DNA of 64,000 bases from Opitutia bacterium (lineage in GTDB: Bacteria; Verrucomicrobiota; Verrucomicrobiia; Opitutales; Opitutaceae), in contig JACRHT010000016.1 in assembly GCA_016217545.1 (NCBI GenBank), forward strand, positions 372,001 through 436,000, given 5' to 3'. The notes below the pieces were generated by a model. That model worked only from the letters and a program-made list of their open reading frames with translations, did no database searches and was not told the DNA's origin. The position numbers and the translations under genes are program-made. Positions within the stretch are counted from its first letter, which is position 1; the number at the start of each line of letters is the position of its first letter. Of the stretch, positions 1 to 64,000 are shown piece by piece.

Positions 1-2
1 TC

Positions 3-704
3 ACCAAGACGGTTTTCATGGAATGCGACGTGGACGATCCCCATCAGCGCGCCGAGGCGGATCACGTCCAACGACTCGCCGACACCGACCCGCTCATCCA
101 AGGCATCGTCGCGAGCGGACGACCGGAAAACGCGGGTTTCCGCGATCATCTCCGCGCGCTCGCGCGGCTGCCGCGCCTCCGGGGCATTCGCCGCGTGCTG
201 CACGTCAAGCACGACGACCTGTGCCTCGAACCCCGCTTCGCGGAAAACCTCCGCCTGCTGCCGGACTTCGGGCTGACGTTCGACGTGTGCGCCTTGCCCC
301 GACAACTGGCCAACGTGCGCACGTTGGCCGAGCGCTGCCCGCAGGTGACCTTCATCGTCGACCACGTCGGCGTCCCCGACGTGAAAAATCGCATGGACGA
401 ACCGTGGCGCAGCGGGCTGGCGCGCCTCGCCGACCTGCCCAACGTGAATTGCAAGATCAGCGGCCTCGTCGCCTACGCCGACGCCGCAACGTGGACGCCC
501 GAGCATCTCCACCCGTATTTCGAGCACGCCGTCGCGTGTTTCGGTTGGGAGCGCCTGGTGTGGGGCGGCGATTGGCCGGTGTGCACGCTCTCCGCGCCGC
601 TCGCCCGCTGGGTGGACGCCACGCACGCGCTCACGGCCAGCGCCACGCCCGCGCAGCGCGCCCTCCTCTACCACCGCAATGCCGAGCGCCTCTACCGGGT
701 TTGA
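3..704 (+). CDS. Amidohydrolase-family lactonase/hydrolase, 5' end outside window
   Basis: This is the C-terminal part of an amidohydrolase-2 (PF04909-type) TIM-barrel hydrolase. The frame is open back to the window edge, and residues encoded before the first ATG (position 18) read TKTVFMECDVD, a typical internal strand of this family, so the true start is upstream. Recognisable family features are the VDHVG strand with its metal or substrate His near the middle, and the late VWGGDWPVC motif carrying the conserved Asp. The C-terminus ends in the usual helix with NAERLYRV. Family members near fucose and rhamnose genes hydrolyse sugar lactones such as L-fuconolactone or L-rhamnonolactone to the acid, and that is the likely role here, next to a GH95 gene. 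The exact substrate cannot be read from the sequence. Confidence 0.85.
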   Translation, partial: TKTVFMECDVDDPHQRAEADHVQRLADTDPLIQGIVASGRPENAGFRDHLRALARLPRLRGIRRVLHVKHDDLCLEPRFAENLRLLPDFGLTFDVCALPRQLANVRTLAERCPQVTFIVDHVGVPDVKNRMDEPWRSGLARLADLPNVNCKISGLVAYADAATWTPEHLHPYFEHAVACFGWERLVWGGDWPVCTLSAPLARWVDATHALTASATPAQRALLYHRNAERLYRV

Positions 705-796
705 CCCCACGCGCTCCGCGGCAACATCCCGCTCGACCGAAGTCGACTCGCCCCCGCGAACCTCGTAACACCATCGCGAACCGCCCCGCCCGACCC

Positions 797-1894
797 ATGC
801 GACCCCTGCTGCCCGCTCTCGTGTTTCTGGCCTGCGCGCTCGTCGCCACCGCGGCGCCACGTCCCGAGGTGATCCCTTTCCCGACCGGAAAACCGCGACT
901 CGTCGGAGCCGAAGCGATGCAACGCATCCACGACGAAGTGAAAACGCCCTTCAAATACGGCGTCGTGCTCCGCGGCGAACCGGGCGAACTCGTCGATTGC
1001 CCCAATGTGTTCCGCCGCGACGGCCGCTGGTATATGGTCTACGTCGCGAACAAGGACAAGGTCGGCTACCAAACCTGCCTCGCCCGCAGCGACGATCTCC
1101 TCCACTGGGAAAAACTGGGGCCGATCCTCTCGTTCCGCCGCGAGGGCTGGGACGCCTGGCAGGCCGCCGGCGGACTCGCGCTCTACGACACGCGCTGGGA
1201 CGGCACGCACGAGCTGACCGCGCACGACGGCCGCTACTGGCTCTCCTACCTCGGCGGCGCGAAGCAAGGCTACGAACCCGACCCGCTCGCCATCGGTCTC
1301 GCGCACACCGACGATCCAACCGCCGTGCGCGAGTGGACGCGCCTCCCGGAAAACCCCGTGCTCGCGCCGGACCAGAGCGACACGCGCGACTTCGAACACG
1401 TGACGCTCTACAAGAGCGCGATCGTTCGCGACGAGGCGCGCACCCTCGGCGCGCCGTTCGTGATGTTCTACAACGGCAAATCCGCGCCCAACGGCGTCGA
1501 GACGATCGGCCTCGCGATTTCAGACGACCTCCACTCGTGGCGCCGCTTCGGCCACGGCCCCGTCGTGGCCAACATCGGCGCCGCGCCGTGGGCGATCAGC
1601 GGCGACCCGCAGCTCACGCGGATCGGCGACGTGTGGGTGATGTTCTATTTCGGCGCGTTCTGGAAGCCGGGCGCGTTCGACACCTTCGCCTGCTCCTACG
1701 ACCTCGTGCACTGGACCAAGTGGGACGGCCCGCACCTCGTGGCCCCGAGCGAGCCCTACGACCGGCAGTTCGCGCACAAGCCGTGGGTGTTGAAACACGA
1801 CGGCGTCGTCTACCATTTCTACTGCGCCGTCGGCGCCGAGGGCCGCGTCATCGCCCTCGCGACCTCGAAAGACCTGCACGCCCCTTCCCCATGA
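797..1894 (+). CDS. Secreted five-bladed beta-propeller glycosidase (GH43/GH32/GH130-like)
   Basis: A 365-residue protein with a signal peptide ([20 protein letters not shown]). The body shows repeated propeller blades of the type [52 protein letters not shown] and [12 protein letters not shown], typical of the GH43/GH32/GH130 superfamily. The DCPNVF segment near residue 75 is where the first catalytic Asp of such enzymes sits. I cannot assign a family or substrate from sequence alone. Its stop overlaps the start of the following GH95 gene in an ATGA junction, so the two are translationally coupled. It probably removes or cleaves a glycoside in the periplasm or outside the cell together with that enzyme. 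The open frame continues far upstream of the ATG, but that extension is Arg-rich and antisense-like and was left out. Confidence 0.8.
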
Positions 1895-4278
1895 GACTCC
1901 TCGCGCTCGCCCTCGCCTTGCTCGCCTCCGCGGCGTCCACGCTCGCGACTCCGTCCGACGACTCCCGCTACGTCCTGCTTCATACTCCGGGCGAACACCT
2001 CTTCGAATCCTCGCCGCTCGGCAACGGCCGGCTCGGCGCCGCGCTCTACGGCGGCATCGACGAGGAGCGCATCGTGCTGAACGAGTCCGGCATGTGGTCC
2101 GGCTCGCCGCAGGACGCCGACCGCGCCGACGCCCACCGCGCGCTGCCGGAGATCCGTCGCTTGCTCCTCGAAGGCAAAAATCACGACGCCGAGGCGCTCG
2201 TGAACGCCAACTTCACCTGCGCGGGTCTCGGCTCCGGCCGCGGCGCGGGCGTGAACACGCCCTACGGCTCGTATCAGATCCTCGGCGATCTCCGGCTGAA
2301 GTTCCTCGGCGCCGACGCGCCCGTCACGAACTACCGCCGCACGCTCGACCTCGCCGACGCGACCGCGCGCGTCTCCTTCGAACGCGGCGGCGTGCACTTC
2401 GTGCGCGAGGGCTTCGTCAGCGCGCCCGCCGAGGCGTTCGTGCTCCGACTCAGCGCCGACAAGAGAGGCAGCCTGTCATTCGATGCCACGCTCGCCCGCG
2501 CCGAGCGCGCGCGCATCGAGGCCGCGGGCAGCGCCGGACTTGTGATGCACGGCCAGCTCAACGACGGCTACAACGGCACCAACGGCGTGCGCTACGCCGC
2601 GCGCCTCGAGATTCGCGCGCAGGGCGGCACAATCGACGTGTCCGGCTCCGCCGTGCGGGTGCGCGACGCCGACGAAGTGATTCTCTTCGTCACCGCCGCC
2701 ACGGACATCAAACGCCGCAGCTTCGCCGGCCGCGACGTCGCCGATCCGCGCGCCACCGCCGAGGCGGATCTCGCCGCCGCACTGAAATCCGATTTCGCCG
2801 CGCTCCGCCAGGCGCACACCGCGCACTACCAGAGTTTCTTCAACCGCGTTGCGCTCGCGCTCGGCGCACCGAACCCCGCCGCCACCGCGCTCTCCGCGCC
2901 CGAACGCCTGCAGCGTTTCTCCGCCGGCGCCGCCGACCCCGGGCTCGCCGCGCTCTACTTCAACTTCGGCCGCTATCTCCTCATCTCGTCGTCGCGCCCC
3001 GACGGCTTGCCCGCCAATCTCCAAGGCATCTGGGCCGACTCGATCCAGACACCGTGGAACGGCGACTGGCACTCCAACATCAACGTGCAGATGAATTATT
3101 GGCCGGCGGAGACGACCAACCTCTCCGAATTGCACGCGCCGCTCTTCGCGCTCGTCGATTCGCTCGTCGCCCCCGGCGCAAAAACCGCCAAGGCCTACTA
3201 CGGCGCGCGCGGCTGGGTCGCCTTCCTGCTCAACAACCCGTGGGGCTTCACCTCGCCCGGCGAGTCCGCCAGTTGGGGTTCGACCGTCTCATGCTCGGCG
3301 TGGCTCTGCCAGCACTTGTGGGACCACTACCAGTTCACCGGCGACCGCGCATTCCTCACGCGCGTCTGGCCCACGCTGAAAGGCTCCGCGCTTTTCTACC
3401 TCGATATGCTCATCGAGGATCCGAAGACCGGCTGGCTCCTCACCGCGCCGTCCAACTCGCCCGAGAACGCGTTCCTCCTCGACGGCCAACCCGCGCACGT
3501 CTGTCTCGGCCCCACGGCGGACATGCAGCTGTTGCGTTACCTCTTCGACGCCTGCATCCGCGCCTCGGAGATTCTCGGCACCGACGCCGACCTCCGCACC
3601 GAACTCAAAGCCAAGCGCGCCCGCCTCGCCCCGACCCGCCTCGGCGCCGACGGCCGCGTGCTCGAGTGGCAGCAGGAATACCCCGAAGCCGATCCGCAGC
3701 ACCGCCACGTCGCGCACCTTTGGGGCCTTTATCCCGGCAACGAAATCACGCCCCACGGGACGCCCGACCTCGCAGCCGGCGCGCGCAAGACGCTCGATGT
3801 GCGCGGCGACGCCAGCACTGGCTGGAGTCTCGCCTACAAGATGGGCATGTGGGCCCGCCTCGGCGACGGCGACCGCGCCCACCTGCTCCTCCGCCACGCG
3901 CTCAAACCCGCCAACGCCTCGACCTCGAAGCAGCAGTTCAGCGGCGGCACCTACGCGAACCTCTTCGATTCGCACCCGCCTTTCCAGATCGACGGCAACT
4001 TCGGCGGCACCGCCGCCATCGCGGAAATGCTCCTGCAAAGCACGCCGGACGAGATCGTCGTTCTCCCCGCGCTGCCCTCCGCGTGGCCCGACGGCAGCGT
4101 CACGGGCCTCCGCGCGCGCGGCGGCTACGAGGTCGATCTCGAGTGGCGCTCCGGCAAACTCGTCCGCGCGCTCGTCCGGAGCACCGGTGGCGAAGGCACG
4201 CAACTCCGCTACGGCGCAACCGTCGTGCCCGTGACGTTCCCCGACGAGAACATGTCCACCTTCGTCTTCACTCCGTGA
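1891..4278 (+). CDS. GH95 alpha-L-fucosidase / alpha-L-galactosidase
   Basis: A 795-residue secreted protein with a signal peptide ([19 protein letters not shown]). It has the GH95 layout: an N-terminal beta-sandwich starting with the [13 protein letters not shown] and [13 protein letters not shown] motifs, then an (alpha/alpha)6 barrel with [12 protein letters not shown] near residue 400 (the Asn-rich active-site segment of the family) and FQIDGNFGG near residue 700 (the Asp segment). Length is normal for the family. GH95 enzymes are inverting alpha-1,2-L-fucosidases, and some act on L-galactose, as in rhamnogalacturonan-II. It begins inside the stop codon of the propeller gene (ATGA overlap). 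A second GH95 gene lies at 53739-56093; the two are clearly diverged and probably not redundant. Confidence 0.93.
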
Positions 4279-4306
4279 ACCCCGCGGTTCCCGCCCGACG
4301 CTAACG

Positions 4307-4361
4307 TTTGACCGCGCGCTCCGTTGCCGCCCGCCGCCCGCTCCCTAACGGTCAAGTTAAC
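4307..4361. promoter_or_regulatory. Candidate operator region of araFGH
   Basis: The 125-bp gap before araF holds TTTGACCG at 4307-4314 and, 34 bp on, the inverted form CGGTCAAG at 4349-4356, which runs into GTTAAC. The same half-sites form a compact palindrome (21036-21048) between araB and the LacI-family regulator gene. Seen: the shared words and their orientation. Inferred: binding by that LacI regulator. No clear promoter elements were identified. Confidence 0.5.
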
Positions 4362-4403
4362 CCCGAGTCGCCGAACTCCCCCGCGTCGCTTTCCTTGTTA
4401 CCC

Positions 4404-5435
4404 ATGAAACCCCACCCCGCGTTGCTTCCGCTGGCTCTCCTCTGTTGCGCGCTGGCGCTCACCGGCTGCGGCCCGAAATCCGACTCCGCCGCCCACACCG
4501 CACCGACTCCGGCGGCTCCGACCAAGATCAAGCTCGGCTTCCTCGTGAAGCAGCCCGAGGAGCCGTGGTTCCAATTCGAGTGGAAAGGCGCGGAGAAGGC
4601 CGCGGCCGAACACGGCTTCGAACTTCTGAAATACGGCACGGCCGACGGCGAGAAAGTCATGGCCGCCATCGACAATCTCGCGGTCGCCGGCGCGCAGGGC
4701 TTCGTCATCTGCACGCCCGACGTCCGCCTCGGGCCGCAAATCGTCGCGCGCGCCAGGCAGAAGAACATGAAGATCGTCACGGTCGACGACATGTTCGTCC
4801 AGCCCGACGGCAAATTCATGACCGAGGTGCCCTATCTCGGCATGTCCGCCTCGCAGATCGGCGAATCCGTCGGCCGGGCCCTCCACGTCGAAGCCACGAA
4901 GCGCCATTGGAACCTCGAGGAAACCGGCGTCTGCCTCATCACGTTCGAGGAGCTCGATACCGCTCGCGAGCGCACCGAAGGCGCCCGTCGCGCGCTCGAA
5001 GCCGCCGGCTTCCCCGCCGCCCGCATCTTCAAGGCGCCGCAAAAGACCACCGACATCCCCGGCAGCTTCGACGCGGCGAGCTCGCTGCTCACACGCCAAG
5101 GCGGCATCAAGCGCTGGCTCATCGCCGGCATGAACGACAACGCCGTGCTCGGCGCCGTGCGCGCGATGGAAGGCCGCGGCTTCAACGCCGAGACGGTCAT
5201 CGGCATTGGCATCAACGGCACCGATTGCATCGACGAACTCCGCAAGCCCAAGGCGACCGGTTTCTACGGCTCGATGCTCGTCTCCGCGCCCTTCGAGGGC
5301 TACGAGACCGCGCGCCTGCTTCACGTCTGGGTGAAGGACGGCCAGCAACCGCCGCTCGAGACGCGCACCCCCGGCATCTTCATCACGCGCGAGAACTTCG
5401 AGGCGATCCTCAAACGCGAAGGCATTCTCCAGTAG
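4404..5435 (+). CDS. araF: L-arabinose ABC transporter substrate-binding lipoprotein AraF
   Basis: A 343-residue periplasmic-binding protein, type 1 sugar family. The start at 4404 gives a lipoprotein signal with lipobox LTGC, so the mature protein is lipid-anchored rather than soluble as in E. coli. An upstream in-frame start would add an unlikely leader. The sequence follows AraF closely: KLGFLVKQPEEPWFQFEWKG at the mature N-terminus, VKQ/WFQ residues of the first strand, GFVICTPD, KIVTVDD and a late INGTDCIDEL segment. It starts the araFGH transport operon for L-arabinose and has inverted TTGACCG-type sites upstream. Downstream are a short hairpin and the ATPase gene. Arabinose freed by the GH127 or other enzymes in this window would be imported this way. 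Confidence 0.9.
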   Translation: MKPHPALLPLALLCCALALTGCGPKSDSAAHTAPTPAAPTKIKLGFLVKQPEEPWFQFEWKGAEKAAAEHGFELLKYGTADGEKVMAAIDNLAVAGAQGFVICTPDVRLGPQIVARARQKNMKIVTVDDMFVQPDGKFMTEVPYLGMSASQIGESVGRALHVEATKRHWNLEETGVCLITFEELDTARERTEGARRALEAAGFPAARIFKAPQKTTDIPGSFDAASSLLTRQGGIKRWLIAGMNDNAVLGAVRAMEGRGFNAETVIGIGINGTDCIDELRKPKATGFYGSMLVSAPFEGYETARLLHVWVKDGQQPPLETRTPGIFITRENFEAILKREGILQ

Positions 5436-5436
5436 C

Positions 5437-5453
5437 GCAGGCTTCCAGCCTGC
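5437..5453. repeat. GCAGGC hairpin between araF and araG
   Basis: A perfect 7-bp stem with 3-nt loop (GCAGGCT TCC AGCCTGC) two bases after the araF stop codon. A sister hairpin with the same outer bases lies at 23458-23474. It could attenuate or stabilise the transcript so that the binding protein is made in excess, but this is inference. Confidence 0.7.
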
Positions 5454-5509
5454 CTCTGCCATCGGATCCGCCCGCTCCCTCCTATCCCTGCCGCACTCTC
5501 GCGCGCCGC

Positions 5510-7024
5510 GTGACGCCTTACCTCCAGTTCGCCTCCGTCACTAAGTCCTACATCGGCGTCACCGCGCTGCAGGACGTCACCTTCGACGTGCGCGAAGGCA
5601 CGGTGCACGCGCTCATGGGCGAGAATGGCGCCGGCAAGTCCACCTTGCTCAAAGCGCTCAGCGGCGCGCACCGGCCGACTTCCGGCCGGATTCTCCTCGG
5701 CGGAAACGCCCACGACTTCGCGTCGACCTCCGCCGCGCTCGCCGCCGGCGTCGCGGTGATCTATCAGGAACTTCACCTCGTGCCCGGGATGACCGTGGCC
5801 GAGAACATCTTCCTCGGCCACCTCCCGCAACGCGGCGGCATCATCGATCGGACGACGCTCCGCGAGCGTGCCACGCAGCTGTTGCGCCGGCTCGGCGAGG
5901 ACATCGATCCCGACACCAAACTCGCGCACCTGCCCATTGGCCAGCGCCAGATGGTCGAAATCGCCAAAGCACTCAGCCGCGGCGCCAAGGTGATCGCGTT
6001 CGACGAACCGACGAGCAGCCTGTCCGTGCGCGAAATCGAACGCCTCTTCGCCGTCATCCGTGAACTGCGCGCGCAGGGCTGCGTCATTCTCTACGTCACG
6101 CACCGCATGGAGGAGGTCTTCGCGCTCTGCGACGCCTGCACCGTGCTCCGCGACGGCCGGCACGTGCGGACCTACGAATCGCTGCGCGAGATCACGCCCG
6201 CGAAGCTCGTGCAGGACATGGTCGGGCGCGACATCGCCGACGTCTACGCCTACACGCCGCGACCGCACGGCCCCACGGCGTTCGAAGCCCGCGCGGTGAC
6301 CGGGCCGGGCCTGCGCGCACCCGTTTCGCTCTCGGTCGCGCAAGGCGAGATTCTCGGGCTCTTCGGCCTCGTGGGCGCCGGCCGGACCGAACTCCTGAAA
6401 CTGTTCTTCGGATCCGAGCGCGCGACCTCCGGCTCCGTGATCGTCCACGGCGAAGCCGTCGCACTGCGCTCGCCCGCCGCCGCGATCGCCGCCGGCATCG
6501 TCTACTGCACCGAGGACCGCAAACGCGAAGGCATCGTCCCGATCCTCTCCGTGCAGGACAACTGCAACCTCGGCATCCGCGCCCCGCACACGAGCTGGGG
6601 TGGATTGATCGACGGACGCTGGGAGCGCGAAAACGCCACGGCCAAGGTTCGCGAACTCGCCGTGCGCACGCCGTCGGTCGAGCAACTCATCAAACACCTC
6701 TCCGGCGGCAACCAGCAGAAGGTGATCCTCGCCCGCTGGCTCTCGACGAAGATTCGCGTGCTCCTGCTCGACGAGCCGACGCGCGGCATCGACGTCGGCG
6801 CCAAGAGCGAAATCTACCGCATCATCCTGCGCCTCGCCGCCGAAGGCGTCGCCGTGATCCTCGTTTCGAGCGACCTGCCCGAGGCGCTCGGCCTCGCCGA
6901 CCGCGTCGCCGTCATGCGCCAAGGCGAACTCGCCGCCATCCTCGACCGTTCCGCCGCCACGCCCGAACGCGTCCTCTCTCTCGCCCTGCCCCAGGAAAAC
7001 GCCCCCGCCACCGGAGTAACCTAA
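5510..7024 (+). CDS. araG: L-arabinose ABC transporter ATP-binding protein AraG
   Basis: A 504-residue tandem ABC ATPase, the same length as E. coli AraG. I chose the GTG at 5510 because homology begins at once with YLQFASVTKSYIGVTALQ and no ATG lies between the araF stop and this point. The first nucleotide-binding domain has Walker A GENGAGKST near residue 40, the variant signature LPIGQRQMVEIAKAL and Walker B VIAFDEPTSSL. The second has the degenerate P-loop GLVGAGRTEL, the strong signature LSGGNQQKV and LLLDEPTRGID. This double layout is characteristic of monosaccharide (CUT2) transporters. It pairs with AraF and AraH. The stop codon lies inside a palindrome (7016-7033) that is repeated at 29425-29443. 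Confidence 0.93.
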   Translation: MTPYLQFASVTKSYIGVTALQDVTFDVREGTVHALMGENGAGKSTLLKALSGAHRPTSGRILLGGNAHDFASTSAALAAGVAVIYQELHLVPGMTVAENIFLGHLPQRGGIIDRTTLRERATQLLRRLGEDIDPDTKLAHLPIGQRQMVEIAKALSRGAKVIAFDEPTSSLSVREIERLFAVIRELRAQGCVILYVTHRMEEVFALCDACTVLRDGRHVRTYESLREITPAKLVQDMVGRDIADVYAYTPRPHGPTAFEARAVTGPGLRAPVSLSVAQGEILGLFGLVGAGRTELLKLFFGSERATSGSVIVHGEAVALRSPAAAIAAGIVYCTEDRKREGIVPILSVQDNCNLGIRAPHTSWGGLIDGRWERENATAKVRELAVRTPSVEQLIKHLSGGNQQKVILARWLSTKIRVLLLDEPTRGIDVGAKSEIYRIILRLAAEGVAVILVSSDLPEALGLADRVAVMRQGELAAILDRSAATPERVLSLALPQENAPATGVT

Positions 7025-7033
7025 TAGGTTACC
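7016..7033. repeat. 18-bp palindromic repeat, copy 1
   Basis: GTAACCTAATAGGTTACC overlaps the araG stop and the araG-araH gap. Its core (8-bp arms around a single A) is an exact palindrome. The same 18 bases recur inside the GH78 gene at 29426-29443. Such AT-rich palindromes are rare in this GC-rich sequence. Confidence 0.8.
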
Positions 7034-7092
7034 CCTCCGCCCGGCCGCACTGCTTCGCACCACCGACCACGCCCCTCCTTTCCGAGCGCTCC

Positions 7093-8088
7093 ATGAGTTC
7101 CCTGCCGAAACCCTCCGCCTCCTCCCTCGCCCACACGCTGCTCGACCGCGGCGGCATGACGCTGGTGCTGTTCGTGCTCGCCGCCGTCTGCTGGGTCACG
7201 GTGCGCGGCTTCGGCACGCCGGAGAACCTGATGAACCTGCTCCTGCAGGTCTCGATGGTCGGCACCGTGGCGACGACGATGCTGTTCTGCCTCGCCTCGG
7301 GAAACTTCGATCTCTCCGTCGGCACGATCATCCCCGCCGGCGGCGTGCTCTGCGCGTTGATCCTGCGCCAAACGAACAATCTCTTCCTCGCGCTCACCGC
7401 ATCGCTGGCGTTCGGCGCGCTCGTAGGCCTGATCAACGGCACCATCGTCGCGCGCCTGAAGATCAACCCGCTCATTACGACGCTCTCGACGATGATGATG
7501 GTGCGCGGCATCGCGTTCGTCTTCGCCGACGGCAAATCGATCGGCATCGCCAACGACGCGCTGCTCAACCTCGCGAGTTGGGCCTTCCCCGTCATTCGCA
7601 ACGACGCGGGCTCGGTCGTCTTCCAAATCACATTCCCTGTCTGGGTGTGCCTCGGACTGTTCGCGCTGTTCGGCTTCGTGCTTCAGCGCACCGCCTTCGG
7701 TCGCAACACGCTCGCCATCGGCGGCAACGAGGAGGCCGCGCGCCTTGCCGGGGTGAATGTCACCGGCGTGAAGATCGCCATTTTCACTCTCCAGGGCCTC
7801 GTCGCCGCGCTCGCCGGTGTGCTGCTCGCCGCGCGCCTCGGCATCGGCGATCCGAAGACAGCCCAAGGTAGCGAACTCTCCATCATCTCGGCGTGCGTGC
7901 TCGGCGGCGTCTCGCTCTCGGGCGGTGTGGGCCGCATGAGCCACGTGATCGCCGGCGTGTTCATCATGGGCGTCGTCGAGAACGCGATGAACCTGCTCAA
8001 CATCGACTCGTTCTACCAATACATCGTGCGCGGCGCGATCCTGCTCGCCGCCGTGATGCTCGATCAGCTCAAGCAACGCCGCGGGTAG
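7093..8088 (+). CDS. araH: L-arabinose ABC transporter permease AraH
   Basis: A 331-residue membrane permease of the BPD_transp_2 (RbsC/AraH) family with about nine to ten hydrophobic segments. It matches AraH in diagnostic stretches: MLFCLASGNFDLSVGTIIP, LKINPLITTLSTMMMVRG, FGRNTLAIGGNEEAARLAG, ISACVLGGVSLSGGVG and VENAMNLLNI. It completes the araFGH importer and follows araG after 68 bp that include the palindrome at 7016-7033. Downstream is a pair of REP-like hairpins and then the convergent GH106 gene. Confidence 0.93.
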   Translation: MSSLPKPSASSLAHTLLDRGGMTLVLFVLAAVCWVTVRGFGTPENLMNLLLQVSMVGTVATTMLFCLASGNFDLSVGTIIPAGGVLCALILRQTNNLFLALTASLAFGALVGLINGTIVARLKINPLITTLSTMMMVRGIAFVFADGKSIGIANDALLNLASWAFPVIRNDAGSVVFQITFPVWVCLGLFALFGFVLQRTAFGRNTLAIGGNEEAARLAGVNVTGVKIAIFTLQGLVAALAGVLLAARLGIGDPKTAQGSELSIISACVLGGVSLSGGVGRMSHVIAGVFIMGVVENAMNLLNIDSFYQYIVRGAILLAAVMLDQLKQRRG

Positions 8089-8111
8089 AGCATTTTCAAA
8101 AAATAGTTCAG

Positions 8112-8180
8112 CCGGGGTCGCTGACCCCGGAAAGAGGCTTTCGCAACGGCAGAAGCGCCGACCGGGCTCAGCGAGCCCGG
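8112..8180. repeat. Two-hairpin REP-like element, copy 1
   Basis: Two hairpins, CCGGGGTC-GCT-GACCCCGG (8112-8130) and CCGGGCTC-AGC-GAGCCCGG (8162-8180), joined by a linker containing GGCAGAAGCGCCGAC. The same module occurs in the opposite orientation at 56108-56176, 48 kb away, with the word GTAGCCGGGCTCGCTGAGCC kept. It lies between convergent genes, where it could also stop transcription. Confidence 0.8.
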
Positions 8181-8252
8181 CTACAGAAAAATAGAAAAGA
8201 CTCTAGACGAGTCCCTCTGGTTCGACGCGTGACACCGCCTCCGCAGCAGCCG

Positions 8253-8279
8253 CGATGGTGGCGTATTACGCCACCATCG
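8253..8279. repeat. Perfect 27-bp palindrome downstream of the GH106 gene
   Basis: Thirteen-base arms (CGATGGTGGCGTA / TACGCCACCATCG) around a single T. It sits 24 bp from the end of the convergent GH106 gene. It lacks a T-run, so an intrinsic terminator is uncertain. It may instead be a protein-binding site or a dispersed element. Confidence 0.65.
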
Positions 8280-8302
8280 TCACCGCGCGAGAATGCGCGT
8301 TC

Positions 8303-11300
8303 TCACTCGGGGAAACTCACCCGCACCGGATTCAGCAATCGCACCGGACCGAGCAAGCCCGAGGCAACGAGCGGCTCGTTCTTGTCGTAGAAATTCCACG
8401 CGGAGAACGTCACGCGTCCGCCCGGCGGTTTCGGCTTTCCGTCGCGATACCACTCCGGCAAACGCACGATGCCATGCGGGTCGTTTCCCTGCTCGTCGCG
8501 GATGCCGTATTCGTTCTCCACCGGCAGGAACTCGTCGCCGATCAGCCGATTCGTCCAAAGATTCGTGACCGCGATCTCGAGCGTGTTGTCTCCGGCGCGC
8601 ACGAGTTCCGTCACATCGAGGCGATAAGGTTCCTTCCACAAACTGCCCGCGTCCTTTCCGTTGACGCGCACGGCGGCGATCACCTCGACGCGTCCGAGAT
8701 CGAGAATCACCCGCTTGTTTTCGCCGAGGAACTCCGCCGGCACGTCCAGTGTTCGCGCGTAGGTCGCGGTGCCCGCGAAGAACTTCACGGCCGGATTGTC
8801 ATGCAGGTGCAGCGACTTCAGGCGCGGCAGCTCGATCGACTCCGGCGCGCCACGACCGGGTTGGAAGCGCACTTGCCACGCGCCGTTGATGACGCGCGGC
8901 GCCGCCACTTGCGCAACAACATCGCTGCCGCCGTCCAATGCGTAACGGCCGCTCTGCCACGCGAGCGCGGTGGCGCGACCATCGCGGCGGCTCAAGTCGG
9001 TCACGGTGGGAATGTCGGGAGCTGGGACGCCGCCTAAGATCAGGCGCTTCAGATCATCGCTCGTGAGCGCGTGATCCGCCTCCTGCGGCGGCACGAAGTT
9101 GCCTTCGAAAAAGAAGACCTGCCCGCGCGACGGCGGCGGCGGCTGGCGGGCGAGTCGGGTCAGCGCCTCGATGGCGGGGAAATTCAACATGTAGTCGACC
9201 GGTGGAGGCGGCGACCCCACGCCCGAGTGCACGATCTTGCCCGACACGAGTCCCTCGCGCACGAGTTCGCCGTTCACGAAGAGCTGCGGTCTCCCGGCGC
9301 GGTAGACGACCGCCACGTGCGTCCAACCCGAGACGGGCTTCTGCCAGACCAAGACGGCGGGACAGGTCTCGAGCGAGCGCTCGACGACGAAGATGCCGTT
9401 GCGCCCCACGGCGAGTCCCGCCGTCGCGCGGCCGGCGCCGAAGCGCGCGTCGCCCGGGTCGGCGGGGATCGCGTAGAACTTGCCCACCTCGTCGATGCGC
9501 CCCGTCGTCCCCTCGGTGGGGAAGGCGCGCAGATCGGTGTCGGGCTTGACCCAAATCGCCATGGTGAAATCACGCGCCGGCACTCTTTCGCGACGCGCCG
9601 GTTTTAACCCACAGGCCACCGAAACCAGTGCTTCCGCGCCATCGCGCGTCAGACTGCTGAAGCCTTTTGCCGCCTCGCGCCGGAAGAGCACGAACACCGA
9701 TTCACCCGGTTCCAACCGCAACGGCACCACGGCGCGGCCGTCCCGCTGGGCGAAAACCACGGCGTCGCTGCGCTCCCCGGATTCGGTGCGCCAGATTTCC
9801 GGTTGCCGGCCGCCCATGCCGCGAAACACGGCGTTCAGCTCCTCCACCCGCCGTTGCCGGTTGCCGATGAAATACAGATCGCCCTCGGGCGACCGGCGGT
9901 GCTGCCAAGAGAACGACGCGCTGCCGTCGGGCGACAGCGCCTCGAAATCCGGAGCGAGCGCGCGCTGCGCCAAGGCCTCCGCGATCGTCGCGCGTTCGAG
10001 CACGCGTGCATTCGCCCAGAGTTCCGCCGCCTCGCGCAGCATCGCCCGCTCGCTCTCCGGATAGCCGGCGAGCGTCGGGGAAAATTGCGGCCGTGGACCA
10101 ACAAGCGTCGCTCCCGCCGCCACGAATGCGCGCAATTTCTTCAGCAACTCGGGCCGGATGGCCTTCAGGTCCGGCGGAAGCACGAGCAGCTTGTAGCGCC
10201 CGCCCTCGGGCAACACGTAGTCGCCGCCGTCGACGCGCACGCGGTTGAGCAGGACGTCGGTGTTGACCAAATCGTAGGTGTAGCCGGGCGGCAGGACGGG
10301 CAGCGCCATGGACGACGCGTCGGGGCTGCGCTCGCCGGTGAAATAGAGCACGTCGGCCGCGTAGGTGCCTTGCTGGAGCATCCAGTGCGTGCGCGCGATG
10401 CAGTCGAGCCATGGCTTCGCCTCGCCGAACCACGTGTTGGTTCGCTCGAAGAAAAAGCCGTAGGGTCCGAGCGACACGCCGGGCATCGCCGTCGGATGCG
10501 GCTGATGTGCGTAGCGGTGCATGAGAAAAAGACTCACGCCCTGCGCACTCATCTCGTCGCCGAGCATCTTCAGCGCGTAGGGATATTCCAGCCACCGCGA
10601 GGTCTTGAACTCACCCGTGAACGCCTCGGAGCCGACGATGGACTTGCCGTAGACGTGCGCGGCCGACGTCACCATCTTCACGGCGCGGTTCGGCGTCCAC
10701 GGCGTGCGCGTCCAGAACTCGGTCGTGGGCACATCGGAGAGCCCGGCGACGCGCAGCTCGTCAAAGTTTCCCGCGCCGTAGCCCTCGACGTAGAACCTCA
10801 TCCCGCGCTCGCGCGTGAGCGCGTGCATCCGCTCATAGTAGTTCTCCGCCATCAAATCGGCCTGCACCCGGCGGAAATCGAAAAGAAACCGCTCCGCCAC
10901 GCCCGCATCGCCGACGACGCGCCCAAACAGCGCCGGCAGGTAGCCGAGAATGTCGTAGCCCGTGCGCCTCCGAAATTCGGCGGGGAATTCGTTCGTCCAG
11001 TTCTGCATGCCCGCCTCGTAACTGTCGATGATCACGCTCGCCGGCCCTTTCGCACCCGCCGCCTTCGCGTCCGCCGCGACGCGATCGATCACGTGTTCGA
11101 AATGAAACTGCGTCGCCGCGGCGCTGAACTTGTCGATCTCGAGCCCGCGACCGGCCGCGGAGGCCGCGACGTTGTTCTTCCCGGTCGATGTCTGCCCGAT
11201 CCGAAGAATCGTCCACGTGCCGGCGGGCGCCTCCCAATCGAGTTGGTCGCCGTGCAGGCGCGACGTCAGATCGACCACCGTCGTCGGATCGATCGTGGCG

Positions 11301-12310
11301 TCCGCCTGCACCGATGCGGGCACCGCCAGCTGGCCGGAGACGCGGTAGTCGAAATTCGCCTTGGCCACCCAATCCTCGATCCGCGGCGTGCGATGCAGGA
11401 TGAATTCCGCCAGCTCACCCGCCGATGCCGCCGTGACGCGCACGAAACGCACGTTCGCCGACGCGAAGCGGCGCTCCGCCGGGGCGAGAATGCCGTGGCG
11501 GCCGGGCGTGCCGACGGTGCACAGCGGACGAAACTCGCGCCCGTCCTGCGAGGCTTCGACGGTCAGCTTCGGGAAACGTCCCGCGGAACTGGGAAACGCC
11601 GTGAGCCCGTGCAATTCCGTCGGCGCGGCGAACTCGAGCAGCAGCGGCTTCGCGGGGTCCAGCGCGAGCTTCGTGGCGAGCGAGCCGTCGCTAAGGATGC
11701 CTTTCTCCACCGGCGCCATGCCAACGCTCACACGCGCCAGCGCGTCCTCGTAGCGCACAGTCTCGGCCCGCAGCGCAGGAAACGCCACGACGAACGCATC
11801 GCGATAGTAGCCGAGATTCACCTGCGGCCGCGCGAGGTCGACCGCGACGGGTTTTCCACCCGCAACCGTCGTCTCCGTCCAAACGAGTTGCTGCATCGAC
11901 ATCGCGGGCGTCACCCACGGGCCGCCGCTGCTGGACCAGCCGGGCGCGTTGGACATGCCGATGTCGACGCCGAGTCGGTCTCCCTCCTTGAACGCGTGGT
12001 TCATCAACTCGCGCCAGTGCGGCTCGAGGTAATTGGCCGATCCGGCGGGCAAGTAGTCGCTGCCGTCGAAAATCAATGCCCCGGCGACGCCGATCTTCGC
12101 CATGGCCTCGAGATCGAGCGTGATGCCCTCGCGCGTGACGTTGCCGTTCATCCAATGCCAGAACGTCTGCGGACGCGCCGTGCGCGGCGGCGCATCGAAG
12201 CCGGCGGCCAGCGGATCGGCGGCAAACGCGCTCAGGACGGCGAGCGGCAACAGCAACGCGAGCAGACGACAGGAAATCACGGCGGCAGGTTGAGCGGAAT
12301 CAGAGCGCAC
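8303..12310 (-). CDS. GH106 alpha-L-rhamnosidase with inserted LamG-like domain
   Basis: A 1335-residue secreted enzyme; the GTG at 12310 gives a leader with a hydrophobic core (LLALLLPLAVLSAFAA). The N-terminal TIM-barrel part has the family hallmarks PQTFWHWMNGNVTREGITLD, GALIFDGSDY and GMSNAPGWSSSGGPWVTP. The C-terminal part has jelly-roll domains with VILDLGRVEVIAAVRVNGKDAG and VTNLWTNRLIGDE. Residues about 890-1100 form an extra concanavalin/LamG-like module (ARDFTMAIWVKPD, GWTHVAVVYRAGRPQLFVNG), which makes it longer than usual for GH106. GH106 enzymes remove alpha-L-rhamnose from rhamnogalacturonans. It is the last gene of a GH29 - GH5-like - GH106 unit, 13 bp after its neighbour. Confidence 0.9.
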   Translation of the reverse strand: MRSDSAQPAAVISCRLLALLLPLAVLSAFAADPLAAGFDAPPRTARPQTFWHWMNGNVTREGITLDLEAMAKIGVAGALIFDGSDYLPAGSANYLEPHWRELMNHAFKEGDRLGVDIGMSNAPGWSSSGGPWVTPAMSMQQLVWTETTVAGGKPVAVDLARPQVNLGYYRDAFVVAFPALRAETVRYEDALARVSVGMAPVEKGILSDGSLATKLALDPAKPLLLEFAAPTELHGLTAFPSSAGRFPKLTVEASQDGREFRPLCTVGTPGRHGILAPAERRFASANVRFVRVTAASAGELAEFILHRTPRIEDWVAKANFDYRVSGQLAVPASVQADATIDPTTVVDLTSRLHGDQLDWEAPAGTWTILRIGQTSTGKNNVAASAAGRGLEIDKFSAAATQFHFEHVIDRVAADAKAAGAKGPASVIIDSYEAGMQNWTNEFPAEFRRRTGYDILGYLPALFGRVVGDAGVAERFLFDFRRVQADLMAENYYERMHALTRERGMRFYVEGYGAGNFDELRVAGLSDVPTTEFWTRTPWTPNRAVKMVTSAAHVYGKSIVGSEAFTGEFKTSRWLEYPYALKMLGDEMSAQGVSLFLMHRYAHQPHPTAMPGVSLGPYGFFFERTNTWFGEAKPWLDCIARTHWMLQQGTYAADVLYFTGERSPDASSMALPVLPPGYTYDLVNTDVLLNRVRVDGGDYVLPEGGRYKLLVLPPDLKAIRPELLKKLRAFVAAGATLVGPRPQFSPTLAGYPESERAMLREAAELWANARVLERATIAEALAQRALAPDFEALSPDGSASFSWQHRRSPEGDLYFIGNRQRRVEELNAVFRGMGGRQPEIWRTESGERSDAVVFAQRDGRAVVPLRLEPGESVFVLFRREAAKGFSSLTRDGAEALVSVACGLKPARRERVPARDFTMAIWVKPDTDLRAFPTEGTTGRIDEVGKFYAIPADPGDARFGAGRATAGLAVGRNGIFVVERSLETCPAVLVWQKPVSGWTHVAVVYRAGRPQLFVNGELVREGLVSGKIVHSGVGSPPPPVDYMLNFPAIEALTRLARQPPPPSRGQVFFFEGNFVPPQEADHALTSDDLKRLILGGVPAPDIPTVTDLSRRDGRATALAWQSGRYALDGGSDVVAQVAAPRVINGAWQVRFQPGRGAPESIELPRLKSLHLHDNPAVKFFAGTATYARTLDVPAEFLGENKRVILDLGRVEVIAAVRVNGKDAGSLWKEPYRLDVTELVRAGDNTLEIAVTNLWTNRLIGDEFLPVENEYGIRDEQGNDPHGIVRLPEWYRDGKPKPPGGRVTFSAWNFYDKNEPLVASGLLGPVRLLNPVRVSFPE

Positions 12311-12323
12311 GGCGAGCGGAGGA

Positions 12324-14546
12324 TCAGCGGACCACGTCGATGAGGTATTGGGTGGTGGTCTGGGCGCCGAGTTCGACTTCCCAGCCGTCCTCGAGCCGCC
12401 GAGCCATCACGGCGCGGGCGAGCGGCTTCGCGGCGCCGTCGAGCGGCGTCACCAGCACGGCGACGGCGCCGTCGAGTTCGCGCAGTTCCAGCCAGCCGGT
12501 GACCGGCTCGATCAGCGTCGGGCCGTGGCCCCACTTTTCCCAGAGCGTGTGACGGTCGTTCCACACCGAGCCGGTGTTCTGCCAGCGCGCGCAGGTCGTG
12601 AGCAGGAGGCGGATGGAGCGCTGGATCGGCTCGCTCGTCAGCGACGACAGCGTGATCGCCACGAACTCGTTTTTGATTTCGGGCTTCAGGTGTTTCGTTG
12701 TGTGCGCGTGCGCGCGGAGAAAGCCGACGAGGCCCTGCGAACGCGGCGTGTCGATGGCAACGACGCCCTGTTTGCCGTCGTGCAAGCGCCAGACGAGTTC
12801 GCCGGTGTCGGAGACGAACGGCGCGTCGGCCTCCGCGGGGAACGCGCTTGTCCCCTGCCCTTCGAGCGTGCCGATCCGCGAGCCGTGGCGCAGCGGCAGC
12901 GAGCGCGGGAAGCCCGGCGTGAAATACGGCCGCTCGCTCTCGGGCAGGCGCATGGCCTCGTTGACCTGTTCGTGCGAGTAGTCGCGCACGAAGGTCTCCT
13001 TCGCCGGGCTGACGTCGGCGCGCGAGAAGAGCAACGCGCCCACGGCCAGCTGCGACATCTTCACCGGATCGAGTGTGAGATCGAATTCGTCGGCCACGTA
13101 GCGCTGGAAGTCCGGCAGCGCCTTCGGCTCGAAGGTGTAGAAATAGATGCCGTCCCAATCCTGGAAGGCGGCGTAAGACGCGAGCAGCGGAATCATCTCG
13201 ACGACGTATTCGTTCGGGTTCGGGTGGTTCACCTCGCTGACGGTGAACGGCCGTCCGGCCATCGGCGCGCGCGCGAGCTTCACGATCGTGGAGCGCGTCG
13301 GCTGGTCGACCATCGGCGAGTTCCGCGCGCCCCAGATCGCCGGATGCTGCCAGTAGACGTGCGCGTCGACGAAATCCAGGAGCGAGTTCGCGCGCAGCAT
13401 CGGCTGGCCGGGAATCCAATACGTGTGGTCGGCGTTGCCGATCACGAGCGACTGGACGCCGAGTTCCTGTTTCAGGAAACGGCCGAAGTCGGTGAAGAAC
13501 ACTTTCTCCACGTCGCCGTAGAAATCGGCCTCGGCGTGAAAACGTTCCTTCGGCGCGAGGCTGAAATCGCCGCGGTGCAAGCGTGGCACGGACGCGCCCG
13601 CGGCGACGCCGGCCTGTTGGCGGATGAGCGCGAGTTGGTCGGGCGTGCGGTTCTTCGCCAGCCATTGCTGAAACATCGCGTCGAGTTGCGCCGCGTAACG
13701 CGGCGTGAAGTCGAGCTGGTAGCGCGGCGCGTCGGGCTTGAGTTCGCCGCGGAGCCAGTTGCGGAACCAGAATTCGTAGAGCGAGTTCTCGTTCACAATC
13801 TCGACCGTCGCGATGGCCGGCTCGTGGCGATACTCGGTGTTCGTGTAGGGATTGCGATGCGTGAGCAGCCGGCGCGCATAGTCCTTCTGGAGTTCGATCA
13901 GGCGGTCGCCGATGTAGGTGTAGGCTTTCCAGAGCTGAACGACGTCGTTGTCAGGCACGCCGTCGGCGGCCTTGTAGCGACGACCGACGTTCAGGTTCAG
14001 GTTTGTGTAGATGCCGACCTTCTTCAGCTCGGCGATGAAGTTGTCGAGACGATCGAGCTGCTCGGCGTCGAAGTCCGTCGTCGTGTCCTTCGTGCTGTCG
14101 ATCAGGCCGGCGGGCGGCACCTTGAAGCGATTCCCTTCGGCTTCGGCGCGGTTGCGCTCGGGCTCGAGCGCGGCTTCCTGCGCGACGGTGCGCGTCGGCA
14201 TGTCGAGGAAGTGGAAGCGCACGCAGTTGATGCCGTGGCGCGCCATGATCTTCGCCCACTTCGCGGCCTCCGACTTCGGCGGCAGGATCGTCGAGCCGCG
14301 CGTCCAACCGGTGAGATTCACGCCCCAGATGCGGAAGCGCTCGCCGTTGCCTTTGACGAGGTGGCCGTCCTTGACCGTGATGAAGCCGTCCGCGCCCGCG
14401 GGCTGGTCGCCGAGCAGGAATGAGACGTCGACGGGCGAATCCTCGCGGTCGAGGTGGTCGATGACGAAGGGCTGGAAGTTGATCTCGCTCGCGAGGAGTG
14501 GCGCGACAACGAGCAGAGCGAGGGGCAACAACAGGCGCGGCTTCAT
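12324..14546 (-). CDS. Secreted GH5-like (clan GH-A) glycoside hydrolase
   Basis: A 740-residue protein with signal peptide MKPRLLLPLALLVVAPLLAS. The body is a cellulase-type TIM barrel beginning FRIWGVNLTGWTRG and HGINCVRFHFLDMP. The likely acid/base is the Glu of IVNENS near residue 248 and the likely nucleophile the Glu of VSEVNHPNP near residue 436, as in clan GH-A. A beta-sandwich tail follows. The family within GH5/GH-A and the substrate are not clear. Its ATG overlaps the stop of the GH29 gene (ATGA), so it is co-translated with the fucosidase and probably works on the same glycan. The frame stays open far upstream, but that extension is antisense-like. Confidence 0.8.
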   Translation of the reverse strand: MKPRLLLPLALLVVAPLLASEINFQPFVIDHLDREDSPVDVSFLLGDQPAGADGFITVKDGHLVKGNGERFRIWGVNLTGWTRGSTILPPKSEAAKWAKIMARHGINCVRFHFLDMPTRTVAQEAALEPERNRAEAEGNRFKVPPAGLIDSTKDTTTDFDAEQLDRLDNFIAELKKVGIYTNLNLNVGRRYKAADGVPDNDVVQLWKAYTYIGDRLIELQKDYARRLLTHRNPYTNTEYRHEPAIATVEIVNENSLYEFWFRNWLRGELKPDAPRYQLDFTPRYAAQLDAMFQQWLAKNRTPDQLALIRQQAGVAAGASVPRLHRGDFSLAPKERFHAEADFYGDVEKVFFTDFGRFLKQELGVQSLVIGNADHTYWIPGQPMLRANSLLDFVDAHVYWQHPAIWGARNSPMVDQPTRSTIVKLARAPMAGRPFTVSEVNHPNPNEYVVEMIPLLASYAAFQDWDGIYFYTFEPKALPDFQRYVADEFDLTLDPVKMSQLAVGALLFSRADVSPAKETFVRDYSHEQVNEAMRLPESERPYFTPGFPRSLPLRHGSRIGTLEGQGTSAFPAEADAPFVSDTGELVWRLHDGKQGVVAIDTPRSQGLVGFLRAHAHTTKHLKPEIKNEFVAITLSSLTSEPIQRSIRLLLTTCARWQNTGSVWNDRHTLWEKWGHGPTLIEPVTGWLELRELDGAVAVLVTPLDGAAKPLARAVMARRLEDGWEVELGAQTTTQYLIDVVR

Positions 14547-16204
14547 TGGAGGGTGATCTTGAAGGCGATGACGTCGGCGCAAGGGAATCGGGCAGGCTTT
14601 TCGATAACAAGTGCGTCGGCCTCCTGGCGCCAAGCCATCGTCTCGTTCGAGCCGACGAGCGAGATTTTCGCGATCTTGGCGCCGTAAGGTGCGGAAGTGC
14701 CGAGCGATTTCACGCGCACGGCGGTCTCGGGGAGCCGCAGCACGAACGCGTAAAGCGCACCGCGATTGGCCGTGAAGCGAATGTCCTCCGACGTGAACGG
14801 CAGCGGGCCGTCCGAGCCACGCCCCGGCGGAATCTGCGTCGGGCCTTCGCCGTAGACCTTCCAGGACCGCGAGCCGAAAATGGCCTCGCCGTTGACCTGG
14901 TTCCACGCCGCGAGCCCCTTCAGGAACGCGCGCTCGCGATCGTCGATCGTGCCATCGCCGCGAATCGGAATGCTCAACAGGAACGTGCCGTTCTTGCTGA
15001 CCACATCGACGAAGTTGCGGACGACCTGCGTGACGGTTTTGTAGTCGATGTCCTGCTTGTAGTGCCATTGGCCGATGCAGGTGTCGGTCTCGAACGGCAG
15101 CTCCTGAACGCCGCCCTGCCCGATGCTGCGCTCGAAGTCCTGGACGACCGCCGGACGGCGCTCCGCGCGCAGGCCTTTGGCCGTGAGCACGGCGTCGAGC
15201 TTGCCGCCATTGCGCGCGATGTTCGCATTGTAGAAATGCGCGGCAATATCGAGGCCCGCCTGACCGAGGGGCAGCTCGGTGTTGTCGAGATAGAGGAAGT
15301 CCGGCCGGTATTTGTCCACGAGGTCCTGGATGCGGAAAAACCAGTTGTTCACGAACTGCGGATCGTTCGGCGGAGGCTCCTCGGTCCACGGGAGATTGTG
15401 GGCATCGTGCCACGTGCGAAGGTCCTTCACGCTCCTGATCCCATCGGGAATCACCATGCCCGGCTGCGGGCGGCCATAGAGGTCCTGCGGGTCGAGTCCG
15501 TCCCACCACATGCCTTTGCCGTCCTCCTTTTTCAGGCGGGCCGCGTCGTAGCGCACACCGGCCTTCGGGCCTCCGGCGTCGTAGCCGTAAGCAGTCTGGA
15601 ACCAGTGCCACGCGTGCGAGGCATGATTGGAGACGCCGAAGCGCAACCCGTGCGCGCGCGCGGCCTTCGCCCACTCGCCGATGATGTCGCGCTGCGGGCC
15701 GACGTTGACGGAGTTCCACGCGTGGTAGCGCGAGGCGAACGCGTCGAAGTTGTCCTCATGCGTCGCCATCGCGACGAAGTAGCGCGCACCGGCCTCGACG
15801 TAGAGCTGCATCAGCTCGTCGGGATTCCAGTGTTCAGCGCGCCAGCGGTGGTCGATCTCCATGAAGCCGAACTCCGACGGGTGACCGAAAGCGGCGAGGT
15901 GCGCGTCGTATTGCTTGTGGCCCTGCAAATACATCGAGCGCGCATACCAGTCGCCCTCGCCCGGCACGCACTGCGGGCCCCAATGCGCCCAGATGCCGAG
16001 CTTCGCGTCGCGGAACCACTCCGGGCAGCGGTAGTTCGCGACGAGGGATTCCCATGTCGGCGCGAAAGGTCCCGGCGCGATGGTGCGCCTTTCCGGCAAG
16101 GACTCCGGCGCGGCGATCGGCGCCGCCGCGGCGCGCAGCCCGACGACCGTTGCGGCGACTAACGCGAGCGTGCGAATGCACCGGCACGTGTTCAAGGGAA
16201 GCAT
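14543..16204 (-). CDS. GH29 alpha-L-fucosidase
   Basis: A 553-residue secreted protein. I chose the ATG at 16204 because it opens a plausible signal peptide (RTLALVAATVVGLRAAAA); an ATG 54 bp upstream is possible. Family features: WFRDAKLGIWAHWGPQCVPG, WYARSMY, a YFVAMATHEDNFDAF strand, NVGPQRDIIGEW, and YRPDFLYLDN near residue 305, where the Asp is the expected retaining nucleophile. The C-terminal region includes the FLLSIPIRGDGTID segment common to GH29. It starts the unit GH29 - GH5-like - GH106 and would release alpha-linked L-fucose. A WTCCTAAG box lies upstream at 16311. Confidence 0.92.
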   Translation of the reverse strand: MLPLNTCRCIRTLALVAATVVGLRAAAAPIAAPESLPERRTIAPGPFAPTWESLVANYRCPEWFRDAKLGIWAHWGPQCVPGEGDWYARSMYLQGHKQYDAHLAAFGHPSEFGFMEIDHRWRAEHWNPDELMQLYVEAGARYFVAMATHEDNFDAFASRYHAWNSVNVGPQRDIIGEWAKAARAHGLRFGVSNHASHAWHWFQTAYGYDAGGPKAGVRYDAARLKKEDGKGMWWDGLDPQDLYGRPQPGMVIPDGIRSVKDLRTWHDAHNLPWTEEPPPNDPQFVNNWFFRIQDLVDKYRPDFLYLDNTELPLGQAGLDIAAHFYNANIARNGGKLDAVLTAKGLRAERRPAVVQDFERSIGQGGVQELPFETDTCIGQWHYKQDIDYKTVTQVVRNFVDVVSKNGTFLLSIPIRGDGTIDDRERAFLKGLAAWNQVNGEAIFGSRSWKVYGEGPTQIPPGRGSDGPLPFTSEDIRFTANRGALYAFVLRLPETAVRVKSLGTSAPYGAKIAKISLVGSNETMAWRQEADALVIEKPARFPCADVIAFKITLQ

Positions 16205-16310
16205 GGGGAGATGAACCAAAGCAGCGGATCGGCAAAGGGGTGAACCGCGCGCCGACACTCTACTCCGCCCGCCGCCAATTGCTGCCGGGAAACACGCGAA
16301 AGCGGCCGGT

Positions 16311-16318
16311 ATCCTAAG
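16311..16318 (+). promoter_or_regulatory. WTCCTAAG box upstream of the GH29 operon
   Basis: ATCCTAAG in the gap between the GH29 start and the lipoprotein stop, in context GCCGGTATCCTAAGGGC. It closely matches the box at 39400-39407 (GCCGGAATCCTAAGCCGG) before an AraC gene. It is probably a regulator half-site; no second box 50 bp away was found here. Confidence 0.4.
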
Positions 16319-16326
16319 GGCGCGCG

Positions 16327-16893
16327 TCAGCGCACCGGCGTGATTTCGAGGCCGTATTTCCCCGGCAACTCGCGCAACAAGGCCGCAACCGAGTAGATGG
16401 CGGCCGATCGCTCCGCGCGCAGCTTCGCGTCGATTTTGGAAGTGAGCTTCAGCTCGACGAACGCAATGTCGATCCGCACCGGCGCGCTATCGCCGATCAA
16501 CGAACGCGCACGGGCCTGCATCTCCGCCTGGTCGCGGCTGTAGTCGCCGACCATCGGTTGGGACACGAGCGGCGACTCCGGAGGAGCTTGGTTGCCGCGG
16601 CGGAAGCTCGGCTTCGTCCATGCACGCTCCTGAATGACGGCGAACTCTGCGTGGCCACTGGCGCGCGCCAATTCGGCGGCCCGCAGTAACGCCAGATCGC
16701 GCAACTGAGCCGCGTTCGCGCCAGGCTCGCCTGTGAACTGCACGAAGTAGACTTCGCCCGATTCCTGCCAGGATTCGTAGCCCGGCTCCATGGCACCGAC
16801 GCGCGGCTGGTAGAGAAGGCGCTGCTGGCACCCCGCGGCTGCAAACGCCAAGGCGCCCGTGAACAGCACCGTTGCGAAGAGGTTCGCCCTCAT
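16327..16893 (-). CDS. Small lipoprotein, CC0125/CC1285-like
   Basis: A 188-residue protein with a lipoprotein signal (hydrophobic core then FAAAGC lipobox). The mature part, GYESWQESGEVYFVQFTGEP followed by LRDLALLRAAELARASGHAEF, resembles the CC0125/CC1285 family of small bacterial lipoproteins, where a short beta-strand and a helix with RAAELA are conserved. The function of that family is unknown. It follows araD by 16 bp and may be read from the ara promoter, but nothing links it to arabinose. Confidence 0.65.
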   Translation of the reverse strand: MRANLFATVLFTGALAFAAAGCQQRLLYQPRVGAMEPGYESWQESGEVYFVQFTGEPGANAAQLRDLALLRAAELARASGHAEFAVIQERAWTKPSFRRGNQAPPESPLVSQPMVGDYSRDQAEMQARARSLIGDSAPVRIDIAFVELKLTSKIDAKLRAERSAAIYSVAALLRELPGKYGLEITPVR

Positions 16894-16909
16894 GGGGAAC
16901 GTTGCCGGG

Positions 16910-17608
16910 CTACTTCTGCCCGTAATAGGCGCCGGGGCCGTGCTTGCGCTTGAAGTGCTTCGCGAGCAACTCCGGCTCGATCGTCTTGAGGCGAGGTGCG
17001 AGCGCGAGCGACATGAACGCCATGTGCGCGATGCACTCGACCGCGACGGCGGTCTCCACGGCCTTGGCGACGGTCTTGCCCCACGTGAATGGCGCGTGGC
17101 GGTTCACCAACACGCCGGGAAAATCGAGCGGATCGAGTTCGTCGTCGAGGAAGCGCTCGACGATCACGTTGCCCGTTTCCCACTCGTAGGCACCGCCGCC
17201 GATTTCCTTTTTCGTCATCTTCCGCGTCACCGGGATGTCGCCGTTGAAGTAGTCGGCGTGTGTCGTGCCGAAGATCGGAATCTCACGTCCCGCCTGCGCG
17301 AACGCCGTCGCATGCGACGAGTGCGTGTGCACCACGCCGCCGATTTCGTGGAACGCCTCGAAGAGCCGGCGATGCGTCGGCGTGTCGGACGAGGGATTCA
17401 ATTTCCCCTCGACGATTTTGCCTTCGAGATCGACGAGAACCATGTCCTCGGGCTTGAGCGCCTCGTAGGCCACGCCGCTCGGCTTGATGGCGAAGATGCC
17501 CTTGGCGCGATCGATAGCGCTGGCGTTGCCGAAGGTCAGGTTGATTAACCCGTGCTTCGGCAGGGCGACGTTGGCCTCGTAGGCCTCGCGTTTGAGTTCA
17601 GTCAACAT
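16910..17608 (-). CDS. araD: L-ribulose-5-phosphate 4-epimerase AraD
   Basis: A 232-residue class II aldolase-fold enzyme converting L-ribulose 5-phosphate to D-xylulose 5-phosphate. The ATG at 17608 matches the AraD N-terminus (MLTELKREAYEANVALPKHG) and has AGGAGA about 13 bases upstream. Conserved parts: FGNASAIDR and KPSGVAYE (phosphate binding), SSDTPTH, the metal ligands in VHTHSSHAT, GTTHADYF, the third metal His in NRHAPFTWGK, and the C-terminal KHGPGAYYGQ. Length equals that of E. coli AraD. It is the third gene of araB-araA-araD; a TTCGTG inverted repeat lies between it and araA. Confidence 0.95.
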   Translation of the reverse strand: MLTELKREAYEANVALPKHGLINLTFGNASAIDRAKGIFAIKPSGVAYEALKPEDMVLVDLEGKIVEGKLNPSSDTPTHRRLFEAFHEIGGVVHTHSSHATAFAQAGREIPIFGTTHADYFNGDIPVTRKMTKKEIGGGAYEWETGNVIVERFLDDELDPLDFPGVLVNRHAPFTWGKTVAKAVETAVAVECIAHMAFMSLALAPRLKTIEPELLAKHFKRKHGPGAYYGQK

Positions 17609-17624
17609 GGCGTGCAATATCTCC

Positions 17625-17700
17625 TACCACGAAGGACACGAAGTGCACGAAGGAAACCCCAAGGAAACGCCCTTCGCGTTCTTCGTGAACTTCGTGGTTA
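17625..17700. repeat. ACGAAG/CTTCGT long inverted repeat, araA-araD gap
   Basis: Left arm: repeated units CCACGAAG-GACACGAAG-TGCACGAAGG. Right arm: the inverse CCTTCGCG-TTCTTCGTGAA-CTTCGTGG. Together they fold into a long imperfect hairpin. Related elements with ACACGAAT units lie at 26736-26860 and 35720-35810, each also in a gap of a minus-strand operon. Confidence 0.8.
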
Positions 17701-17710
17701 ATTTGCCTGC

Positions 17711-19219
17711 TCAGACGCGAAGGCCCTGTGCGAGGTGGTAGTAGACCTCGTTGTTGCGGAGGTCTTGCTTCAGCTGCGGGAGCGTCGTGTCGGCGTTGAT
17801 GTGGACCGTCTCGATTCCCGCGATGGTGGCGAAGTCTTCGAGCATTTCACTCGTGACGACATAGCTGTAGCCGGTGTGATGCGCACCGCCGGCGTAGATC
17901 CACGCCGCGCAGGCGGTCTTGAAGTCGGGTTTGCATTCCCAGACGGCGCGGGCGACGGGGAGTTTGGGGAGCTTCGGCGTCTTGACGGCTTTGACTTCGT
18001 TGACGACGAGGCGGAAGCGGTTGCCGAGGTCGACGAGGCAGGCGTTGAGCGCCTCGCCGGCCGGAGCGTCGAAGGTGAAGCGCACCGGGTCCTCTTTGCC
18101 GCCGATGCCGAGCGGATGGATTTCGACGGCGGGTTTTCCGGCGGCGATCGACGGACAGATCTCGAGCATGTGCGCGCCGAGGACCTGGTGGCCTTTGGGC
18201 GAGAGATGGTAGGTGTAGTCCTCCATGAAGGAGGTTTGCTTGCCACCGGCCATGACCTTCATCGCGCGAACGAGCGCGGCGGTCTTCCAATCGCCTTCGC
18301 CGCCGAAGCCGTAACCGGCGCCCATCAGACGCTGCGTGGCCATGCCGGGGAGTTGGCGCAGGCCGTGAAGGTCCTCGAACGTGTCGGTGAAGGCCTTGGC
18401 GCCAACCTCGGAAAGGAATCCGCTCATGCCGAGTTCCAGACGCGCGCTGTAGCGGAGTTCGTCGTGACGCTTGCCGCCCTTCTTGAGCGCGGGAACGACG
18501 GCGTAGAGCTTCTCGTAATCGGCGCAGAGCGCGTCGATATCGGCGTCGCTGACGGCGTTCACCTTGGCGACGAGGTCGCCCACACCGTAGGTGTTCACTT
18601 CAAAACCAAAACGGATTTCGCTGCCGACCTTGTCGCCCTCGGTGACGGCGACGTAGCGCATGTTATCGCCAAAGCGCACGACCTTGGCGCCCTGCCAATC
18701 GTGCCAGGCGTGCGCGGCGCGCATCCAGACACCGATGCGGTCCTGAACTTCGCTGTCGGACCAGTGGCCGACGACGACCTTGCGGCCGAGACGCAGGCGC
18801 GTGTGGATGAACCCGGCTTCGCGGTCGCCGTGGGCGGCCTGGTTGAGGTTCATGAAGTCCATGTCGATCGTCGACCACGGTAGGTCGCGATTGAACTGGG
18901 TGTGGAGGTGCAGGAACGGCTTCTTGAGCTGGGTGAGGCCGCGAATCCACATCTTCGACGGCGAGAAGGTGTGCATCCAGAGGACGAGACCGGCGCAGTT
19001 GGCGTCGGCGTTCGCCTCGACGCAGACCTTGGCAATCTGGTCGGCGTCCACGAGGAGCGCCTTGAACTTCAGCGGAAGCGGGAGCCGCTTGGACTTCACG
19101 AGGCCGTCGACGACGGCTTGGGCGTTGGCGGCGACCTGCTTCAGCGGGCCGGGACCGTAAAGGTGCTGCGAACCGCAGACGAACCAGATTTCAGGAGTGG
19201 AGAGATTGACGACGGACAT
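17711..19219 (-). CDS. araA: L-arabinose isomerase AraA
   Basis: A 502-residue enzyme (E. coli AraA has 500) that converts L-arabinose to L-ribulose in the cytoplasm. The N-terminus [14 protein letters not shown] is diagnostic. The four expected metal ligands are present: Glu in [12 protein letters not shown], Glu in [10 protein letters not shown], His in [10 protein letters not shown] and His in [10 protein letters not shown]. The start at 19219 puts the homologous Glu-Ile-Trp about ten residues in, as in the family. It is the second gene of the ara operon, after araB. Confidence 0.97.
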
Positions 19220-19305
19220 GGTGGAAAAGTTGAGAGATGAGGGACGAGAATTGAGAACGGACGAGCCGGCCGGTTGACAACTGGCCGCACGGCCGACGAG
19301 CAGGG

Positions 19306-20976
19306 CTACTTCGCCGCGGATTCCTTGATCGCGAGCAACTCCTTCATCACGCCGGAGAGATCGGCGGACTTGTTTTTGCCGCCGAAGCTGTCGTGCAGCT
19401 GGCGGTAGAGCGCGTAGAGCTGGTCGTAAGTCTTCTGGGCGGGCTTGCGCGGCTTGTAGGCGACCTTCTTGAGCGACGTCATCTTGCGCTGCGCCGTCGG
19501 GAAATCCGCATGCACGCCCGCGAGCACCGCAGCGCTGACAGCCGAGCCGAGCGCGCAGGCTTGCGACGAACCGGCCACGAGCATCGTGCAACCGGTGATG
19601 TCCGCGTAGATCTGCATCAGCAGCGGGTTTTTCTCCGCGATGCCGCCGGCGCAGACGACGCGATCGATCGGCACGCCGTATTCCTTGATGCGCTCGATGA
19701 TCGCACGCGCGCCAAACGCCGTGGCCTCGATGAGCGCGCGATAGATTTCCGCCTGCGTTGTCGCGAGCGTCTGGCCAAGCAGCAGTCCGGTCAGACGCTG
19801 GTCGACGAGGATAGTGCGGTTGCCATTGTTCCAATCGAGCGCGAGCAGGCCGCTCTGGCCCGGCGCGAGCTTCGCGGCGTCGGCGGTGAGGGCGGCGTGG
19901 AGCTTCGCGTCCTTCAGCACGCCCTCGACATACCATTTGAAAATGTCGCCCACGGCGGACTGCCCCGCCTCGATGCCGTAGTAGCCGGGCAAAATCGCGC
20001 CTTTCACGATGCCGCAGATGCCCGGAATGTCCGGCACGGTCTTCGCCGCCGACACGACGCCGCAATCGCACGTCGAGGTGCCGATGACCTTCACGAGCGT
20101 GCCTTCGCGCACGCCGCTGCCGATGGCGCCGTAGTGGACATCCATCTCGCCGATCGCGATCGGAATGCCGGCGGGCAGCCCGAGGATCTTTGCCGACTCC
20201 GGCGAGAGCTGCCCCGCGGACTCGGTGGCGTCGTAGGCTTTTTCGTAGAGTCGGTCGCGCAGATCGGCGAGGCGCGGGTCGAGCAACGCGAGAAATTCCT
20301 TGTCGGGCAAACCGCCCCAGTCTTCCGCGTAGAGCGCCTTGTGTCCGGCCATGCACACGCCGCGCTTGATCGCCTTCGGGTCAACGACGCCGGCGAGCAC
20401 GCTCGGAATCCAGTCCGCCAGCTCGACCCAGGAATACGCCGCGGCGAACACCTTGGGCGCCACGTTCGCGCAATGCCAGATCTTCGCCCAGAACCACTCG
20501 GAGGAATACGTGTTGCCGCACTTCGCGATGAACTGCGGGCGATGCTGCGCGGCGAGTTCGGTGATCTTCGCCGCCTCGCGCCAGCTGGTGTGGTCCTTCC
20601 AGAGCCAGCACTGCGCGTTCAAGTCCTTCGCCCACTTTTTGTCCAGCGCCAGCGGGACGTTCTTCGCATCGACCGGAATCGGGCTGGAGCCGGTCGTGTC
20701 AACGCCGAGGCCGATCACCTGCGCCGCGGAGAACCCGCGCTGCTTCTTCGCCTGTGCCAGCGCGCCGCGCACGGACTTTTCCAAGCCGAACAGATAGTCG
20801 CCGGGATGCTGGCGGGCGACGTTGTGATCGCGCGGATCGAGCAACACGCCCTGCGCGCCGCTCGGGTAGTTCACGACGCAGGAGCCGAACTCCGCACCGT
20901 CGCGACAGCGCACGACGAGCGCGCGAACCGAGTTGGTGCCGTAATCGATGCCGATTGAGAAAACGTCTTTAGCCAT
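19306..20976 (-). CDS. araB: L-ribulokinase AraB
   Basis: A 556-residue FGGY-family kinase phosphorylating L-ribulose. Ribulokinase features: [17 protein letters not shown] at the N-terminus, [54 protein letters not shown], the STCDCG segment, and [20 protein letters not shown] near the C-terminus. It is the first gene of araBAD, divergent from a LacI-family regulator gene with 94 bp between them and a CTTGAC-type palindrome in the gap. The length is normal and I see no defect. Confidence 0.97.
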
Positions 20977-21035
20977 GGGGAAAGGACAGCCCCGTCAGCC
21001 TAAATGTCTCACCCTTTCGGGCGATGCCCCGGGCA

Positions 21036-21048
21036 CTTGACCGTCAAG
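21036..21048. promoter_or_regulatory. Candidate LacI-family operator, araB/regulator gap
   Basis: CTTGACCGTCAAG is a near-perfect palindrome (6-bp arms around one C) 23 bp before the regulator ATG and 60 bp before araB. LacI-family regulators usually bind such centrally symmetric sites and control themselves and a divergent operon. The half-sites recur before araF. Confidence 0.6.
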
Positions 21049-21070
21049 CCCCGGCCTCTACCGTCGGTGC

Positions 21071-22138
21071 ATGGGATCGATCACGATGGCCACCCTCGCC
21101 CGCGAACTGAACGTGTCGAAGAACACCGTCTCGCTGGCGTTGCGCCACGATCCGCAGATTCCGCCCGAGACGCGCGCGCGCGTCCACGCCGCCGCGGAAC
21201 GCCTCGGCTACGCACGCAATCCCGTCGTCGCGCACCTGATGTCCGAGCTGCGCAAGCACGCGCAGGGAAAATCCAAGCACACGCTCGCCGTGCTCAATGC
21301 GCACCGCGACCGCGACGCTTTTCGCACGCATCCGACGATCCCCACTTACGTCGCCGGCATCCGCCGCCGCGCGACCGCGCAAGGTTACAGCATCGACGAG
21401 TTTTGGCTGCACGACCCGCAGCTCGACGGCGCGCGACTCAACCGCATCCTCCGCGCCCGGGGCATTCGCGGCGTCATCGTGGTCGGCCTCATGGAGGAAA
21501 ACCGCTTGCCCGAGCGTTTCGCGGGCACATGGAAAGCCCACGCGTGCGTTGTTACCGGCGTGCGCACGCACGAGCCGACGCTTTCGTTCTGCTGTGTCGA
21601 TCACCACGCGCTCGTGCTGCAGGCCTGCGAACGCGCGCTCGCGCTCGGCTACCGACGGCCCGCACTTGTGATCGACGAACGCATCGATCGGCTCGTCGAG
21701 GGACGCTTCACGTCGGGCATGATGATCGGGCAGCAAGGTTTGCCGGCCGCCGACCGCGTCGCGCCCTTCTACGCCGTCGAGGCGGCGCGGCAGGACCCGC
21801 GCGAGTTCTACGCGTGGCTCGAGCGCGAGCGCCCGGACGTGGTTTTCACGCTCTACCGCTTCGTCCGCCGCTTGATAGAGGCGCGTGGGCTCAAGGTGCC
21901 GCGCGATCTCGGCCTGCTCCAGCTCGAGCGCCGCGCCGAGGACCGCGATTGGGCGGGCATGGACCAACACAACGACCGCACGGGAGAGGCGGCCGTCGAC
22001 ATGGTGATCAGCCACCTGCACAACAACGAGTGCGGCGTGCCGGAGTTCCCGCGCGCGACGCTCATCGGCGCCTCATGGCAGACGGGAAAGACGTTGCGCC
22101 GCGTCACGAAGCGCGCCGGCGCGGCGGCGGTGCGCTAG
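21071..22138 (+). CDS. LacI-family transcriptional regulator of arabinose genes
   Basis: A 355-residue regulator. The N-terminal helix-turn-helix is clear (TMATLARELNVSKNTVSLAL at residues 5-24, with the following RVHAAAERLGYARNPV hinge region). The rest is a periplasmic-binding-like ligand domain (RGIRGVIVVGLMEEN, LGYRRPALVIDERID). It is divergent from araBAD, so it likely senses arabinose or a product of it. The putative operator at 21036-21048 supports autoregulation and control of ara genes. It ends convergently with the symporter gene, their stop codons overlapping. Confidence 0.85.
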   Translation: MGSITMATLARELNVSKNTVSLALRHDPQIPPETRARVHAAAERLGYARNPVVAHLMSELRKHAQGKSKHTLAVLNAHRDRDAFRTHPTIPTYVAGIRRRATAQGYSIDEFWLHDPQLDGARLNRILRARGIRGVIVVGLMEENRLPERFAGTWKAHACVVTGVRTHEPTLSFCCVDHHALVLQACERALALGYRRPALVIDERIDRLVEGRFTSGMMIGQQGLPAADRVAPFYAVEAARQDPREFYAWLERERPDVVFTLYRFVRRLIEARGLKVPRDLGLLQLERRAEDRDWAGMDQHNDRTGEAAVDMVISHLHNNECGVPEFPRATLIGASWQTGKTLRRVTKRAGAAAVR

Positions 22139-23433
22139 CGTTTCTCCTCGGCGGGCGGCGGCGCGTCGTCCGGCGGGCGCTTATGCCAGAAGTTCGCGAG
22201 GATCGAGCCGGAGATGTTCATCCACGGGCTGAAGATTGCCGGCGCCAAGCCGACCGTGCCGAGCTTGCCCATCGCGCCCGCCAGGCCGGACGCCATGCCG
22301 CCATTCTGCAGGCCGACTTCGAACGCCACCGAGCGCGCTGAGCTTTTATCGAGGCCCGCCGCGCGACTCAGCCAGTAGCCGAAAAAGTAGCCGGCCGCGT
22401 TGTGAATCACTGAGGCAATGAAGAGCAGCGCGCCAACCTTCAGGAGGTTGTCGCGGCCGGCCGCGGTCGTGACGGTCGTGAAGTAAACAATGCCCGCCAT
22501 CGAGAACAGCGGCATCAAGCCATCGAGTTTCGGCAGCAGGCGCGTGAGTTGATGGTAAGCGACGCCGACCGGGATGGCGGTGAGCAGGAAGCCGGCAAGC
22601 TCGAGCGCAAGTTGCGCGGTGGCGGGCCACGCCGTGACCGCCGGGGCGTCGTGCACGACGAAGATCCCGATGACCGCCGCGCCCGCGGCGAGTTGCGCGA
22701 CGACCCACCGCCGGTAGCTCGCCGGCGTAACGTGCTTCAGGTGGTCGTGAATGAGCGCCGCCGCGATCGGCACGATGACGATCTTGATGATCTCGATCAT
22801 CATGTTGAGGAACTTCACCTCGACCAGCGTGCCCGCCAGCAGCTTCATCAGCAGCGGCGTCATGAACGGCGCCACGAGCGTCGTGATCGCGGTGACGGTG
22901 ACCGACAACACGAGATTCGAGCGTGCGAGATACGCCATGACATTCGACGCGAGCCCGCTCGAGCACGAGCCGATGAGAATGATGCCGGCGGCAATTTCCG
23001 GTGGGAACGCGAAGAGCTTCGTGAGACCGAAGCCCACGAGCGGCATCACGGAAAAATGGCAAATGATGCCGACGAGCACACCGCGCGGCGTTTTCACGAC
23101 GCCCGAGAAATCGTGCAGGCTCATCTGCGTGCCCATGCCGAACATCACCGTTTGGATGACGAGAAGGATGAGCCACTTGTTGCGCAGATCGAAGTCGCCG
23201 ACCTTCAGAAACGCCGACGGGAAAATCATCGCCGCCACAACCGCGGTGACGATCCACGCCGTGAACTGATAGCCTTTGAGCGACGGCACGGCGCCGAGGC
23301 CGATGGCGAGCGACGCCGTTGCGACGACGGCCGCCGCCGACCACACCGACGTCAGGCCGAGCGCCAGACCGGCGAGCAGGGCGAGCGCAGCGGCCGCAGC
23401 AAGGCCAAGACAGAGTTTGCGGAAAGCGAGCAT
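22135..23433 (-). CDS. Bile acid:sodium symporter (SBF)-like carrier
   Basis: A 432-residue integral membrane protein with about ten to eleven hydrophobic segments and the SBF/BASS-type features TQMSLHDFSGVVKTPRG, PLVGFGLTKLF, IILIGSCSSGLASNVMAYLA and EVGLQNGGMASGLA (the sodium-site crossover regions). The family transports organic acids, often with Na+. It is the last gene of the twelve-gene minus-strand unit, next to an acid-sugar kinase and a RuBisCO-like gene, so uptake of a sugar acid such as an aldonate is a reasonable guess, not a demonstrated role. Its ATG at 23433 is followed upstream by a hairpin. Confidence 0.8.
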   Translation of the reverse strand: MLAFRKLCLGLAAAAALALLAGLALGLTSVWSAAAVVATASLAIGLGAVPSLKGYQFTAWIVTAVVAAMIFPSAFLKVGDFDLRNKWLILLVIQTVMFGMGTQMSLHDFSGVVKTPRGVLVGIICHFSVMPLVGFGLTKLFAFPPEIAAGIILIGSCSSGLASNVMAYLARSNLVLSVTVTAITTLVAPFMTPLLMKLLAGTLVEVKFLNMMIEIIKIVIVPIAAALIHDHLKHVTPASYRRWVVAQLAAGAAVIGIFVVHDAPAVTAWPATAQLALELAGFLLTAIPVGVAYHQLTRLLPKLDGLMPLFSMAGIVYFTTVTTAAGRDNLLKVGALLFIASVIHNAAGYFFGYWLSRAAGLDKSSARSVAFEVGLQNGGMASGLAGAMGKLGTVGLAPAIFSPWMNISGSILANFWHKRPPDDAPPPAEEKR

Positions 23434-23457
23434 GGGGTATGGGAAAATTGGGGTGGC

Positions 23458-23474
23458 GCAGGCGTCTCGCCTGC
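23458..23474. repeat. GCAGGC hairpin upstream of the symporter gene
   Basis: GCAGGCG-TCT-CGCCTGC, a perfect 7-bp stem in the 68-bp gap between the racemase-like gene and the symporter gene. It shares its frame (GCGCAGGC...GCCTGCCTC) with the hairpin after araF at 5437-5453. Confidence 0.7.
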
Positions 23475-23501
23475 CTCGTTGACGCGGGCGGAACGCTGGC
23501 G

Positions 23502-24164
23502 CTACGTCAGCAGCTTCGCGAGGTGCGCGATCGCGAGCGGCGGACTGGCGAGAATCGGGATGCGACGATCCTCCGGCGCGAGCGTGTCGACCACGCGCGC
23601 CATCGAGGCCTGCGCCAGCACGATCACGTCGACTTGCGCCACGAGCTGCCGCAACGCGGCGGAGACGAGCGCGTCGTGCTTCGCGGCGTCGCCGGACATC
23701 AGCGCTTCGAAGGCGCCTTCGACGAGCACCGCGGTGAGTTCGATGTTCTTGCCCGCGGCGGCGGCGCGACGCTGGACGAGATCCTTGGTCGGATTGAGCG
23801 TGGTCGGCAGCGTCGCGATGACACCGATGCGTTTGCCCGTTTGCACCGCTTGATCGGCCATCGGCTGGTCCACACGGAGCACCGGCACCGCCGAGAACGC
23901 CGCCGACGCCTCGACCGCCGGCCCGATTGACGAGCACGTGACGAGCACGTAGTCGGCGCCGCCCGCCTCGGCGGAAGTGATGTAAGCCTGCACGCGGCGC
24001 GCAATGTCCGCCGTGAGACTGCCCTTCGCGCCGATGGCGCGGACGAGGCTGTCGTCGACGATGTTGAACGTGTCGACGTTCGGCAGCTGCGCCTTGCAAA
24101 GCTGCTGGAAGACCGGGACGAGCGTCGCGGAAGTGTGGACGAGAGCGAGCGTCTTGCGTTTCAT
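23502..24164 (-). CDS. Asp/Glu racemase-like protein with a single catalytic Cys
   Basis: A 220-residue protein of the aspartate/glutamate/hydantoin racemase superfamily: ALVHTSATLVPVF at the start, VLVTCSSIGPAVE with Cys77 in the first catalytic position, and GVIATLPTTLNPT. At the second position, where racemases have a second Cys, the sequence is VIVLAQASMARVV, with no Cys. A two-base racemization is therefore doubtful; single-Cys members of the wider family include decarboxylases and isomerases. It lies 8 bp after the DUF1537 kinase gene in the presumed apionate-type block, so it may act on a sugar acid. No specific reaction can be assigned. Confidence 0.75.
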   Translation of the reverse strand: MKRKTLALVHTSATLVPVFQQLCKAQLPNVDTFNIVDDSLVRAIGAKGSLTADIARRVQAYITSAEAGGADYVLVTCSSIGPAVEASAAFSAVPVLRVDQPMADQAVQTGKRIGVIATLPTTLNPTKDLVQRRAAAAGKNIELTAVLVEGAFEALMSGDAAKHDALVSAALRQLVAQVDVIVLAQASMARVVDTLAPEDRRIPILASPPLAIAHLAKLLT

Positions 24165-24172
24165 GGGAAAAT

Positions 24173-25483
24173 TCAGAGCGCGCCGCGTTGCACGGCGCCG
24201 AAGTAGTCAGGCGCACCGACCTGGCCGCCCTTGAAATTCACCTCGAGTCCGTGCACGGCGCGCTGCCTCGAATGCGCGCGGCATAACGGCGCGCCGGGTG
24301 CGAGCGGGGCGACCATTTCGACCGCCTCGATGCCCAGCGCGCGCGCGGCGTAACTCGAAGTGTCGCCACCCGCGACGAGCACGCGCGGGAGCGACTCGGA
24401 CTCGACCAGCGTGCGCGCAATCGTGCCGAGGGCTGTGCCCAGCGTGACGGCGGAGGCGGGCGCGCCGGTTTGCTGCCCGCGCGCGGTGAAGACGAGCGGG
24501 CTCTTGCCGGCGCGCAGCGCAGTGCGCGCAGCGGCGATCGCTGGGTCAATCTGCGGCGCCTGCGCATCGAGCGGGATGCCGACGAAGCCGTTGCCCAGCG
24601 CCCAATCGATTTGTCCCGCCGTGACCGGCGAGCAGCTGCCGGAAACCACGAGCAGGCGTTCGACGCGGGCCGCCGGCGCCCACTCGGTGCGCGGCTGCAA
24701 GCTCCCCTGCTCTGCCCAATGCGCGCCAAGCGCCATCTCGACGCCGGACGAGCCGACGGAGAAAACCGGTGCGCCGCCCGTCGCGGAATCAATCAGGCCG
24801 CCGATGCGCGCGAGCTGGCTCGCTTGCATGACGTCGAAGAGGACGACCTCCGCTCCGCCACCGACGATGCGCTCGAGCGCCGCCGCCGCTTCCGTCGCGG
24901 GAAGCTCAACTTTCAGGAGATCGAACAAGCCGATGCGCTTCGCCGTTTGCTTCGCGAGATGCAGGCGCAAATCCGCCTCGTCCGCCGGCGTGACCGGATG
25001 CCGGCTCATCGACGGATGGCGATCGAGTCGGTAGATTTCGCCCGCACTGCCGATGCCCATCCGCGCGAACAGGTTTCCGAAGGCACAATAACGCCCTAGC
25101 GCCGGAGCGCCGACGAGCAGCGGGACGTAGCGCCCGCCGAAGAGTGCAACGCCAACGTCGATCGCGCGTCCGATGCTGCCCACCTTCGGAGATGAGTCGA
25201 AGGTCGAGCACACCTTGTAGTGCACGTGACGCGGGCCGAGTTCACGCAGCGCCGCGAATGCCGGACGCAGCACGGCTTCCATCTCTGTCGGCGGCAACGA
25301 GCGCGTGAGTCCGGCGACGCCGAGGGCGTCGAGCGCGGGCATCGCCGCGAGCCGTTCGCGCGACGGCGGTTCGAGGAAGAGCGCGGTGCGCAGGCCCGCG
25401 CGCGAGAGAAATTCCAGCGCGTCGGTCGACCCGGTGAAGTCGTCGCCGAAATACGCGAGCCGGAGCTGTGCAGGCTTGCCCAT
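24173..25483 (-). CDS. DUF1537 four-carbon-acid-sugar-kinase-family protein, OiaK-like
   Basis: A 436-residue kinase of the DUF1537 family. The N-terminal domain begins LRLAYFGDDFTGSTDALEFL, with HYKVCSTFDSSPKVGSIG, and the C-terminal nucleotide-binding domain has LLVVSGSCSPVTAGQI and VLVAGGDTSSYAAR. Known members phosphorylate D-threonate, D-erythronate, 2-oxo-tetronate or 3-oxo-isoapionate. Its start overlaps the stop of the RuBisCO-like gene by one base (TAATG), so the pair is tightly coupled. Family knowledge links that pairing to 3-oxo-isoapionate kinase (OiaK) and the 4-phosphate transcarboxylase/hydrolase (OiaX). The specificity is inferred from context only. Confidence 0.85.
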   Translation of the reverse strand: MGKPAQLRLAYFGDDFTGSTDALEFLSRAGLRTALFLEPPSRERLAAMPALDALGVAGLTRSLPPTEMEAVLRPAFAALRELGPRHVHYKVCSTFDSSPKVGSIGRAIDVGVALFGGRYVPLLVGAPALGRYCAFGNLFARMGIGSAGEIYRLDRHPSMSRHPVTPADEADLRLHLAKQTAKRIGLFDLLKVELPATEAAAALERIVGGGAEVVLFDVMQASQLARIGGLIDSATGGAPVFSVGSSGVEMALGAHWAEQGSLQPRTEWAPAARVERLLVVSGSCSPVTAGQIDWALGNGFVGIPLDAQAPQIDPAIAAARTALRAGKSPLVFTARGQQTGAPASAVTLGTALGTIARTLVESESLPRVLVAGGDTSSYAARALGIEAVEMVAPLAPGAPLCRAHSRQRAVHGLEVNFKGGQVGAPDYFGAVQRGAL

Positions 25484-26727
25484 TACTTGCTGCCGAATTT
25501 CGCCTGCGACTTTGCGAGCAGTGGATGTATCGCGACCGCTTGCTCGACCGTGAGCCCTGCGACGGCAGCTTCCCACCAGAGCTGTAGCGAGCGCACGCCC
25601 GCTGCGGCACCATCCGGGTGCGCCTGGATGCCGCCACCAGCCATATACAGGAGATCAACAGTCTGCGTGCGCCGCCAGGTCTCGGGCGCCTGGCCGCCCC
25701 ACTGGCCGGAGGAGACCACCGACAACAACGGCTTGCCGAGCGGTTCGCTCGCGCGGCACGACGCGATGGAGCGCACGACCGAATCGTCATTTTCCCAGAA
25801 CTTGTTGGCGATGCCGTTGACGTGGAGTTGGTCGACGCCGGCGAGACGCTGCAGCTTTTGGTAAGCGGGAAATTCGATGCCGAGCAGCGGGTGGCGGTTG
25901 AGCATGCCCCAGCCGTTGCGATGCCCGTGGATGGAGAGCTCGCCGCGATCGCACAGCTTCTTCGTGGCGGCGAGGCCGACGCTGTTGATGCTGATCATTG
26001 CGCACGTGCCGCCGCTCGCGACGACTTTGTCGTAGTGGCGCTGCATCGCATCGAGTTCGTCGGAGATGTTGAAGGCATACATGACCTTCTTGCCGGTGCG
26101 CTGCGCGTGGTCGTTGATCACACGCATGATGGCGTCGACCCGCGCGTCGAACGGCGAGTGCGGCGGATCGGCCATCAGCTCATCGTCCTTCACGAAATCG
26201 ATGCCGGCCTCGACAAGCACGCGGACCATCTCCGCGGTCTGCGCGGGCGAGAGGCCGATGCTGGGCTTGATGATCGTGCCGATGAGCGGCCGGCCCTCGA
26301 CACCGGTGAGACGGCGCGTGCCGGCGATGCCGAACGCCGGACCGCGGAACTTCGCGGCGAACGATGGTGGCACGTCGAAGTCCATCAGCTTGAGGCCGGA
26401 GAACTGCGCGAGTTCGTAGAGATTGCCCTGGAGCGTCGAGACGAGCGTCGGGAGATTCGTGCCGAAGTTCTCGATCGACCACGACACCTTCACCTCGGCG
26501 CGCCGATAACTCGCCGCGGGCGCGCGACCGGTCGGGATCGCCGGCATCGCGACCGTGTCGAGCGGCTTGATCGCCTCCACCCGCGCGGCGAAGCGCTGCT
26601 TCAGCTCTTCGGTCTCGCCGGGCACGGCGACGAAGGTGCCGGACGATTGCTCGCCGGCGAGTGTCGCGGCGGCTTTTTCGACCGGCAGCGCCGTCTCGAT
26701 GAGATAGGTGGCGGTGACTCGCTCCAT
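25483..26727 (-). CDS. RuBisCO-like protein (form IV), OiaX-like candidate
   Basis: A 414-residue RuBisCO-large-subunit-like protein. The start at 26727 matches form IV proteins (MERVTATYLIE). Active-site equivalents visible: Lys154 in KPSIG, the metal-site run Lys180-Asp-Asp182-Glu183 in DFVKDDEL, the HGHRNGWGML His region, Lys in NGIANKFW and the GGGIQAHPDGAAAG loop. So the metal-binding machinery is intact, but loops differ from true CO2-fixing RuBisCO (DPPHSPF after KDDEL). In sequence style and partner (DUF1537 kinase) it fits the RLP that converts 3-oxo-isoapionate 4-phosphate to 3-phosphoglycerate and glycolate. MtnW-type and other RLPs are less likely because no methionine-salvage genes are near. 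Confidence 0.88.
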   Translation of the reverse strand: MERVTATYLIETALPVEKAAATLAGEQSSGTFVAVPGETEELKQRFAARVEAIKPLDTVAMPAIPTGRAPAASYRRAEVKVSWSIENFGTNLPTLVSTLQGNLYELAQFSGLKLMDFDVPPSFAAKFRGPAFGIAGTRRLTGVEGRPLIGTIIKPSIGLSPAQTAEMVRVLVEAGIDFVKDDELMADPPHSPFDARVDAIMRVINDHAQRTGKKVMYAFNISDELDAMQRHYDKVVASGGTCAMISINSVGLAATKKLCDRGELSIHGHRNGWGMLNRHPLLGIEFPAYQKLQRLAGVDQLHVNGIANKFWENDDSVVRSIASCRASEPLGKPLLSVVSSGQWGGQAPETWRRTQTVDLLYMAGGGIQAHPDGAAAGVRSLQLWWEAAVAGLTVEQAVAIHPLLAKSQAKFGSK

Positions 26728-26735
26728 GGATTTTG

Positions 26736-26860
26736 GGTTAACCACGAATGGACACGAATAGACACGAATGAAAACCGGCGGCGTCACGAAAGCTCGCCAC
26801 GTTCAGCCGACTTTCAGCTCTGTGTCTGGATTCGTGTGCATTCGTGTTCATTCGTGGTTT
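26736..26860. repeat. ACACGAAT/ATTCGTGT long inverted repeat
   Basis: Left arm at 26736-26775 with units CCACGAAT-GGACACGAAT-AGACACGAAT, right arm at 26821-26860 with the inverse ending CATTCGTGGTTT. The spacer is about 45 bp. It fills most of the gap between the dehydratase gene and the RuBisCO-like gene. Confidence 0.85.
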
Positions 26861-26876
26861 CTGTCCTGATCGGGTC

Positions 26877-27989
26877 TCAAAGACGGTTGATCTGCTGCAG
26901 CGCCGCGAGCGTGGGTTCCATGCCGGCGCCGGGTGCTTCCGGCGCGACGAAGTGGCCGTCGCGGATCTGCGCCGGATGCTTCATCCAATCGTGCAGCCAC
27001 GGAATATACTCGAGCAGCGCGCAACCGGGGTGCGCGAAACAGAGGTGTTGGTGCACCTGGCACATGTCGCCGACGTGCGGCACCACCGGCAGGCTGTAGC
27101 TGTGGGCGAGATCCGCGACCTGCCACCACTCGGTCACGCCGGCGAGGCGGACGACGTCGGGCTGCACGTAATGCACCGCGCCCGCATGGATGAAGTCGCG
27201 GAACTGGTGCGCGAGGTAGAGCTGTTCGCCCAACGCGATGGGCGTCTCGATCGTCTCGGCGAGGCGACGGTGGGCGAGCACGTCGTCGAACGTCGTCGGC
27301 TCTTCGAACCACACCACGTCGAACTCCGCGAGGCGACGGCCGAGGCGGATCGCGTCGGGCAGCGCAAGTTTGCCGTTCGCATCGGTCATGATGCGAATCT
27401 CCGGCCCGAGCGCGGCGCGGACGGCTTCAAGGCGGCGGAGATCGGTGGACGGATTCGGACTGCCGACCTTGATTTTCACCGCGCGGTAGCCGCCGGTTTC
27501 GACGAGGCGTCGGCAATCCGAGACGAGCGTCTCGATCGGCCAGTTGAGCCAGCCGCCGTCGGTGTTGTAGGCTTCAACGCGCTTGGCCGCGGAGCCGCCG
27601 AGCAATTTCCACAACGGCAAACCGGCGGCCTTCGCCTTCAGATCCCAGAGCGCGATGTCGATGGCGCCGAGCGCGAGATGCGTGATGCCGGCGCGGCCAA
27701 CCCAGTAGATCGGCGAGTGCTTGTGCAGCTTCTCCCAGAGCGCGCGGACCTCGCGCGGATCCTCGCCGATGAGCAGCGGGCCGAAGGAGTCGACCGCGCA
27801 CTCGACGATGAGCTGGTCGGTCGGCAGGTGCGCGTGCGTGCCGGAAAACCCGTAGCCCACGAGACCGGTGTCCGTGTGAATCGCCACGCCGGGCGCGCCC
27901 CAGTGCGTGATGCTGTGCGTGCTGTCCGCGATGCCACCGCGCGTGACGGGCGCGTGCAGGATGATCGGTTGGAGGCGAGTGATTCTCAT
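26877..27989 (-). CDS. Enolase-superfamily (mandelate racemase/MLE) sugar-acid dehydratase
   Basis: A 370-residue protein with capping domain and barrel. Catalytic positions seen: VKIKVG with Lys172/Lys174 at the end of the second barrel strand, metal ligands Asp203 (MTDANG), Glu229 or Glu230 (WFEEP) and Glu255 (ALGEQ), and a late His in VVPHVGD. This residue set fits dehydratases or racemases acting on acid sugars. The N-terminal loop residues that set specificity (HSITHWG, YGFSGTHAH) do not let me name the substrate. It is coupled to the GH78 gene by an ATGA overlap, which argues for L-rhamnonate or a related aldonate, while the following RuBisCO-like gene points to apionate chemistry. Confidence 0.85.
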   Translation of the reverse strand: MRITRLQPIILHAPVTRGGIADSTHSITHWGAPGVAIHTDTGLVGYGFSGTHAHLPTDQLIVECAVDSFGPLLIGEDPREVRALWEKLHKHSPIYWVGRAGITHLALGAIDIALWDLKAKAAGLPLWKLLGGSAAKRVEAYNTDGGWLNWPIETLVSDCRRLVETGGYRAVKIKVGSPNPSTDLRRLEAVRAALGPEIRIMTDANGKLALPDAIRLGRRLAEFDVVWFEEPTTFDDVLAHRRLAETIETPIALGEQLYLAHQFRDFIHAGAVHYVQPDVVRLAGVTEWWQVADLAHSYSLPVVPHVGDMCQVHQHLCFAHPGCALLEYIPWLHDWMKHPAQIRDGHFVAPEAPGAGMEPTLAALQQINRL

Positions 27990-30715
27990 GCGAGCGCCAG
28001 TGTGCTGGTGAACGTATAGGTGCCCGCCGGCGCTTCGCACACCGCGAAACCGTCAGCGCGCTCGACGACCGTGAGGCCATCGCTACCGACAACCACGCCG
28101 GGCGCGCAGGGAATGTGGACGCGCGCGCTGGTGTTGGCCGGCACGGTGACGGTCCACTCGAAGCGCGCGCCCTCGCGGCGCCATGCGCTGCGGATCTCGC
28201 CGTTGATCGAGCGATAGCTGCCGCTCGCGTGAGCGAGCCCCTGCCCCACGAACGGCCGCAGCACGAAACGCTGGTAGCCGGGCGCGTCCGCATCGAGCTC
28301 GATGCCAAGGACGTGGCGGAACAGCCACTCGCCCACCGAGCCGAGCGAGTAGTGGTTGAAGGAGTTCATGCCGTCCTTGTGGAAGCCGCCGGCGATCGTC
28401 CAGCTGTCCCAGCGTTCCCAGATCGTCGTCGCGCCCTGCAATACCGGGAACAGCCACGACGGATAACTTTCCTGCAACAGCAGCCGGTAAGCGACGTCAG
28501 CGCGGCCGGCGAGTGTGAGCTGCGGGTTCAGATGCCCGATGCCGACGAAACCGGTGCTGAGGTGCCAGTCGAGGTCGCGGATGTTCGCCACGAGATGCTC
28601 GGCGGCCGCGGCGCGGAGATTTGCCGGCAGGAGATCGAAGGCGAGCGCGAGCAGATAGGCGGTCTGCGTTTCGACGGCGATGCGTCCGTCGGGGCGCACC
28701 CACTCAGCTTGGAACGCGGCGCGCACTTTCTCGAACATCGCCTGGAAGCGCGCGGCGTCCGCGTGGCGGCCGAGCGCGCGCGCGAGCCGCGCCATCTTCG
28801 CGGCGTCGTCCGCCCAGTAGGCGGTCGCGAGCAGGTTCTTCATCGGCGAGTGCGTGCCGAAAGACGTGTCGCTCGGGATGCAGAGCCAGTCGCCGTAATT
28901 GTTGCCGAGCTGGTTGAGGCGAAGACCGTCCGGGTTGTGGCGCTCGATCCAGTCGAGCCAGCGCACCATCGCGCTCCAGTGGCGCTCGACGAGGCGCAGG
29001 TCGCCGTAGACGCGCCAGAACGTGTAAGGAATAATGATGCCCGCGTCCGCCCAGCCGGCGGCGCCGCCGAGATTGCCGAGGCCGACCCAGTTGATGTCCT
29101 CGCGCAGGCGCGGCGCGATGTCGGGAAAAACGCCGTCCGGCGTCTGCGCGTCCTCAACGTCGATCATCCACTTCGTGAAGAACGCCGCGACGTCCATGTT
29201 GCACGTCGCCGTGCGGAAGAACACCTGCGCGTCGCCCATCCAGCCAAGGCGCTCGTCGCGCTGCGGGCAATCGGTCGGCACCGAGAGAAAATTATCGCGC
29301 TGCGACCAGACGCCGTTGAGCCAGAGGCGATTCACGCCGGCGTGCGAGCACTCGAAATGCCCGGCGGGCGGCGTCGCCGAGTGGATCACGCAGCCCGTGA
29401 TCGTCCCGAGCGTAGGCGTGAACCGGTAACCTAATAGGTTACCGTTCTTGGGGACGGTCGCGGTGAGTTCGACGTATTGGAAACCGTGGAAGGTGAAATG
29501 CGGCTCGAAGATCTCGAGGCCGCCGCCGCGACACACGTAGACGTCGGTTGCCTTCGCGCGGCGCAGATTGGCGGTGTAGAGCGTGCCATCGGGATTGAGC
29601 CGCTCGCCATGGCGCAACTGGACGCGCGTGCCAGCCGGCGCCTCGACGGCGAGACGAATCCAGCCGGTCATGTTCTGCCCCATGTCGTAGAGATGCACGC
29701 CGGGACGGATCTCCGTGCGGGAAACCGGGGCCCGCATCTCGGTGACGCGGACGGGCTCGCTGCGTTGGGCGACGAGCGGCGCCGCAGGTGCAGCGACCTC
29801 TCGCGCCGGCAGCCAGTCGCGCGGCGCGCGGCGGGCGTCGTAGACTTCGCCCATCTGCATGTCCGAGGAAAGGATCGGACCGGTGGCGCAACGCCACTGT
29901 CCATCTGTGCCCAGCGTGACGCGCGAACCGTCTGCCAGCTCAACTTCGAGTTGCAGCCGCAGGCTGTTCTCGAGCGAACCGTAGCGGCCCTTCGTCTCCT
30001 GCCAGCCGACGAAGCCCGACCACCAGCCATCGCCGAGCGTGATGGAAAATTCGTTGGTCCCGGCGGCGAGCAGCGCCGTGACGTCGTAGGTGCGGTAATG
30101 GATGCGCTTCTCGTAGTCGGTCCACTCCGGCGCGAAGAGATCGTCGGTCACACGGTGGCCGTTGGCGCGGAGGTCGAGCAGTCCGCGCGCGGTGGCGAAG
30201 AGCGTGGCGCGCTTGATGGCGTCCGGGAATTGGAACTCCCGGCGGAAAACCGCCGGCGTGCCGGGCTCGGTGAGGGTGGCCGTGATGGCCTCTGGATCCA
30301 GGCGGGTGATGGCGGGATCGGCCGCGATCCACTTCGCGCTCCAATCTCCGGGTTCGAGCAACCCCATCGTCCAGAGTGCGGGCGCCGAGCGCGCGCTCGC
30401 ACCGGTTTCATCCCAGACCTCCACCTGCCAATGGCACGCATCGCGCGACTGCAGCGCGCGACCCGCGTAGGCGATGTGCGTGGTTCGCGCACTCTCGACC
30501 CGGCCGCTGTCCCAGCGATCTGCGTCATCCGCGGCGAGTTTCCCAGGCGTCGAGGCGACGCGCACGCGGAACGCCACTTGGCGCGCGCCGCGACGGCGGC
30601 TCTCGAGGAGCCAGCTCAGCCGGGGACTACGCTCGTCGACACCGAGGGGATCGACGAGGTATTCACAGCGGAGGGAGATGACGCGGGTATCGGACACGAT
30701 TGTTTCAGTTGTCAT
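27986..30715 (-). CDS. GH78 alpha-L-rhamnosidase
   Basis: A 909-residue protein with the GH78 order: fibronectin-like and jelly-roll N-terminal domains (RCEYLVDPLGVDERSPRLSW, WSAKWIAAD), the (alpha/alpha)6 catalytic domain with VPTDCPQRDERLGWMGDAQ, and a C-terminal beta-sandwich (GSYRSINGEIRSAW). No signal peptide is visible, so it may be cytoplasmic or its leader is lost. The ATG at 30715 is the last bases of a dispersed repeat (30711-30789), so the native start may have been displaced. Near residues 424-430 the protein has NLLGYR, encoded by an 18-bp palindrome found also at 7016-7033, where relatives usually have a plain loop. It is coupled to the dehydratase gene downstream. Confidence 0.9.
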   Translation of the reverse strand: MTTETIVSDTRVISLRCEYLVDPLGVDERSPRLSWLLESRRRGARQVAFRVRVASTPGKLAADDADRWDSGRVESARTTHIAYAGRALQSRDACHWQVEVWDETGASARSAPALWTMGLLEPGDWSAKWIAADPAITRLDPEAITATLTEPGTPAVFRREFQFPDAIKRATLFATARGLLDLRANGHRVTDDLFAPEWTDYEKRIHYRTYDVTALLAAGTNEFSITLGDGWWSGFVGWQETKGRYGSLENSLRLQLEVELADGSRVTLGTDGQWRCATGPILSSDMQMGEVYDARRAPRDWLPAREVAAPAAPLVAQRSEPVRVTEMRAPVSRTEIRPGVHLYDMGQNMTGWIRLAVEAPAGTRVQLRHGERLNPDGTLYTANLRRAKATDVYVCRGGGLEIFEPHFTFHGFQYVELTATVPKNGNLLGYRFTPTLGTITGCVIHSATPPAGHFECSHAGVNRLWLNGVWSQRDNFLSVPTDCPQRDERLGWMGDAQVFFRTATCNMDVAAFFTKWMIDVEDAQTPDGVFPDIAPRLREDINWVGLGNLGGAAGWADAGIIIPYTFWRVYGDLRLVERHWSAMVRWLDWIERHNPDGLRLNQLGNNYGDWLCIPSDTSFGTHSPMKNLLATAYWADDAAKMARLARALGRHADAARFQAMFEKVRAAFQAEWVRPDGRIAVETQTAYLLALAFDLLPANLRAAAAEHLVANIRDLDWHLSTGFVGIGHLNPQLTLAGRADVAYRLLLQESYPSWLFPVLQGATTIWERWDSWTIAGGFHKDGMNSFNHYSLGSVGEWLFRHVLGIELDADAPGYQRFVLRPFVGQGLAHASGSYRSINGEIRSAWRREGARFEWTVTVPANTSARVHIPCAPGVVVGSDGLTVVERADGFAVCEAPAGTYTFTSTLALA
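29425..29443. repeat. 18-bp palindromic repeat, copy 2, inside the GH78 gene
   Basis: GGTAACCTAATAGGTTACC, a 19-base exact palindrome around one A, within coding sequence. The 18 bases 29426-29443 are identical to 7016-7033. On the coding strand it reads in frame as NLLGY between two beta-strands. Confidence 0.85.
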
Positions 30716-30789
30716 CGCGAGGTGCGCGAAGCGCACCGTGGCGATCCATCTAGCTGGATTGCTTCGTCGCTCCGCTCCTCGCAATGACA
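30711..30789. repeat. GTCATCGCGAGG...CCTCGCAATGACA dispersed repeat, copy 1
   Basis: A 79-bp element whose ends are inverted (GTCATCGCGAG / CTCGCAATGAC), with internal GTGCGCGAAGCGCAC hairpin, GGCGATCCA and TGGATTGC words. It belongs to the widely known family whose translation reads as ARSEATRQSS-like peptides. A second copy lies at 63531-63603. Here its end supplies the GH78 start codon. Confidence 0.85.
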
Positions 30790-30813
30790 AGCCATGAGGA
30801 AACGATGCCGCGC

Positions 30814-32103
30814 TCAGGCGCGCTCGGCCTCGATTTGTTCGAGCGACTTGCCCGAGGTGTCGGGCATGAAGAAGTAACCGACCACGCCGCTGATCGCGAG
30901 GAACAGCGTGAGGAGGCCGGCGATCTGCTTGATGCCGGCGTGCGCGAGGATCGGCACGAAGAAGCTCCAGATGCCGAGGATCGTGCGCGCGATGCCGAAT
31001 GTGAAACCTTGCGCGGTGCCGCGCAGCGCCGTGGGGAAAAGTTCCTGGCTGAACACCTTGTAGAACGCCTCGCCCGAGAGCGCGGCGCTGGCGGAGAACA
31101 GCACGATGTTGCAGATGACGGTCGTGATCGTGAACGGGAAGAACAGGAAAAGACCGTAGGAGATCGTCTGCATCACGGCACCGACGCCCCAGATCAGTTT
31201 GCGCGTCTCGTAGGACTTGTCCGAGTAGCGCATGAAGATCGTCACGGTCACGATCATCGTGATGACGAAGTTGGCGCTCGAGAGGCCGACGCTCATCGCC
31301 TGGCCGCCCGCGTGGAGCGTGGAGATGATGTAGGGGTTGAAAATGCCCGCGGTGCCCGCGGCGAGATTCCAGAAGAGATAGATCGTGGCGGTCCAAACGA
31401 TGGCCTTGAGGTTCGAGCCCTTGAAGAGCAACGCGAGGTTCTGCCCGACGGCCTGGCCGGACTTCGCCGCCTGGGTCCAGCGCGCCGACTCGGCGAGGCC
31501 GCGGCGCAACGCCCACGTCACCACGGCGACGACGAACAGGTGGAGGAACACGATGCGGATGCCGAGCAGGCCGAACGGCGCGAGGGCCAATGCCATCCAC
31601 AGGACGATCACCGGACCGAGACACCACGCGACCTGCGTGAAGCCAAGGAGCTTGCCGCGCGCCTTGTCGGGTGCGAATTCGCCCACGAGCGCGAGCGACG
31701 TCGGGACGTCCGCGCCGACGGCGACGCCGACGATGAACGTGCCGAGGAACAGCATCTCCTTGTTCTGGCACAGCGCGCAAAGGAGGATGCCGAACGCGTA
31801 GACCATGAGGTCGTATTGGTAGATCTTCTTGCGGCCGAGTTTGTCGCCGAGCCAGCCGCCGATGAGCGCGCCGAGCGCGCAACCGAGGGCGTTCGGGCCG
31901 ATGGCCGCGAGCACGCCGACGGCGGTGTCGCTCATGCCGAATTCCTTCTGGAGGATCGCGAGGCCGGCGCCGAGGGCGACAATCGAGCCGGCGTCGAGAT
32001 ACGACGCCATGCCCGCGAGCGCGGACCATTTCCATTGCTGGGCGGTGATGGCGGTGCCGTCGCCGGCGGGGCCGGCAGGAGCGGAGGACGTGACTTGACT
32101 CAT
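30814..32103 (-). CDS. MFS sugar transporter
   Basis: A 429-residue major facilitator protein with about twelve hydrophobic segments. The first loop GGWLGDKLGRKKIYQYD and the GADVPTSLALVGEFAPDKARGKLLG stretch place it in the sugar/metabolite (YdjK/YgcS-like) group of the MFS; a C-terminal FPTALRGTAQGFTFGIAR repeat of the motif is also present. It lies between the GH127 and GH78 genes with short gaps (28 bp to GH127), so it probably imports a monosaccharide or small glycoside released by these enzymes across the inner membrane. Confidence 0.87.
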   Translation of the reverse strand: MSQVTSSAPAGPAGDGTAITAQQWKWSALAGMASYLDAGSIVALGAGLAILQKEFGMSDTAVGVLAAIGPNALGCALGALIGGWLGDKLGRKKIYQYDLMVYAFGILLCALCQNKEMLFLGTFIVGVAVGADVPTSLALVGEFAPDKARGKLLGFTQVAWCLGPVIVLWMALALAPFGLLGIRIVFLHLFVVAVVTWALRRGLAESARWTQAAKSGQAVGQNLALLFKGSNLKAIVWTATIYLFWNLAAGTAGIFNPYIISTLHAGGQAMSVGLSSANFVITMIVTVTIFMRYSDKSYETRKLIWGVGAVMQTISYGLFLFFPFTITTVICNIVLFSASAALSGEAFYKVFSQELFPTALRGTAQGFTFGIARTILGIWSFFVPILAHAGIKQIAGLLTLFLAISGVVGYFFMPDTSGKSLEQIEAERA

Positions 32104-32131
32104 GGGGTTTGAACGGGGTTGCGGGAAACGT

Positions 32132-34192
32132 TTAGCGGGCAGGAATCCAGACGGTCATGTCGGCTTCGCCGCGATTGCCCCATGCGTAGTAAGGCACGGC
32201 TTTCACGGCAATGGTGCGCGGGGCTTGACCGTCAACCTGTCGATAGAGCTGCTTGCCGGTCCATTCCGGTCGCTGCAGCGCGAGGGCGTCGAAGGTGAGC
32301 GTGAGCACGGAAGCGTTGACGATGCGCTCGCGCTGCGCGGTGAAGTTCGCGGGCTTCTGCAGTGAAAGCGCCACGTCCTTCAGCTGCACGCCGGCCGGGA
32401 GATCGGTCGACTCGAGGCAGTAGACGAGCGGACCGTATTTGATCGTGACCTGGTCGACGGTCTCCTCGACGAGCGGGTTCGCTTCCCAGAGCGTGGCCTT
32501 GAACTCCATGTCGAACTGCACGACATCGCCCTTCTTCCAGGTGCGCTTCACGTCGGCGTAGGAGCCGGGCTTGCGCGCGGCGGCGACGGGCTGGCCGTTA
32601 ATCTTGAGGGAGACTGCTTCGCTTTTGAGCCAACCCGGGACGCGCAGCTTCAGCGTCACGTCGCGGGCGGGCGCTTCGTCGACGATGATCTTCACGGCGC
32701 CGGCCCACGGGTAGTCGGTTTCCTGCCGGAGCTTGATCGGCGTGCCGTCGAGCCACTTCGACTCGAGCGTGCTGGCGGCGTAGAGGTTCACCCACACGGT
32801 GTCGGGCGAGAGCGCGTAGACGTAGTTGTGCATCTCCACGATCGTGCGGACGACGTTCGGCGGGCAGCAGAAACTCACCGGGATGTTCGCCTCGCGAGTG
32901 CGCGACCAGCGGAGCGGCACGTCGAATTCGCGGAGCTTCTTCAGCACGTTGACGTAGAAGTAGTGCGTGCCGTCGAGGCTGATGCCCGGGAGAATGCCGT
33001 TGTAGAGCGTCTGCTCGAACAGGTCCGCGTAACCGGCGTCGCCCGAGACGGCCAGCATGCGCCAGAGCCACATGCCGTAGCCGATGGTGGCGCAGGTTTC
33101 GTTGTAGGCGGTGAGGTTCGGCAGCTGGTAATCACGACCGTAGGCCTGATGGATCGTCTTGATGTATTTGTGCTGCGTGTAGTCGACGCCGTCGGGCGAG
33201 GCGCCGTCGTAGATCGCACCGGTCATGCCGGTGATGTAGAGCTTTCGGTCCGCGACGTTCTCGGAAATTGTCTCCAGCGTCTTGAGCAACGACTTGTCGC
33301 CATCCTCGGCGAAGACATCCGCGACACCGGCGTAGAGGTAGTTCGCGCGCACGGCGTGGCCGACGGCCTGGGTCATCTGGCGGAACGGCATGCGGTCCTG
33401 ATTGTGGTCGCTGCCTTCGTTCGGCGGCACGAGGCTCCGAATCTCGATGAGTTGCTCCGCGAGCTTCAGGTAGCGCGGCTCGTGGGTGACGCGATAGAGC
33501 TCCACCACGCCCATGTAGTGCGACGGGCAGATGGCGTTACGCGCGAGTTCCTGCGGTTTCTCGGCGCAAAGCTTGTCGATGTAGTCGGCGGCCTTGCGCG
33601 CGCAGTCGAGCAGCGTGGTCTTGCCGGTCGCGCGGTAATGGACGCACGCCGCCGTCATGAGGTGCCCCATGTTGTAGGTCTCGAAGTGCTCGCGATCCGC
33701 GAACTCCTTCGTCTTTTCTCCGTTGCGCTGCGGGATGATCGTCTGCGTGTGCAGGTAGCCGTCCTCGCGCTGGGCCTTGGCGACGACCGCGATGATCTCG
33801 TCCATCTGCCGGTCGAGGGCGGGATCCTTCGTCACGGCGTAGACCTGCGCGAGCGCTTCGAACCATTTCAGAAAATCGCCGTCATTGAACGGCGGGCCGG
33901 AGAACTTTCCCTGCTCCAGCCCGGCGGCGATGCGGTAGTTGCGCCACGCGGGACTCGTCGCCGGGTTGCTCATCAGCTCGCCCATGTGCGGCACCATCGA
34001 GGTGCGCGCGACCTCGAAGCGCTCGCCGAGCAGGCCGCCCTGCCAGCGCACGTCGCCGAGATCGGGCATATACATCCGGGCCTGCGGCGAGCGCGTGGTG
34101 TCAATCAACGCCTTCTCCGCTGCCGAACTGGCGCACGGCGCTAGCGCGATCAACCCCAGGACAACGGGAACGAGAACAGCGGAGTGTTTCAT
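32132..34192 (-). CDS. GH127-family glycosidase (beta-L-arabinofuranosidase type)
   Basis: A 686-residue secreted protein (signal MKHSAVLVPVVLGLIALAPCASSA). The GH127 zinc/nucleophile set is complete: Glu and Cys of YNETCATIG near residue 364 and the Cys pair of FCCPPN near residue 441, matching Glu338, Cys340, Cys417 and Cys418 of HypBA1. The catalytic barrel begins around GDVRWQGGLLGERFEVAR, and the C-terminus has a beta-sandwich (VTLKLRVPGWLKSEAV). GH127 enzymes cleave beta-L-arabinofuranosides, and some act on aceric acid in rhamnogalacturonan-II. It lies 16 bp after the FGGY kinase gene. Released arabinose would feed araBAD. Confidence 0.9.
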   Translation of the reverse strand: MKHSAVLVPVVLGLIALAPCASSAAEKALIDTTRSPQARMYMPDLGDVRWQGGLLGERFEVARTSMVPHMGELMSNPATSPAWRNYRIAAGLEQGKFSGPPFNDGDFLKWFEALAQVYAVTKDPALDRQMDEIIAVVAKAQREDGYLHTQTIIPQRNGEKTKEFADREHFETYNMGHLMTAACVHYRATGKTTLLDCARKAADYIDKLCAEKPQELARNAICPSHYMGVVELYRVTHEPRYLKLAEQLIEIRSLVPPNEGSDHNQDRMPFRQMTQAVGHAVRANYLYAGVADVFAEDGDKSLLKTLETISENVADRKLYITGMTGAIYDGASPDGVDYTQHKYIKTIHQAYGRDYQLPNLTAYNETCATIGYGMWLWRMLAVSGDAGYADLFEQTLYNGILPGISLDGTHYFYVNVLKKLREFDVPLRWSRTREANIPVSFCCPPNVVRTIVEMHNYVYALSPDTVWVNLYAASTLESKWLDGTPIKLRQETDYPWAGAVKIIVDEAPARDVTLKLRVPGWLKSEAVSLKINGQPVAAARKPGSYADVKRTWKKGDVVQFDMEFKATLWEANPLVEETVDQVTIKYGPLVYCLESTDLPAGVQLKDVALSLQKPANFTAQRERIVNASVLTLTFDALALQRPEWTGKQLYRQVDGQAPRTIAVKAVPYYAWGNRGEADMTVWIPAR

Positions 34193-34208
34193 GCGTGGGC
34201 GGACAAGT

Positions 34209-35702
34209 TCAGGGTTCGCGGGGGAAGATCGTCTGTCGCACCGCGTGACGCCAGCCCAACGCGAGCTCCGCGACGCGAGCATCGTCCATCATCGGACGAT
34301 ACACCCGGCCCGCTCGCGGCGTGGTCGCGAGCTCGTCGAGCGAGGAAAAAACGCCGAGCCCGAGCAACCCCGCACTGACGGCGCCAAACGCCGAGCATTC
34401 CGCGAACGGTGCGAGCCGCAACTCGGCGCCGGTGACGTCCGCCGTGAACTGCATCAAAAACCGGTTGTTGGTCGGGCCGCCGTCCGCGTGGATCGCGCTC
34501 ACCTCGAGCGCGGCGTCGGACCGCAGGGCCTGCAGCGCGTCGCGCAACTGGAACGCGATCGATTCCTGGGCCGCGCGCAGCACGTGTCGGCGGTCGCTGT
34601 GCGTCGTCAGGCCAACGATCGTCGCGCGCGCATCGGCCTTCCAATACGGCAGACCGAGCCCCGAGAAAGCCGGCACGAGGTAGACGCCGCCATTGTCCGG
34701 CAGCTCGGTCGCCATCGCCTCCACGCCGTCGAGCGAGTCGACGAGTTTCAACTGGTCGCGCAACCACGTGAGCGTCGACGCCGCCGCGATGATGATGCCT
34801 TCGAAAGCGTAGGTCGGCGCGCCATCGCGCACCCAAGCGAGCGCGGTCACCACGCCTTGCGACGAACGGCGGAACTCGCCGCCGATGTTGAGCAACACCG
34901 ACGAGCCGGTGCCCAGCGTCACCTTGGCGGAGCCACGCGCAAAGCAACCGTGCGCGAACAACGCGGCCTGCGAGTCGCCCATCACGCCGCAAATCGGGAG
35001 CGCCCGCGGCAGAATGCCGTCCACCGTGGTCGTCCCGAACCGCGCAAAACTCTCGCGCACCTCGGGCAGCGCCTGCGGGGGAACTTGCCACAGCGCGCAC
35101 AGCTCCGCGTCCCAACGCAGGCGGCGCACGTCGAACAGGAGCGTGCGGCTCGCGTTCGTGTGGTCGGTCGCGAACACGGCGCCGCGCGTGAGACGGTAGA
35201 TCAGGTAGGCGTCGACGGTGCCGATGAGCGCCGCGCCGCTCTCGAGTTGCGCGCGAAGATCGGGACGCTCACGCACGAGCCACTGGAGCTTCGACGCGGA
35301 GAAATACGGATCGATGCGCAGACCGGTGCGCGATTGGACGAGTTCATCGTGCCCGGCGGCGGCGGCTTCGGCGCAAAGCTTCTCGCTCCGGCGGCACTGC
35401 CAGACGATCGCGCGATGCAACGGGCGGCCGGTGGCGCGATCGAAAACGACGATCGTCTCGCGTTGATTCGTGAGACTGAAACCGAGGATCTCCCCCACCT
35501 CCGCGGCATGCCGCGCGAGCAGCGCGCGGATCGCCGCGAGGACGTTCTGCCAGATTTCCTCGGCATCGTGCTCGACCCAGCCCGGCTGCGGGTAGTGCTG
35601 CGCGTGGTCGCGCGACTCCTTGTCGAGCAGACGCCCATCGGTCGCGAAGAGCATCGCCTTCGTGGCGGAGGTGCTTTGGTCGACGGCGAGGACGAAGGGC
35701 AT
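34209..35702 (-). CDS. FGGY-family carbohydrate kinase, glycerol-kinase-like, apulose-kinase candidate
   Basis: A 497-residue FGGY kinase. It has the N-terminal VLAVDQSTSATKAMLF phosphate loop, FSLTNQRETIVVFD, GDSQAALFAHGCF, the LGTGSSVLLNIG segment and the LPYWKADARATIVGLT region typical of the glycerol kinase branch, with HADGGPTNNRFLMQF at the end. True glycerol metabolism genes (GlpF, GlpD) are absent nearby. Its neighbours are a sugar isomerase and both halves of a transketolase, which is the arrangement known for D-apiose: isomerase, apulose kinase, apulose-4-phosphate transketolase. That makes apulose kinase the leading guess, with glycerol or another ketose as alternatives. Confidence 0.85.
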   Translation of the reverse strand: MPFVLAVDQSTSATKAMLFATDGRLLDKESRDHAQHYPQPGWVEHDAEEIWQNVLAAIRALLARHAAEVGEILGFSLTNQRETIVVFDRATGRPLHRAIVWQCRRSEKLCAEAAAAGHDELVQSRTGLRIDPYFSASKLQWLVRERPDLRAQLESGAALIGTVDAYLIYRLTRGAVFATDHTNASRTLLFDVRRLRWDAELCALWQVPPQALPEVRESFARFGTTTVDGILPRALPICGVMGDSQAALFAHGCFARGSAKVTLGTGSSVLLNIGGEFRRSSQGVVTALAWVRDGAPTYAFEGIIIAAASTLTWLRDQLKLVDSLDGVEAMATELPDNGGVYLVPAFSGLGLPYWKADARATIVGLTTHSDRRHVLRAAQESIAFQLRDALQALRSDAALEVSAIHADGGPTNNRFLMQFTADVTGAELRLAPFAECSAFGAVSAGLLGLGVFSSLDELATTPRAGRVYRPMMDDARVAELALGWRHAVRQTIFPREP

Positions 35703-35719
35703 GGAATTCTCGAACCAGT

Positions 35720-35810
35720 TTTACCCACGAATGAACACGAATGAGCCCGAATGCCCGGAAATGACATCCACAGCCGATTCGTGTCCGTTCGTGTTCATGC
35801 GTGGTTTTTT
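35720..35810. repeat. CACGAAT/ATTCGTG long inverted repeat
   Basis: Left arm at 35720-35753 (CCCACGAAT-GAACACGAAT-GAGCCCGAATG), right arm at 35777-35810 (ATTCGTGT-CCGTTCGTGTTCATGCGTGG and a T-run). It occupies the 114-bp gap between the transketolase C-subunit and kinase genes. The six T's after the hairpin could give partial termination on the plus strand only. Confidence 0.85.
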
Positions 35811-35816
35811 CAGAAC

Positions 35817-36875
35817 TCAGGGAGCCAGCAGTGCGAGCGCGGTGTCGCGCAGGGCCTCCATGCTGATCCCGTAGTGCCGGAACAGATCGGCTTGGGCGCC
35901 AGTGACAGTGTCTTCGTCGGGGAAGCCGACCATCTTGAACTTCGGGGCGAGGCCGGTTTGCAGCAACGTCGCGGCGACCGACTCCCCCAGCCCGCCCGCG
36001 AGCATGTGTTCCTCGACGGTGACGACCGCGCGACACTCCCGCGCCGCCGCGAGCACCGCGGCGGTGTCGAGCGGTTTGATCGTGTGGAAACTCAGCACGC
36101 GGGCGCTGACGCCTTTCTCGGCCAGCGCCGCGGCGGCGAGCAGCGCGTGGACGACGGTCTCGCCGCTCGCGAGGAAAGCGACGTCGGTGGTGGGAGCGAG
36201 CTTGCTCGCGACGGCTCCCGCTGAAGTCGGGAGCAAGCTCCCTCCCACAGGATAGATGACACGGGCACGTCCGGCCTCAAACGAGCCGTCCGCATGGGGA
36301 AGATCCAGCATCGCGGCCTTGCCAAAGCGCAGGAACACCGGGCGCTTCGCCGCGGCAGCGTAGCGGACGGCTTCGCGCGTCTCGAAGTTGTCGGCGGGCG
36401 CAATGATCGTGATGTTGTGGATCGCGCGCATCACGGCGAAGTCGTGCAGCGAGTGGTGCGTCGAGCCGAGCGCGCCGTAGCTGACGCCGGCGCTGATGCC
36501 GACGAGCACGGCGGGGACATTCGAGTAGCAGATGTCATTCTTGATCTGCTCAAGCGAACGCGCGGTGAGGAAGCACGACGGCGAAACGCCGAACGGTTTT
36601 TTGCCGCAGGCGGCGAGGCCGGCGGTGATGCCGACGAGGTTCTGCTCGGCGATGCCGACCTCCACGATCTGTTTCGGCAGCGCTTTGCCGTAGGGAGCGA
36701 GTTTGCCGGAGCCGCGCGAGTCGGAGGTGACGGCGACGATGTTGCGGTCGGTGGCCGCGAGCGTGAGCAAGGTGTCCGCGAACTCCTCGAGATTGGCGCG
36801 GCCTTGCTTGAGGCCGAGTTTCCCGGCCATCGCCTTGGCGGCGGGCGTGAACATGGACGGTGCGGGCGCGCTCAT
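35817..36875 (-). CDS. Transketolase C-terminal subunit (split transketolase)
   Basis: A 352-residue protein covering the pyrimidine-binding and C-terminal domains of transketolase. The start at 36875 (MSAPAPSMFTPAA) precedes the conserved NIVAVTSDSRGSGKL and the catalytic Glu in VEVGIAEQNLVGITAGLA. The C-terminal domain has VLSFHTIKPLDTAAVL and VVTVEEHMLAGGLG. Between strand RARVIY and TDVAFLASG, about 20 residues (VGGSLLPTSAGAVASKLAP) are encoded by a REP-like two-hairpin element (36190-36249), in frame. The partner subunit lies 115 bp upstream. With the isomerase and kinase it fits apulose-4-phosphate transketolase (AptB-type); a sulfosugar transketolase is an alternative. Confidence 0.85.
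   Translation of the reverse strand: MSAPAPSMFTPAAKAMAGKLGLKQGRANLEEFADTLLTLAATDRNIVAVTSDSRGSGKLAPYGKALPKQIVEVGIAEQNLVGITAGLAACGKKPFGVSPSCFLTARSLEQIKNDICYSNVPAVLVGISAGVSYGALGSTHHSLHDFAVMRAIHNITIIAPADNFETREAVRYAAAAKRPVFLRFGKAAMLDLPHADGSFEAGRARVIYPVGGSLLPTSAGAVASKLAPTTDVAFLASGETVVHALLAAAALAEKGVSARVLSFHTIKPLDTAAVLAAARECRAVVTVEEHMLAGGLGESVAATLLQTGLAPKFKMVGFPDEDTVTGAQADLFRHYGISMEALRDTALALLAP
36190..36249. repeat. REP-like element inside the transketolase gene
   Basis: Outer ends GTGGGAG / CTCCCAC, inner hairpins GCGAGC-TT-GCTCGC (36196-36209) and GGGAGC-AA-GCTCCC (36229-36242). The plan resembles the TGTGGGAGC...GCTTGC REP words of Pseudomonas. It is a multiple of three and keeps the reading frame open. 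Confidence 0.8.
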
Positions 36876-36892
36876 CGATTCGCCTCCTGGGA

Positions 36893-36969
36893 GAGCCCGC
36901 GTCCTCGCGGGCCGGGGTGCGCGGGTGTGAACCGGATAACGTTCGCGGCCCGCGGGGACGCGGGCCCTC
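36893..36969. repeat. Inverted repeat between the transketolase subunit genes
   Basis: GAGCCCGCGTCCTCGCGGGCC (36893-36913) faces GGCCCGCGGGGACGCGGGCC (36947-36966); each arm is itself nearly palindromic. It lies in the 115-bp gap between the two transketolase genes, where a tighter junction would be expected. Confidence 0.75.
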
Positions 36970-36990
36970 CTGCGCAATGCCGGGGCGCGC

Positions 36991-37824
36991 TCATGCGGAG
37001 GCCTCCTGAAATCTCTTTTCGGCCGCGTCGAGTTCGGCGAGCGCCTGCGCGAGTTCGGCGTCGTTCGGGACGCCGTGGTGCCACTTGCCGACGTTTTCCA
37101 TGAAGCTGACGCCCCTGCCCTTCACGGTGTTCGCGATCACGAAGAGCGGCTTGCCGGGGTGCGGCGTGGTGAGCGCGGCGGTGAGTTGCGCGTAGTCGTG
37201 GCCGTTGACCGTGCGAACGTCCCAGCCGAACGCGCGCCACTTCTCGTCGAGCGGCTCGTTCGACATGACGTCGCGCGTGTGACCGGTGATCTGGAGCGTG
37301 TTGTGGTCGAGAATGGCGACGAGGTTATCCAACTTGTAGTGCGCGCCGGCCATGGCAGCTTCCCAGTTGGAGCCCTCGGCGAGTTCGCCGTCGCCGAGCA
37401 GCGTGAACACGCGGTAGCTCGCGCCGTCCATCTTAGCGGCGAGCGCCATGCCGAGGCAGATCGGCAGGCCGTGGCCGAGCGCGCCGGTGTTCATCTCCAT
37501 ACCGCGAATTTTTCGCGTGGGATGTCCGACGTAGTAGCTCTGGTAGTGGCAGACGGTGGCGAGGTCGGCATCGGGGAAGTAGCCGCGATCGGACATCACG
37601 GCGTAGAGCGCCTCGACGCAGTGGCCTTTGCTCTGCACGTAGCGGTCGCGCGTGGGCGAGGCGACGGTCTCGGGCGCGATGTTGAGCACGCGGTTGTAGA
37701 GCGTGTTCAGGATGTCGAGGCACGAGAGCCCACCGCCGGTGTGCCCAGCCCCGGCCTCGTGGATGAGGCGGAGCATGCGGCGGCGCAGCGCGAAGGATTT
37801 GAGCGCGAGATCGCGGTCGGTCAT
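36991..37824 (-). CDS. Transketolase N-terminal subunit (split transketolase)
   Basis: A 277-residue thiamine-diphosphate-binding half of transketolase. The start at 37824 (MTDRDLALKSFALRR) lies one base after the stop of the isomerase gene. The thiamine motif is intact: GDGELAEGSNWEAAMAGAHYKLDNLVAILDHN. His and Gly residues of the substrate channel, SKGHCVEALYAVM and TGALGHGLPICLG, are present. Split N/C transketolases occur in carbohydrate side pathways (AptA/AptB for apulose 4-phosphate, SqwG/H for sulfofructose, and pentose variants). Gene order isomerase, N-subunit, C-subunit, FGGY kinase favours the apulose route. Confidence 0.87.
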   Translation of the reverse strand: MTDRDLALKSFALRRRMLRLIHEAGAGHTGGGLSCLDILNTLYNRVLNIAPETVASPTRDRYVQSKGHCVEALYAVMSDRGYFPDADLATVCHYQSYYVGHPTRKIRGMEMNTGALGHGLPICLGMALAAKMDGASYRVFTLLGDGELAEGSNWEAAMAGAHYKLDNLVAILDHNTLQITGHTRDVMSNEPLDEKWRAFGWDVRTVNGHDYAQLTAALTTPHPGKPLFVIANTVKGRGVSFMENVGKWHHGVPNDAELAQALAELDAAEKRFQEASA

Positions 37825-37825
37825 G

Positions 37826-39250
37826 TCACTCCTGCGGCGCGCCGTGGTGGTAGACTTCCCAACCGAGGTAACGCTCGAAGGCTTCGGCCAGCACACCCGC
37901 GGTGCGCGAGGCGTTCATGACGACGTGGTGCTCGAAGCCTTCGCGGCAGACGTGCCGCATCAGCTTCTGCAACTGCGGCACATGGGCGACGGCACGGTTG
38001 CCGAAGGTCTTCAATTCGTCGTTGGTGAGCTGGCCCTCGCCGACGTAGGTGCGGATTTTGCCGGACACGTCGTCGGTCGTGATGCGGCCGTAAGTGAGCG
38101 GCGCGGCGGGCGTGCGTCCGTCGAGCGCGCCCCAGGTGTTTTCCACGCCGAGCGTGGAGCCGAGGATGGGCGCGTTGAGGATCTTGATGTCGGGGAGGAA
38201 GGACTTGGCCCAGTTGCCGCAGTGGAAGAGCACGCACTTGTCGTCGGCGGCGCCGTAGTTGTTGTTCCAGTCGACGAGGGCGCTCGGCGATTGCGAGGCG
38301 AGCTGCATCGCATACATCGTGAGCACGCCGGTGACGTCGACCTCACACGCGCTCGGGAGGAGATTCTCGCTCATCATGCTCATCGAGGTGCAGACGTTGC
38401 AGCCGTGGTTGGCCTGCAGCGACGTCCAACACTGGATGGCGGTCGCGTCGAGGTAGTTGGCGGCGACGAAATCGTCGAGCACGACGCCGAGGCGCGCCAT
38501 TTGCGCGAGCTTCGCAGGCGGCACGGCGGTGGCGTTGGCGTAGGCGCGAATCTCTTCGATCTTGGCGACGAGCTTGGCGTCCTTGTCGCCGAGCTTGCCG
38601 GCGGTGCCGAGGATTTCAGAAAGGTCGACCGTCGTGACGCTGATGCCGTGGCGCTCGAGGATTTTTTCCGAGTAGCGGACGGTGTTGAACGCGCCCGGCC
38701 GCGCGCCGACGGCGCCGATGCGAACCTCGCGAAGGCCTTGCACGACCCGGCAGACCGCGACGAAGTTTTCGAGGTCGGCGCGGAACGAGGCATCGGCCGG
38801 ATGCACGACGTGCTTCGTCGTGAGCGTGTAGGCGATGCCGGCTTGGCGGAGATTGTTGCAGACGGAAATCTTGCCGCACCACGAATCGCGGCGGCGCACG
38901 ACGTCGAGTTTGTCGAGGTCGTCCGGGTAGCCTTGCACGAGCACGGGGACGTTGAGGCCGGCGAGCTTCAGCGTGTCGGCCACGCCCTTCTCGTCGCCAA
39001 AGTTTGGCAGGCACACGAGGACGCCGCTGAGGCGGTCGCGGTGCTGGCGGAAAAGTTCGGCGCACTTGCGGGCGTCGTGGTGCGTCTCGACGCTGCCGAG
39101 CTTCGTGGCATTCGGGTCGAGCATGACGGCCTCGATGCCGAGTTCGCCGAAGAGCTTCGTGATGTCCGCGCGCGCATCCGGCACCAGCCGGTCGGGGAAG
39201 AAGTCGCGGTTGCCGAAGATGACGCCGAGCGCCACGGGAGTTTTTTTCAT
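37826..39250 (-). CDS. L-fucose/L-arabinose isomerase-family sugar isomerase
   Basis: A 474-residue protein with the fucose/arabinose isomerase fold: VALGVIFGNRDFFPD at the start, GVLVCLPNFGDEKGVADTL, WTSLQANHGCNVCTSMSMM, a Glu/Asp-containing metal region (ENLLPSACEVDVTGVLTMYA) and CVLFHCGNWAKSF. It is not the classical FucI or AraA (araA is at 17711), but one of the distant members. It starts the twelve-gene minus-strand unit and is divergent from an AraC regulator gene. By position with a split transketolase and FGGY kinase it may isomerise D-apiose to apulose, although characterised D-apiose isomerases may belong to another fold; that is the weak point of the assignment. Confidence 0.82.
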   Translation of the reverse strand: MKKTPVALGVIFGNRDFFPDRLVPDARADITKLFGELGIEAVMLDPNATKLGSVETHHDARKCAELFRQHRDRLSGVLVCLPNFGDEKGVADTLKLAGLNVPVLVQGYPDDLDKLDVVRRRDSWCGKISVCNNLRQAGIAYTLTTKHVVHPADASFRADLENFVAVCRVVQGLREVRIGAVGARPGAFNTVRYSEKILERHGISVTTVDLSEILGTAGKLGDKDAKLVAKIEEIRAYANATAVPPAKLAQMARLGVVLDDFVAANYLDATAIQCWTSLQANHGCNVCTSMSMMSENLLPSACEVDVTGVLTMYAMQLASQSPSALVDWNNNYGAADDKCVLFHCGNWAKSFLPDIKILNAPILGSTLGVENTWGALDGRTPAAPLTYGRITTDDVSGKIRTYVGEGQLTNDELKTFGNRAVAHVPQLQKLMRHVCREGFEHHVVMNASRTAGVLAEAFERYLGWEVYHHGAPQE

Positions 39251-39348
39251 GTGAACGGCGGACGCGGTTCCAGACCGCGCCGGATGGGGCTAGTGGTGAA
39301 GGAAAATGTCGGGGTGGACGCGGTCGCAGTTGACCGGCCGGAAAAGAC

Positions 39349-39407
39349 TATCCTAACTTCCGGGTGGTTTCTTCCGCGTTTGCGCCTAATTCTGCCGGAA
39401 TCCTAAG
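39349..39407 (+). promoter_or_regulatory. Paired TCCTAA boxes, isomerase/AraC divergent promoter region
   Basis: ATCCTAAC (39350-39357) followed by TTCCGG, and ATCCTAAG (39400-39407), exactly 50 bp apart. The second ends 11 bp before the AraC ATG. The same 50-bp arrangement occurs before the paralogous AraC gene at 43497-43554. Likely binding sites of one of these regulators. Confidence 0.55.
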
Positions 39408-39418
39408 CCGGAAATTCG

Positions 39419-40282
39419 ATGGTTCAGTTCGACCCCAACCGCCCCGATTTCACTCCCTACGGCTTCACCTGCGTCCGGTGGAATCCGTCGCCGATGCGCC
39501 GGCCGGACCACCACAATGAAATCGAGATCAACCTGCTGCAGTCGGGCTGGGTCACTTACCTGCTGGGCGGGCGGAAGGTTCGCATCCCCGCCGGGATGCT
39601 GAGCGCGTTTTGGGCGGCGGTGCCGCACCAGATCATCGATTTCGGGCCGAAGACCGAATACTTCGTCGCGACGATTCCGCTCTCGTGGTTCCTCCAGTGC
39701 CGCGTCTCCGAGCGGTTCGTGCAGCAGCTCATGCAGGGCGAGGTGCTGATGGAAAAGACGGAGGACCGCGCGGCGTTCGACGAGGCGCTGTTCGCGCAAT
39801 GGGAGCACGATCTCGAGAACGCGAACGACAAGGTGAAAGACATCGTCATGCTCGAGATCGAGGCGCGGCTGCGCCGGCTCGAGTCGCGCCTGCCGGCCAG
39901 CGCCGAGGCGCGCAAGCGGCAACGGCTCGCGCTGCAAGCCGGCGGCTTGAACAAGGTCGAGCAGATGGCCTGCATCGTCGCGCAACGCTACACCGAGCAG
40001 CTCACCGTCGCGGAGATCGGCAAGGCCGTCGGCCTGCACCCGAACTACGCGATGAACCTTTTTAAAAAGGCCTTCGGCACGACGCTGATCGACTACATCA
40101 CGACCCACCGCGTGTCGCACGCGCAGCGGCTGCTGGCGACGACGGACGAGAAGATCGTCGATATCGCCTTCAGCTCCGGCTTCAACTCGATCAGCCGCTT
40201 CAACGAGGCGTTCCGCCGCGCGTGCGGCTGCACGCCGCGCGAATACCGCGTCGAGCACGAGACCTCCGAGACGGAACGCTGA
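39419..40282 (+). CDS. AraC-family (MelR-like) transcriptional regulator 1
   Basis: A 287-residue regulator with an N-terminal cupin-type sensor (DHHNEIEINLLQSGWVTYLLGG, then FWAAVPHQIIDF) and a C-terminal double helix-turn-helix: LTVAEIGKAVGLHPNYAMNLF near residue 198 and KIVDIAFSSGFNSISRFNEAF, ending in CTPREYR. It resembles MelR of melibiose utilisation. It is divergent from the isomerase-transketolase-kinase unit and so probably activates it. A close paralogue lies at 42609-43493. The two share most of the first 100 residues. Confidence 0.88.
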   Translation: MVQFDPNRPDFTPYGFTCVRWNPSPMRRPDHHNEIEINLLQSGWVTYLLGGRKVRIPAGMLSAFWAAVPHQIIDFGPKTEYFVATIPLSWFLQCRVSERFVQQLMQGEVLMEKTEDRAAFDEALFAQWEHDLENANDKVKDIVMLEIEARLRRLESRLPASAEARKRQRLALQAGGLNKVEQMACIVAQRYTEQLTVAEIGKAVGLHPNYAMNLFKKAFGTTLIDYITTHRVSHAQRLLATTDEKIVDIAFSSGFNSISRFNEAFRRACGCTPREYRVEHETSETER

Positions 40283-40422
40283 CGGCGCGGACCGCGGCGC
40301 GACGAACCGGAGCGCGACTCCCTCATCGATCGTCCGGCTTGCTCGTCGCCGCGCGTATCGAGGATATCATTTCACGAGGAGGATTCTGTTCCTCGCTCGG
40401 AACACAGCTGCCGGAGGAACCC

Positions 40423-40452
40423 GGTCGCGGCGTTCCCCCGAACGCCGCGACC
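40423..40452. repeat. Perfect 13-bp-stem hairpin
   Basis: GGTCGCGGCGTTC-CCCC-GAACGCCGCGACC. The position between convergent genes suggests a bidirectional transcription stop, but there is no T-run on either side, so it may instead be a dispersed palindrome. Confidence 0.6.
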
Positions 40453-40674
40453 GAGCGCCTAACCAAACGACCGGCAGAGGGCGCGATCGCCGCGTTGGAA
40501 CGGGCAATTCGCCAATCCGGTCTTTTCGGCAAAGGGATTCATCGTGGGAGGCTCGCACCCAGGCAGTGATTGGGCGCCCGGAGGGGAATGGCGCGCAACT
40601 GGGGTTGAGGTGACGCCCCACCCTACCCCACAAACGCGCTCGGCGCCTCCGGTCTTCGCACAAATATTCCCAGC

Positions 40675-40682
40675 ATCCTAAG
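40675..40682 (+). promoter_or_regulatory. WTCCTAAG box in the convergent gap
   Basis: ATCCTAAG in context CAGCATCCTAAGCGCG, 53 bp from the end of the beta-helix gene. It matches the boxes at 16311 and 39400, yet it is not upstream of an annotated gene. It may be non-functional. Confidence 0.3.
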
Positions 40683-40734
40683 CGCGCCCGCACGCGCCGA
40701 CCGGCGGCAATAGCCCGCCGCTGTGCGCGACGGG

Positions 40735-42612
40735 TCAGCGCGCGAGCTCGGCGGCGCGGCGTTGGCGCCACGCCGGCTCGAGTCCGGCAGCGGCCTTGAT
40801 CGTCGCGCTCACCTGCGGGCCGTTGTTCGTCCACACGTTGCCCGGACCGGTGGCGTTTTGCAGGAATCGCTCGGCCGGGCACCAGTTGTCGCGCACGGTG
40901 ATGAACGTCGAGCCTTCGTCCGTGTAGAGGTAGAACCAGTGTTCGGAATCGTGCACGTAGGGACTCATGACGATCTGATCGACGACGTTTTCGCTGACGA
41001 TCGTGCCCGGCTGGTTGGAGAGCGTGTAGATGCCGGCGTTGTCGGCGGTGCGCGTGGCGATGCGTTGGAGCAGGTTCGCGTGCACGCGGTTGTTGCGCAT
41101 TGCGTTCGGCGTGCGCGTCCAGCCGAAGCCCAGGCTGATGCCCGTGTAGGACGTGTCACGGATCTCATTGTGCTCGATCGCGGCGTCGCGCACGAAGCCG
41201 GCGATGATCCCCACTCCGCCCCAATCCTCGTTCGCGCAATCGGCGATGAAATTATTGGCGACTCGCACACCGGAGACCACGGCGCGCTCGTCCGCCGGCG
41301 CGTAAGGCAGATGCGCTTCGAAGCCGCCTTCGGCAAACGAGCCTAGCATCACGCCGTTGATTCCGATATCGCGCCCGACGCAGCCCTCGACCGCGCTGTC
41401 GCGCACGCCGGTCTGCAAATCGATCCCGTTCGCCGCGACGTGGCGCACCGCGCAATCGACCACGCGCACATCGCGCGCCGCGCTGACTTCGATCGCCGCC
41501 GGCGGACGCCCGAGCCACGCCTGATTGTCGAGGCTCCGCCAATCGGGCGTGCCCTTCGGCTTCAGCGAATACGCATCGAGCATGAACAAGCCGGCCTGCA
41601 GCGGCACATGGCCGAGCAGCGACGGGCGCAGCCAAGTGGTGTGAGCAAACTCGATGCCCTCGATCGTCACGTGCTCGACCGGCCGGTCGAGCGTGCCCGC
41701 GACGCGCACGAGCGTCTCGAGCGCCGGCGCAACCACGTCCGCGCGCGCAAGGTCCTCGTTCTCGCGCGGCCAGTAATAGACGACACCCGCGCGCTGGTCC
41801 GCGAACCACTCGCCCGGCGAGTCGAGAAAAACGAGGGAGTTGCTGAGGAAAAACGGTGCGTTCTTGCCGTCCTTGCCCGGCATGGGCGGCTGCGGCCACG
41901 GATGCTCGAATTCCACGCGGCTTTCCGGATCGTGAAACTCCAAGCGCGCCACCTCGCCGGTCACGGCGCGGCTCTTGATCCGGAGCACGGCAATTTCCCA
42001 CGCCTGCAACAGAGTCATTTCCACGCCGCGCAAGTCCTCCGACAGCGCGAGGCTGGCGGGTATCTCAGCGCGCCGCGCCGTGCGATCCCAACCGGTCAAG
42101 CGCTCCATCTCATCGCCATTCGGCGTGCGCGCGCGAACCGCTTTGCGACCGTTGACCCACAGTTGGCGGAACTCGAGCAAGCGTCCGTTGAACGTCGGCA
42201 GCGGCGCCGCCCAAACGTGACCGCGCGCCGCGACCGGCAAACCCGCCGGCGCGTCGTCGACCTTGCGCCAGTCCTCCACGCGCACGCCGCCGCTGACCAC
42301 CGGACGTTCGCCCGGAGCCGCGATGATTCTCGTCGGCGCGGTCACCATGCCGCCGTCTTCCGGGCGCAGGAAAACCGGTTCGTAGAGCGAGTAAGTGCCA
42401 CCGCGCAGGACGACGCTCACGCCGTCCGCGGCCTCTGGCGCCTTGAGCCGGCGCCATTCACGACCCTGGCGCAACGCGGCGTGCACAGTCGCGAGTGGCG
42501 CATCGACCGTGCCGGGATTGGTGTCCGCTCCGTTGGGCGCGACCCAAATCTCACCGGCACCGGCGACGACGGCGCCGGCCAACGTGAGGGCGGCGAGACA
42601 GGCCGCTCTCAT
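40735..42612 (-). CDS. Secreted right-handed parallel beta-helix protein, GH141-like
   Basis: A 625-residue protein with signal peptide (MRAACLAALTLAGAVVAGAG). It begins IWVAPNGADTNPGTVDAPLATVHAAL and VVLRGGTYSLYEPVFLRPEDGG, then FRQLWVNGRKAVRARTPNGDEM. The middle and C-terminus are parallel beta-helix coils (VTIEGIEFAHTTW, VRVVDCAVRHVAANGID, IEHNEIRDTSYTGIS, NNRVHANLLQRI). This combination is typical of the family that includes GH141, whose founding member is an alpha-L-fucosidase active on rhamnogalacturonan-II; GH141 also holds xylanases. The family assignment is from memory of these motifs. It overlaps the AraC gene 2 stop in an ATGA junction, so regulator and enzyme are co-translated. 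Confidence 0.75.
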   Translation of the reverse strand: MRAACLAALTLAGAVVAGAGEIWVAPNGADTNPGTVDAPLATVHAALRQGREWRRLKAPEAADGVSVVLRGGTYSLYEPVFLRPEDGGMVTAPTRIIAAPGERPVVSGGVRVEDWRKVDDAPAGLPVAARGHVWAAPLPTFNGRLLEFRQLWVNGRKAVRARTPNGDEMERLTGWDRTARRAEIPASLALSEDLRGVEMTLLQAWEIAVLRIKSRAVTGEVARLEFHDPESRVEFEHPWPQPPMPGKDGKNAPFFLSNSLVFLDSPGEWFADQRAGVVYYWPRENEDLARADVVAPALETLVRVAGTLDRPVEHVTIEGIEFAHTTWLRPSLLGHVPLQAGLFMLDAYSLKPKGTPDWRSLDNQAWLGRPPAAIEVSAARDVRVVDCAVRHVAANGIDLQTGVRDSAVEGCVGRDIGINGVMLGSFAEGGFEAHLPYAPADERAVVSGVRVANNFIADCANEDWGGVGIIAGFVRDAAIEHNEIRDTSYTGISLGFGWTRTPNAMRNNRVHANLLQRIATRTADNAGIYTLSNQPGTIVSENVVDQIVMSPYVHDSEHWFYLYTDEGSTFITVRDNWCPAERFLQNATGPGNVWTNNGPQVSATIKAAAGLEPAWRQRRAAELAR

Positions 42613-43493
42613 TTCTTCGTTCCCTCGTGCAGCGCGTGCTGCAGGCGATACTCGCGCGGCGTGCAGCCGCACGCGCGGCGGAACGTTTCGTTGAAGCGGC
42701 TGATGGAGTTGAAACCCGAGGCGAACGCGACCTCGACGATCTTGTCGTCGGTCGTCGCGAGCAGGCGCTGCGCATGCGAGATGCGGTGGTGCATGAGGTA
42801 ATCGAGCAGCGTCGTCCCAAACGCCTTCTTGAACAGGCCCATCGCGTAGTTGGGATGCAGGCCCACGCTGCGACCGATTTCCGTCACCGTGAGTTGTTCG
42901 GTGTAGCGCTGGGCGATCACGCAGGCGATCTGCTCGACCTTGTTGAGTTCACCGCCTTGCAGGCTGGTGGCGCGCGCCTTGGCTTTCGGACCAGCCGAGC
43001 CGACCGCAAGCGGCAGCGCCCCGATCATGCGCCGCAGGCGGGCTTCCATCTCGAGCATGACGACGTGACGCACGTCGTCGTCGGGCTGCTGGAGATCCTG
43101 TTCCCATTGGGCGAAGAGATCCTGATCGTGGCGCTCGCGCGCGCCGAGTTTTTCGGTCAGCACCTCGCCGCGCAGCAGTGGCTGCACGAAGCGGTCCGTG
43201 AGTTTGCACTGCAGGAACCACGCGAGCGGAATCGTCGCCACGAAATACGAGGTCTCCTTCGCGAAATCGACGATCTGGTGCGGAATCGCCGCCCAGAACA
43301 CGTTGAGCGAACCGGCGTCGAGCTGCACCTTCCGCCCGCCGAGCAGGTAGCTGACGTTGCCCTTGGTGAGGAGGTTCAGTTCGATCTCGTTGTGGTGATC
43401 CGGCCGCCGCATGGGCGAAGGCGTCCAGTGCACGCAGGAGAATCCATACGGCGTGAAGTCGGGGCGATCGGGATCGAAGGAGACGTAGGGCAA
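42609..43493 (-). CDS. AraC-family (MelR-like) transcriptional regulator 2
   Basis: A 294-residue paralogue of the regulator at 39419-40282: the same PDRPDFTPYGFSCVHWTPSP opening, DHHNEIELNLL sensor strand, FWAAIPHQIVDF, FLQCKLTDRFVQPLL and the same double helix-turn-helix (LTVTEIGRSVGLHPNYAMGLF; KIVEVAFASGFNSISRFNETF). It differs mainly by a small insertion near residue 165 (GSAGPKAKA). It is translated together with the beta-helix gene and lies divergent from the esterase/S9-like pair, so it may control both. Two TCCTAA-type boxes lie before its start. Confidence 0.88.
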   Translation of the reverse strand: MPYVSFDPDRPDFTPYGFSCVHWTPSPMRRPDHHNEIELNLLTKGNVSYLLGGRKVQLDAGSLNVFWAAIPHQIVDFAKETSYFVATIPLAWFLQCKLTDRFVQPLLRGEVLTEKLGARERHDQDLFAQWEQDLQQPDDDVRHVVMLEMEARLRRMIGALPLAVGSAGPKAKARATSLQGGELNKVEQIACVIAQRYTEQLTVTEIGRSVGLHPNYAMGLFKKAFGTTLLDYLMHHRISHAQRLLATTDDKIVEVAFASGFNSISRFNETFRRACGCTPREYRLQHALHEGTKK

Positions 43494-43496
43494 GTC

Positions 43497-43554
43497 TTAG
43501 GAACGCGACAGTAACAGCGGGAAAACCGATAGCAGGGAGCCGGAAAATTGGATA
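43497..43554 (-). promoter_or_regulatory. Paired TCCTAA boxes before AraC gene 2
   Basis: On the minus strand: ATCCAATTTTCCGG starting at 43554 and TTCCTAAG starting at 43504, 50 bp apart, exactly as before AraC gene 1 (there ATCCTAACTTCCGG and ATCCTAAG). The region also serves as promoter for the divergent esterase gene. Confidence 0.5.
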
Positions 43555-43603
43555 AGAATATTGGCAGGTCAACCCCCACAGTCCGTCGGGCCGAAATTTT
43601 TCC

Positions 43604-44890
43604 GTGCCATTGTTGAACCCTGTCGCTCGGCCATTGCGGGCAGCGCGCGCTGCGCTGCTCAGCCTGAGCATTGCCTGCGCGGCCGCCATCGTCGCGCCCG
43701 CCGCAACGCTCGCGTGGAAAAGCACCGCCACCGGCCGCGACGTGCCGGTCGAGCTGCTCGCCTCCCCTCGCAGCGATTCCGCGCCGGCGCCGCTCGTCGT
43801 CTATTTGAAGAATCTCGCCGCGCCGCGCCTCGGCACCGAGAGCGACGAGGCGATCGTCGCCGGTTTCCGGCGCGAGGGCTATCAGGTGGCGGTTTTCGAC
43901 TACGGGAAGAATTCCCGCGCCCGCTGGCCGTGGATCAATCGCGACTTCGCGGAGCTGCGCGCAGCGATCCACCGGCGCGCGTTTCTCGCCGACGTGAAAC
44001 TCGATCCGGCGCACATCTTCATCGTGCCGGCCGGCCACCGCCTGCGCCGCGACGTGCCGTTCGCGCGCGACGGCGCGCGCGTGCTCGCGATGGATATTCT
44101 CTACCCGGCGAAACCGGCGCGCCCCGTCGGCACCGTCCTCGAATTCTCCTGCGACAACGCCGATCGCATGGGCAATTTCTCGCTGCAATTCTGCACCGAC
44201 ACGCTGCTCGAGGGCGCGGCGACGGAGGGCTTCGCCACCGCGATGGCCGACCATCCTGTGCCCGCGCCCTACAAGGGATTCGACGCCATGCCGGAGTGCG
44301 CGCAACGCATCAAGGCCGCCGTGCGCACGCTGCGCGCCGCAGCCGGCGAGTTTCCGCTCGATGGCCGCATCGTGCCCGTCGGCTTCTCGCGCGGCAGCGG
44401 CATGGCCCTGATGCTCGCGACGACGCAGGGACGCGCGGAGTTCGACTCGCTCGGTGCGCATCGCGGCATTTCCAGCGACGTGCAGGGCGCCGTCGTGCTC
44501 TCGGGCCGCTTCACCTACCTCGACTTGCTGCCGCAGGACCCGATGATTCCGCGCTACGTCGCGGCGTGGGGCGAGCGCGCCGCGCACCTCGAAACGTGGC
44601 GCGCCCACGGAGCGCTCGACTACCTCGCCGCGCCGACCGTGCCGCTGTTCCTCAGCATCAACGCCACCGAGTCGCCCGAAGCCCTCCACCAAATGGAAGT
44701 GCTGCGCACGCGGCTCGGCGCACTCGGTTCTCCATTTGAATTTCATCCGGAGAACGAGCCACGCGGCCACCGCGTGCCGCTCGCCCCCGAGGTGCTCGAT
44801 CCTTTGCTCATCTACCTGCGCGCGCGGCTCGGAGTGGCCGCGACCGGGCCCGCGCCCTCTTCTCCGCCCGTCCGTTCGCCTCCGCCATGA
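43604..44890 (+). CDS. Secreted alpha/beta-hydrolase, esterase-like
   Basis: A 428-residue protein starting at a GTG (or a TTG shortly after), with hydrophobic leader (AALLSLSIACAAAIVAPAA). It has an alpha/beta-hydrolase core: PLVVYLKNLAAPR near the first strand, VAVFDYGKNSRARW, VPVGFSRGSG near residue 260 with the nucleophilic Ser in GxSxG, and a late segment (ENEPRGHRVPLAP) with a plausible catalytic His. Substrate is unknown; esterases of glycan loci often remove acetyl or methyl groups. Its stop overlaps the next gene's ATG (ATGA), so it is paired with the S9-like protein. Confidence 0.72.
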   Translation: MPLLNPVARPLRAARAALLSLSIACAAAIVAPAATLAWKSTATGRDVPVELLASPRSDSAPAPLVVYLKNLAAPRLGTESDEAIVAGFRREGYQVAVFDYGKNSRARWPWINRDFAELRAAIHRRAFLADVKLDPAHIFIVPAGHRLRRDVPFARDGARVLAMDILYPAKPARPVGTVLEFSCDNADRMGNFSLQFCTDTLLEGAATEGFATAMADHPVPAPYKGFDAMPECAQRIKAAVRTLRAAAGEFPLDGRIVPVGFSRGSGMALMLATTQGRAEFDSLGAHRGISSDVQGAVVLSGRFTYLDLLPQDPMIPRYVAAWGERAAHLETWRAHGALDYLAAPTVPLFLSINATESPEALHQMEVLRTRLGALGSPFEFHPENEPRGHRVPLAPEVLDPLLIYLRARLGVAATGPAPSSPPVRSPPP

Positions 44891-47277
44891 AACTACGGCT
44901 CGCAGCCCTGCTTCTGTTTTCAGCCGCGCTTACCCTCACCCGCGGCCAGGAATTTGCCCCCACCGGCATCACCAATGCCAACCGGGTGCCCGAGACGGCG
45001 CTGCCGCCGCCCGTCGTGCCTGACGCTGCCCGCTTCAACGACTACTTCGAACCGCTCCGCACGGAACACGCCGCGATTTCACCCGACGGCCGCTACCTTG
45101 CCTTTTCGATCCGCGAGGACAGCAAGCTCTACGTCGTCACCGCCGACTTGAACCAGCCCGACGCCGCGCGCGCCAAAATCCTGGTCGCCGACGACGCGAC
45201 TTCGACCCCGGCGCAGATCGCGCATCAATTCGAGCCGACGCCAGCGCGCATCCTCTGGATGTCGTGGTCCACGCCGACGCGCCTGGTGATCCAGACCAAT
45301 CGCGTGACCGACACCGCCATCGGCTTCCCGCCTCGCTGGATCAGTGCGTCCGGCGCCCTCTTCGGCCTCGACTTCGACGGCCGGAACGCCGGCCAGCTGG
45401 TCGGTCCGCGCGACCTCGCAGAGAGCCAACTCTCGCTCCCCAAGTCGACGCTCGTCGACCGCTTCACCGTGCAACGCGACGACACCTCGTTCGAACAACG
45501 GGTGAACACGCCCGACCGTCCCGCCGCGACCGACACCTCCGGCGGCAAATTCGGCAACGATCTCTCGCCGACCACTAACCCCGAAGTCAACTCGGCTCCC
45601 GATGCGGCCGCGTCGTCCCTCACCGAACGCCCCGGCAAGGAACCGCGCTCGCTGCGCACGCTCCGCCGCGATCCGCTGCACCCGGACGCCGTGCATCTCC
45701 TCGCAACCGGCGCGGGAGAGACGCGTTCGCTCCAGCTTCTCTCGGTCAACTCCACGACCGGCAAACTGACCGTCGTGAACAGCGACCGCGTCCGCGCCGA
45801 CCAGGACTTCCTCCTCGATCAACAAGGCTTCATGCGCCTCACGATCCCGAACTCGATGCTCTCGAAGTTTCCGTTCCGCTACGACTACCTCGGCGCGAAG
45901 GCGGAAGGCGCAGGCAAGCCGCTCGCTGCCGCCCTCGGTTTCGGCGAATTCGCGATCTCGCCACAGAATTATTTCGGCGAACGCGAACTGCCGCTCGGCT
46001 TCGACTCGACGGGCGACGTGCTCTTCTACGCCTCCAACCGCGGCCGCAACACCTTCGCCGTCTACGGCCGCCATCTCAGCAACGGCCAGCCGGCCAACGT
46101 CGCGTTCGAGAGCCCGCACTTCGATCTGATCGGCGCTCCCGCCGACGCGTTTCCGCCGGACACGCTCGTGTTCGATCCGCACACGCAGGAATTCGCCGGC
46201 ATCCGCTACGATGCCGCCATGCGCACCACCGCCTGGCTCAAACCCGAGTGGCGCGAAGTGCAGGCCACGCTGGAAAAGAAATTCCCCGGCCACGCGGTCG
46301 ACATTCTCGATTGGGATGCCGCCGGCCGCCGCTTCATCATCGCGACGCAGAGTCCGGCCGACGCCGGCGCGTTCTACGTTTTCGACCGCGAGCGCAGCCA
46401 GCTCTCCCAATTCGCGCGCCGCGCCCCGTGGCTCGACGCGCAGCACACCTTCGCGACGATTCCGTGGCGTTACGAACGCGCCGACGGCACACCGATCACG
46501 GGACTCGTCACCGTTCCGACCAGCGCACGCATCAAGCCGTTTCCCATGGTCATCGTCTGCCCCGATGTGCCGTGGCAGCACGTGAGCTCGAATTTCCGCA
46601 CGGAAATCCAGGCGCTCACCGACATGGGTTTCGCCGTCGTGCAATTCAACGGCCGCGGCGCGTGGGGGCTCGGCGTCAAGCACCGCGACGCACTCCGCGC
46701 CGGCTACGATCTCGTGCAGGTCGACGACATCCTCACCACCATCGACGAGCTGGAAAAACGCTTTCAGGTGAACCCGAAACGCGTCGCGCTCTTCGGCCGC
46801 GGACACGGCGGCTTCATCGCGTTGCGCGCCCTGCAGGATCATCCCGAGCGCTTCCGCTGCGCCGTCGCACTCGACGCGCCGATCGACCTCGCCGGCTGGA
46901 TCCGCGAGCAATACTGGACCGAAGGCGCGGCGTTTCCACAACTCGTCCGCGGCGCCTTCGGCGACGAGGCGCGTCTGGCCGCGACACCGCTCAAGAGCCA
47001 CCCGGAAAAAATCAAGAAGCCGATCCTCGTCCTCTCGTATCCGGGCCGCGAAGGCGAGTTGCGGCGCGGGCAATATCTCGCCGCGCGCGCCTTCGCCGCC
47101 GCGGCGGAAAAGAACACCGACGTCACCTTCGGCGACCTGCCGACCGACTACGCCCGCGGACTCCCGCGTGCGCGCGCCGGCTCGTTTTCGAAAGTCGAGG
47201 AGTTCCTCAACCTCCACGTCTACAGCTACAACGTGAAGCCCGGCGACATCCGCGAAGTGAAGGAGCCTGCGAAGTGA
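44887..47277 (+). CDS. S9-family prolyl-oligopeptidase-like protein with degenerate active site
   Basis: A 796-residue secreted protein (signal MKLRLAALLLFSAALTLTRG): a beta-propeller N-terminal half (AAISPDGRYLAFSIREDSKLYVV) and an S9 hydrolase half (PFPMVIVCPDVPWQHVSSN, GFAVVQFNGRGAWG). At the nucleophile elbow near residue 637, where active members have GxSxGG, the sequence is FGRGHGGFIAL, so the Ser is Gly. The Asp and His motifs near the C-terminus are also not recognisable (LSYPGREGEL; FGDLPTDYARG). It is therefore probably catalytically inactive and might bind peptides or glycan or assist its coupled esterase partner. Frameshift is unlikely as the frame is intact. Confidence 0.85.
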   Translation: MKLRLAALLLFSAALTLTRGQEFAPTGITNANRVPETALPPPVVPDAARFNDYFEPLRTEHAAISPDGRYLAFSIREDSKLYVVTADLNQPDAARAKILVADDATSTPAQIAHQFEPTPARILWMSWSTPTRLVIQTNRVTDTAIGFPPRWISASGALFGLDFDGRNAGQLVGPRDLAESQLSLPKSTLVDRFTVQRDDTSFEQRVNTPDRPAATDTSGGKFGNDLSPTTNPEVNSAPDAAASSLTERPGKEPRSLRTLRRDPLHPDAVHLLATGAGETRSLQLLSVNSTTGKLTVVNSDRVRADQDFLLDQQGFMRLTIPNSMLSKFPFRYDYLGAKAEGAGKPLAAALGFGEFAISPQNYFGERELPLGFDSTGDVLFYASNRGRNTFAVYGRHLSNGQPANVAFESPHFDLIGAPADAFPPDTLVFDPHTQEFAGIRYDAAMRTTAWLKPEWREVQATLEKKFPGHAVDILDWDAAGRRFIIATQSPADAGAFYVFDRERSQLSQFARRAPWLDAQHTFATIPWRYERADGTPITGLVTVPTSARIKPFPMVIVCPDVPWQHVSSNFRTEIQALTDMGFAVVQFNGRGAWGLGVKHRDALRAGYDLVQVDDILTTIDELEKRFQVNPKRVALFGRGHGGFIALRALQDHPERFRCAVALDAPIDLAGWIREQYWTEGAAFPQLVRGAFGDEARLAATPLKSHPEKIKKPILVLSYPGREGELRRGQYLAARAFAAAAEKNTDVTFGDLPTDYARGLPRARAGSFSKVEEFLNLHVYSYNVKPGDIREVKEPAK

Positions 47278-47331
47278 TCCGCGCCGTCCACCACGCTGCG
47301 ACTGCTCAACGTTCAGATTTGAAATTCCGGA

Positions 47332-47353
47332 ATCCTCATCCCGGGCTTAGGAA
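47332..47353. promoter_or_regulatory. Inverted TCCT boxes upstream of the TonB receptor gene
   Basis: ATCCTCAT (47332) faces CTTAGGAA (47346-47353), whose reverse complement is TTCCTAAG. The upstream gap of 230 bp has no other clear element. The inverted pair is consistent with a shared regulator with the AraC genes. Confidence 0.4.
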
Positions 47354-47507
47354 CTAGGCAGATTTCGCCCGCGTCTCGGGAGAATCGGGTATCCGCTCAT
47401 GGTATAACCCCGATACCCAAACGACCGTGAGTCACCTCCTCACGGGCTATCCACCCCTCAAACCCTGCACACCGATGCGCTGCATACCACCCACCCGGGC
47501 CGGAGCG

Positions 47508-50500
47508 ATGTTGAACCTTTGCGTCCGCTTCTCCCGCGTCCTCGCGCTGGCATTTGCCACCACGCTGATCGCCGTCTCCGCCACGGCCCAAACCTCCGCC
47601 ACGGGCACGATTCGCGGTAACATTACCAATGCCACCAACGGCCAGACGCTGGAGAACGTCGTGCTGCGCATCACCGGCGGCAAGCAGGCCATCTCAAATT
47701 CCTATGGCGACTACGAGTTCGCCGGTGTGCCCACGGGCGACGTCGAGATTCGCGCCAGCTACGTCGGCGAGGCCGACATCGTCGCCACGGTGAACGTCGC
47801 CGCCGGCGACATCGTCCGCCGCGACTTCGTGTTCCGCGAGAAGGCTGCCCAGCTGCAAACCAACAAGGACGGCACCCTCGAACTCAGTCCCTACGTCGTG
47901 AACGCCGAGCGCTACCGCAACGCGCAGGCCACCGCCACCGCCGAGGAGCGCAACGCCGTCAACATCAAGAGCGTCGTCGCCACCGACCAGTTCGGCTACA
48001 TCCCGAGCGGCAACGTCGGCGAGTTCGTCAAGTTTCTCCCCGGCATTCAGCTCGATTACGGCGCCACGGGCGGCAACAACCAAGGCTTCGCCGACAACGC
48101 GGCCAACGGCATCTCCGTCCGCGGCTTCGGACCCGAAGACACCGCCATCCTCATCGACGGCCTGCCGGTCTCCAGCACCCTCCCCGGCAATCTCACCCGC
48201 CAAGTCGGCCTCGACCAGCTCTCGATCAACAACGCCGAGCGCATCGAACTCATCAAGGTCGCCACGCCCGACATGCCCGCCAACTCCGTCGGCGGTCAGA
48301 TCAATCTGATCACGCGCAATGCCTTCGAATACGCCAAGCCCACCTACAGCGGCCGCCTCTTCTTCAACTGGAACGACATGCAGTCCGACATGTTCAAGAA
48401 GACACCCGGTCCGGTGAACAAAAAGACGTTCAAGACCACTCCCGGTTTCGACGGCTCCGTTTCGTATCCGTTCAGCAAGACGCTCGGTGTTTCCTTCACC
48501 GGCGCCTGGAATCAGGAGTTCTCCGAGAGCTGGCGCGCCCAACCCCTCTGGAACAACAATCAGGCCGCGAACTACCAGAACGGCGCCTTCACCAATTCCG
48601 CCGGCCAAGCCAGCTCCGTCGCGAACCCGGTCCTCACGCGCTACCAAATCACCGACTCCCCGATGATGACCGAGCGCCGCTCGGGCAACTTCCGTGTCGA
48701 TTGGCGCCCGACTCCCAATCAAACCATCCGCGCCAACGTTCAATACAGCACCTACGAAACGGCGGAAGCCAACCGCCGCCTCGACTTCCGCCCCACCATC
48801 GCCAACGGCGCGACGTGGGATAGCTCCCAAGTCGTCGGCACCACCGCCAACAGCACCACCGCGATGACCGTCACCACGCGCGACCGCATCGGCGACACCC
48901 TCAGCGGCCAGCTCCAATACGACGCCAACCTCTGGGGCTTCCAGATCAACGCCGCGGGCAGCTACTCCGTCTCGAAGAGCGACTACAAGGACGAGGAAAA
49001 CGGCCACTTCTCCGAGGTGAACTTCAACCTCAACCCCGGCCGAGTCGCCCTCTTCGGCCTCGACCAAGGCATCCCGAATCAGGCCCTCACCTACACCCGC
49101 AGCACGAATCTGCCGCTGGACTATACGCAGCTGAGCAACTGGGCCTTCGACGGCACGACCGCCAAGTCCGGCGAGGCGCACAACGAGCGCATCATCGCAC
49201 TCTACAAGGTCGACGTCTCCCGCCCCCTCGACTTCATTCCCTTCCTGGGCTCCAACAGCATCGTCGTCCAAGCCGGCTACCGCCACGACGAAGATCGCAA
49301 CAAGAAGTCCGGCCGCGGCACCGGTTACCGCCAGATTCTCCGTCCGGGCGCCTCCTACACGATCGCCGACGTCGTCGACGACAACTATCTGGGCCAGAGC
49401 CCCGGCTTCGGCCTCGCCGCGCAGCAGTGGGGTTCGACCTACAAGCTCTACGAAGTCAACGCCGCCAAAAACATCTTCTACGTCCCCGACTTCGACGAGG
49501 CCACGCAGACCCGCGTCGAAAACTACAACAGTTTCGTCGGTCAGCAAAAGGACCTCAACGAAACCATCGATGCGTGGTATGGCATGGCCACCGGCCGCTT
49601 CTTCAACAATCGCCTGACGATTGTCGGCGGCGCGCGCCAGGAGCGCAAAGGCCGCGTCGGCCACAGCCCCTTCACCGACCCCAAGTGGGATTACCTGCGT
49701 AACTCCGACGGCTCCATCTTCACCGACGCGACTCTCGCGCCGAACGGCGTCCAGATGAGCGCCGGCAACGGTGTCGTCGAGAACGGCGTCGTTCTCACCC
49801 AGCCCACCAACCGCCCGCTCTTCGCCAGCACCGCCGAAGGCATCGCGCTCCGCCAGCTCCTCACCTCGAAGGGCATTGCGTTCCCGACCGTGCCCTACGG
49901 CCCGCCGACCGGCAACGCCGTGCGCGACCTCCGCTCCCGCATGCTGAACTTCCGCCCGGCTCGCGAAATCAACCAGCACATCACCGGCGATCCGTCCTAC
50001 AGCATCAACGCCGCCTACCAGTTGACGAAGAAGATCGACCTCAAGGTCGCCTACTCCCGCTCCTTCAAGATGCAGGCGCTCGAGTCCGGCGTCGCCGGCG
50101 GCGTCGTCTCGGGCACGAACGACTTCACCATCACCGAATACACCAGCAGCGAATCCGCCTCGAACAACGGCGCGCTCGGCGAGATCAAGGTGGCCAATCC
50201 CTCGCTCAAGCCCGAAACCTCCCAGAACTGGGACTTCGAAGCCTCCTACTACACCGACGCCGGCGGCAAGCTCACCGCCAGCTACTACACGAAGTCCATC
50301 ACGAACCAGACGATGAACTTCACCACCTACTCAGGCAGCCCCACATTCGCCGTGGTCATGGGCGCGCTCGGCCTCGACGCCACTGACTACGACAACTGGC
50401 GCCTCGTGACCTCCACCAACAGCACCTCCAAGCAGGAAACCTCCGGCTGGGAATTCGAAGTCCGCCAGGACCTCGGCATCCTCGGCCAATGGGGCCGCCG

Positions 50501-50972
50501 CTTCTCGGGCTTCCTGAGCTACTCGATGACCGACTTCCCCACTCCGGAGACGCCCGCGCCCTACACGCTGACGAACCCCAACGGCACCACCGTCACCATC
50601 ACGCCGAGCGTCAACACGGTCACCTTGCGCTCCAACCGCTTCGGCGGTGCCGGTCTCCAATACGCCGGCGATCGCCTCTCCGTCCAGCTGCGCGGCACCT
50701 ACAAGAACGACAACGAAATCGGCGCCGACCGCCTCAGCGTCAACGGCCAGATCTTCCGCAAGATCCAACCCGCCGAAACGCGCTTCGACCTCAACATGAG
50801 TTACCTCCTGAGCAAGCACTACAGCCTGTTCCTGAGCGGCCGCGACATCTTCAACGGCGAACGCGACCAAATCTGGCGTCACGACGGCGGCGCCCTGCCG
50901 GACTACGCTTCGCTCGCCGACCGCCGCCGCTTCGGCGTCACCTGGACCTTCGGCGTCAGCGGTTCCTGGTAA
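47508..50972 (+). CDS. TonB-dependent outer-membrane receptor
   Basis: A 1154-residue receptor. The ATG at 47508 (MLNLCVRFSRVLALAFATTLIAVSATAQ) gives a signal peptide; ATG or GTG codons 33 and 81 bp upstream are less likely. After the leader comes a carboxypeptidase-regulatory-like domain (GTIRGNITNATNGQTLENVVL), then the plug with GNVGEFVKFLPGIQL, ISVRGFGPEDTAILIDG and PDMPANSVGGQINLIT, then a beta-barrel ending in TFGVSGSW with terminal aromatic. No SusD partner is present, the usual Verrucomicrobiota situation. It probably imports oligosaccharides released by the adjacent pectate lyase and glycosidases. A strong terminator follows at 51003. Confidence 0.93.
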   Translation: MLNLCVRFSRVLALAFATTLIAVSATAQTSATGTIRGNITNATNGQTLENVVLRITGGKQAISNSYGDYEFAGVPTGDVEIRASYVGEADIVATVNVAAGDIVRRDFVFREKAAQLQTNKDGTLELSPYVVNAERYRNAQATATAEERNAVNIKSVVATDQFGYIPSGNVGEFVKFLPGIQLDYGATGGNNQGFADNAANGISVRGFGPEDTAILIDGLPVSSTLPGNLTRQVGLDQLSINNAERIELIKVATPDMPANSVGGQINLITRNAFEYAKPTYSGRLFFNWNDMQSDMFKKTPGPVNKKTFKTTPGFDGSVSYPFSKTLGVSFTGAWNQEFSESWRAQPLWNNNQAANYQNGAFTNSAGQASSVANPVLTRYQITDSPMMTERRSGNFRVDWRPTPNQTIRANVQYSTYETAEANRRLDFRPTIANGATWDSSQVVGTTANSTTAMTVTTRDRIGDTLSGQLQYDANLWGFQINAAGSYSVSKSDYKDEENGHFSEVNFNLNPGRVALFGLDQGIPNQALTYTRSTNLPLDYTQLSNWAFDGTTAKSGEAHNERIIALYKVDVSRPLDFIPFLGSNSIVVQAGYRHDEDRNKKSGRGTGYRQILRPGASYTIADVVDDNYLGQSPGFGLAAQQWGSTYKLYEVNAAKNIFYVPDFDEATQTRVENYNSFVGQQKDLNETIDAWYGMATGRFFNNRLTIVGGARQERKGRVGHSPFTDPKWDYLRNSDGSIFTDATLAPNGVQMSAGNGVVENGVVLTQPTNRPLFASTAEGIALRQLLTSKGIAFPTVPYGPPTGNAVRDLRSRMLNFRPAREINQHITGDPSYSINAAYQLTKKIDLKVAYSRSFKMQALESGVAGGVVSGTNDFTITEYTSSESASNNGALGEIKVANPSLKPETSQNWDFEASYYTDAGGKLTASYYTKSITNQTMNFTTYSGSPTFAVVMGALGLDATDYDNWRLVTSTNSTSKQETSGWEFEVRQDLGILGQWGRRFSGFLSYSMTDFPTPETPAPYTLTNPNGTTVTITPSVNTVTLRSNRFGGAGLQYAGDRLSVQLRGTYKNDNEIGADRLSVNGQIFRKIQPAETRFDLNMSYLLSKHYSLFLSGRDIFNGERDQIWRHDGGALPDYASLADRRRFGVTWTFGVSGSW

Positions 50973-51002
50973 TTTTGTTAGGGGGTTAGTTCGTTTGCAA
51001 TG

Positions 51003-51033
51003 GGCCCGGTCTTTCACGGACCGGGCCTTTTTT
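51003..51033 (+). terminator. Intrinsic terminator after the TonB receptor gene
   Basis: GGCCCGGTC / GACCGGGCC perfect 9-bp stem, 7-nt loop, followed by six T's. It lies 30 bp after the receptor stop, so receptor and lyase genes are likely separate transcripts or partly coupled. Confidence 0.9.
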
Positions 51034-51091
51034 CTCGAATACCGAAGTCATACCGTAGCGTCCCACCACCCAACCGCGTCTTTTCTCGCCC

Positions 51092-51736
51092 ATGCTCGCC
51101 CGCGTTCTCCGCCCGCTCGCCTTCGCCGCCCTGCTCTCGCTCGCCCGCGCCGGCGACCCGCCGCCCCCGCCGCCGCCCGAGCTCGTGCAACGCGCCGAAA
51201 AAATCGTCACCACGCTCCACCTCGACGACACCGCGAAAGCCATCCGCGTCCGCGACCTCGTTGCCCGCCAATACGAGCAACTTCGCGGCATTCACCAGCT
51301 GCGCGACTCCGGCCTCAAGCTCGCGAAAGAGTCGCCCGACAAAGCCGAAGCCGAAAAGCGCCGCGCCGAAATCCTCGCCAAAACCGACGCGCACCTCGCC
51401 GCCCTCCACGCGAAATATCTCGCCGCCCTCGCCGCGGAACTCACGCCCACACAGATCGACGCCGTGAAAGACGGCATGACCTACGGCGTGCTGCCGCTCA
51501 CCTTCCGCGTCTACCAGGAAATGTTGCCCAACCTCACCGCCGAACAGAAAGCGCAGATCCTTGCGTGGCTCACCGAAGCGCGCGAACACGCCATGGACGG
51601 CAGCACCTCCGAGGAGAAGCACGCCTGGTTCGGCAAATACAAGGGCCGCATCAACAATTACCTCGCGAAAGCCGGCTACAACATGAAGGAAGCCGAGAAG
51701 AATCTCACCCATCCCGCCGCGCCGACGGCCAAGTAA
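51092..51736 (+). CDS. Secreted DUF3826 protein
   Basis: A 214-residue protein with signal peptide (MLARVLRPLAFAALLSLARAG). The mature part is mostly helical: ELVQRAEKIVTTLHLDDTAKAIRVRDLVARQY, repeated QL/IH stretches and TPTQIDAVKDGMTYGVLPLTF, which matches the DUF3826 family. Function is unknown; the family is often found beside pectate lyases. Here it precedes a pectate lyase gene by 23 bp, consistent with co-expression. Confidence 0.8.
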   Translation: MLARVLRPLAFAALLSLARAGDPPPPPPPELVQRAEKIVTTLHLDDTAKAIRVRDLVARQYEQLRGIHQLRDSGLKLAKESPDKAEAEKRRAEILAKTDAHLAALHAKYLAALAAELTPTQIDAVKDGMTYGVLPLTFRVYQEMLPNLTAEQKAQILAWLTEAREHAMDGSTSEEKHAWFGKYKGRINNYLAKAGYNMKEAEKNLTHPAAPTAK

Positions 51737-51759
51737 TCCGCCCCGATTTCAACGTTCCC

Positions 51760-53577
51760 ATGAAGATACGTCATCTCCCGCGCCACGCCATCGCCGCTCT
51801 CGCGCTCGGATTCGTCGCGACCGTCTCCTTCGCCCAAGGCTACCCGAAGGTCCCCGCCGACCTCAAAGCCGCCGCCGAAGCGCGCAAAGCCGCCGCCGAT
51901 CAGCGCTCCGATGAAGCCTTCGCCAAGGCGCTGCCGGAAATCCAAGCTTGGGCGTCGAAGGGCAAACCCTACCTCCCCAATGCCGCGAAACCCGCCGATC
52001 TGCCGCAGGCCACCATCCCTGCGTTCCCCGGCGCCTGGGGCGGCGGCATGTATTCCTTCGGCGGCCGCGGCGGCAAGGTCATCGTCGTCACCAACCTCAG
52101 TGACTCCGGCCCCGGTTCGTTTCGCGCCGCCTGCGAGGAAGGCGGCCCGCGCGTCATCGTCTTCAACGTCGCCGGCATCATCCGCCTCAAGGACCACCTC
52201 CGCATCCGCGCGCCCTACGTCACCATCGCGGGCAACACCGCCCCCGGCGACGGCGTCTGCATCGCCGGCAACACCGTCGAGGTCGAGACCCACGACGTCG
52301 TCATCCGCCACCTGCGCTTCCGCCGCGGCGAGACCGACCCCGCTGATCGCGACGATTCGCTCGGCGGCAAGCCTGTCGGCAACCTCATCATCGATCACGT
52401 CTCCACCTCGTGGAGCCTCGACGAAAACCTCTCCGCCTATTTCCACTGGGCCACACCCGGCGGCGGCAAACCGGTGAAGACGCCCACCGTCAACATCACG
52501 ATCCAGAACAGCATCTCCTCCGAGTCGCTCAGCACCTACCATCACGCCTTCGGTTCCACCATCGGCGGCCTGAACAGCACGTTCCATCACAACCTCTGGG
52601 CCTGCAACACCGGCCGCAATCCGAGCGTCGGCATGTATGGCGACTTCACCTTCGCCAACAACGTCCTCTTCAACTGGCGCCACCGCACCATCGACGGCGG
52701 TGACCACCGCAGCGCCTTCAACATCATCGGCAACTACTTCAAGGCCGGCCCCGGCACTCCGCCCGACGAAGATGTCGCCTACCGCATCCTCAAACCCGAA
52801 TCCGAGCGCAGCAAGACCGCCGTAAATCACTTCGGCAAAGCCTACGTCGCCGGCAACGTCGTCGAAGGCAACGCGCGCGTCACGAAGGACAATTGGGACG
52901 GCGGCGTGCAGCCCGACGTCGTCAGCCGCGAGCGTAAGTTCCGCGAGCTGATGGAAGCGGCACCGAAGCCCGGCCCGAAGCGCGACGAGTTCGCCGCCAA
53001 GACCAAGGCGCAGGTCGACTCGCTGAAATTCTACCACGAGACCGAAGCCGACGCCCTCAAGGCCATCCGCGTCAACGAACCGTTCGCGCACGCGCAATTC
53101 CCGCTCACGTCCGCCCAGGAAGCCTTCGACTACGTCGTCGCGAACGCCGGCGCCTACTTGCCGACGCGCGACGCTGTTGACACGCGCGTGCTCGAACAAG
53201 TCCGCACGGGCAAGATCCCGACGCGCCAAATCTCTCCCGAAACGCCGAAGCTCGCGAAGTTCTACGGCTACCAGCAGAAGTTCACCGACGAACTCCCTGG
53301 CTACGTCGCCGCCGGATTCGTCACGAATCCGAGCGAAGTCGGCGGCTATCCCGAATACAAGGGCACGCCCTACGTCGACAGCGACGGCGACGGCCTGCCC
53401 GACGCCTGGGAAACCACGCACGGCCTCAACCCGCACGAGGCATCCGACGCGCTCAAGGACGCCAACGGCGACGGCTACACCAATATCGAAAAATTCATCT
53501 ACGGCCTCGACCCGCGCGCCCCGAAAACCGACTGGACCGACCTGAAGAACAATATCGATCCACTCGCGAAAAAATAA
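51760..53577 (+). CDS. Secreted PL1-like pectate lyase with C-terminal calcium-repeat tail
   Basis: A 605-residue protein with signal peptide (RHLPRHAIAALALGFVATVSFA). The catalytic part is a parallel beta-helix of the pectate-lyase superfamily: AFPGAWGGGMYSFGGRGGKV, DSGPGSFRAACEEGGPRVIV, YVTIAGNTAPGDGV, HVSTSWSLDE, and FHHNLWACNTGRNPSVGMYG, where the Arg-Asn-Pro matches the catalytic Arg region of PL1. The C-terminus has two Ca2+-binding repeats (VDSDGDGLPDAWE and DANGDGYTNIEKF), as in thrombospondin-3-like tails. It would cut polygalacturonate backbones. A terminator lies just after the gene. Confidence 0.85.
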   Translation: MKIRHLPRHAIAALALGFVATVSFAQGYPKVPADLKAAAEARKAAADQRSDEAFAKALPEIQAWASKGKPYLPNAAKPADLPQATIPAFPGAWGGGMYSFGGRGGKVIVVTNLSDSGPGSFRAACEEGGPRVIVFNVAGIIRLKDHLRIRAPYVTIAGNTAPGDGVCIAGNTVEVETHDVVIRHLRFRRGETDPADRDDSLGGKPVGNLIIDHVSTSWSLDENLSAYFHWATPGGGKPVKTPTVNITIQNSISSESLSTYHHAFGSTIGGLNSTFHHNLWACNTGRNPSVGMYGDFTFANNVLFNWRHRTIDGGDHRSAFNIIGNYFKAGPGTPPDEDVAYRILKPESERSKTAVNHFGKAYVAGNVVEGNARVTKDNWDGGVQPDVVSRERKFRELMEAAPKPGPKRDEFAAKTKAQVDSLKFYHETEADALKAIRVNEPFAHAQFPLTSAQEAFDYVVANAGAYLPTRDAVDTRVLEQVRTGKIPTRQISPETPKLAKFYGYQQKFTDELPGYVAAGFVTNPSEVGGYPEYKGTPYVDSDGDGLPDAWETTHGLNPHEASDALKDANGDGYTNIEKFIYGLDPRAPKTDWTDLKNNIDPLAKK

Positions 53578-53589
53578 CCGCGCTTCCAA

Positions 53590-53615
53590 GGGCCGTTGCG
53601 ACCAACGGCCCTTTT
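53590..53615 (+). terminator. Intrinsic terminator after the pectate lyase gene
   Basis: GGGCCGTTG-CGAC-CAACGGCCC followed by four T's and CG. It lies 12 bp after the stop codon. Confidence 0.85.
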
Positions 53616-53631
53616 CGTTTCGCGGGGTAGC

Positions 53632-53650
53632 CCGCGACCTCTGGGCGCGG
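53632..53650. repeat. CCGCGACCTCYGGGCGCGG repeat, copy 1
   Basis: A 19-bp word with CCGCG ends inverted, in the gap before the second GH95 gene. A copy with one change lies at 56240-56258, on the other side of the gene. Confidence 0.65.
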
Positions 53651-53699
53651 GTCCTCCGCTCCGCCTCCCCGACCACGTTCTCATTCGCAACTCCGGTAG

Positions 53700-53721
53700 G
53701 GGCGGTTGCCCTCAACCGCCC
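53700..53721. repeat. GGGCGGTTG hairpin before the GH95 gene
   Basis: GGGCGGTTG-CCCT-CAACCGCCC perfect 9-bp stem, 18 bp before the second GH95 start codon. It resembles a REP word; it may also affect translation of the gene. Confidence 0.7.
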
Positions 53722-53738
53722 TCCCTCCGCCCTCCGCC

Positions 53739-56093
53739 ATGCGTGTTTCCGCCCTCACCGCCGCGCTCTTCCTCGCCCTCGCCGCACCGCTCCGCGCCGA
53801 ATCGCCCGCACCGGCTCCGCTTCCGGGCTCTCAGCTCTCCGCTCTAGACTCTCAGCTCTGGTTCACCCACCCCGCTGCCAAATGGGAGGAAGCACTCCCG
53901 ATCGGCAGCGGCCGCCTCGGCGCCATGGTCTTCGGCGGCACGGAGCACGAGCGCATCCAGTTCAACGAAGACACTCTCTGGCTCGGGAAGCCCCACGACT
54001 ACGTCCGCGCCGGCTCCGGCGAAGCGCTCCCCGAAGTTCGTCGCCTGCTCGCCGCCGGCGACGTCAAAGGCGCCGAGACGCTCGCGCGCACCAAAGTCCT
54101 CGGCGATCCCGTCCGCCAAAAAGCCTATCAACCCTTCGGCGATCTGCGTCTCCATTTTCCCGGCCACGCCGGCGCGCAGAACTACCGCCGCTCACTCGAT
54201 CTCGACACCGCCCTCGCTGTCACGCGCTACACCGTCGACGGCGTGACGTTCACGCGCACCGTCTTCGCCAGTTATCCGGACAACGCCCTCGTCGTCCGCC
54301 TCGAAGCCGACCGCGCCGGCGCGCTCACGTTCACCGTCGCCCTCGACTCCCCGCACAAAGATTCCCGCACCGAGGGTGGGACGGGACCGGGACGAGTGCG
54401 TGAGCCTCGTCCGCTGGGCCCGCCGCAACTCACGCTCGCCGGCCGCGTCCAAGCCGACGGCCTCCGCTTCGAGGCGCGCGTCACCGTCGATCACGACGGC
54501 GGCACTGTCATCGCCGCCGACCGCACTCTCACGCTCACCGGCGCAACCTCCGCCACGCTTCGCCTCGTCGCCGCGACGAGTTTTAAATCCTGGCAGGACA
54601 TCTCGGCCGATCCGTCCGCCCGCTGCGCCGACTATCTCGCGCAACTCGCCTCGCGCCGTTACGCCGACCTTCTCGCCCGCCACATCGCCGATCACCAGAA
54701 ACTCTTTCGCCGCGTCGCGCTCAACCTCGGCCACACCCCCGCCGCCGAACTCCCCACCGACGAGCGCCTCCGCCGCGCCAAGGCCGCCGGCAACATCGAC
54801 GCCAACCCCGCGCTCGCCGCGCTGCACTTCGCCTACGGCCGCTACCTTCTTATCGCCAGCAGTCGTCCCGGCTCGCAGCCGGCGAACTTGCAAGGCGTCT
54901 GGAACGAACTCCTCAACCCGCCGTGGGAATCGAAATACACCACGAACATCAATTTTGAGATGAACTACTGGCTCGCCGAGACCACCGGCCTCGGCGAGTG
55001 CCACGAGCCCTTCTTCACCGCCATCGACGACCTCCGCGTCAGCGGCGCCCGCACTGCCCAAAAACTCTACGGCGCCCGCGGCTGGGTTCTCCACCACAAC
55101 TTCGACCTCTGGCGCGGCACCGCGCCGATCAACAACATCGACGGCATCTGGCCCACCGGCGGCGCCTGGCTCTGCTGGCACCTCTGGGAACGCTACCTCT
55201 TCACCGGCGACCGCGACTTCCTCGGTGAGCGCGCCTACCCGGCGATGAAGGACGCCTCGCTGTTCTTCGTCGACAGCCTTGTCCGCGAACCGAAGCACAA
55301 CTGGCTCGTCACCTCGCCGTCCTTCTCGCCCGAGCAAGGCACGATGACCATCGGCCCCGCGATGGACACGCAACTCATCCGCGCGCTCTGGCGCAGCACG
55401 CGTGACGCCGCGCGCCTCCTCGGGCGCGATGCGGACTTCGCCGCCGAACTCGACACCAAACTCCAACAGCTCCCGCCCGACCTGATCGGCAAGCACGGCC
55501 AGCTTCAGGAGTGGCTCGACGATGTCGACGTCCCCAACAACGTTCACCGCCACATGTCGCCACTCTGGGCGCTCTACCCCGGCGACGACTTCACGCCGGC
55601 CCGCGCCGACGTCTACGCCGCGGCAAAAAAGCTCCTCGCATGGCGCGGCGACGGTAGCACCGGTTGGAGCTACGCGTGGCGCATTCCGCTCTGGGCGCGC
55701 GTCGGCGACGGCGACATGGCCTATCGCCAACTCTCCCTCCTCCTCACGAAACGCACGCTCCCGAACCTCTTCGATCTCTGTGGCCCGTTCCAAATCGACG
55801 GCAACTTCGGCGCCACCGCCGGCATCGTCGAGATGCTCCTGCAAAGCCACCAACGCACCGCCGACGGCACCGTGATCATCGATCTTCTCCCCGCGCTCCC
55901 GAAAACCTGGTCGACCGGCAGCGTCACCGGCCTGCGCGCCCGCGACGGCTTCATCGTCGACCTCGCGTGGCGCGACGGCCGTCTCGTCTCCGCCCGCATC
56001 GCGGCGACCCTCGACGCTAGCGCCCTCGTGCGCTTCAACGGCACCGAAAAGCTCATTCCCTTCACCCGCGGCGAGATTTTCGGCGTGCTCTAA
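53739..56093 (+). CDS. GH95 alpha-L-fucosidase / alpha-L-galactosidase, second copy
   Basis: A 784-residue secreted GH95 enzyme starting at 53739 ([22 protein letters not shown]). Family features: [65 protein letters not shown] near residue 400, and [17 protein letters not shown] near residue 685. It differs from the first GH95 (1891-4278) in many places. Between residues about 210 and 228 ([19 protein letters not shown]) it has an insertion-like, Gly/Pro/Arg-rich loop encoded by a small hairpin (54390-54412). It probably belongs functionally to the pectate lyase and receptor group. Confidence 0.92.
54390..54412. repeat. Hairpin inside the second GH95 gene
   Basis: GGACGAG / CTCGTCC, 7-bp stem with 9-nt loop, coding an atypical [10 protein letters not shown] stretch. 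A candidate for an in-frame palindromic insertion. Confidence 0.5.
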
Positions 56094-56107
56094 AGCCGAC
56101 TCTGTAG

Positions 56108-56176
56108 CCGGGCTCGCTGAGCCCGGTCGGCGCTTCTTCCCTCGGGAAAGCCCCTTCCCGGGGTCAGCGACCCGGG
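56108..56176. repeat. Two-hairpin REP-like element, copy 2 (reverse)
   Basis: CCGGGCTC-GCT-GAGCCCGG (56108-56126), the linker GGCGCTTCT, and CCGGGGTC-AGC-GACCCGGG (56158-56176, one mismatch in the stem). It is the reverse complement of the layout at 8112-8180. Confidence 0.8.
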
Positions 56177-56239
56177 CTACATTATTTTCTGAAAACGTCG
56201 GAGCACTCCTCCGTTACGCGAGTGCGCTTGCAAGGCAGT

Positions 56240-56258
56240 CCGCGACCTCCGGGCGCGG
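56240..56258. repeat. CCGCGACCTCYGGGCGCGG repeat, copy 2
   Basis: Same 19-bp word as at 53632-53650 with a single T/C difference. Confidence 0.65.
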
Positions 56259-56321
56259 ACGCCTCGGATCCGCCCCAAAGCAATCCCGGCCGCGCGTGAC
56301 GAGCCTCGCTTTCGCCGCGTT

Positions 56322-57539
56322 TCAGCGCTGCAACGCCCGCAACGCCGCTTCCGCCGCCTCCACGCTTCTCAGCGCGCCGGGCGGCAACTCGTCCGCGCTC
56401 TTGAACACCCGCAGCGTGTCTGCCGACTCCAGCGCGACGTGCGCCTCGTCGAAGTCCTTCCTCAATCCGAACTGCTCTGCGAGAAACCGATACATCGCCG
56501 CGCGCTTCGACGGGCCGTAGTCGTGGCCTTCGGTCGGCAGGTGAACGTTGCCCACCTGTCCCGTCGCGTCGAAGAGCCCGTAGACGTGCTGCAGGAAAGG
56601 GAATTCGCTCGCCGGCGTGAACTGCGTCCAGTCCTTGCCGTCGGAAATCACGAGCTGCGGCCGCGGCGCGGCCAGCGCCGCGATCATCGCGTTGCTCGCG
56701 AAGTGTTCCGCACTGCGATGAATCGGAAGGCCGCTCTCGCACGGGCAACCGCCGAAGAAATACGACGACACCATCACCACCGGCGCGCTCACCGCGACGC
56801 GCGGCTCGAGCGCCGCGAGCAAAAACGCCTGCGTGCCGCCGCCCGACTCGCCCGTCACGGCGATTCGCTTTGCGTCCACGCCGGGCAACGAGGCGAGAAA
56901 ATCCACCGCCCGCAGCGCCGTCCACAGCTGCATCGTCAGCGAAAACGGCCGCCGGTGCGCCTCCGGGCCGAACGCGGTCAGCGAGTCGCCGTAGCCGAAC
57001 ATGTCGAGCGACAGCACCACCGCACCCATGCGCGCGAGCGTGGCGCCGCGCCGTTGCACGCTCTCCGTGAAGCGGCCGTGCCGCGCCCAGTCCTCCGGCG
57101 CATTCACGCCACCCGTGTGCCCGTGCGTCGTCAGCACCGCCGGCGCGAGCTTCCCGGCCCGCAGCGGACGATAGAGATTCCCACCGACGAATACACCCGG
57201 CACGGGCTCGAACATCACGTTCTGCACGGTGTAGCCGTCGTGCGCGCGCGGCTCGCTCGCCATCGCGTTCAGTGGCGTGCGGCGCGGCCACGGCGCGAGA
57301 TTGGCCCCCTGCTGGATCTTTTGCCGCACGAGATCGGCGTAGGTCGTCCAGACGGCGCGGGTGTCGAATTCCTTCGCCGCCGCGCGCAGCACGGCGTCGC
57401 CCTGCTCCGGCGTCAGAAAATAGCGCACGCACAGCGCCGGTCCGGTCGCCGGCGCGGGCGGCACGGATGACGGCAACCAATTCACCGCGGCCGACGCGAG
57501 CGCCGCGAACGAGAAAAACACAGCCAAGAACTTCACCAT
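56322..57539 (-). CDS. Secreted alpha/beta-hydrolase, acetylxylan-esterase/dienelactone-hydrolase type
   Basis: A 405-residue protein with signal peptide (MVKFLAVFFSFAALASA). Hydrolase features: VLTTHGHTGGVNAPEDWARH (oxyanion strand), GAVVLSLDMFGYGDS, IAVTGESGGGTQAFLLAALEPR near residue 228 with the nucleophilic Ser, QLVISDGKDW (Asp region) and LPTEGHDYGPSKR (His). The triad is therefore complete, unlike that of the S9-like protein at 44887. It likely removes acetyl or other ester groups from pectin. It overlaps the GH78 stop by seven bases and ends the minus-strand unit at 63630-56322. Confidence 0.78.
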   Translation of the reverse strand: MVKFLAVFFSFAALASAAVNWLPSSVPPAPATGPALCVRYFLTPEQGDAVLRAAAKEFDTRAVWTTYADLVRQKIQQGANLAPWPRRTPLNAMASEPRAHDGYTVQNVMFEPVPGVFVGGNLYRPLRAGKLAPAVLTTHGHTGGVNAPEDWARHGRFTESVQRRGATLARMGAVVLSLDMFGYGDSLTAFGPEAHRRPFSLTMQLWTALRAVDFLASLPGVDAKRIAVTGESGGGTQAFLLAALEPRVAVSAPVVMVSSYFFGGCPCESGLPIHRSAEHFASNAMIAALAAPRPQLVISDGKDWTQFTPASEFPFLQHVYGLFDATGQVGNVHLPTEGHDYGPSKRAAMYRFLAEQFGLRKDFDEAHVALESADTLRVFKSADELPPGALRSVEAAEAALRALQR

Positions 57540-60244
57540 GGGGTTTCGAAGGAGTAGACGCCTGACGCCACTTCGATAACGGCGCGGTCTCCCTCGGCGC
57601 GAACGAATTTTACCCCGCTTGCCTGCGCCAGAGGCCGGCCGCCTTCGCGCACCGCGCTCGCATCGCGCGTCGGCAGATAGACGGTCGCGCTCGCGTTGGC
57701 CGGCACGGTCAACCGCAGGGCGAATTTTCCGTCCGCGCGCTCCCAACGGACGCGATAGTCGCCGCGCACGGTCCGCTGCGTGACCTCGGCCCACGTGAGA
57801 TCGCCGACCGGCTGCGGCCGCACGATCGCGTGCTTGAAGCCCGGCGCTTCCGGATCGGGCGCGATGCCCGCGACCCGCTGGTAGAACCACTCGGTGATTT
57901 GCCCGAGCATGAAGTGATTGTGCGAGGCGCCGAGCGACGCGTGCCACGACTCCGCGAGCGCAGTCGCGCCGAGCTTCAGTTGATAACCGTAGCCCGGTTT
58001 CTCGTCCTGATTGATCAGGCGGTAGATCACGTCGTCGCGTCCCGCCTGCGCGAGCGCCAGCAAGAGGTAACGGAAGCCAATGTCGCCTGCGGTCGCGTAG
58101 CCCTTGGCCTCGACGTCCTTGATCAACGCGGCCAACACCGCGGGCCGATCGCGCTCCTCGACGAGCCCCATCGCGAGCGGAATGCAGAGCGACGCCTGCG
58201 ACGCCGTGCCATAGAGGCCGTCGCCGCGCCGGAACTTCGCGGTGTAGGCGCGCCGGATTTCCTCGGCGCGCCGAGCGTAGCGCGCGGCATCCTCGCCGCG
58301 GCCGAGCAGTCCTGCCGTGCGCGCGAGCGTGCGCGCGTCCTCGTAGAAAAACGCCGTGGCCGTGATCGGTGGCGGCGTGAGGTTCGCGCGCTTGCCGCTG
58401 TTCATTTCGTAATCATACCAATCGCCCAGTCCGTCGCTGAGAATGTCATGGTCCGCGCGCGACTCGAGAAACGCGAAGTAGCGCTGCATCGCCGGGTAGT
58501 AGTCGCGCAGGAGCGACTCGTCGCCGGTGAAGTCCCGTTGCTGCCACGGAACGAACAGGAACGCCGCGCCCCACTCGGCCGCGTTGCGGAAACCGCCTTT
58601 GAACTCGACGTATTCGGGCGCGATGTTCGGGACGAGTCCGTCGGGCAACTGCGCCTCCACCATGTCGCGCATCGCCTTCGCGTAGGTGCGCGTGACGTCG
58701 AACTCGTGGCGGATCGCGGGGCCGTTGAGGTGGAATTGCTCGATCCAGCCGAGTTTCTCGCGGTGCGGGCAGTCGGTCAGAACGGAAACAAGGTTCGACG
58801 ATTGCGCCCACCAGACCAAATCGCGGATCCGATTCAGGAGCGGATTCGACGTCGCGAACTCGCCGACCGGCTGCGCCGCCGCGCGCACGATCACCATTTG
58901 CAATCGATCGATCTTCGGAGCCGCGCCGCCGGGCTGCGCCGGCAAGAGTTCGGCGCGCACGTAACGCGAACCGAGATAGTAGAACTGCGGGAACCACGTC
59001 TCCTCGCCGTCCGTCGCCTTCGTGTATTGCCACCACGCGCTGCCGCGATGCGCGCCGCCCATCGTGCCGCGCTCGATGCTGCCATCCTCTTTCACGACCT
59101 CGCCCGGCACCAGCCGCACCGTCGAGCCCGCCGGCCCGCTCACCGTGAGCCGCGGCATGAACGACGTGTTTTGCCCGAAATCGAACAACACCGCGCCATC
59201 CGCGAGTGTGCGCACGCTCACCGGCTCGCGCGTCTCGATGGCGCGCAGCGGCTCATTGGCGAATGACAGACCGCGCAGCGCACCGAGGGGCGCCGTCGCG
59301 AGCGTCACCGGCCTCCAGCCGTCCGCCGCCGCGCCGACGCGGTTCCAGCCGGCCGGCAACCGCCGCGCGTCGTAGTCCTCACCGCCGTAGATGCTCGACC
59401 ACGTGATCGGCCCCGGATGCGTGCGCCAGTTCTCGTCGGTGCCGACGAATTCCACGCTGCCGTCCGCGTATTCGAGCCGGAGTTGCGCGATCGCGCGCAG
59501 TTCGCCGAATTTGCCCGTGAACTTCGCGAAGCGGCTGTCCCTGCGCTCGACGTGATACAGGCCGCGCCCGAGCGCGAGGCCGATGGCGTTGGCACCGGCG
59601 GCCAGTTGCGCAGTCACATCGTGCGTGTCGTAGAGCACCGTGTCGTGATAAGAGGTCCAGCCGGGCGTAAGCAGATCGACGCCGATCTTCGCGCCATTGA
59701 GAAACGCCTCGTATTGCCCGAGACCGGTGACGTGCAGCACGGCGCGTTTCAGGCCGGGCTTCACCGTGAACTCCCGTCGGAACAAGGCACCTTCCGCGTT
59801 CGGCGCCGCTTCGATCCATTTCGCCCGCCAGTCTTCCGGTCGCAATACGCCCATCGTCCACTGCGCGGCTGCGCTCCAGGGCGTCGGCCGCCCCGCGGCA
59901 TCCCACGCGCGCACCTTCCAGAAAACGCGCTGCGAGGTGGCGAGCGGAGTCCCGGCGTAAGCGATCCAAGCGGTCGCGTCGGACGCGATGCGTCCGCTGT
60001 CCCACAGGTCTCCGCGATCCGCCGCGAGTTGCTCGGGCGTCGAGGAGACCAACACCTGCCACGCCGTCTGGCGCGAGCCGCGCGCGGCGGCATCGTCATC
60101 GCGCACCTGCCAGCTCAAGCGCGGCGTCGCGGCGTCGACGCCCAGCGGATCGACGGCGCTCTCGCATTTCAGATTCACGACCTGCAACGCCGCCGAGGCG
60201 GCCGTGACCGCACAGAAACAGGACAACGCGGCGAGCAGCTTCAT
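57533..60244 (-). CDS. Secreted GH78 alpha-L-rhamnosidase, second copy
   Basis: A 903-residue protein with a signal peptide (MKLLAALSCFCAVTAASA), unlike the GH78 at 27986. Family parts: LKCESAVDPLGVDAATPRLSW, WRAKWIEAAPN, the rhamnosidase N-domain (VLHVTGLGQYEAFLNGAKIG, LTPGWTSYHDTVLYDTHDVT), the catalytic LTDCPHREKLGWIEQFHL segment, DWYDYEMNSG, and C-terminal VPANASATVYLPT. The active-site stretch HREKLGW differs from the PQRDERLGW of the other copy, which suggests a different subgroup and maybe another linkage. It couples by ATGA overlap to the BNR-protein gene. Confidence 0.9.
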   Translation of the reverse strand: MKLLAALSCFCAVTAASAALQVVNLKCESAVDPLGVDAATPRLSWQVRDDDAAARGSRQTAWQVLVSSTPEQLAADRGDLWDSGRIASDATAWIAYAGTPLATSQRVFWKVRAWDAAGRPTPWSAAAQWTMGVLRPEDWRAKWIEAAPNAEGALFRREFTVKPGLKRAVLHVTGLGQYEAFLNGAKIGVDLLTPGWTSYHDTVLYDTHDVTAQLAAGANAIGLALGRGLYHVERRDSRFAKFTGKFGELRAIAQLRLEYADGSVEFVGTDENWRTHPGPITWSSIYGGEDYDARRLPAGWNRVGAAADGWRPVTLATAPLGALRGLSFANEPLRAIETREPVSVRTLADGAVLFDFGQNTSFMPRLTVSGPAGSTVRLVPGEVVKEDGSIERGTMGGAHRGSAWWQYTKATDGEETWFPQFYYLGSRYVRAELLPAQPGGAAPKIDRLQMVIVRAAAQPVGEFATSNPLLNRIRDLVWWAQSSNLVSVLTDCPHREKLGWIEQFHLNGPAIRHEFDVTRTYAKAMRDMVEAQLPDGLVPNIAPEYVEFKGGFRNAAEWGAAFLFVPWQQRDFTGDESLLRDYYPAMQRYFAFLESRADHDILSDGLGDWYDYEMNSGKRANLTPPPITATAFFYEDARTLARTAGLLGRGEDAARYARRAEEIRRAYTAKFRRGDGLYGTASQASLCIPLAMGLVEERDRPAVLAALIKDVEAKGYATAGDIGFRYLLLALAQAGRDDVIYRLINQDEKPGYGYQLKLGATALAESWHASLGASHNHFMLGQITEWFYQRVAGIAPDPEAPGFKHAIVRPQPVGDLTWAEVTQRTVRGDYRVRWERADGKFALRLTVPANASATVYLPTRDASAVREGGRPLAQASGVKFVRAEGDRAVIEVASGVYSFETPW

Positions 60245-61281
60245 AGTTTTTTCGGATCGATCACCACGTGTTTGATGCGCGTGCGATCCCACGTGTAGGT
60301 GATGTGAGCGAGCCCGTCGCGCGCTTGGATGACGGCGGGATACGCATACCCGGCCTTGTTCGGCTCGGTCTCGAGCGTGAGCACGCGCTCCCAATGCACG
60401 CCGTCCTTCGAAATCGCCACGTCGAGCGGCCAGCGGTCGCCCTTCGCCTCGGCGGCGCGATGGCCGCTGTGATTGTAGACGAGCAACTGACGCCCGTCGG
60501 CGAGCGTGACGGCATCGGTGCCGGAGTTTGGGTTCGGCAGATCGATCGCCGTCAGCGGGGACCACGTCTTGCCGCCGTCCTTCGACCACGTCTGCGCGTT
60601 CACGCCTTGCCGCGTGCGGGCGACGGCCTGCAGGCGACCGTCGGCGTGGAAGAGGACGCTCGGCTGGATCGCGTCGAAATGCGGGCCTTGCGCGACGGGC
60701 GGCGTGCGCGTCCACGTGACGCCGCGATCGCGCGAAAGCTCGAAGTGCATGAGCCAGCCGTCTTCGTTGCCCTCGGTGCTTGAAGGCGACAGCCAAGTGC
60801 CATCGGCAAGTTCGACCGGCTTGTTCTTGATCGGGCCCAGGATGCCGTCGGGCAGGCGCGTGGGCTTGCTCCACGTTTTGCCGCCGTCAGCCGACGTCAC
60901 GACCATGCCCCACCATTTCGACGGCGACGGGCCGACCTTGTAGAAGAGGAAAAGCGGCGCGTTTTTCGGCGCGAAGAGCACCGGGTTCCACGTCGGCTCG
61001 CGTTTGCCGTCGGGCTGGAGGCCGTTCGCCACCTCGACCGCTTCGGTCCAATGGCCGTCAACGTGGCGCGAGACCCAAATGCCGACGTCCGGCGCGCGCT
61101 CCTTGGTGCCGCCGAACCACGCCGCCGCCAGCTGGCCGGGCGCGATCTCGACGATCGTCGACGCGTGGCACGAGGGATACGGGGCCTTTTCGAAGATGAA
61201 TTCGGCTTTCACGACGGCGTCGGCCGGCGCCGCCGGGAGCGACATCAGGCCGAGCGCAAGAAACAGGACAAGGTAACGCAT
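60241..61281 (-). CDS. Secreted BNR/sialidase-like glycosidase
   Basis: A 346-residue secreted six-bladed propeller protein (signal MRYLVLFLALGLMSLPAAPADA). Three Asp-boxes are visible: SADGGKTWS (residues 130-138), SRDRGVTWT (183-191) and SKDGGKTWS (233-241). Such proteins are annotated as exo-sialidases (GH33 and BNR_2 types). Sialic acid would be an odd partner among pectin genes. GH33-type domains of rhamnogalacturonan-II loci act on the 3-deoxy sugars Kdo or Dha, so that is a reasonable alternative. I cannot confirm catalytic residues. It lies 8 bp after the MFS gene. Confidence 0.75.
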   Translation of the reverse strand: MRYLVLFLALGLMSLPAAPADAVVKAEFIFEKAPYPSCHASTIVEIAPGQLAAAWFGGTKERAPDVGIWVSRHVDGHWTEAVEVANGLQPDGKREPTWNPVLFAPKNAPLFLFYKVGPSPSKWWGMVVTSADGGKTWSKPTRLPDGILGPIKNKPVELADGTWLSPSSTEGNEDGWLMHFELSRDRGVTWTRTPPVAQGPHFDAIQPSVLFHADGRLQAVARTRQGVNAQTWSKDGGKTWSPLTAIDLPNPNSGTDAVTLADGRQLLVYNHSGHRAAEAKGDRWPLDVAISKDGVHWERVLTLETEPNKAGYAYPAVIQARDGLAHITYTWDRTRIKHVVIDPKKL

Positions 61282-61289
61282 GGGAAAAA

Positions 61290-62561
61290 TCACGCCGCCG
61301 CCGGGGCCGCCGGGATATCGCGCCGCGCAAACACGAACACGGCCCCGAGCAGCAGCACCGCGCTGACGACATAGACAACGCCGCCGAACGCGATCGCTTC
61401 GCTCATGTTGTCGACGTCGCGCGCGTGGCGGCCGTATTTCGTGGCGAGACCGACGGCGATCGGACCGAGCGCGCCGCCGCCCCAGCCCACTGTGTTCATG
61501 ATGCCCGCCGCCGTCGCGCGCGCGCGCGGCTCCACCACATCGTAGAGCGCGGCAAAGATGTTCGCGTCGTAAAGGCCCTTGCAAAGGCCGAAGATCGTCA
61601 TCGCCACCAGCAGCGTGCGCACGTCCGTGGTCAATCCCACGAGCGCCACGAAACCCGCGCCGACCACCAGGCCGATCGCCTGCACGAGGATGCGCCCGCC
61701 GGCGAAGCGCCGCACGAGCCTGTCCGCCAGCCAGCCGCCGACCGGCACGCTCAACGCACTCGCCAAGTGAATGAAAACCGAGCCCGACAGGCCTGCCGTC
61801 GTGAGTCGGAAATGAAACTTCTCCGTCAGAAACGTCGGCGTCCACGTCAGGAAAACCGTCGCCACGAGATTCGCACCGAGGAACGCGAGCATCAGCAACA
61901 CCGCGGTCGGCTTGCGGAAGATGCCGGCCAGCGTTTCGCGCACGCCCAACGGCGCGGGCTGCGGTTCCTTCGTCGTCGTTTCCGCCTCGCCGCGCACCGG
62001 CTCGCGCAGGAAACGCCAGAGCACGAGCGCGAGCACGATGCCCGCGCCGCCGAAGAAATAGAACCCGACGCGCCAGCCCATCTCCTCCGCGAACCACGCG
62101 CCGAGCCAACTGCCGCCGATCGTGCCGGCATAGACGCTCGATTGGTGAAACGACATCGCACGCGACCGCGTCGTGCGATCGTGGTAGTCGCTCACGAGAG
62201 ACATCGTCGCCGGGAAATAGAAGGTCTCGCCGAAGCCCTCGAGCGCACGCACGGTGACGAATTGCCAGAACTGCGTGCACGCGCCCGTGAACACCGTCAC
62301 GCCGCTCCAGAAGACGCAACCGCCGAGAATGAGCATCTTGCGCGACACGCGATCGGCGATCAGCCCCGCCAGCGGCGCGCCCGCCGCGTAGACCCATGCG
62401 AACGCCGAGCCGATGATGCCGAGTTGCACGGCGTCGAAGCCGAACTCTGATTTCAGTCGCGGAAAAACCGAGAAGATCGCCTGCCGGTCCGCGTAGTTGA
62501 AGAAGCAGACGAACCACAGCATGCCCACGACCGCCCACTTGTAGTTACGGTGCGCGGGCAT
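61290..62561 (-). CDS. MFS transporter, ACS (hexuronate-type) family
   Basis: A 423-residue membrane protein with twelve predicted segments: NYKWAVVGMLWFVCFFNYADRQAIFSVFP at the start is typical of the anion:cation symporter (ACS/ExuT) family, as is FGETFYFPATMSLVSDYHDR. The ACS family brings in organic acids such as galacturonate. The gene lies between a propeller-glycosidase and the sialidase-like gene, suggesting transport of an acidic sugar set free by the local enzymes. Confidence 0.87.
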   Translation of the reverse strand: MPAHRNYKWAVVGMLWFVCFFNYADRQAIFSVFPRLKSEFGFDAVQLGIIGSAFAWVYAAGAPLAGLIADRVSRKMLILGGCVFWSGVTVFTGACTQFWQFVTVRALEGFGETFYFPATMSLVSDYHDRTTRSRAMSFHQSSVYAGTIGGSWLGAWFAEEMGWRVGFYFFGGAGIVLALVLWRFLREPVRGEAETTTKEPQPAPLGVRETLAGIFRKPTAVLLMLAFLGANLVATVFLTWTPTFLTEKFHFRLTTAGLSGSVFIHLASALSVPVGGWLADRLVRRFAGGRILVQAIGLVVGAGFVALVGLTTDVRTLLVAMTIFGLCKGLYDANIFAALYDVVEPRARATAAGIMNTVGWGGGALGPIAVGLATKYGRHARDVDNMSEAIAFGGVVYVVSAVLLLGAVFVFARRDIPAAPAAA

Positions 62562-62565
62562 GACG

Positions 62566-63630
62566 TCAGCGTTGCTGCGGTTGCGCCGCAGGCCAGGCCG
62601 CGAGCAACTGCTCCATCTCGGCGCGCGAGACCGCGACGATGCAGCCGTGGCGCGCGTGCGCCGGCAGCTTGATCCGGTCGCTCACGTCCTCCCAATGCCG
62701 CAAGTCCCGCGAGCGCACCATGCCGATCGCGTCGAGCCGATGCTTGTCGAAATAGACGCGATATTCGCCCCCGACCTTGATCGCAGTCGGGCCTTCGGCC
62801 CAAAAGTCGCCGGTGAGCGCAGGCGAAGCCTCGCCCCACGGGCCCTCGGCGCTCTCGCCGCGAATCAGCCGGATGTTCTTTTCCGTCTTCGGCTGCACCG
62901 TCTCGTTCTTCACGAACATCAGCCAGCGCCCGTCGTCGTCGCGCAGCAGGTTCGCATCGATGACATTGAAGCCGCCGTCGTAGAGCAGGCGCGTCGGCTC
63001 GAACGTCACGAAGTCCTCCGTCGTGGTCGCGTAGATGCGGTGATTGCGCTCGGGGCGCGTGTTCGAGAGTTCCGTCTCCCGAAATTTGCCGAGGATCGTG
63101 GTCGACCAGAAAATCAGGTAACGCTTCCGCGCATCGTCCCACACGATCTCCGGCGCCCAGCAGTTTTGCGCCTGCGGCTCGTGCGCCATCATCGGCAGCG
63201 TTTTTTGCTCGGACCAATGGACGAGGTCGCGCGACGAGGCGTAGCCGATGTCGCGTCCCGTCCAGCCCGTCGTCCAAACGAGATGCCACGTGCCGTTCGG
63301 GCCGCGGTAGAGGCACGGATCGCGCATCAGTTTCTTCTCGCCGGCCGTCGGCGTGATCAGCGCCTGGCCGCCGTTGAGCATCTCGAACGCATAGCCATCG
63401 CGGCTCCACGCGAGCCGGAAACCCTCCGCCTCCTTGTCGTGGTAGAAGTAGGCGAACAGGTAGCAGGTCTCGGGCAACGGCGCCTCGCTCGCGCGGGCAA
63501 GCGCGCCGCCAATCGCCCCCCAGACAAGCGTCATCGCGAGGCACGCGCAGCGTGCCGCGGCGATCCAGCTGGATTGCCGCGTCGCTGCGCTCCTCGCAAT
63601 GACACGCATCGAACTGATTCGGCGGCTCAT
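62566..63630 (-). CDS. Propeller glycosidase (GH43/GH32-like) with repeat-derived leader
   Basis: A 354-residue protein. The ATG at 63630 forms an ATGA junction with the upstream gene, like most junctions here. Residues 8-34 (MRVIARSAATRQSSW up to CLAMT) are the translation of a dispersed repeat (63531-63603), in frame. A second ATG at 63534, the last bases of the repeat, opens a cleaner signal peptide (MTLVWGAIGGALARA). Either start is possible. The mature part is a five-bladed propeller (DPCLYRGPNGTWHLVWTT, SRDLVHWSEQK, CWAPEIVWDD, WAEGPTAIKVGGEYRVYF, MVRSRDLRHWEDVS) of the GH43/GH32 superfamily. Substrate unknown. Confidence 0.8.
   Translation of the reverse strand: MSRRISSMRVIARSAATRQSSWIAAARCACLAMTLVWGAIGGALARASEAPLPETCYLFAYFYHDKEAEGFRLAWSRDGYAFEMLNGGQALITPTAGEKKLMRDPCLYRGPNGTWHLVWTTGWTGRDIGYASSRDLVHWSEQKTLPMMAHEPQAQNCWAPEIVWDDARKRYLIFWSTTILGKFRETELSNTRPERNHRIYATTTEDFVTFEPTRLLYDGGFNVIDANLLRDDDGRWLMFVKNETVQPKTEKNIRLIRGESAEGPWGEASPALTGDFWAEGPTAIKVGGEYRVYFDKHRLDAIGMVRSRDLRHWEDVSDRIKLPAHARHGCIVAVSRAEMEQLLAAWPAAQPQQR
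63531..63603. repeat. GTCATCGCGAGG-type dispersed repeat, copy 2
   Basis: Ends TCATCGCGAGG / CCTCGCAATGA, internal GCGCAGCGTGC hairpin, GGCGATCCAGCTGGATTGCC and CTGCGCTCCTCGC. It matches the element at 30711-30789 in layout and words, with changes in the loop. It encodes residues of the leader of the propeller glycosidase. Confidence 0.85.
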
Positions 63631-64000
63631 GATCCCGCGAGCAACAGTTCGAGTTTCACGGGCTGGCCGTCCGCGCCGATGCGGCGGACGCGCACCGCCA
63701 TGCCGGGCTTGCCCGGTAACGGCACCTTGCGGCCCTGCACATCAACGAAGTGGTAGTTGTCGAGCTTCTTGGTCACGAACTCGCCCTCGACCGGCGTGAC
63801 GGTCATGGCCCAGGTGTCGATGACTTCGACGACGTAGCGTTGACCGTCGGCCACGCCGTTCTTGTAGAGCTTGAATTCCCACTCCGTCGGCTGCGCGCGG
63901 CCGAAATACGTGAGGTAATACGTCGCCGGCACGCCGGCCGTGTTCGGGTCCTGCCACTTGTCGATCGGGTCGATGCCCGCCGCGGGGCCTTCCTCGAGCA
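63627..64000 (-). CDS. DUF5605 C-terminal domain of a glycoside hydrolase, 5' end outside window
   Basis: The C-terminal 123 residues of a protein that continues past the right edge. The frame reads EEGPAAGIDPIDKWQDPN then YYLTYFGRAQPTEWEFKLYK and RYVVEVIDTWAMTVTPVEGE, ending PLPGKPGMAVRVRRI, which is the DUF5605 domain. In known proteins this domain follows DUF5060 and a DUF4038-type TIM barrel, the architecture of apiosidase-like (GH140-type) enzymes. The catalytic part is not in the window, so the activity is a guess. Its stop overlaps the start of the propeller glycosidase gene. Confidence 0.75.
   Translation of the reverse strand, partial: LEEGPAAGIDPIDKWQDPNTAGVPATYYLTYFGRAQPTEWEFKLYKNGVADGQRYVVEVIDTWAMTVTPVEGEFVTKKLDNYHFVDVQGRKVPLPGKPGMAVRVRRIGADGQPVKLELLLAGS

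Follow-up and report, generated by a model that had tools for sequence, protein, structure and literature searches.

A RuBisCO-like protein and a DUF1537 kinase form the core of a four-gene bacterial module predicted to serve L-aceric acid catabolism

Introduction

The closest described counterparts of the gene pair studied here are OiaK and OiaX of the D-apionate route, a DUF1537 kinase and an adjoining RuBisCO-like protein (RLP), which act on 3-oxo-isoapionate and its 4-phosphate, respectively. The substrate of OiaK is made by ApnO, which we take to be the protein annotated by its 'phosphogluconate dehydrogenase C-terminal domain'. Another branched sugar acid, L-aceric acid (3-C-carboxy-5-deoxy-L-xylose), occurs in side chain B of rhamnogalacturonan II; once isomerised to the ketose, it is the methyl homologue of 3-oxo-isoapionate.

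Among RLPs, decarboxylation is assigned to one protein and transcarboxylation/hydrolysis to another in the relevant passages of a review (PMC6302742), at odds with the 3-phosphoglycerate plus glycolate that a preliminary description of this locus had expected from OiaX. The identification of aceric acid dates from 1983 (PMC12168206), and further papers describe its release: the glycoside hydrolase family 127 (GH127) enzyme BT1003 is an aceric acid hydrolase (PMC10850190, PMC5698469), and the GH2 enzyme BT_0993 cleaves Gal-beta-1,2-aceric acid (PMC11739564). Our literature search found no catabolic pathway for the freed acid.

Results

We analysed a window of 64,000 nucleotides from an Opitutia bacterium, in which the RLP and kinase genes lie within a run of genes on the minus strand, with pectin-type enzymes around them (Table 1).

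Table 1. Features of the window in the neighbourhood of the RLP gene
Feature	Coordinates	Strand	Basis and remarks
BASS-family organic anion:sodium symporter, PanS-like; module gene 4, predicted aceric acid importer	22135-23433	minus	profile/Pfam and locus comparison
Asp/Glu/hydantoin racemase-fold protein; module gene 3, isomerase candidate	23502-24164	minus	PF01177, conservation, AlphaFold, Foldseek
DUF1537 kinase, OiaK-like	24173-25483	minus	436 aa; profile and Pfam matches
RuBisCO-like protein (RLP), form IV	25483-26727	minus	414 aa, ATG start, TAA stop
Palindromic intergenic repeat	26741-26858	.	lies in the gap that separates the RLP gene from the enolase-like gene
Mandelate racemase/enolase-superfamily acid-sugar dehydratase-like protein	26877-27989	minus	profile/Pfam
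GH78 alpha-L-rhamnosidase	27986-30715	minus	start read from sequence
MFS transporter	30814-32103	minus	Pfam
GH127, relative of the aceric acid hydrolase BT_1003	32132-34282	minus	in the RLP's gene run; coordinates of the ORF as listed, true start may be further downstream
FGGY kinase, glycerol-kinase-like	34209-35702	minus	545 bits against the NF000756 cut-off of 498
Split transketolase	35817-37824	minus	C half 35817-36977, N half 36991-37824 (start of N half read from sequence)
L-fucose-isomerase-type sugar isomerase	37826-39250	minus	weak sulfoquinovose isomerase match, 78 of 700 bits

As the preliminary description had stated, the RLP stop codon and the kinase start codon have a single base in common (TAATG, AAGTAATGGGC). 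Its term 'translationally fused' was too strong: the overlap is of the coupling type, and the two ORFs are separate. At the corresponding junction in 89 of 90 other loci (one was too short and left out; two duplicates are included), we counted 27 ATGA overlaps, 19 of the TAATG type and 43 other arrangements. The pair is not a chance neighbourhood, since it recurs in scores of genomes.

The kinase contains both DUF1537 halves (SBD_N, 184 bits; NBD_C, 103 bits) and is thus a DUF1537 kinase. The RLP matches the large-chain catalytic domain (RuBisCO_large, PF00016, 197 bits) and more weakly RuBisCO_large_N (37 bits), yet stays below the cut-offs of the form III and general large-subunit models, which by sequence places it in form IV. 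K180, D182 and E183 of the RLP are all present, in agreement with the earlier claim. An alignment to solved RLPs and one RuBisCO, for which we presume the usual RuBisCO residue numbers and roles, shows that the GGG motif and the equivalents of E60, T65, N123, K175, H294, R295, H327, K334 and S379 are likewise kept, while Ser replaces the K177 equivalent and Phe the W66 equivalent. The closest solved structure by sequence is 3NWR (386 bits, near full length).

That this protein serves methionine salvage as the enolase MtnW, or fixes CO2 as a true RuBisCO, is hardly credible. Although weak matches to both models exist, the scores are 128 bits against a cut-off of 513.6 for MtnW (TIGR03332), so that the placement with MtnW which the preliminary description had feared for its reading was not found, and 212 bits against 497 for form III. 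The constant DUF1537 pairing and the Ser at the K177 equivalent also argue against these identities, and we ruled out both on the profile scores.

Comparison with named families supports part of the proposal that the pair is OiaX and OiaK. These are indeed the best NCBIfam matches of both proteins, and the RLP shares with OiaX the adjoining DUF1537 kinase and RuBisCO-type catalytic residues. The kinase also belongs to the same family as 3-oxo-tetronate kinase (174 bits) and the D-threonate kinase DtnK (47 bits), but these matches are far weaker than that to OiaK, and the kinase in the window is partnered with an RLP. Both curated cut-offs of 700 bits are nevertheless missed, with 507 bits for the RLP (OiaX, NF042437) and 440 bits for the kinase (OiaK, NF042436); a Rhizobium OiaX used as a control for NF042437 reached 783 bits. 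Unlike OiaX and OiaK, the pair has the racemase-fold protein and the BASS transporter as its companions, together with a GH127 of the BT_1003 type.

The oxidoisomerase and lactonase that the preliminary description hoped to find beyond the window did not turn up. A profile search of 44 genomes with a module-type RLP returned no full-length ApnO, only partial matches of 20 to 40 bits in 6 of them; the same profile scored its own three rows at 501 to 542 bits and two ApnO-like proteins outside the build at 397 and 450 bits. ApnL was likewise absent at cut-off from all 44, with one weak split match (genome G311), but this is weak evidence since two of three ApnO-bearing control records also lacked it. 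No EryH or EryI homologues were found among the ORFs of the loci, no apiosidase-like protein was detected in the window's own genome at E 1e-20, and 7 of 9 Verrucomicrobiota carriers lack an apiosidase-family match. On account of the missing ApnO and the missed cut-offs we rejected the D-apionate function as the main reading and regard it as very unlikely, despite the profile ranking and a Rhizobium OiaX, from a locus that also holds ApnL, as sister row in the tree.

In that form IV phylogeny, the module RLPs form a single clade (bootstrap 98/SH-aLRT 92), to which this one Rhizobium OiaX row, on a long branch, is sister (98/97). By the rule we chose, 15 RLP positions differ between the module rows and the ApnO/ApnL-linked rows. 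One of them, V338 (Val in 24/24 module rows, Phe in 6/7 ApnO/ApnL-linked rows), proves nothing, having been singled out after the fact.

The RLP and the kinase are accompanied by the racemase-fold protein and the BASS transporter in 79 of 89 loci, on the same strand in 73 of these 79, mainly in Verrucomicrobiota and Bacteroidota; Dyadobacter fermentans (L061) is one carrier in culture. Genome G497 has the same operon without exactly these four genes, leaving a gap of 88 bases between GH127 and an esterase. The RLP and kinase look like apiose parts but belong instead to the core of a widespread four-gene module.

Other neighbours were considered as module parts. The Gfo/Idh/MocA gene was rejected, being kept in G497 without the module. 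The isomerase/transketolase/FGGY set found no support as a part, since the transketolase halves occur in only 10 and 11 of 95 loci and one genome (G143) has the set without the module. The halves match general transketolase models alone, below cut-off, and no specific AptA/AptB (apulose-4-phosphate) model surfaced, which left the 'apulose-type transketolase' of the preliminary description unconfirmed; a PDB sequence search with the sugar isomerase gave no match. The enolase-superfamily protein has close relatives (85-96%) in part of the loci of the window's own group and in no others.

For the racemase-fold protein, a conservation comparison revealed one invariant cysteine, C77. Its AlphaFold model is of high confidence (pLDDT 95), and among the 50 Foldseek matches listed, nearly all are glutamate, aspartate, hydantoin or allantoin racemases at 10-21% identity, together with two arylmalonate decarboxylase chains; Foldseek thus gave no functional lead, and a PDB sequence search gave no match. 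Our suggestion that it might be the aldose-ketose isomerase of the module is a guess.

We then turn to the GH127, whose closest solved and characterised relative is BT_1003 (5MQO, 'Glycoside hydrolase BT_1003'; 688 bits, next GH127 361 bits), which makes it probably of the BT_1003 type; a structure model of middling quality (pLDDT 68) was used solely for naming the nearest entry. A GH127 at least 49% identical to that of a Bacteroidota locus, L060, is present in all 44 carrier genomes. Within Verrucomicrobiota it occurs in 9/9 module genomes versus 1/279 others (p 3e-16), and within the window's family in 8/8 versus 1/17 (p 8e-6, Fisher). The association also holds in Bacteroidia (4/4 versus 6/291, p 7e-7) and in the order of Spirosoma (2/2 versus 10/175, p 0.004), two samples that overlap in genomes. 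The reverse is looser: among genomes with the GH127, the module is missing from 6 of 10 Bacteroidia genomes, from 10 of 12 of the order of Spirosoma and from 1 of 10 Verrucomicrobiota genomes.

At the loci themselves, GH127 is found in 37 of 89, within 500 bp of the RLP gene in 15, and a GH2 beta-galactosidase family member in 23 of 89. All locus GH127s except one are at least 47% identical to that of L060; the exception is Croceibacterium L021, where the GH127-like gene is nearest GH146, not BT_1003, and the adjoining RLP falls outside the module clade.

That the GH127 acts on L-arabinofuranose or another sugar acid, with the module serving that glycan, we consider unlikely. The window GH127 is just 43% identical to BT_1003, and excerpts of PMC5698469 place a Zobellia GH127 in a carrageenan cluster and state that GH127 members can switch substrate. 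The L060 GH127, however, is nearer BT_1003 (885 bits, next 411), an RLP would be unnecessary for L-arabinose, for which the window carries its own ara genes, and the enzymes surrounding the module are of pectin type.

Rather unlikely, too, is another branched acid of rhamnogalacturonan II, most likely apiose-derived, processed by as yet undescribed enzymes that replace ApnO, such as a Gfo/Idh/MocA dehydrogenase together with the racemase-fold protein. Seventeen loci contain a Gfo/Idh/MocA gene, distantly like the dehydrogenase of the OiaX locus (about 24% identity), and apiosidase-family proteins occur in 35/35 genomes of a second set of carriers, made up of 34 Bacteroidota plus one member of the Verrucomicrobiota, Pelagicoccus G319. 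The last point leaves only the nine Verrucomicrobiota genomes, eight of them from one family, to separate aceric acid from apiose. Here, apiosidase-like proteins are not enriched (2/9 module genomes versus 41/279 others, p 0.63), the window's genome being one of the seven without. Moreover, the Gfo gene persists in G497 without the module, and a cofactor-free racemase fold alone would be incapable of oxidoisomerisation.

Discussion

We predict that the four-gene module is a catabolic module for L-aceric acid of rhamnogalacturonan II, a reading to which we assign a probability of roughly 0.55. The proposal builds on the ketose of aceric acid being the methyl homologue of OiaK's substrate; the module and its clade, the link to the GH127, the lack of full-length ApnO and the conserved active site are what we observed, and aceric acid as the substrate, steps 2 to 5 below and the products are what we infer. 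(1) The BT_1003-type GH127, here in the RLP's gene run, would release aceric acid. (2) The BASS transporter would bring it into the cell. (3) An aldose-ketose isomerase, either the racemase-fold protein with its single invariant cysteine or a sugar isomerase encoded elsewhere, would convert it to CH2OH-CO-C(OH)(COO-)-CHOH-CH3. (4) The DUF1537 kinase would phosphorylate the CH2OH next to the ketone (C1 of the aceric acid ketose). (5a) The RLP, with Mg2+ on carbamylated Lys180, might decarboxylate this 2-carboxy-3-keto phosphate to 5-deoxy-pentulose-1-phosphate, which an aldolase would split into DHAP and acetaldehyde. (5b) Alternatively, the RLP might shift the carboxylate and hydrolyse the product to 3-phosphoglycerate and L-lactate. 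Its predicted activity is hence that of a 3-C-carboxy-5-deoxy-L-xylulose-1-phosphate decarboxylase or transcarboxylase/hydrolase.

More tentative, somewhat short of even odds, is the full claim of a previously undescribed L-aceric acid pathway that combines an RLP reaction of a new kind, either decarboxylation or else transcarboxylation plus hydrolysis, with a one-cysteine racemase-fold aldose-ketose isomerase.

If right, the aceric acid reading would widen the substrate range of the RuBisCO superfamily and perhaps its range of reactions. It would also guard against annotating the RLPs of the module clade as OiaX, and would make the module genes a marker by which consumers of rhamnogalacturonan II side chain B can be recognised among bacteria.

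The RLP-kinase pair in the window

The pair of RuBisCO-like protein (RLP) and DUF1537 kinase is confirmed, its two intact ORFs having one base in common as the preliminary description held. Retention of the RLP metal site likewise stands, as do most of the RuBisCO catalytic residues compared, and this is the only RuBisCO-family match in the genome. The same description had assigned the pair to the D-apionate route as OiaX and OiaK. These are indeed the top NCBIfam matches, but at 507 and 440 bits, respectively, against a cut-off of 700 each, the pair is not OiaX/OiaK by curated standards; a Rhizobium OiaX, serving as control, reached 783 bits on the OiaX model and its neighbor, the lactonase ApnL, 1051 bits. 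In a tree of 39 sequences, the window protein groups (98/92) with sequences from Verrucomicrobiota, Bacteroidota and one unplaced bacterium, a single Phycisphaerae sequence being basal. This clade is sister to the long-branched Rhizobium OiaX (98/97).

A contig scan turned up 401 relatives, and we retained the best 80 loci. Of these loci, 35 contributed their genomes, which with nine from a Verrucomicrobiota sample made 44 genomes with this RLP. We searched them with a three-row profile of the oxidoisomerase ApnO, which we take to be the protein annotated as "phosphogluconate dehydrogenase C-terminal domain." No full-length ApnO was found with this profile in any of the 44, six showing partial matches of 20 to 40 bits. 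As controls, the profile's own rows scored 501 to 542 bits, and two ApnO-like proteins outside it, encoded in RLP loci of Microvirga and Roseibium, 397 and 450 bits. ApnL exceeded its cut-off in none of the 44 (one weak, split match in genome G311), an absence that says little because two of three ApnO-bearing control records also lack it. Given the subthreshold scores and the lack of a full-length ApnO match in these 44 genomes, the D-apionate assignment fails at the genome level.

Features of the window discussed here (all window coordinates)
Feature	Position	Strand	Remark
BASS-family transporter	22135-23433	minus	downstream of RLP-kinase pair
Racemase-fold protein	23502-24164	minus	downstream; starts 8 bases past kinase stop
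DUF1537 kinase	24173-25483	minus	intact ORF
RLP	25483-26727	minus	intact ORF
Palindromic repeats	26741-26858; 35724-35805		intergenic; CCACGAATGxACACGAAT + reverse complement
Looser repeat copy	near 17620-17700		seen by eye
Sugar isomerase, split transketolase, FGGY kinase	34209-39250		upstream of RLP
Longer ORF	50995-53577		no Pfam match
DUF3826 ORF	51092-51736		nested in longer ORF, other frame

A four-gene module and its surroundings

Upstream of the RLP lie genes for an enolase-superfamily protein, GH78, an MFS transporter, GH127, a glycerol-kinase-like FGGY kinase, a split transketolase and a sugar isomerase. The last three form a set which, supplied with an unphosphorylated ketose, could release dihydroxyacetone for the FGGY kinase. 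The palindromic repeat motif has eight matches, versus 0.06 expected. Elsewhere in the window, the protein of the longer ORF that encloses a DUF3826 ORF shares 45% identity with a polysaccharide lyase from Rufibacter; relatives of both are also found in loci L020 and L104.

The RLP, kinase, racemase-fold and transporter genes come and go as one unit. For this comparison, the best 80 loci were joined by the window, by eight whole-genome loci and by L020 and L021, both from plasmids, which left 89 of 91 after removal of the duplicates L026 and L027. The module is complete in 79, and on one strand in 73 of these, the transporter and racemase-fold genes being inverted in six Dyadobacter loci (L061, L067, L068, L075, L077, L097). 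Six of the ten incomplete loci are shorter than 12 kb (L040, L056, L063, L101, L108, L110); L021, with an RLP of another clade, lacks the racemase-fold and transporter genes, L047 lacks the transporter, and L053 and L071 have the RLP alone. A Rufibacter plasmid carries all four genes (57 to 70% identity) amid pectin genes. In genome G497 (L124), the operon corresponds to that of L074, L089 and L098 (75 to 95% identity per gene), but only 88 bases separate its GH127 and esterase ORFs and none of the four genes lies there, nor does the genome have an RLP at E 1e-40. Genome G143 (L123) has the window-type isomerase-transketolase-FGGY-GH127 genes and GH78, with the module missing. In Pontibacter qinzhouensis, RLP genes of the module kind occur twice, in L050 and L053, the latter with no kinase, racemase-fold or BASS gene within its 21 kb. 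In L082, L086, L092, L105 and L110, from Mucilaginibacter and Arcticibacter, the region upstream of the module contains solute-binding-protein genes and a tandem pair of family III CoA-transferase genes.

RLPs also occur in other settings. On the Croceibacterium plasmid (L021:10175-14528), a GH146-like gene annotated as beta-L-arabinofuranosidase, an RLP outside the module clade and a kinase follow one another with overlaps of one and four bases; an esterase comes next, and racemase-fold and BASS genes are absent from the locus. L116 and L118 to L121, from Pseudomonadota and Rhodococcus, are further RLP-kinase systems, in which RLP and DUF1537 kinase are accompanied by SDR, TRAP or MFS genes and the part of each locus displayed contains no gene of the ApnO type.

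Proposed substrate and chemistry

The substrate we propose is aceric acid, from side chain B of rhamnogalacturonan II. RLPs of the window protein's group use a phosphorylated 2-carboxy-3-keto sugar. By chemical reasoning, aldose-to-ketose isomerization of aceric acid would give CH2OH-CO-C(OH)(COO-)-CHOH-CH3, to be compared with CH2OH-CO-C(OH)(COO-)-CH2OH for 3-oxo-isoapionate. Such a route needs no oxidoisomerase, which fits the absence of ApnO. At V338, beside the phosphate-binding serine and one of 15 positions that differ between the two groups, all 24 module sequences have Val while six of seven ApnO/ApnL-linked ones have Phe; Val would suit a bulkier substrate. The position of the RLP beside OiaX in the tree weakly favors decarboxylation as its reaction.

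In the racemase-fold protein, C77 is invariant (84/84), two other columns being Cys in 68 and 66 of the 84, and LAQASM occupies what we take to be the site of the second catalytic Cys of racemases. An ordinary two-base racemase is therefore unlikely. The protein's model is of high confidence and, among the matches listed, resembles only members of the racemase superfamily (10 to 21% identity). With 220 bits against a cut-off of 400, the transporter resembles PanS, whose model takes its name from ketopantoate, pantoate and pantothenate; like aceric acid, these are branched acids. No published pathway for aceric acid use is apparent in the open-access literature, among the matches listed.

Association with a putative aceric acid hydrolase

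The window GH127 is nearest to 5MQO, entitled "Glycoside hydrolase BT_1003" (688 bits; next, 361), as is that of locus L060 (885 bits; next, 411). PMC10850190 and PMC5698469 describe BT1003 as the hydrolase for aceric acid in rhamnogalacturonan II. All 44 carrier genomes, that of L060 included, have such a GH127, at least 49% identical to L060's.

The module might alternatively serve another glycan or act on an apiose-derived substrate. Gene content across the loci is indicative of side chain B. Counting L021, GH127 is present in 37 of the 89 loci (at most 500 bp from the RLP in 15), the GH2 beta-galactosidase family in 23, and one or the other in 56. The L021 GH127-like protein is not of the BT_1003 type; the remaining cluster GH127s are all at least 47% identical to L060's. 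GH106, GH78, esterase and DUF5703 families recur nearby. BT_0993, a GH2, cuts Gal-beta-1,2-aceric acid (PMC11739564), and the GH2 proteins of the loci may be of its type.

As for apiose, all 35 carriers found via loci (34 from Bacteroidota plus Pelagicoccus of the Verrucomicrobiota, G319, L109) hold the apiosidase family PF13204, so that aceric acid and apiose are inseparable in them. Among sampled Verrucomicrobiota, however, PF13204 is not enriched with the module (2/9 versus 41/279, p 0.63), both matches being weak (84 and 100 bits), and the window's own genome has no apiosidase-family protein at E 1e-20.

The module tracks this type of GH127. Of 288 Verrucomicrobiota genomes, nine have the RLP (488 to 525 bits on the OiaX model; eight with weaker matches of 83 to 173 bits were scored negative), and a GH127 at least 62% identical to the window's occurs in ten, namely, the same nine plus G143 (p 3e-16; this and all other co-occurrence p values ignore relatedness among genomes). 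The tenth scores 981 bits and the next 564. At a loose limit of E 1e-100, the counts are 9/9 carriers versus 10/279 others, and within the window's family GH127 is found in 8/8 versus 1/17 (p 8e-6). Among 295 genomes of Bacteroidia, taken as the class of L060 from its genome name, the RLP occurs in four and GH127 (at least 55%) in ten, including all four (p 7e-7; 2e-5 without the query's own genome; loose limit, 4/4 versus 17/291). In the order of the L085 genome (Spirosoma), a sample of 177 genomes overlapping the Bacteroidia one, the RLP occurs in two, one being the query's own, and GH127 (at least 62%) in 12, including both (p 0.004). A third genome of this order, outside the GH127 set, has an RLP at 53% identity, probably of another clade.

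GH127 genomes without the module number 6/10 in Bacteroidia, 10/12 in the Spirosoma order and 1/10 in Verrucomicrobiota. Since module carriers all possess GH127 while many GH127 genomes lack the module, the module implies the hydrolase and not the reverse. An aceric acid catabolic module is the best reading, to which we give a little better than even odds (about 0.55).
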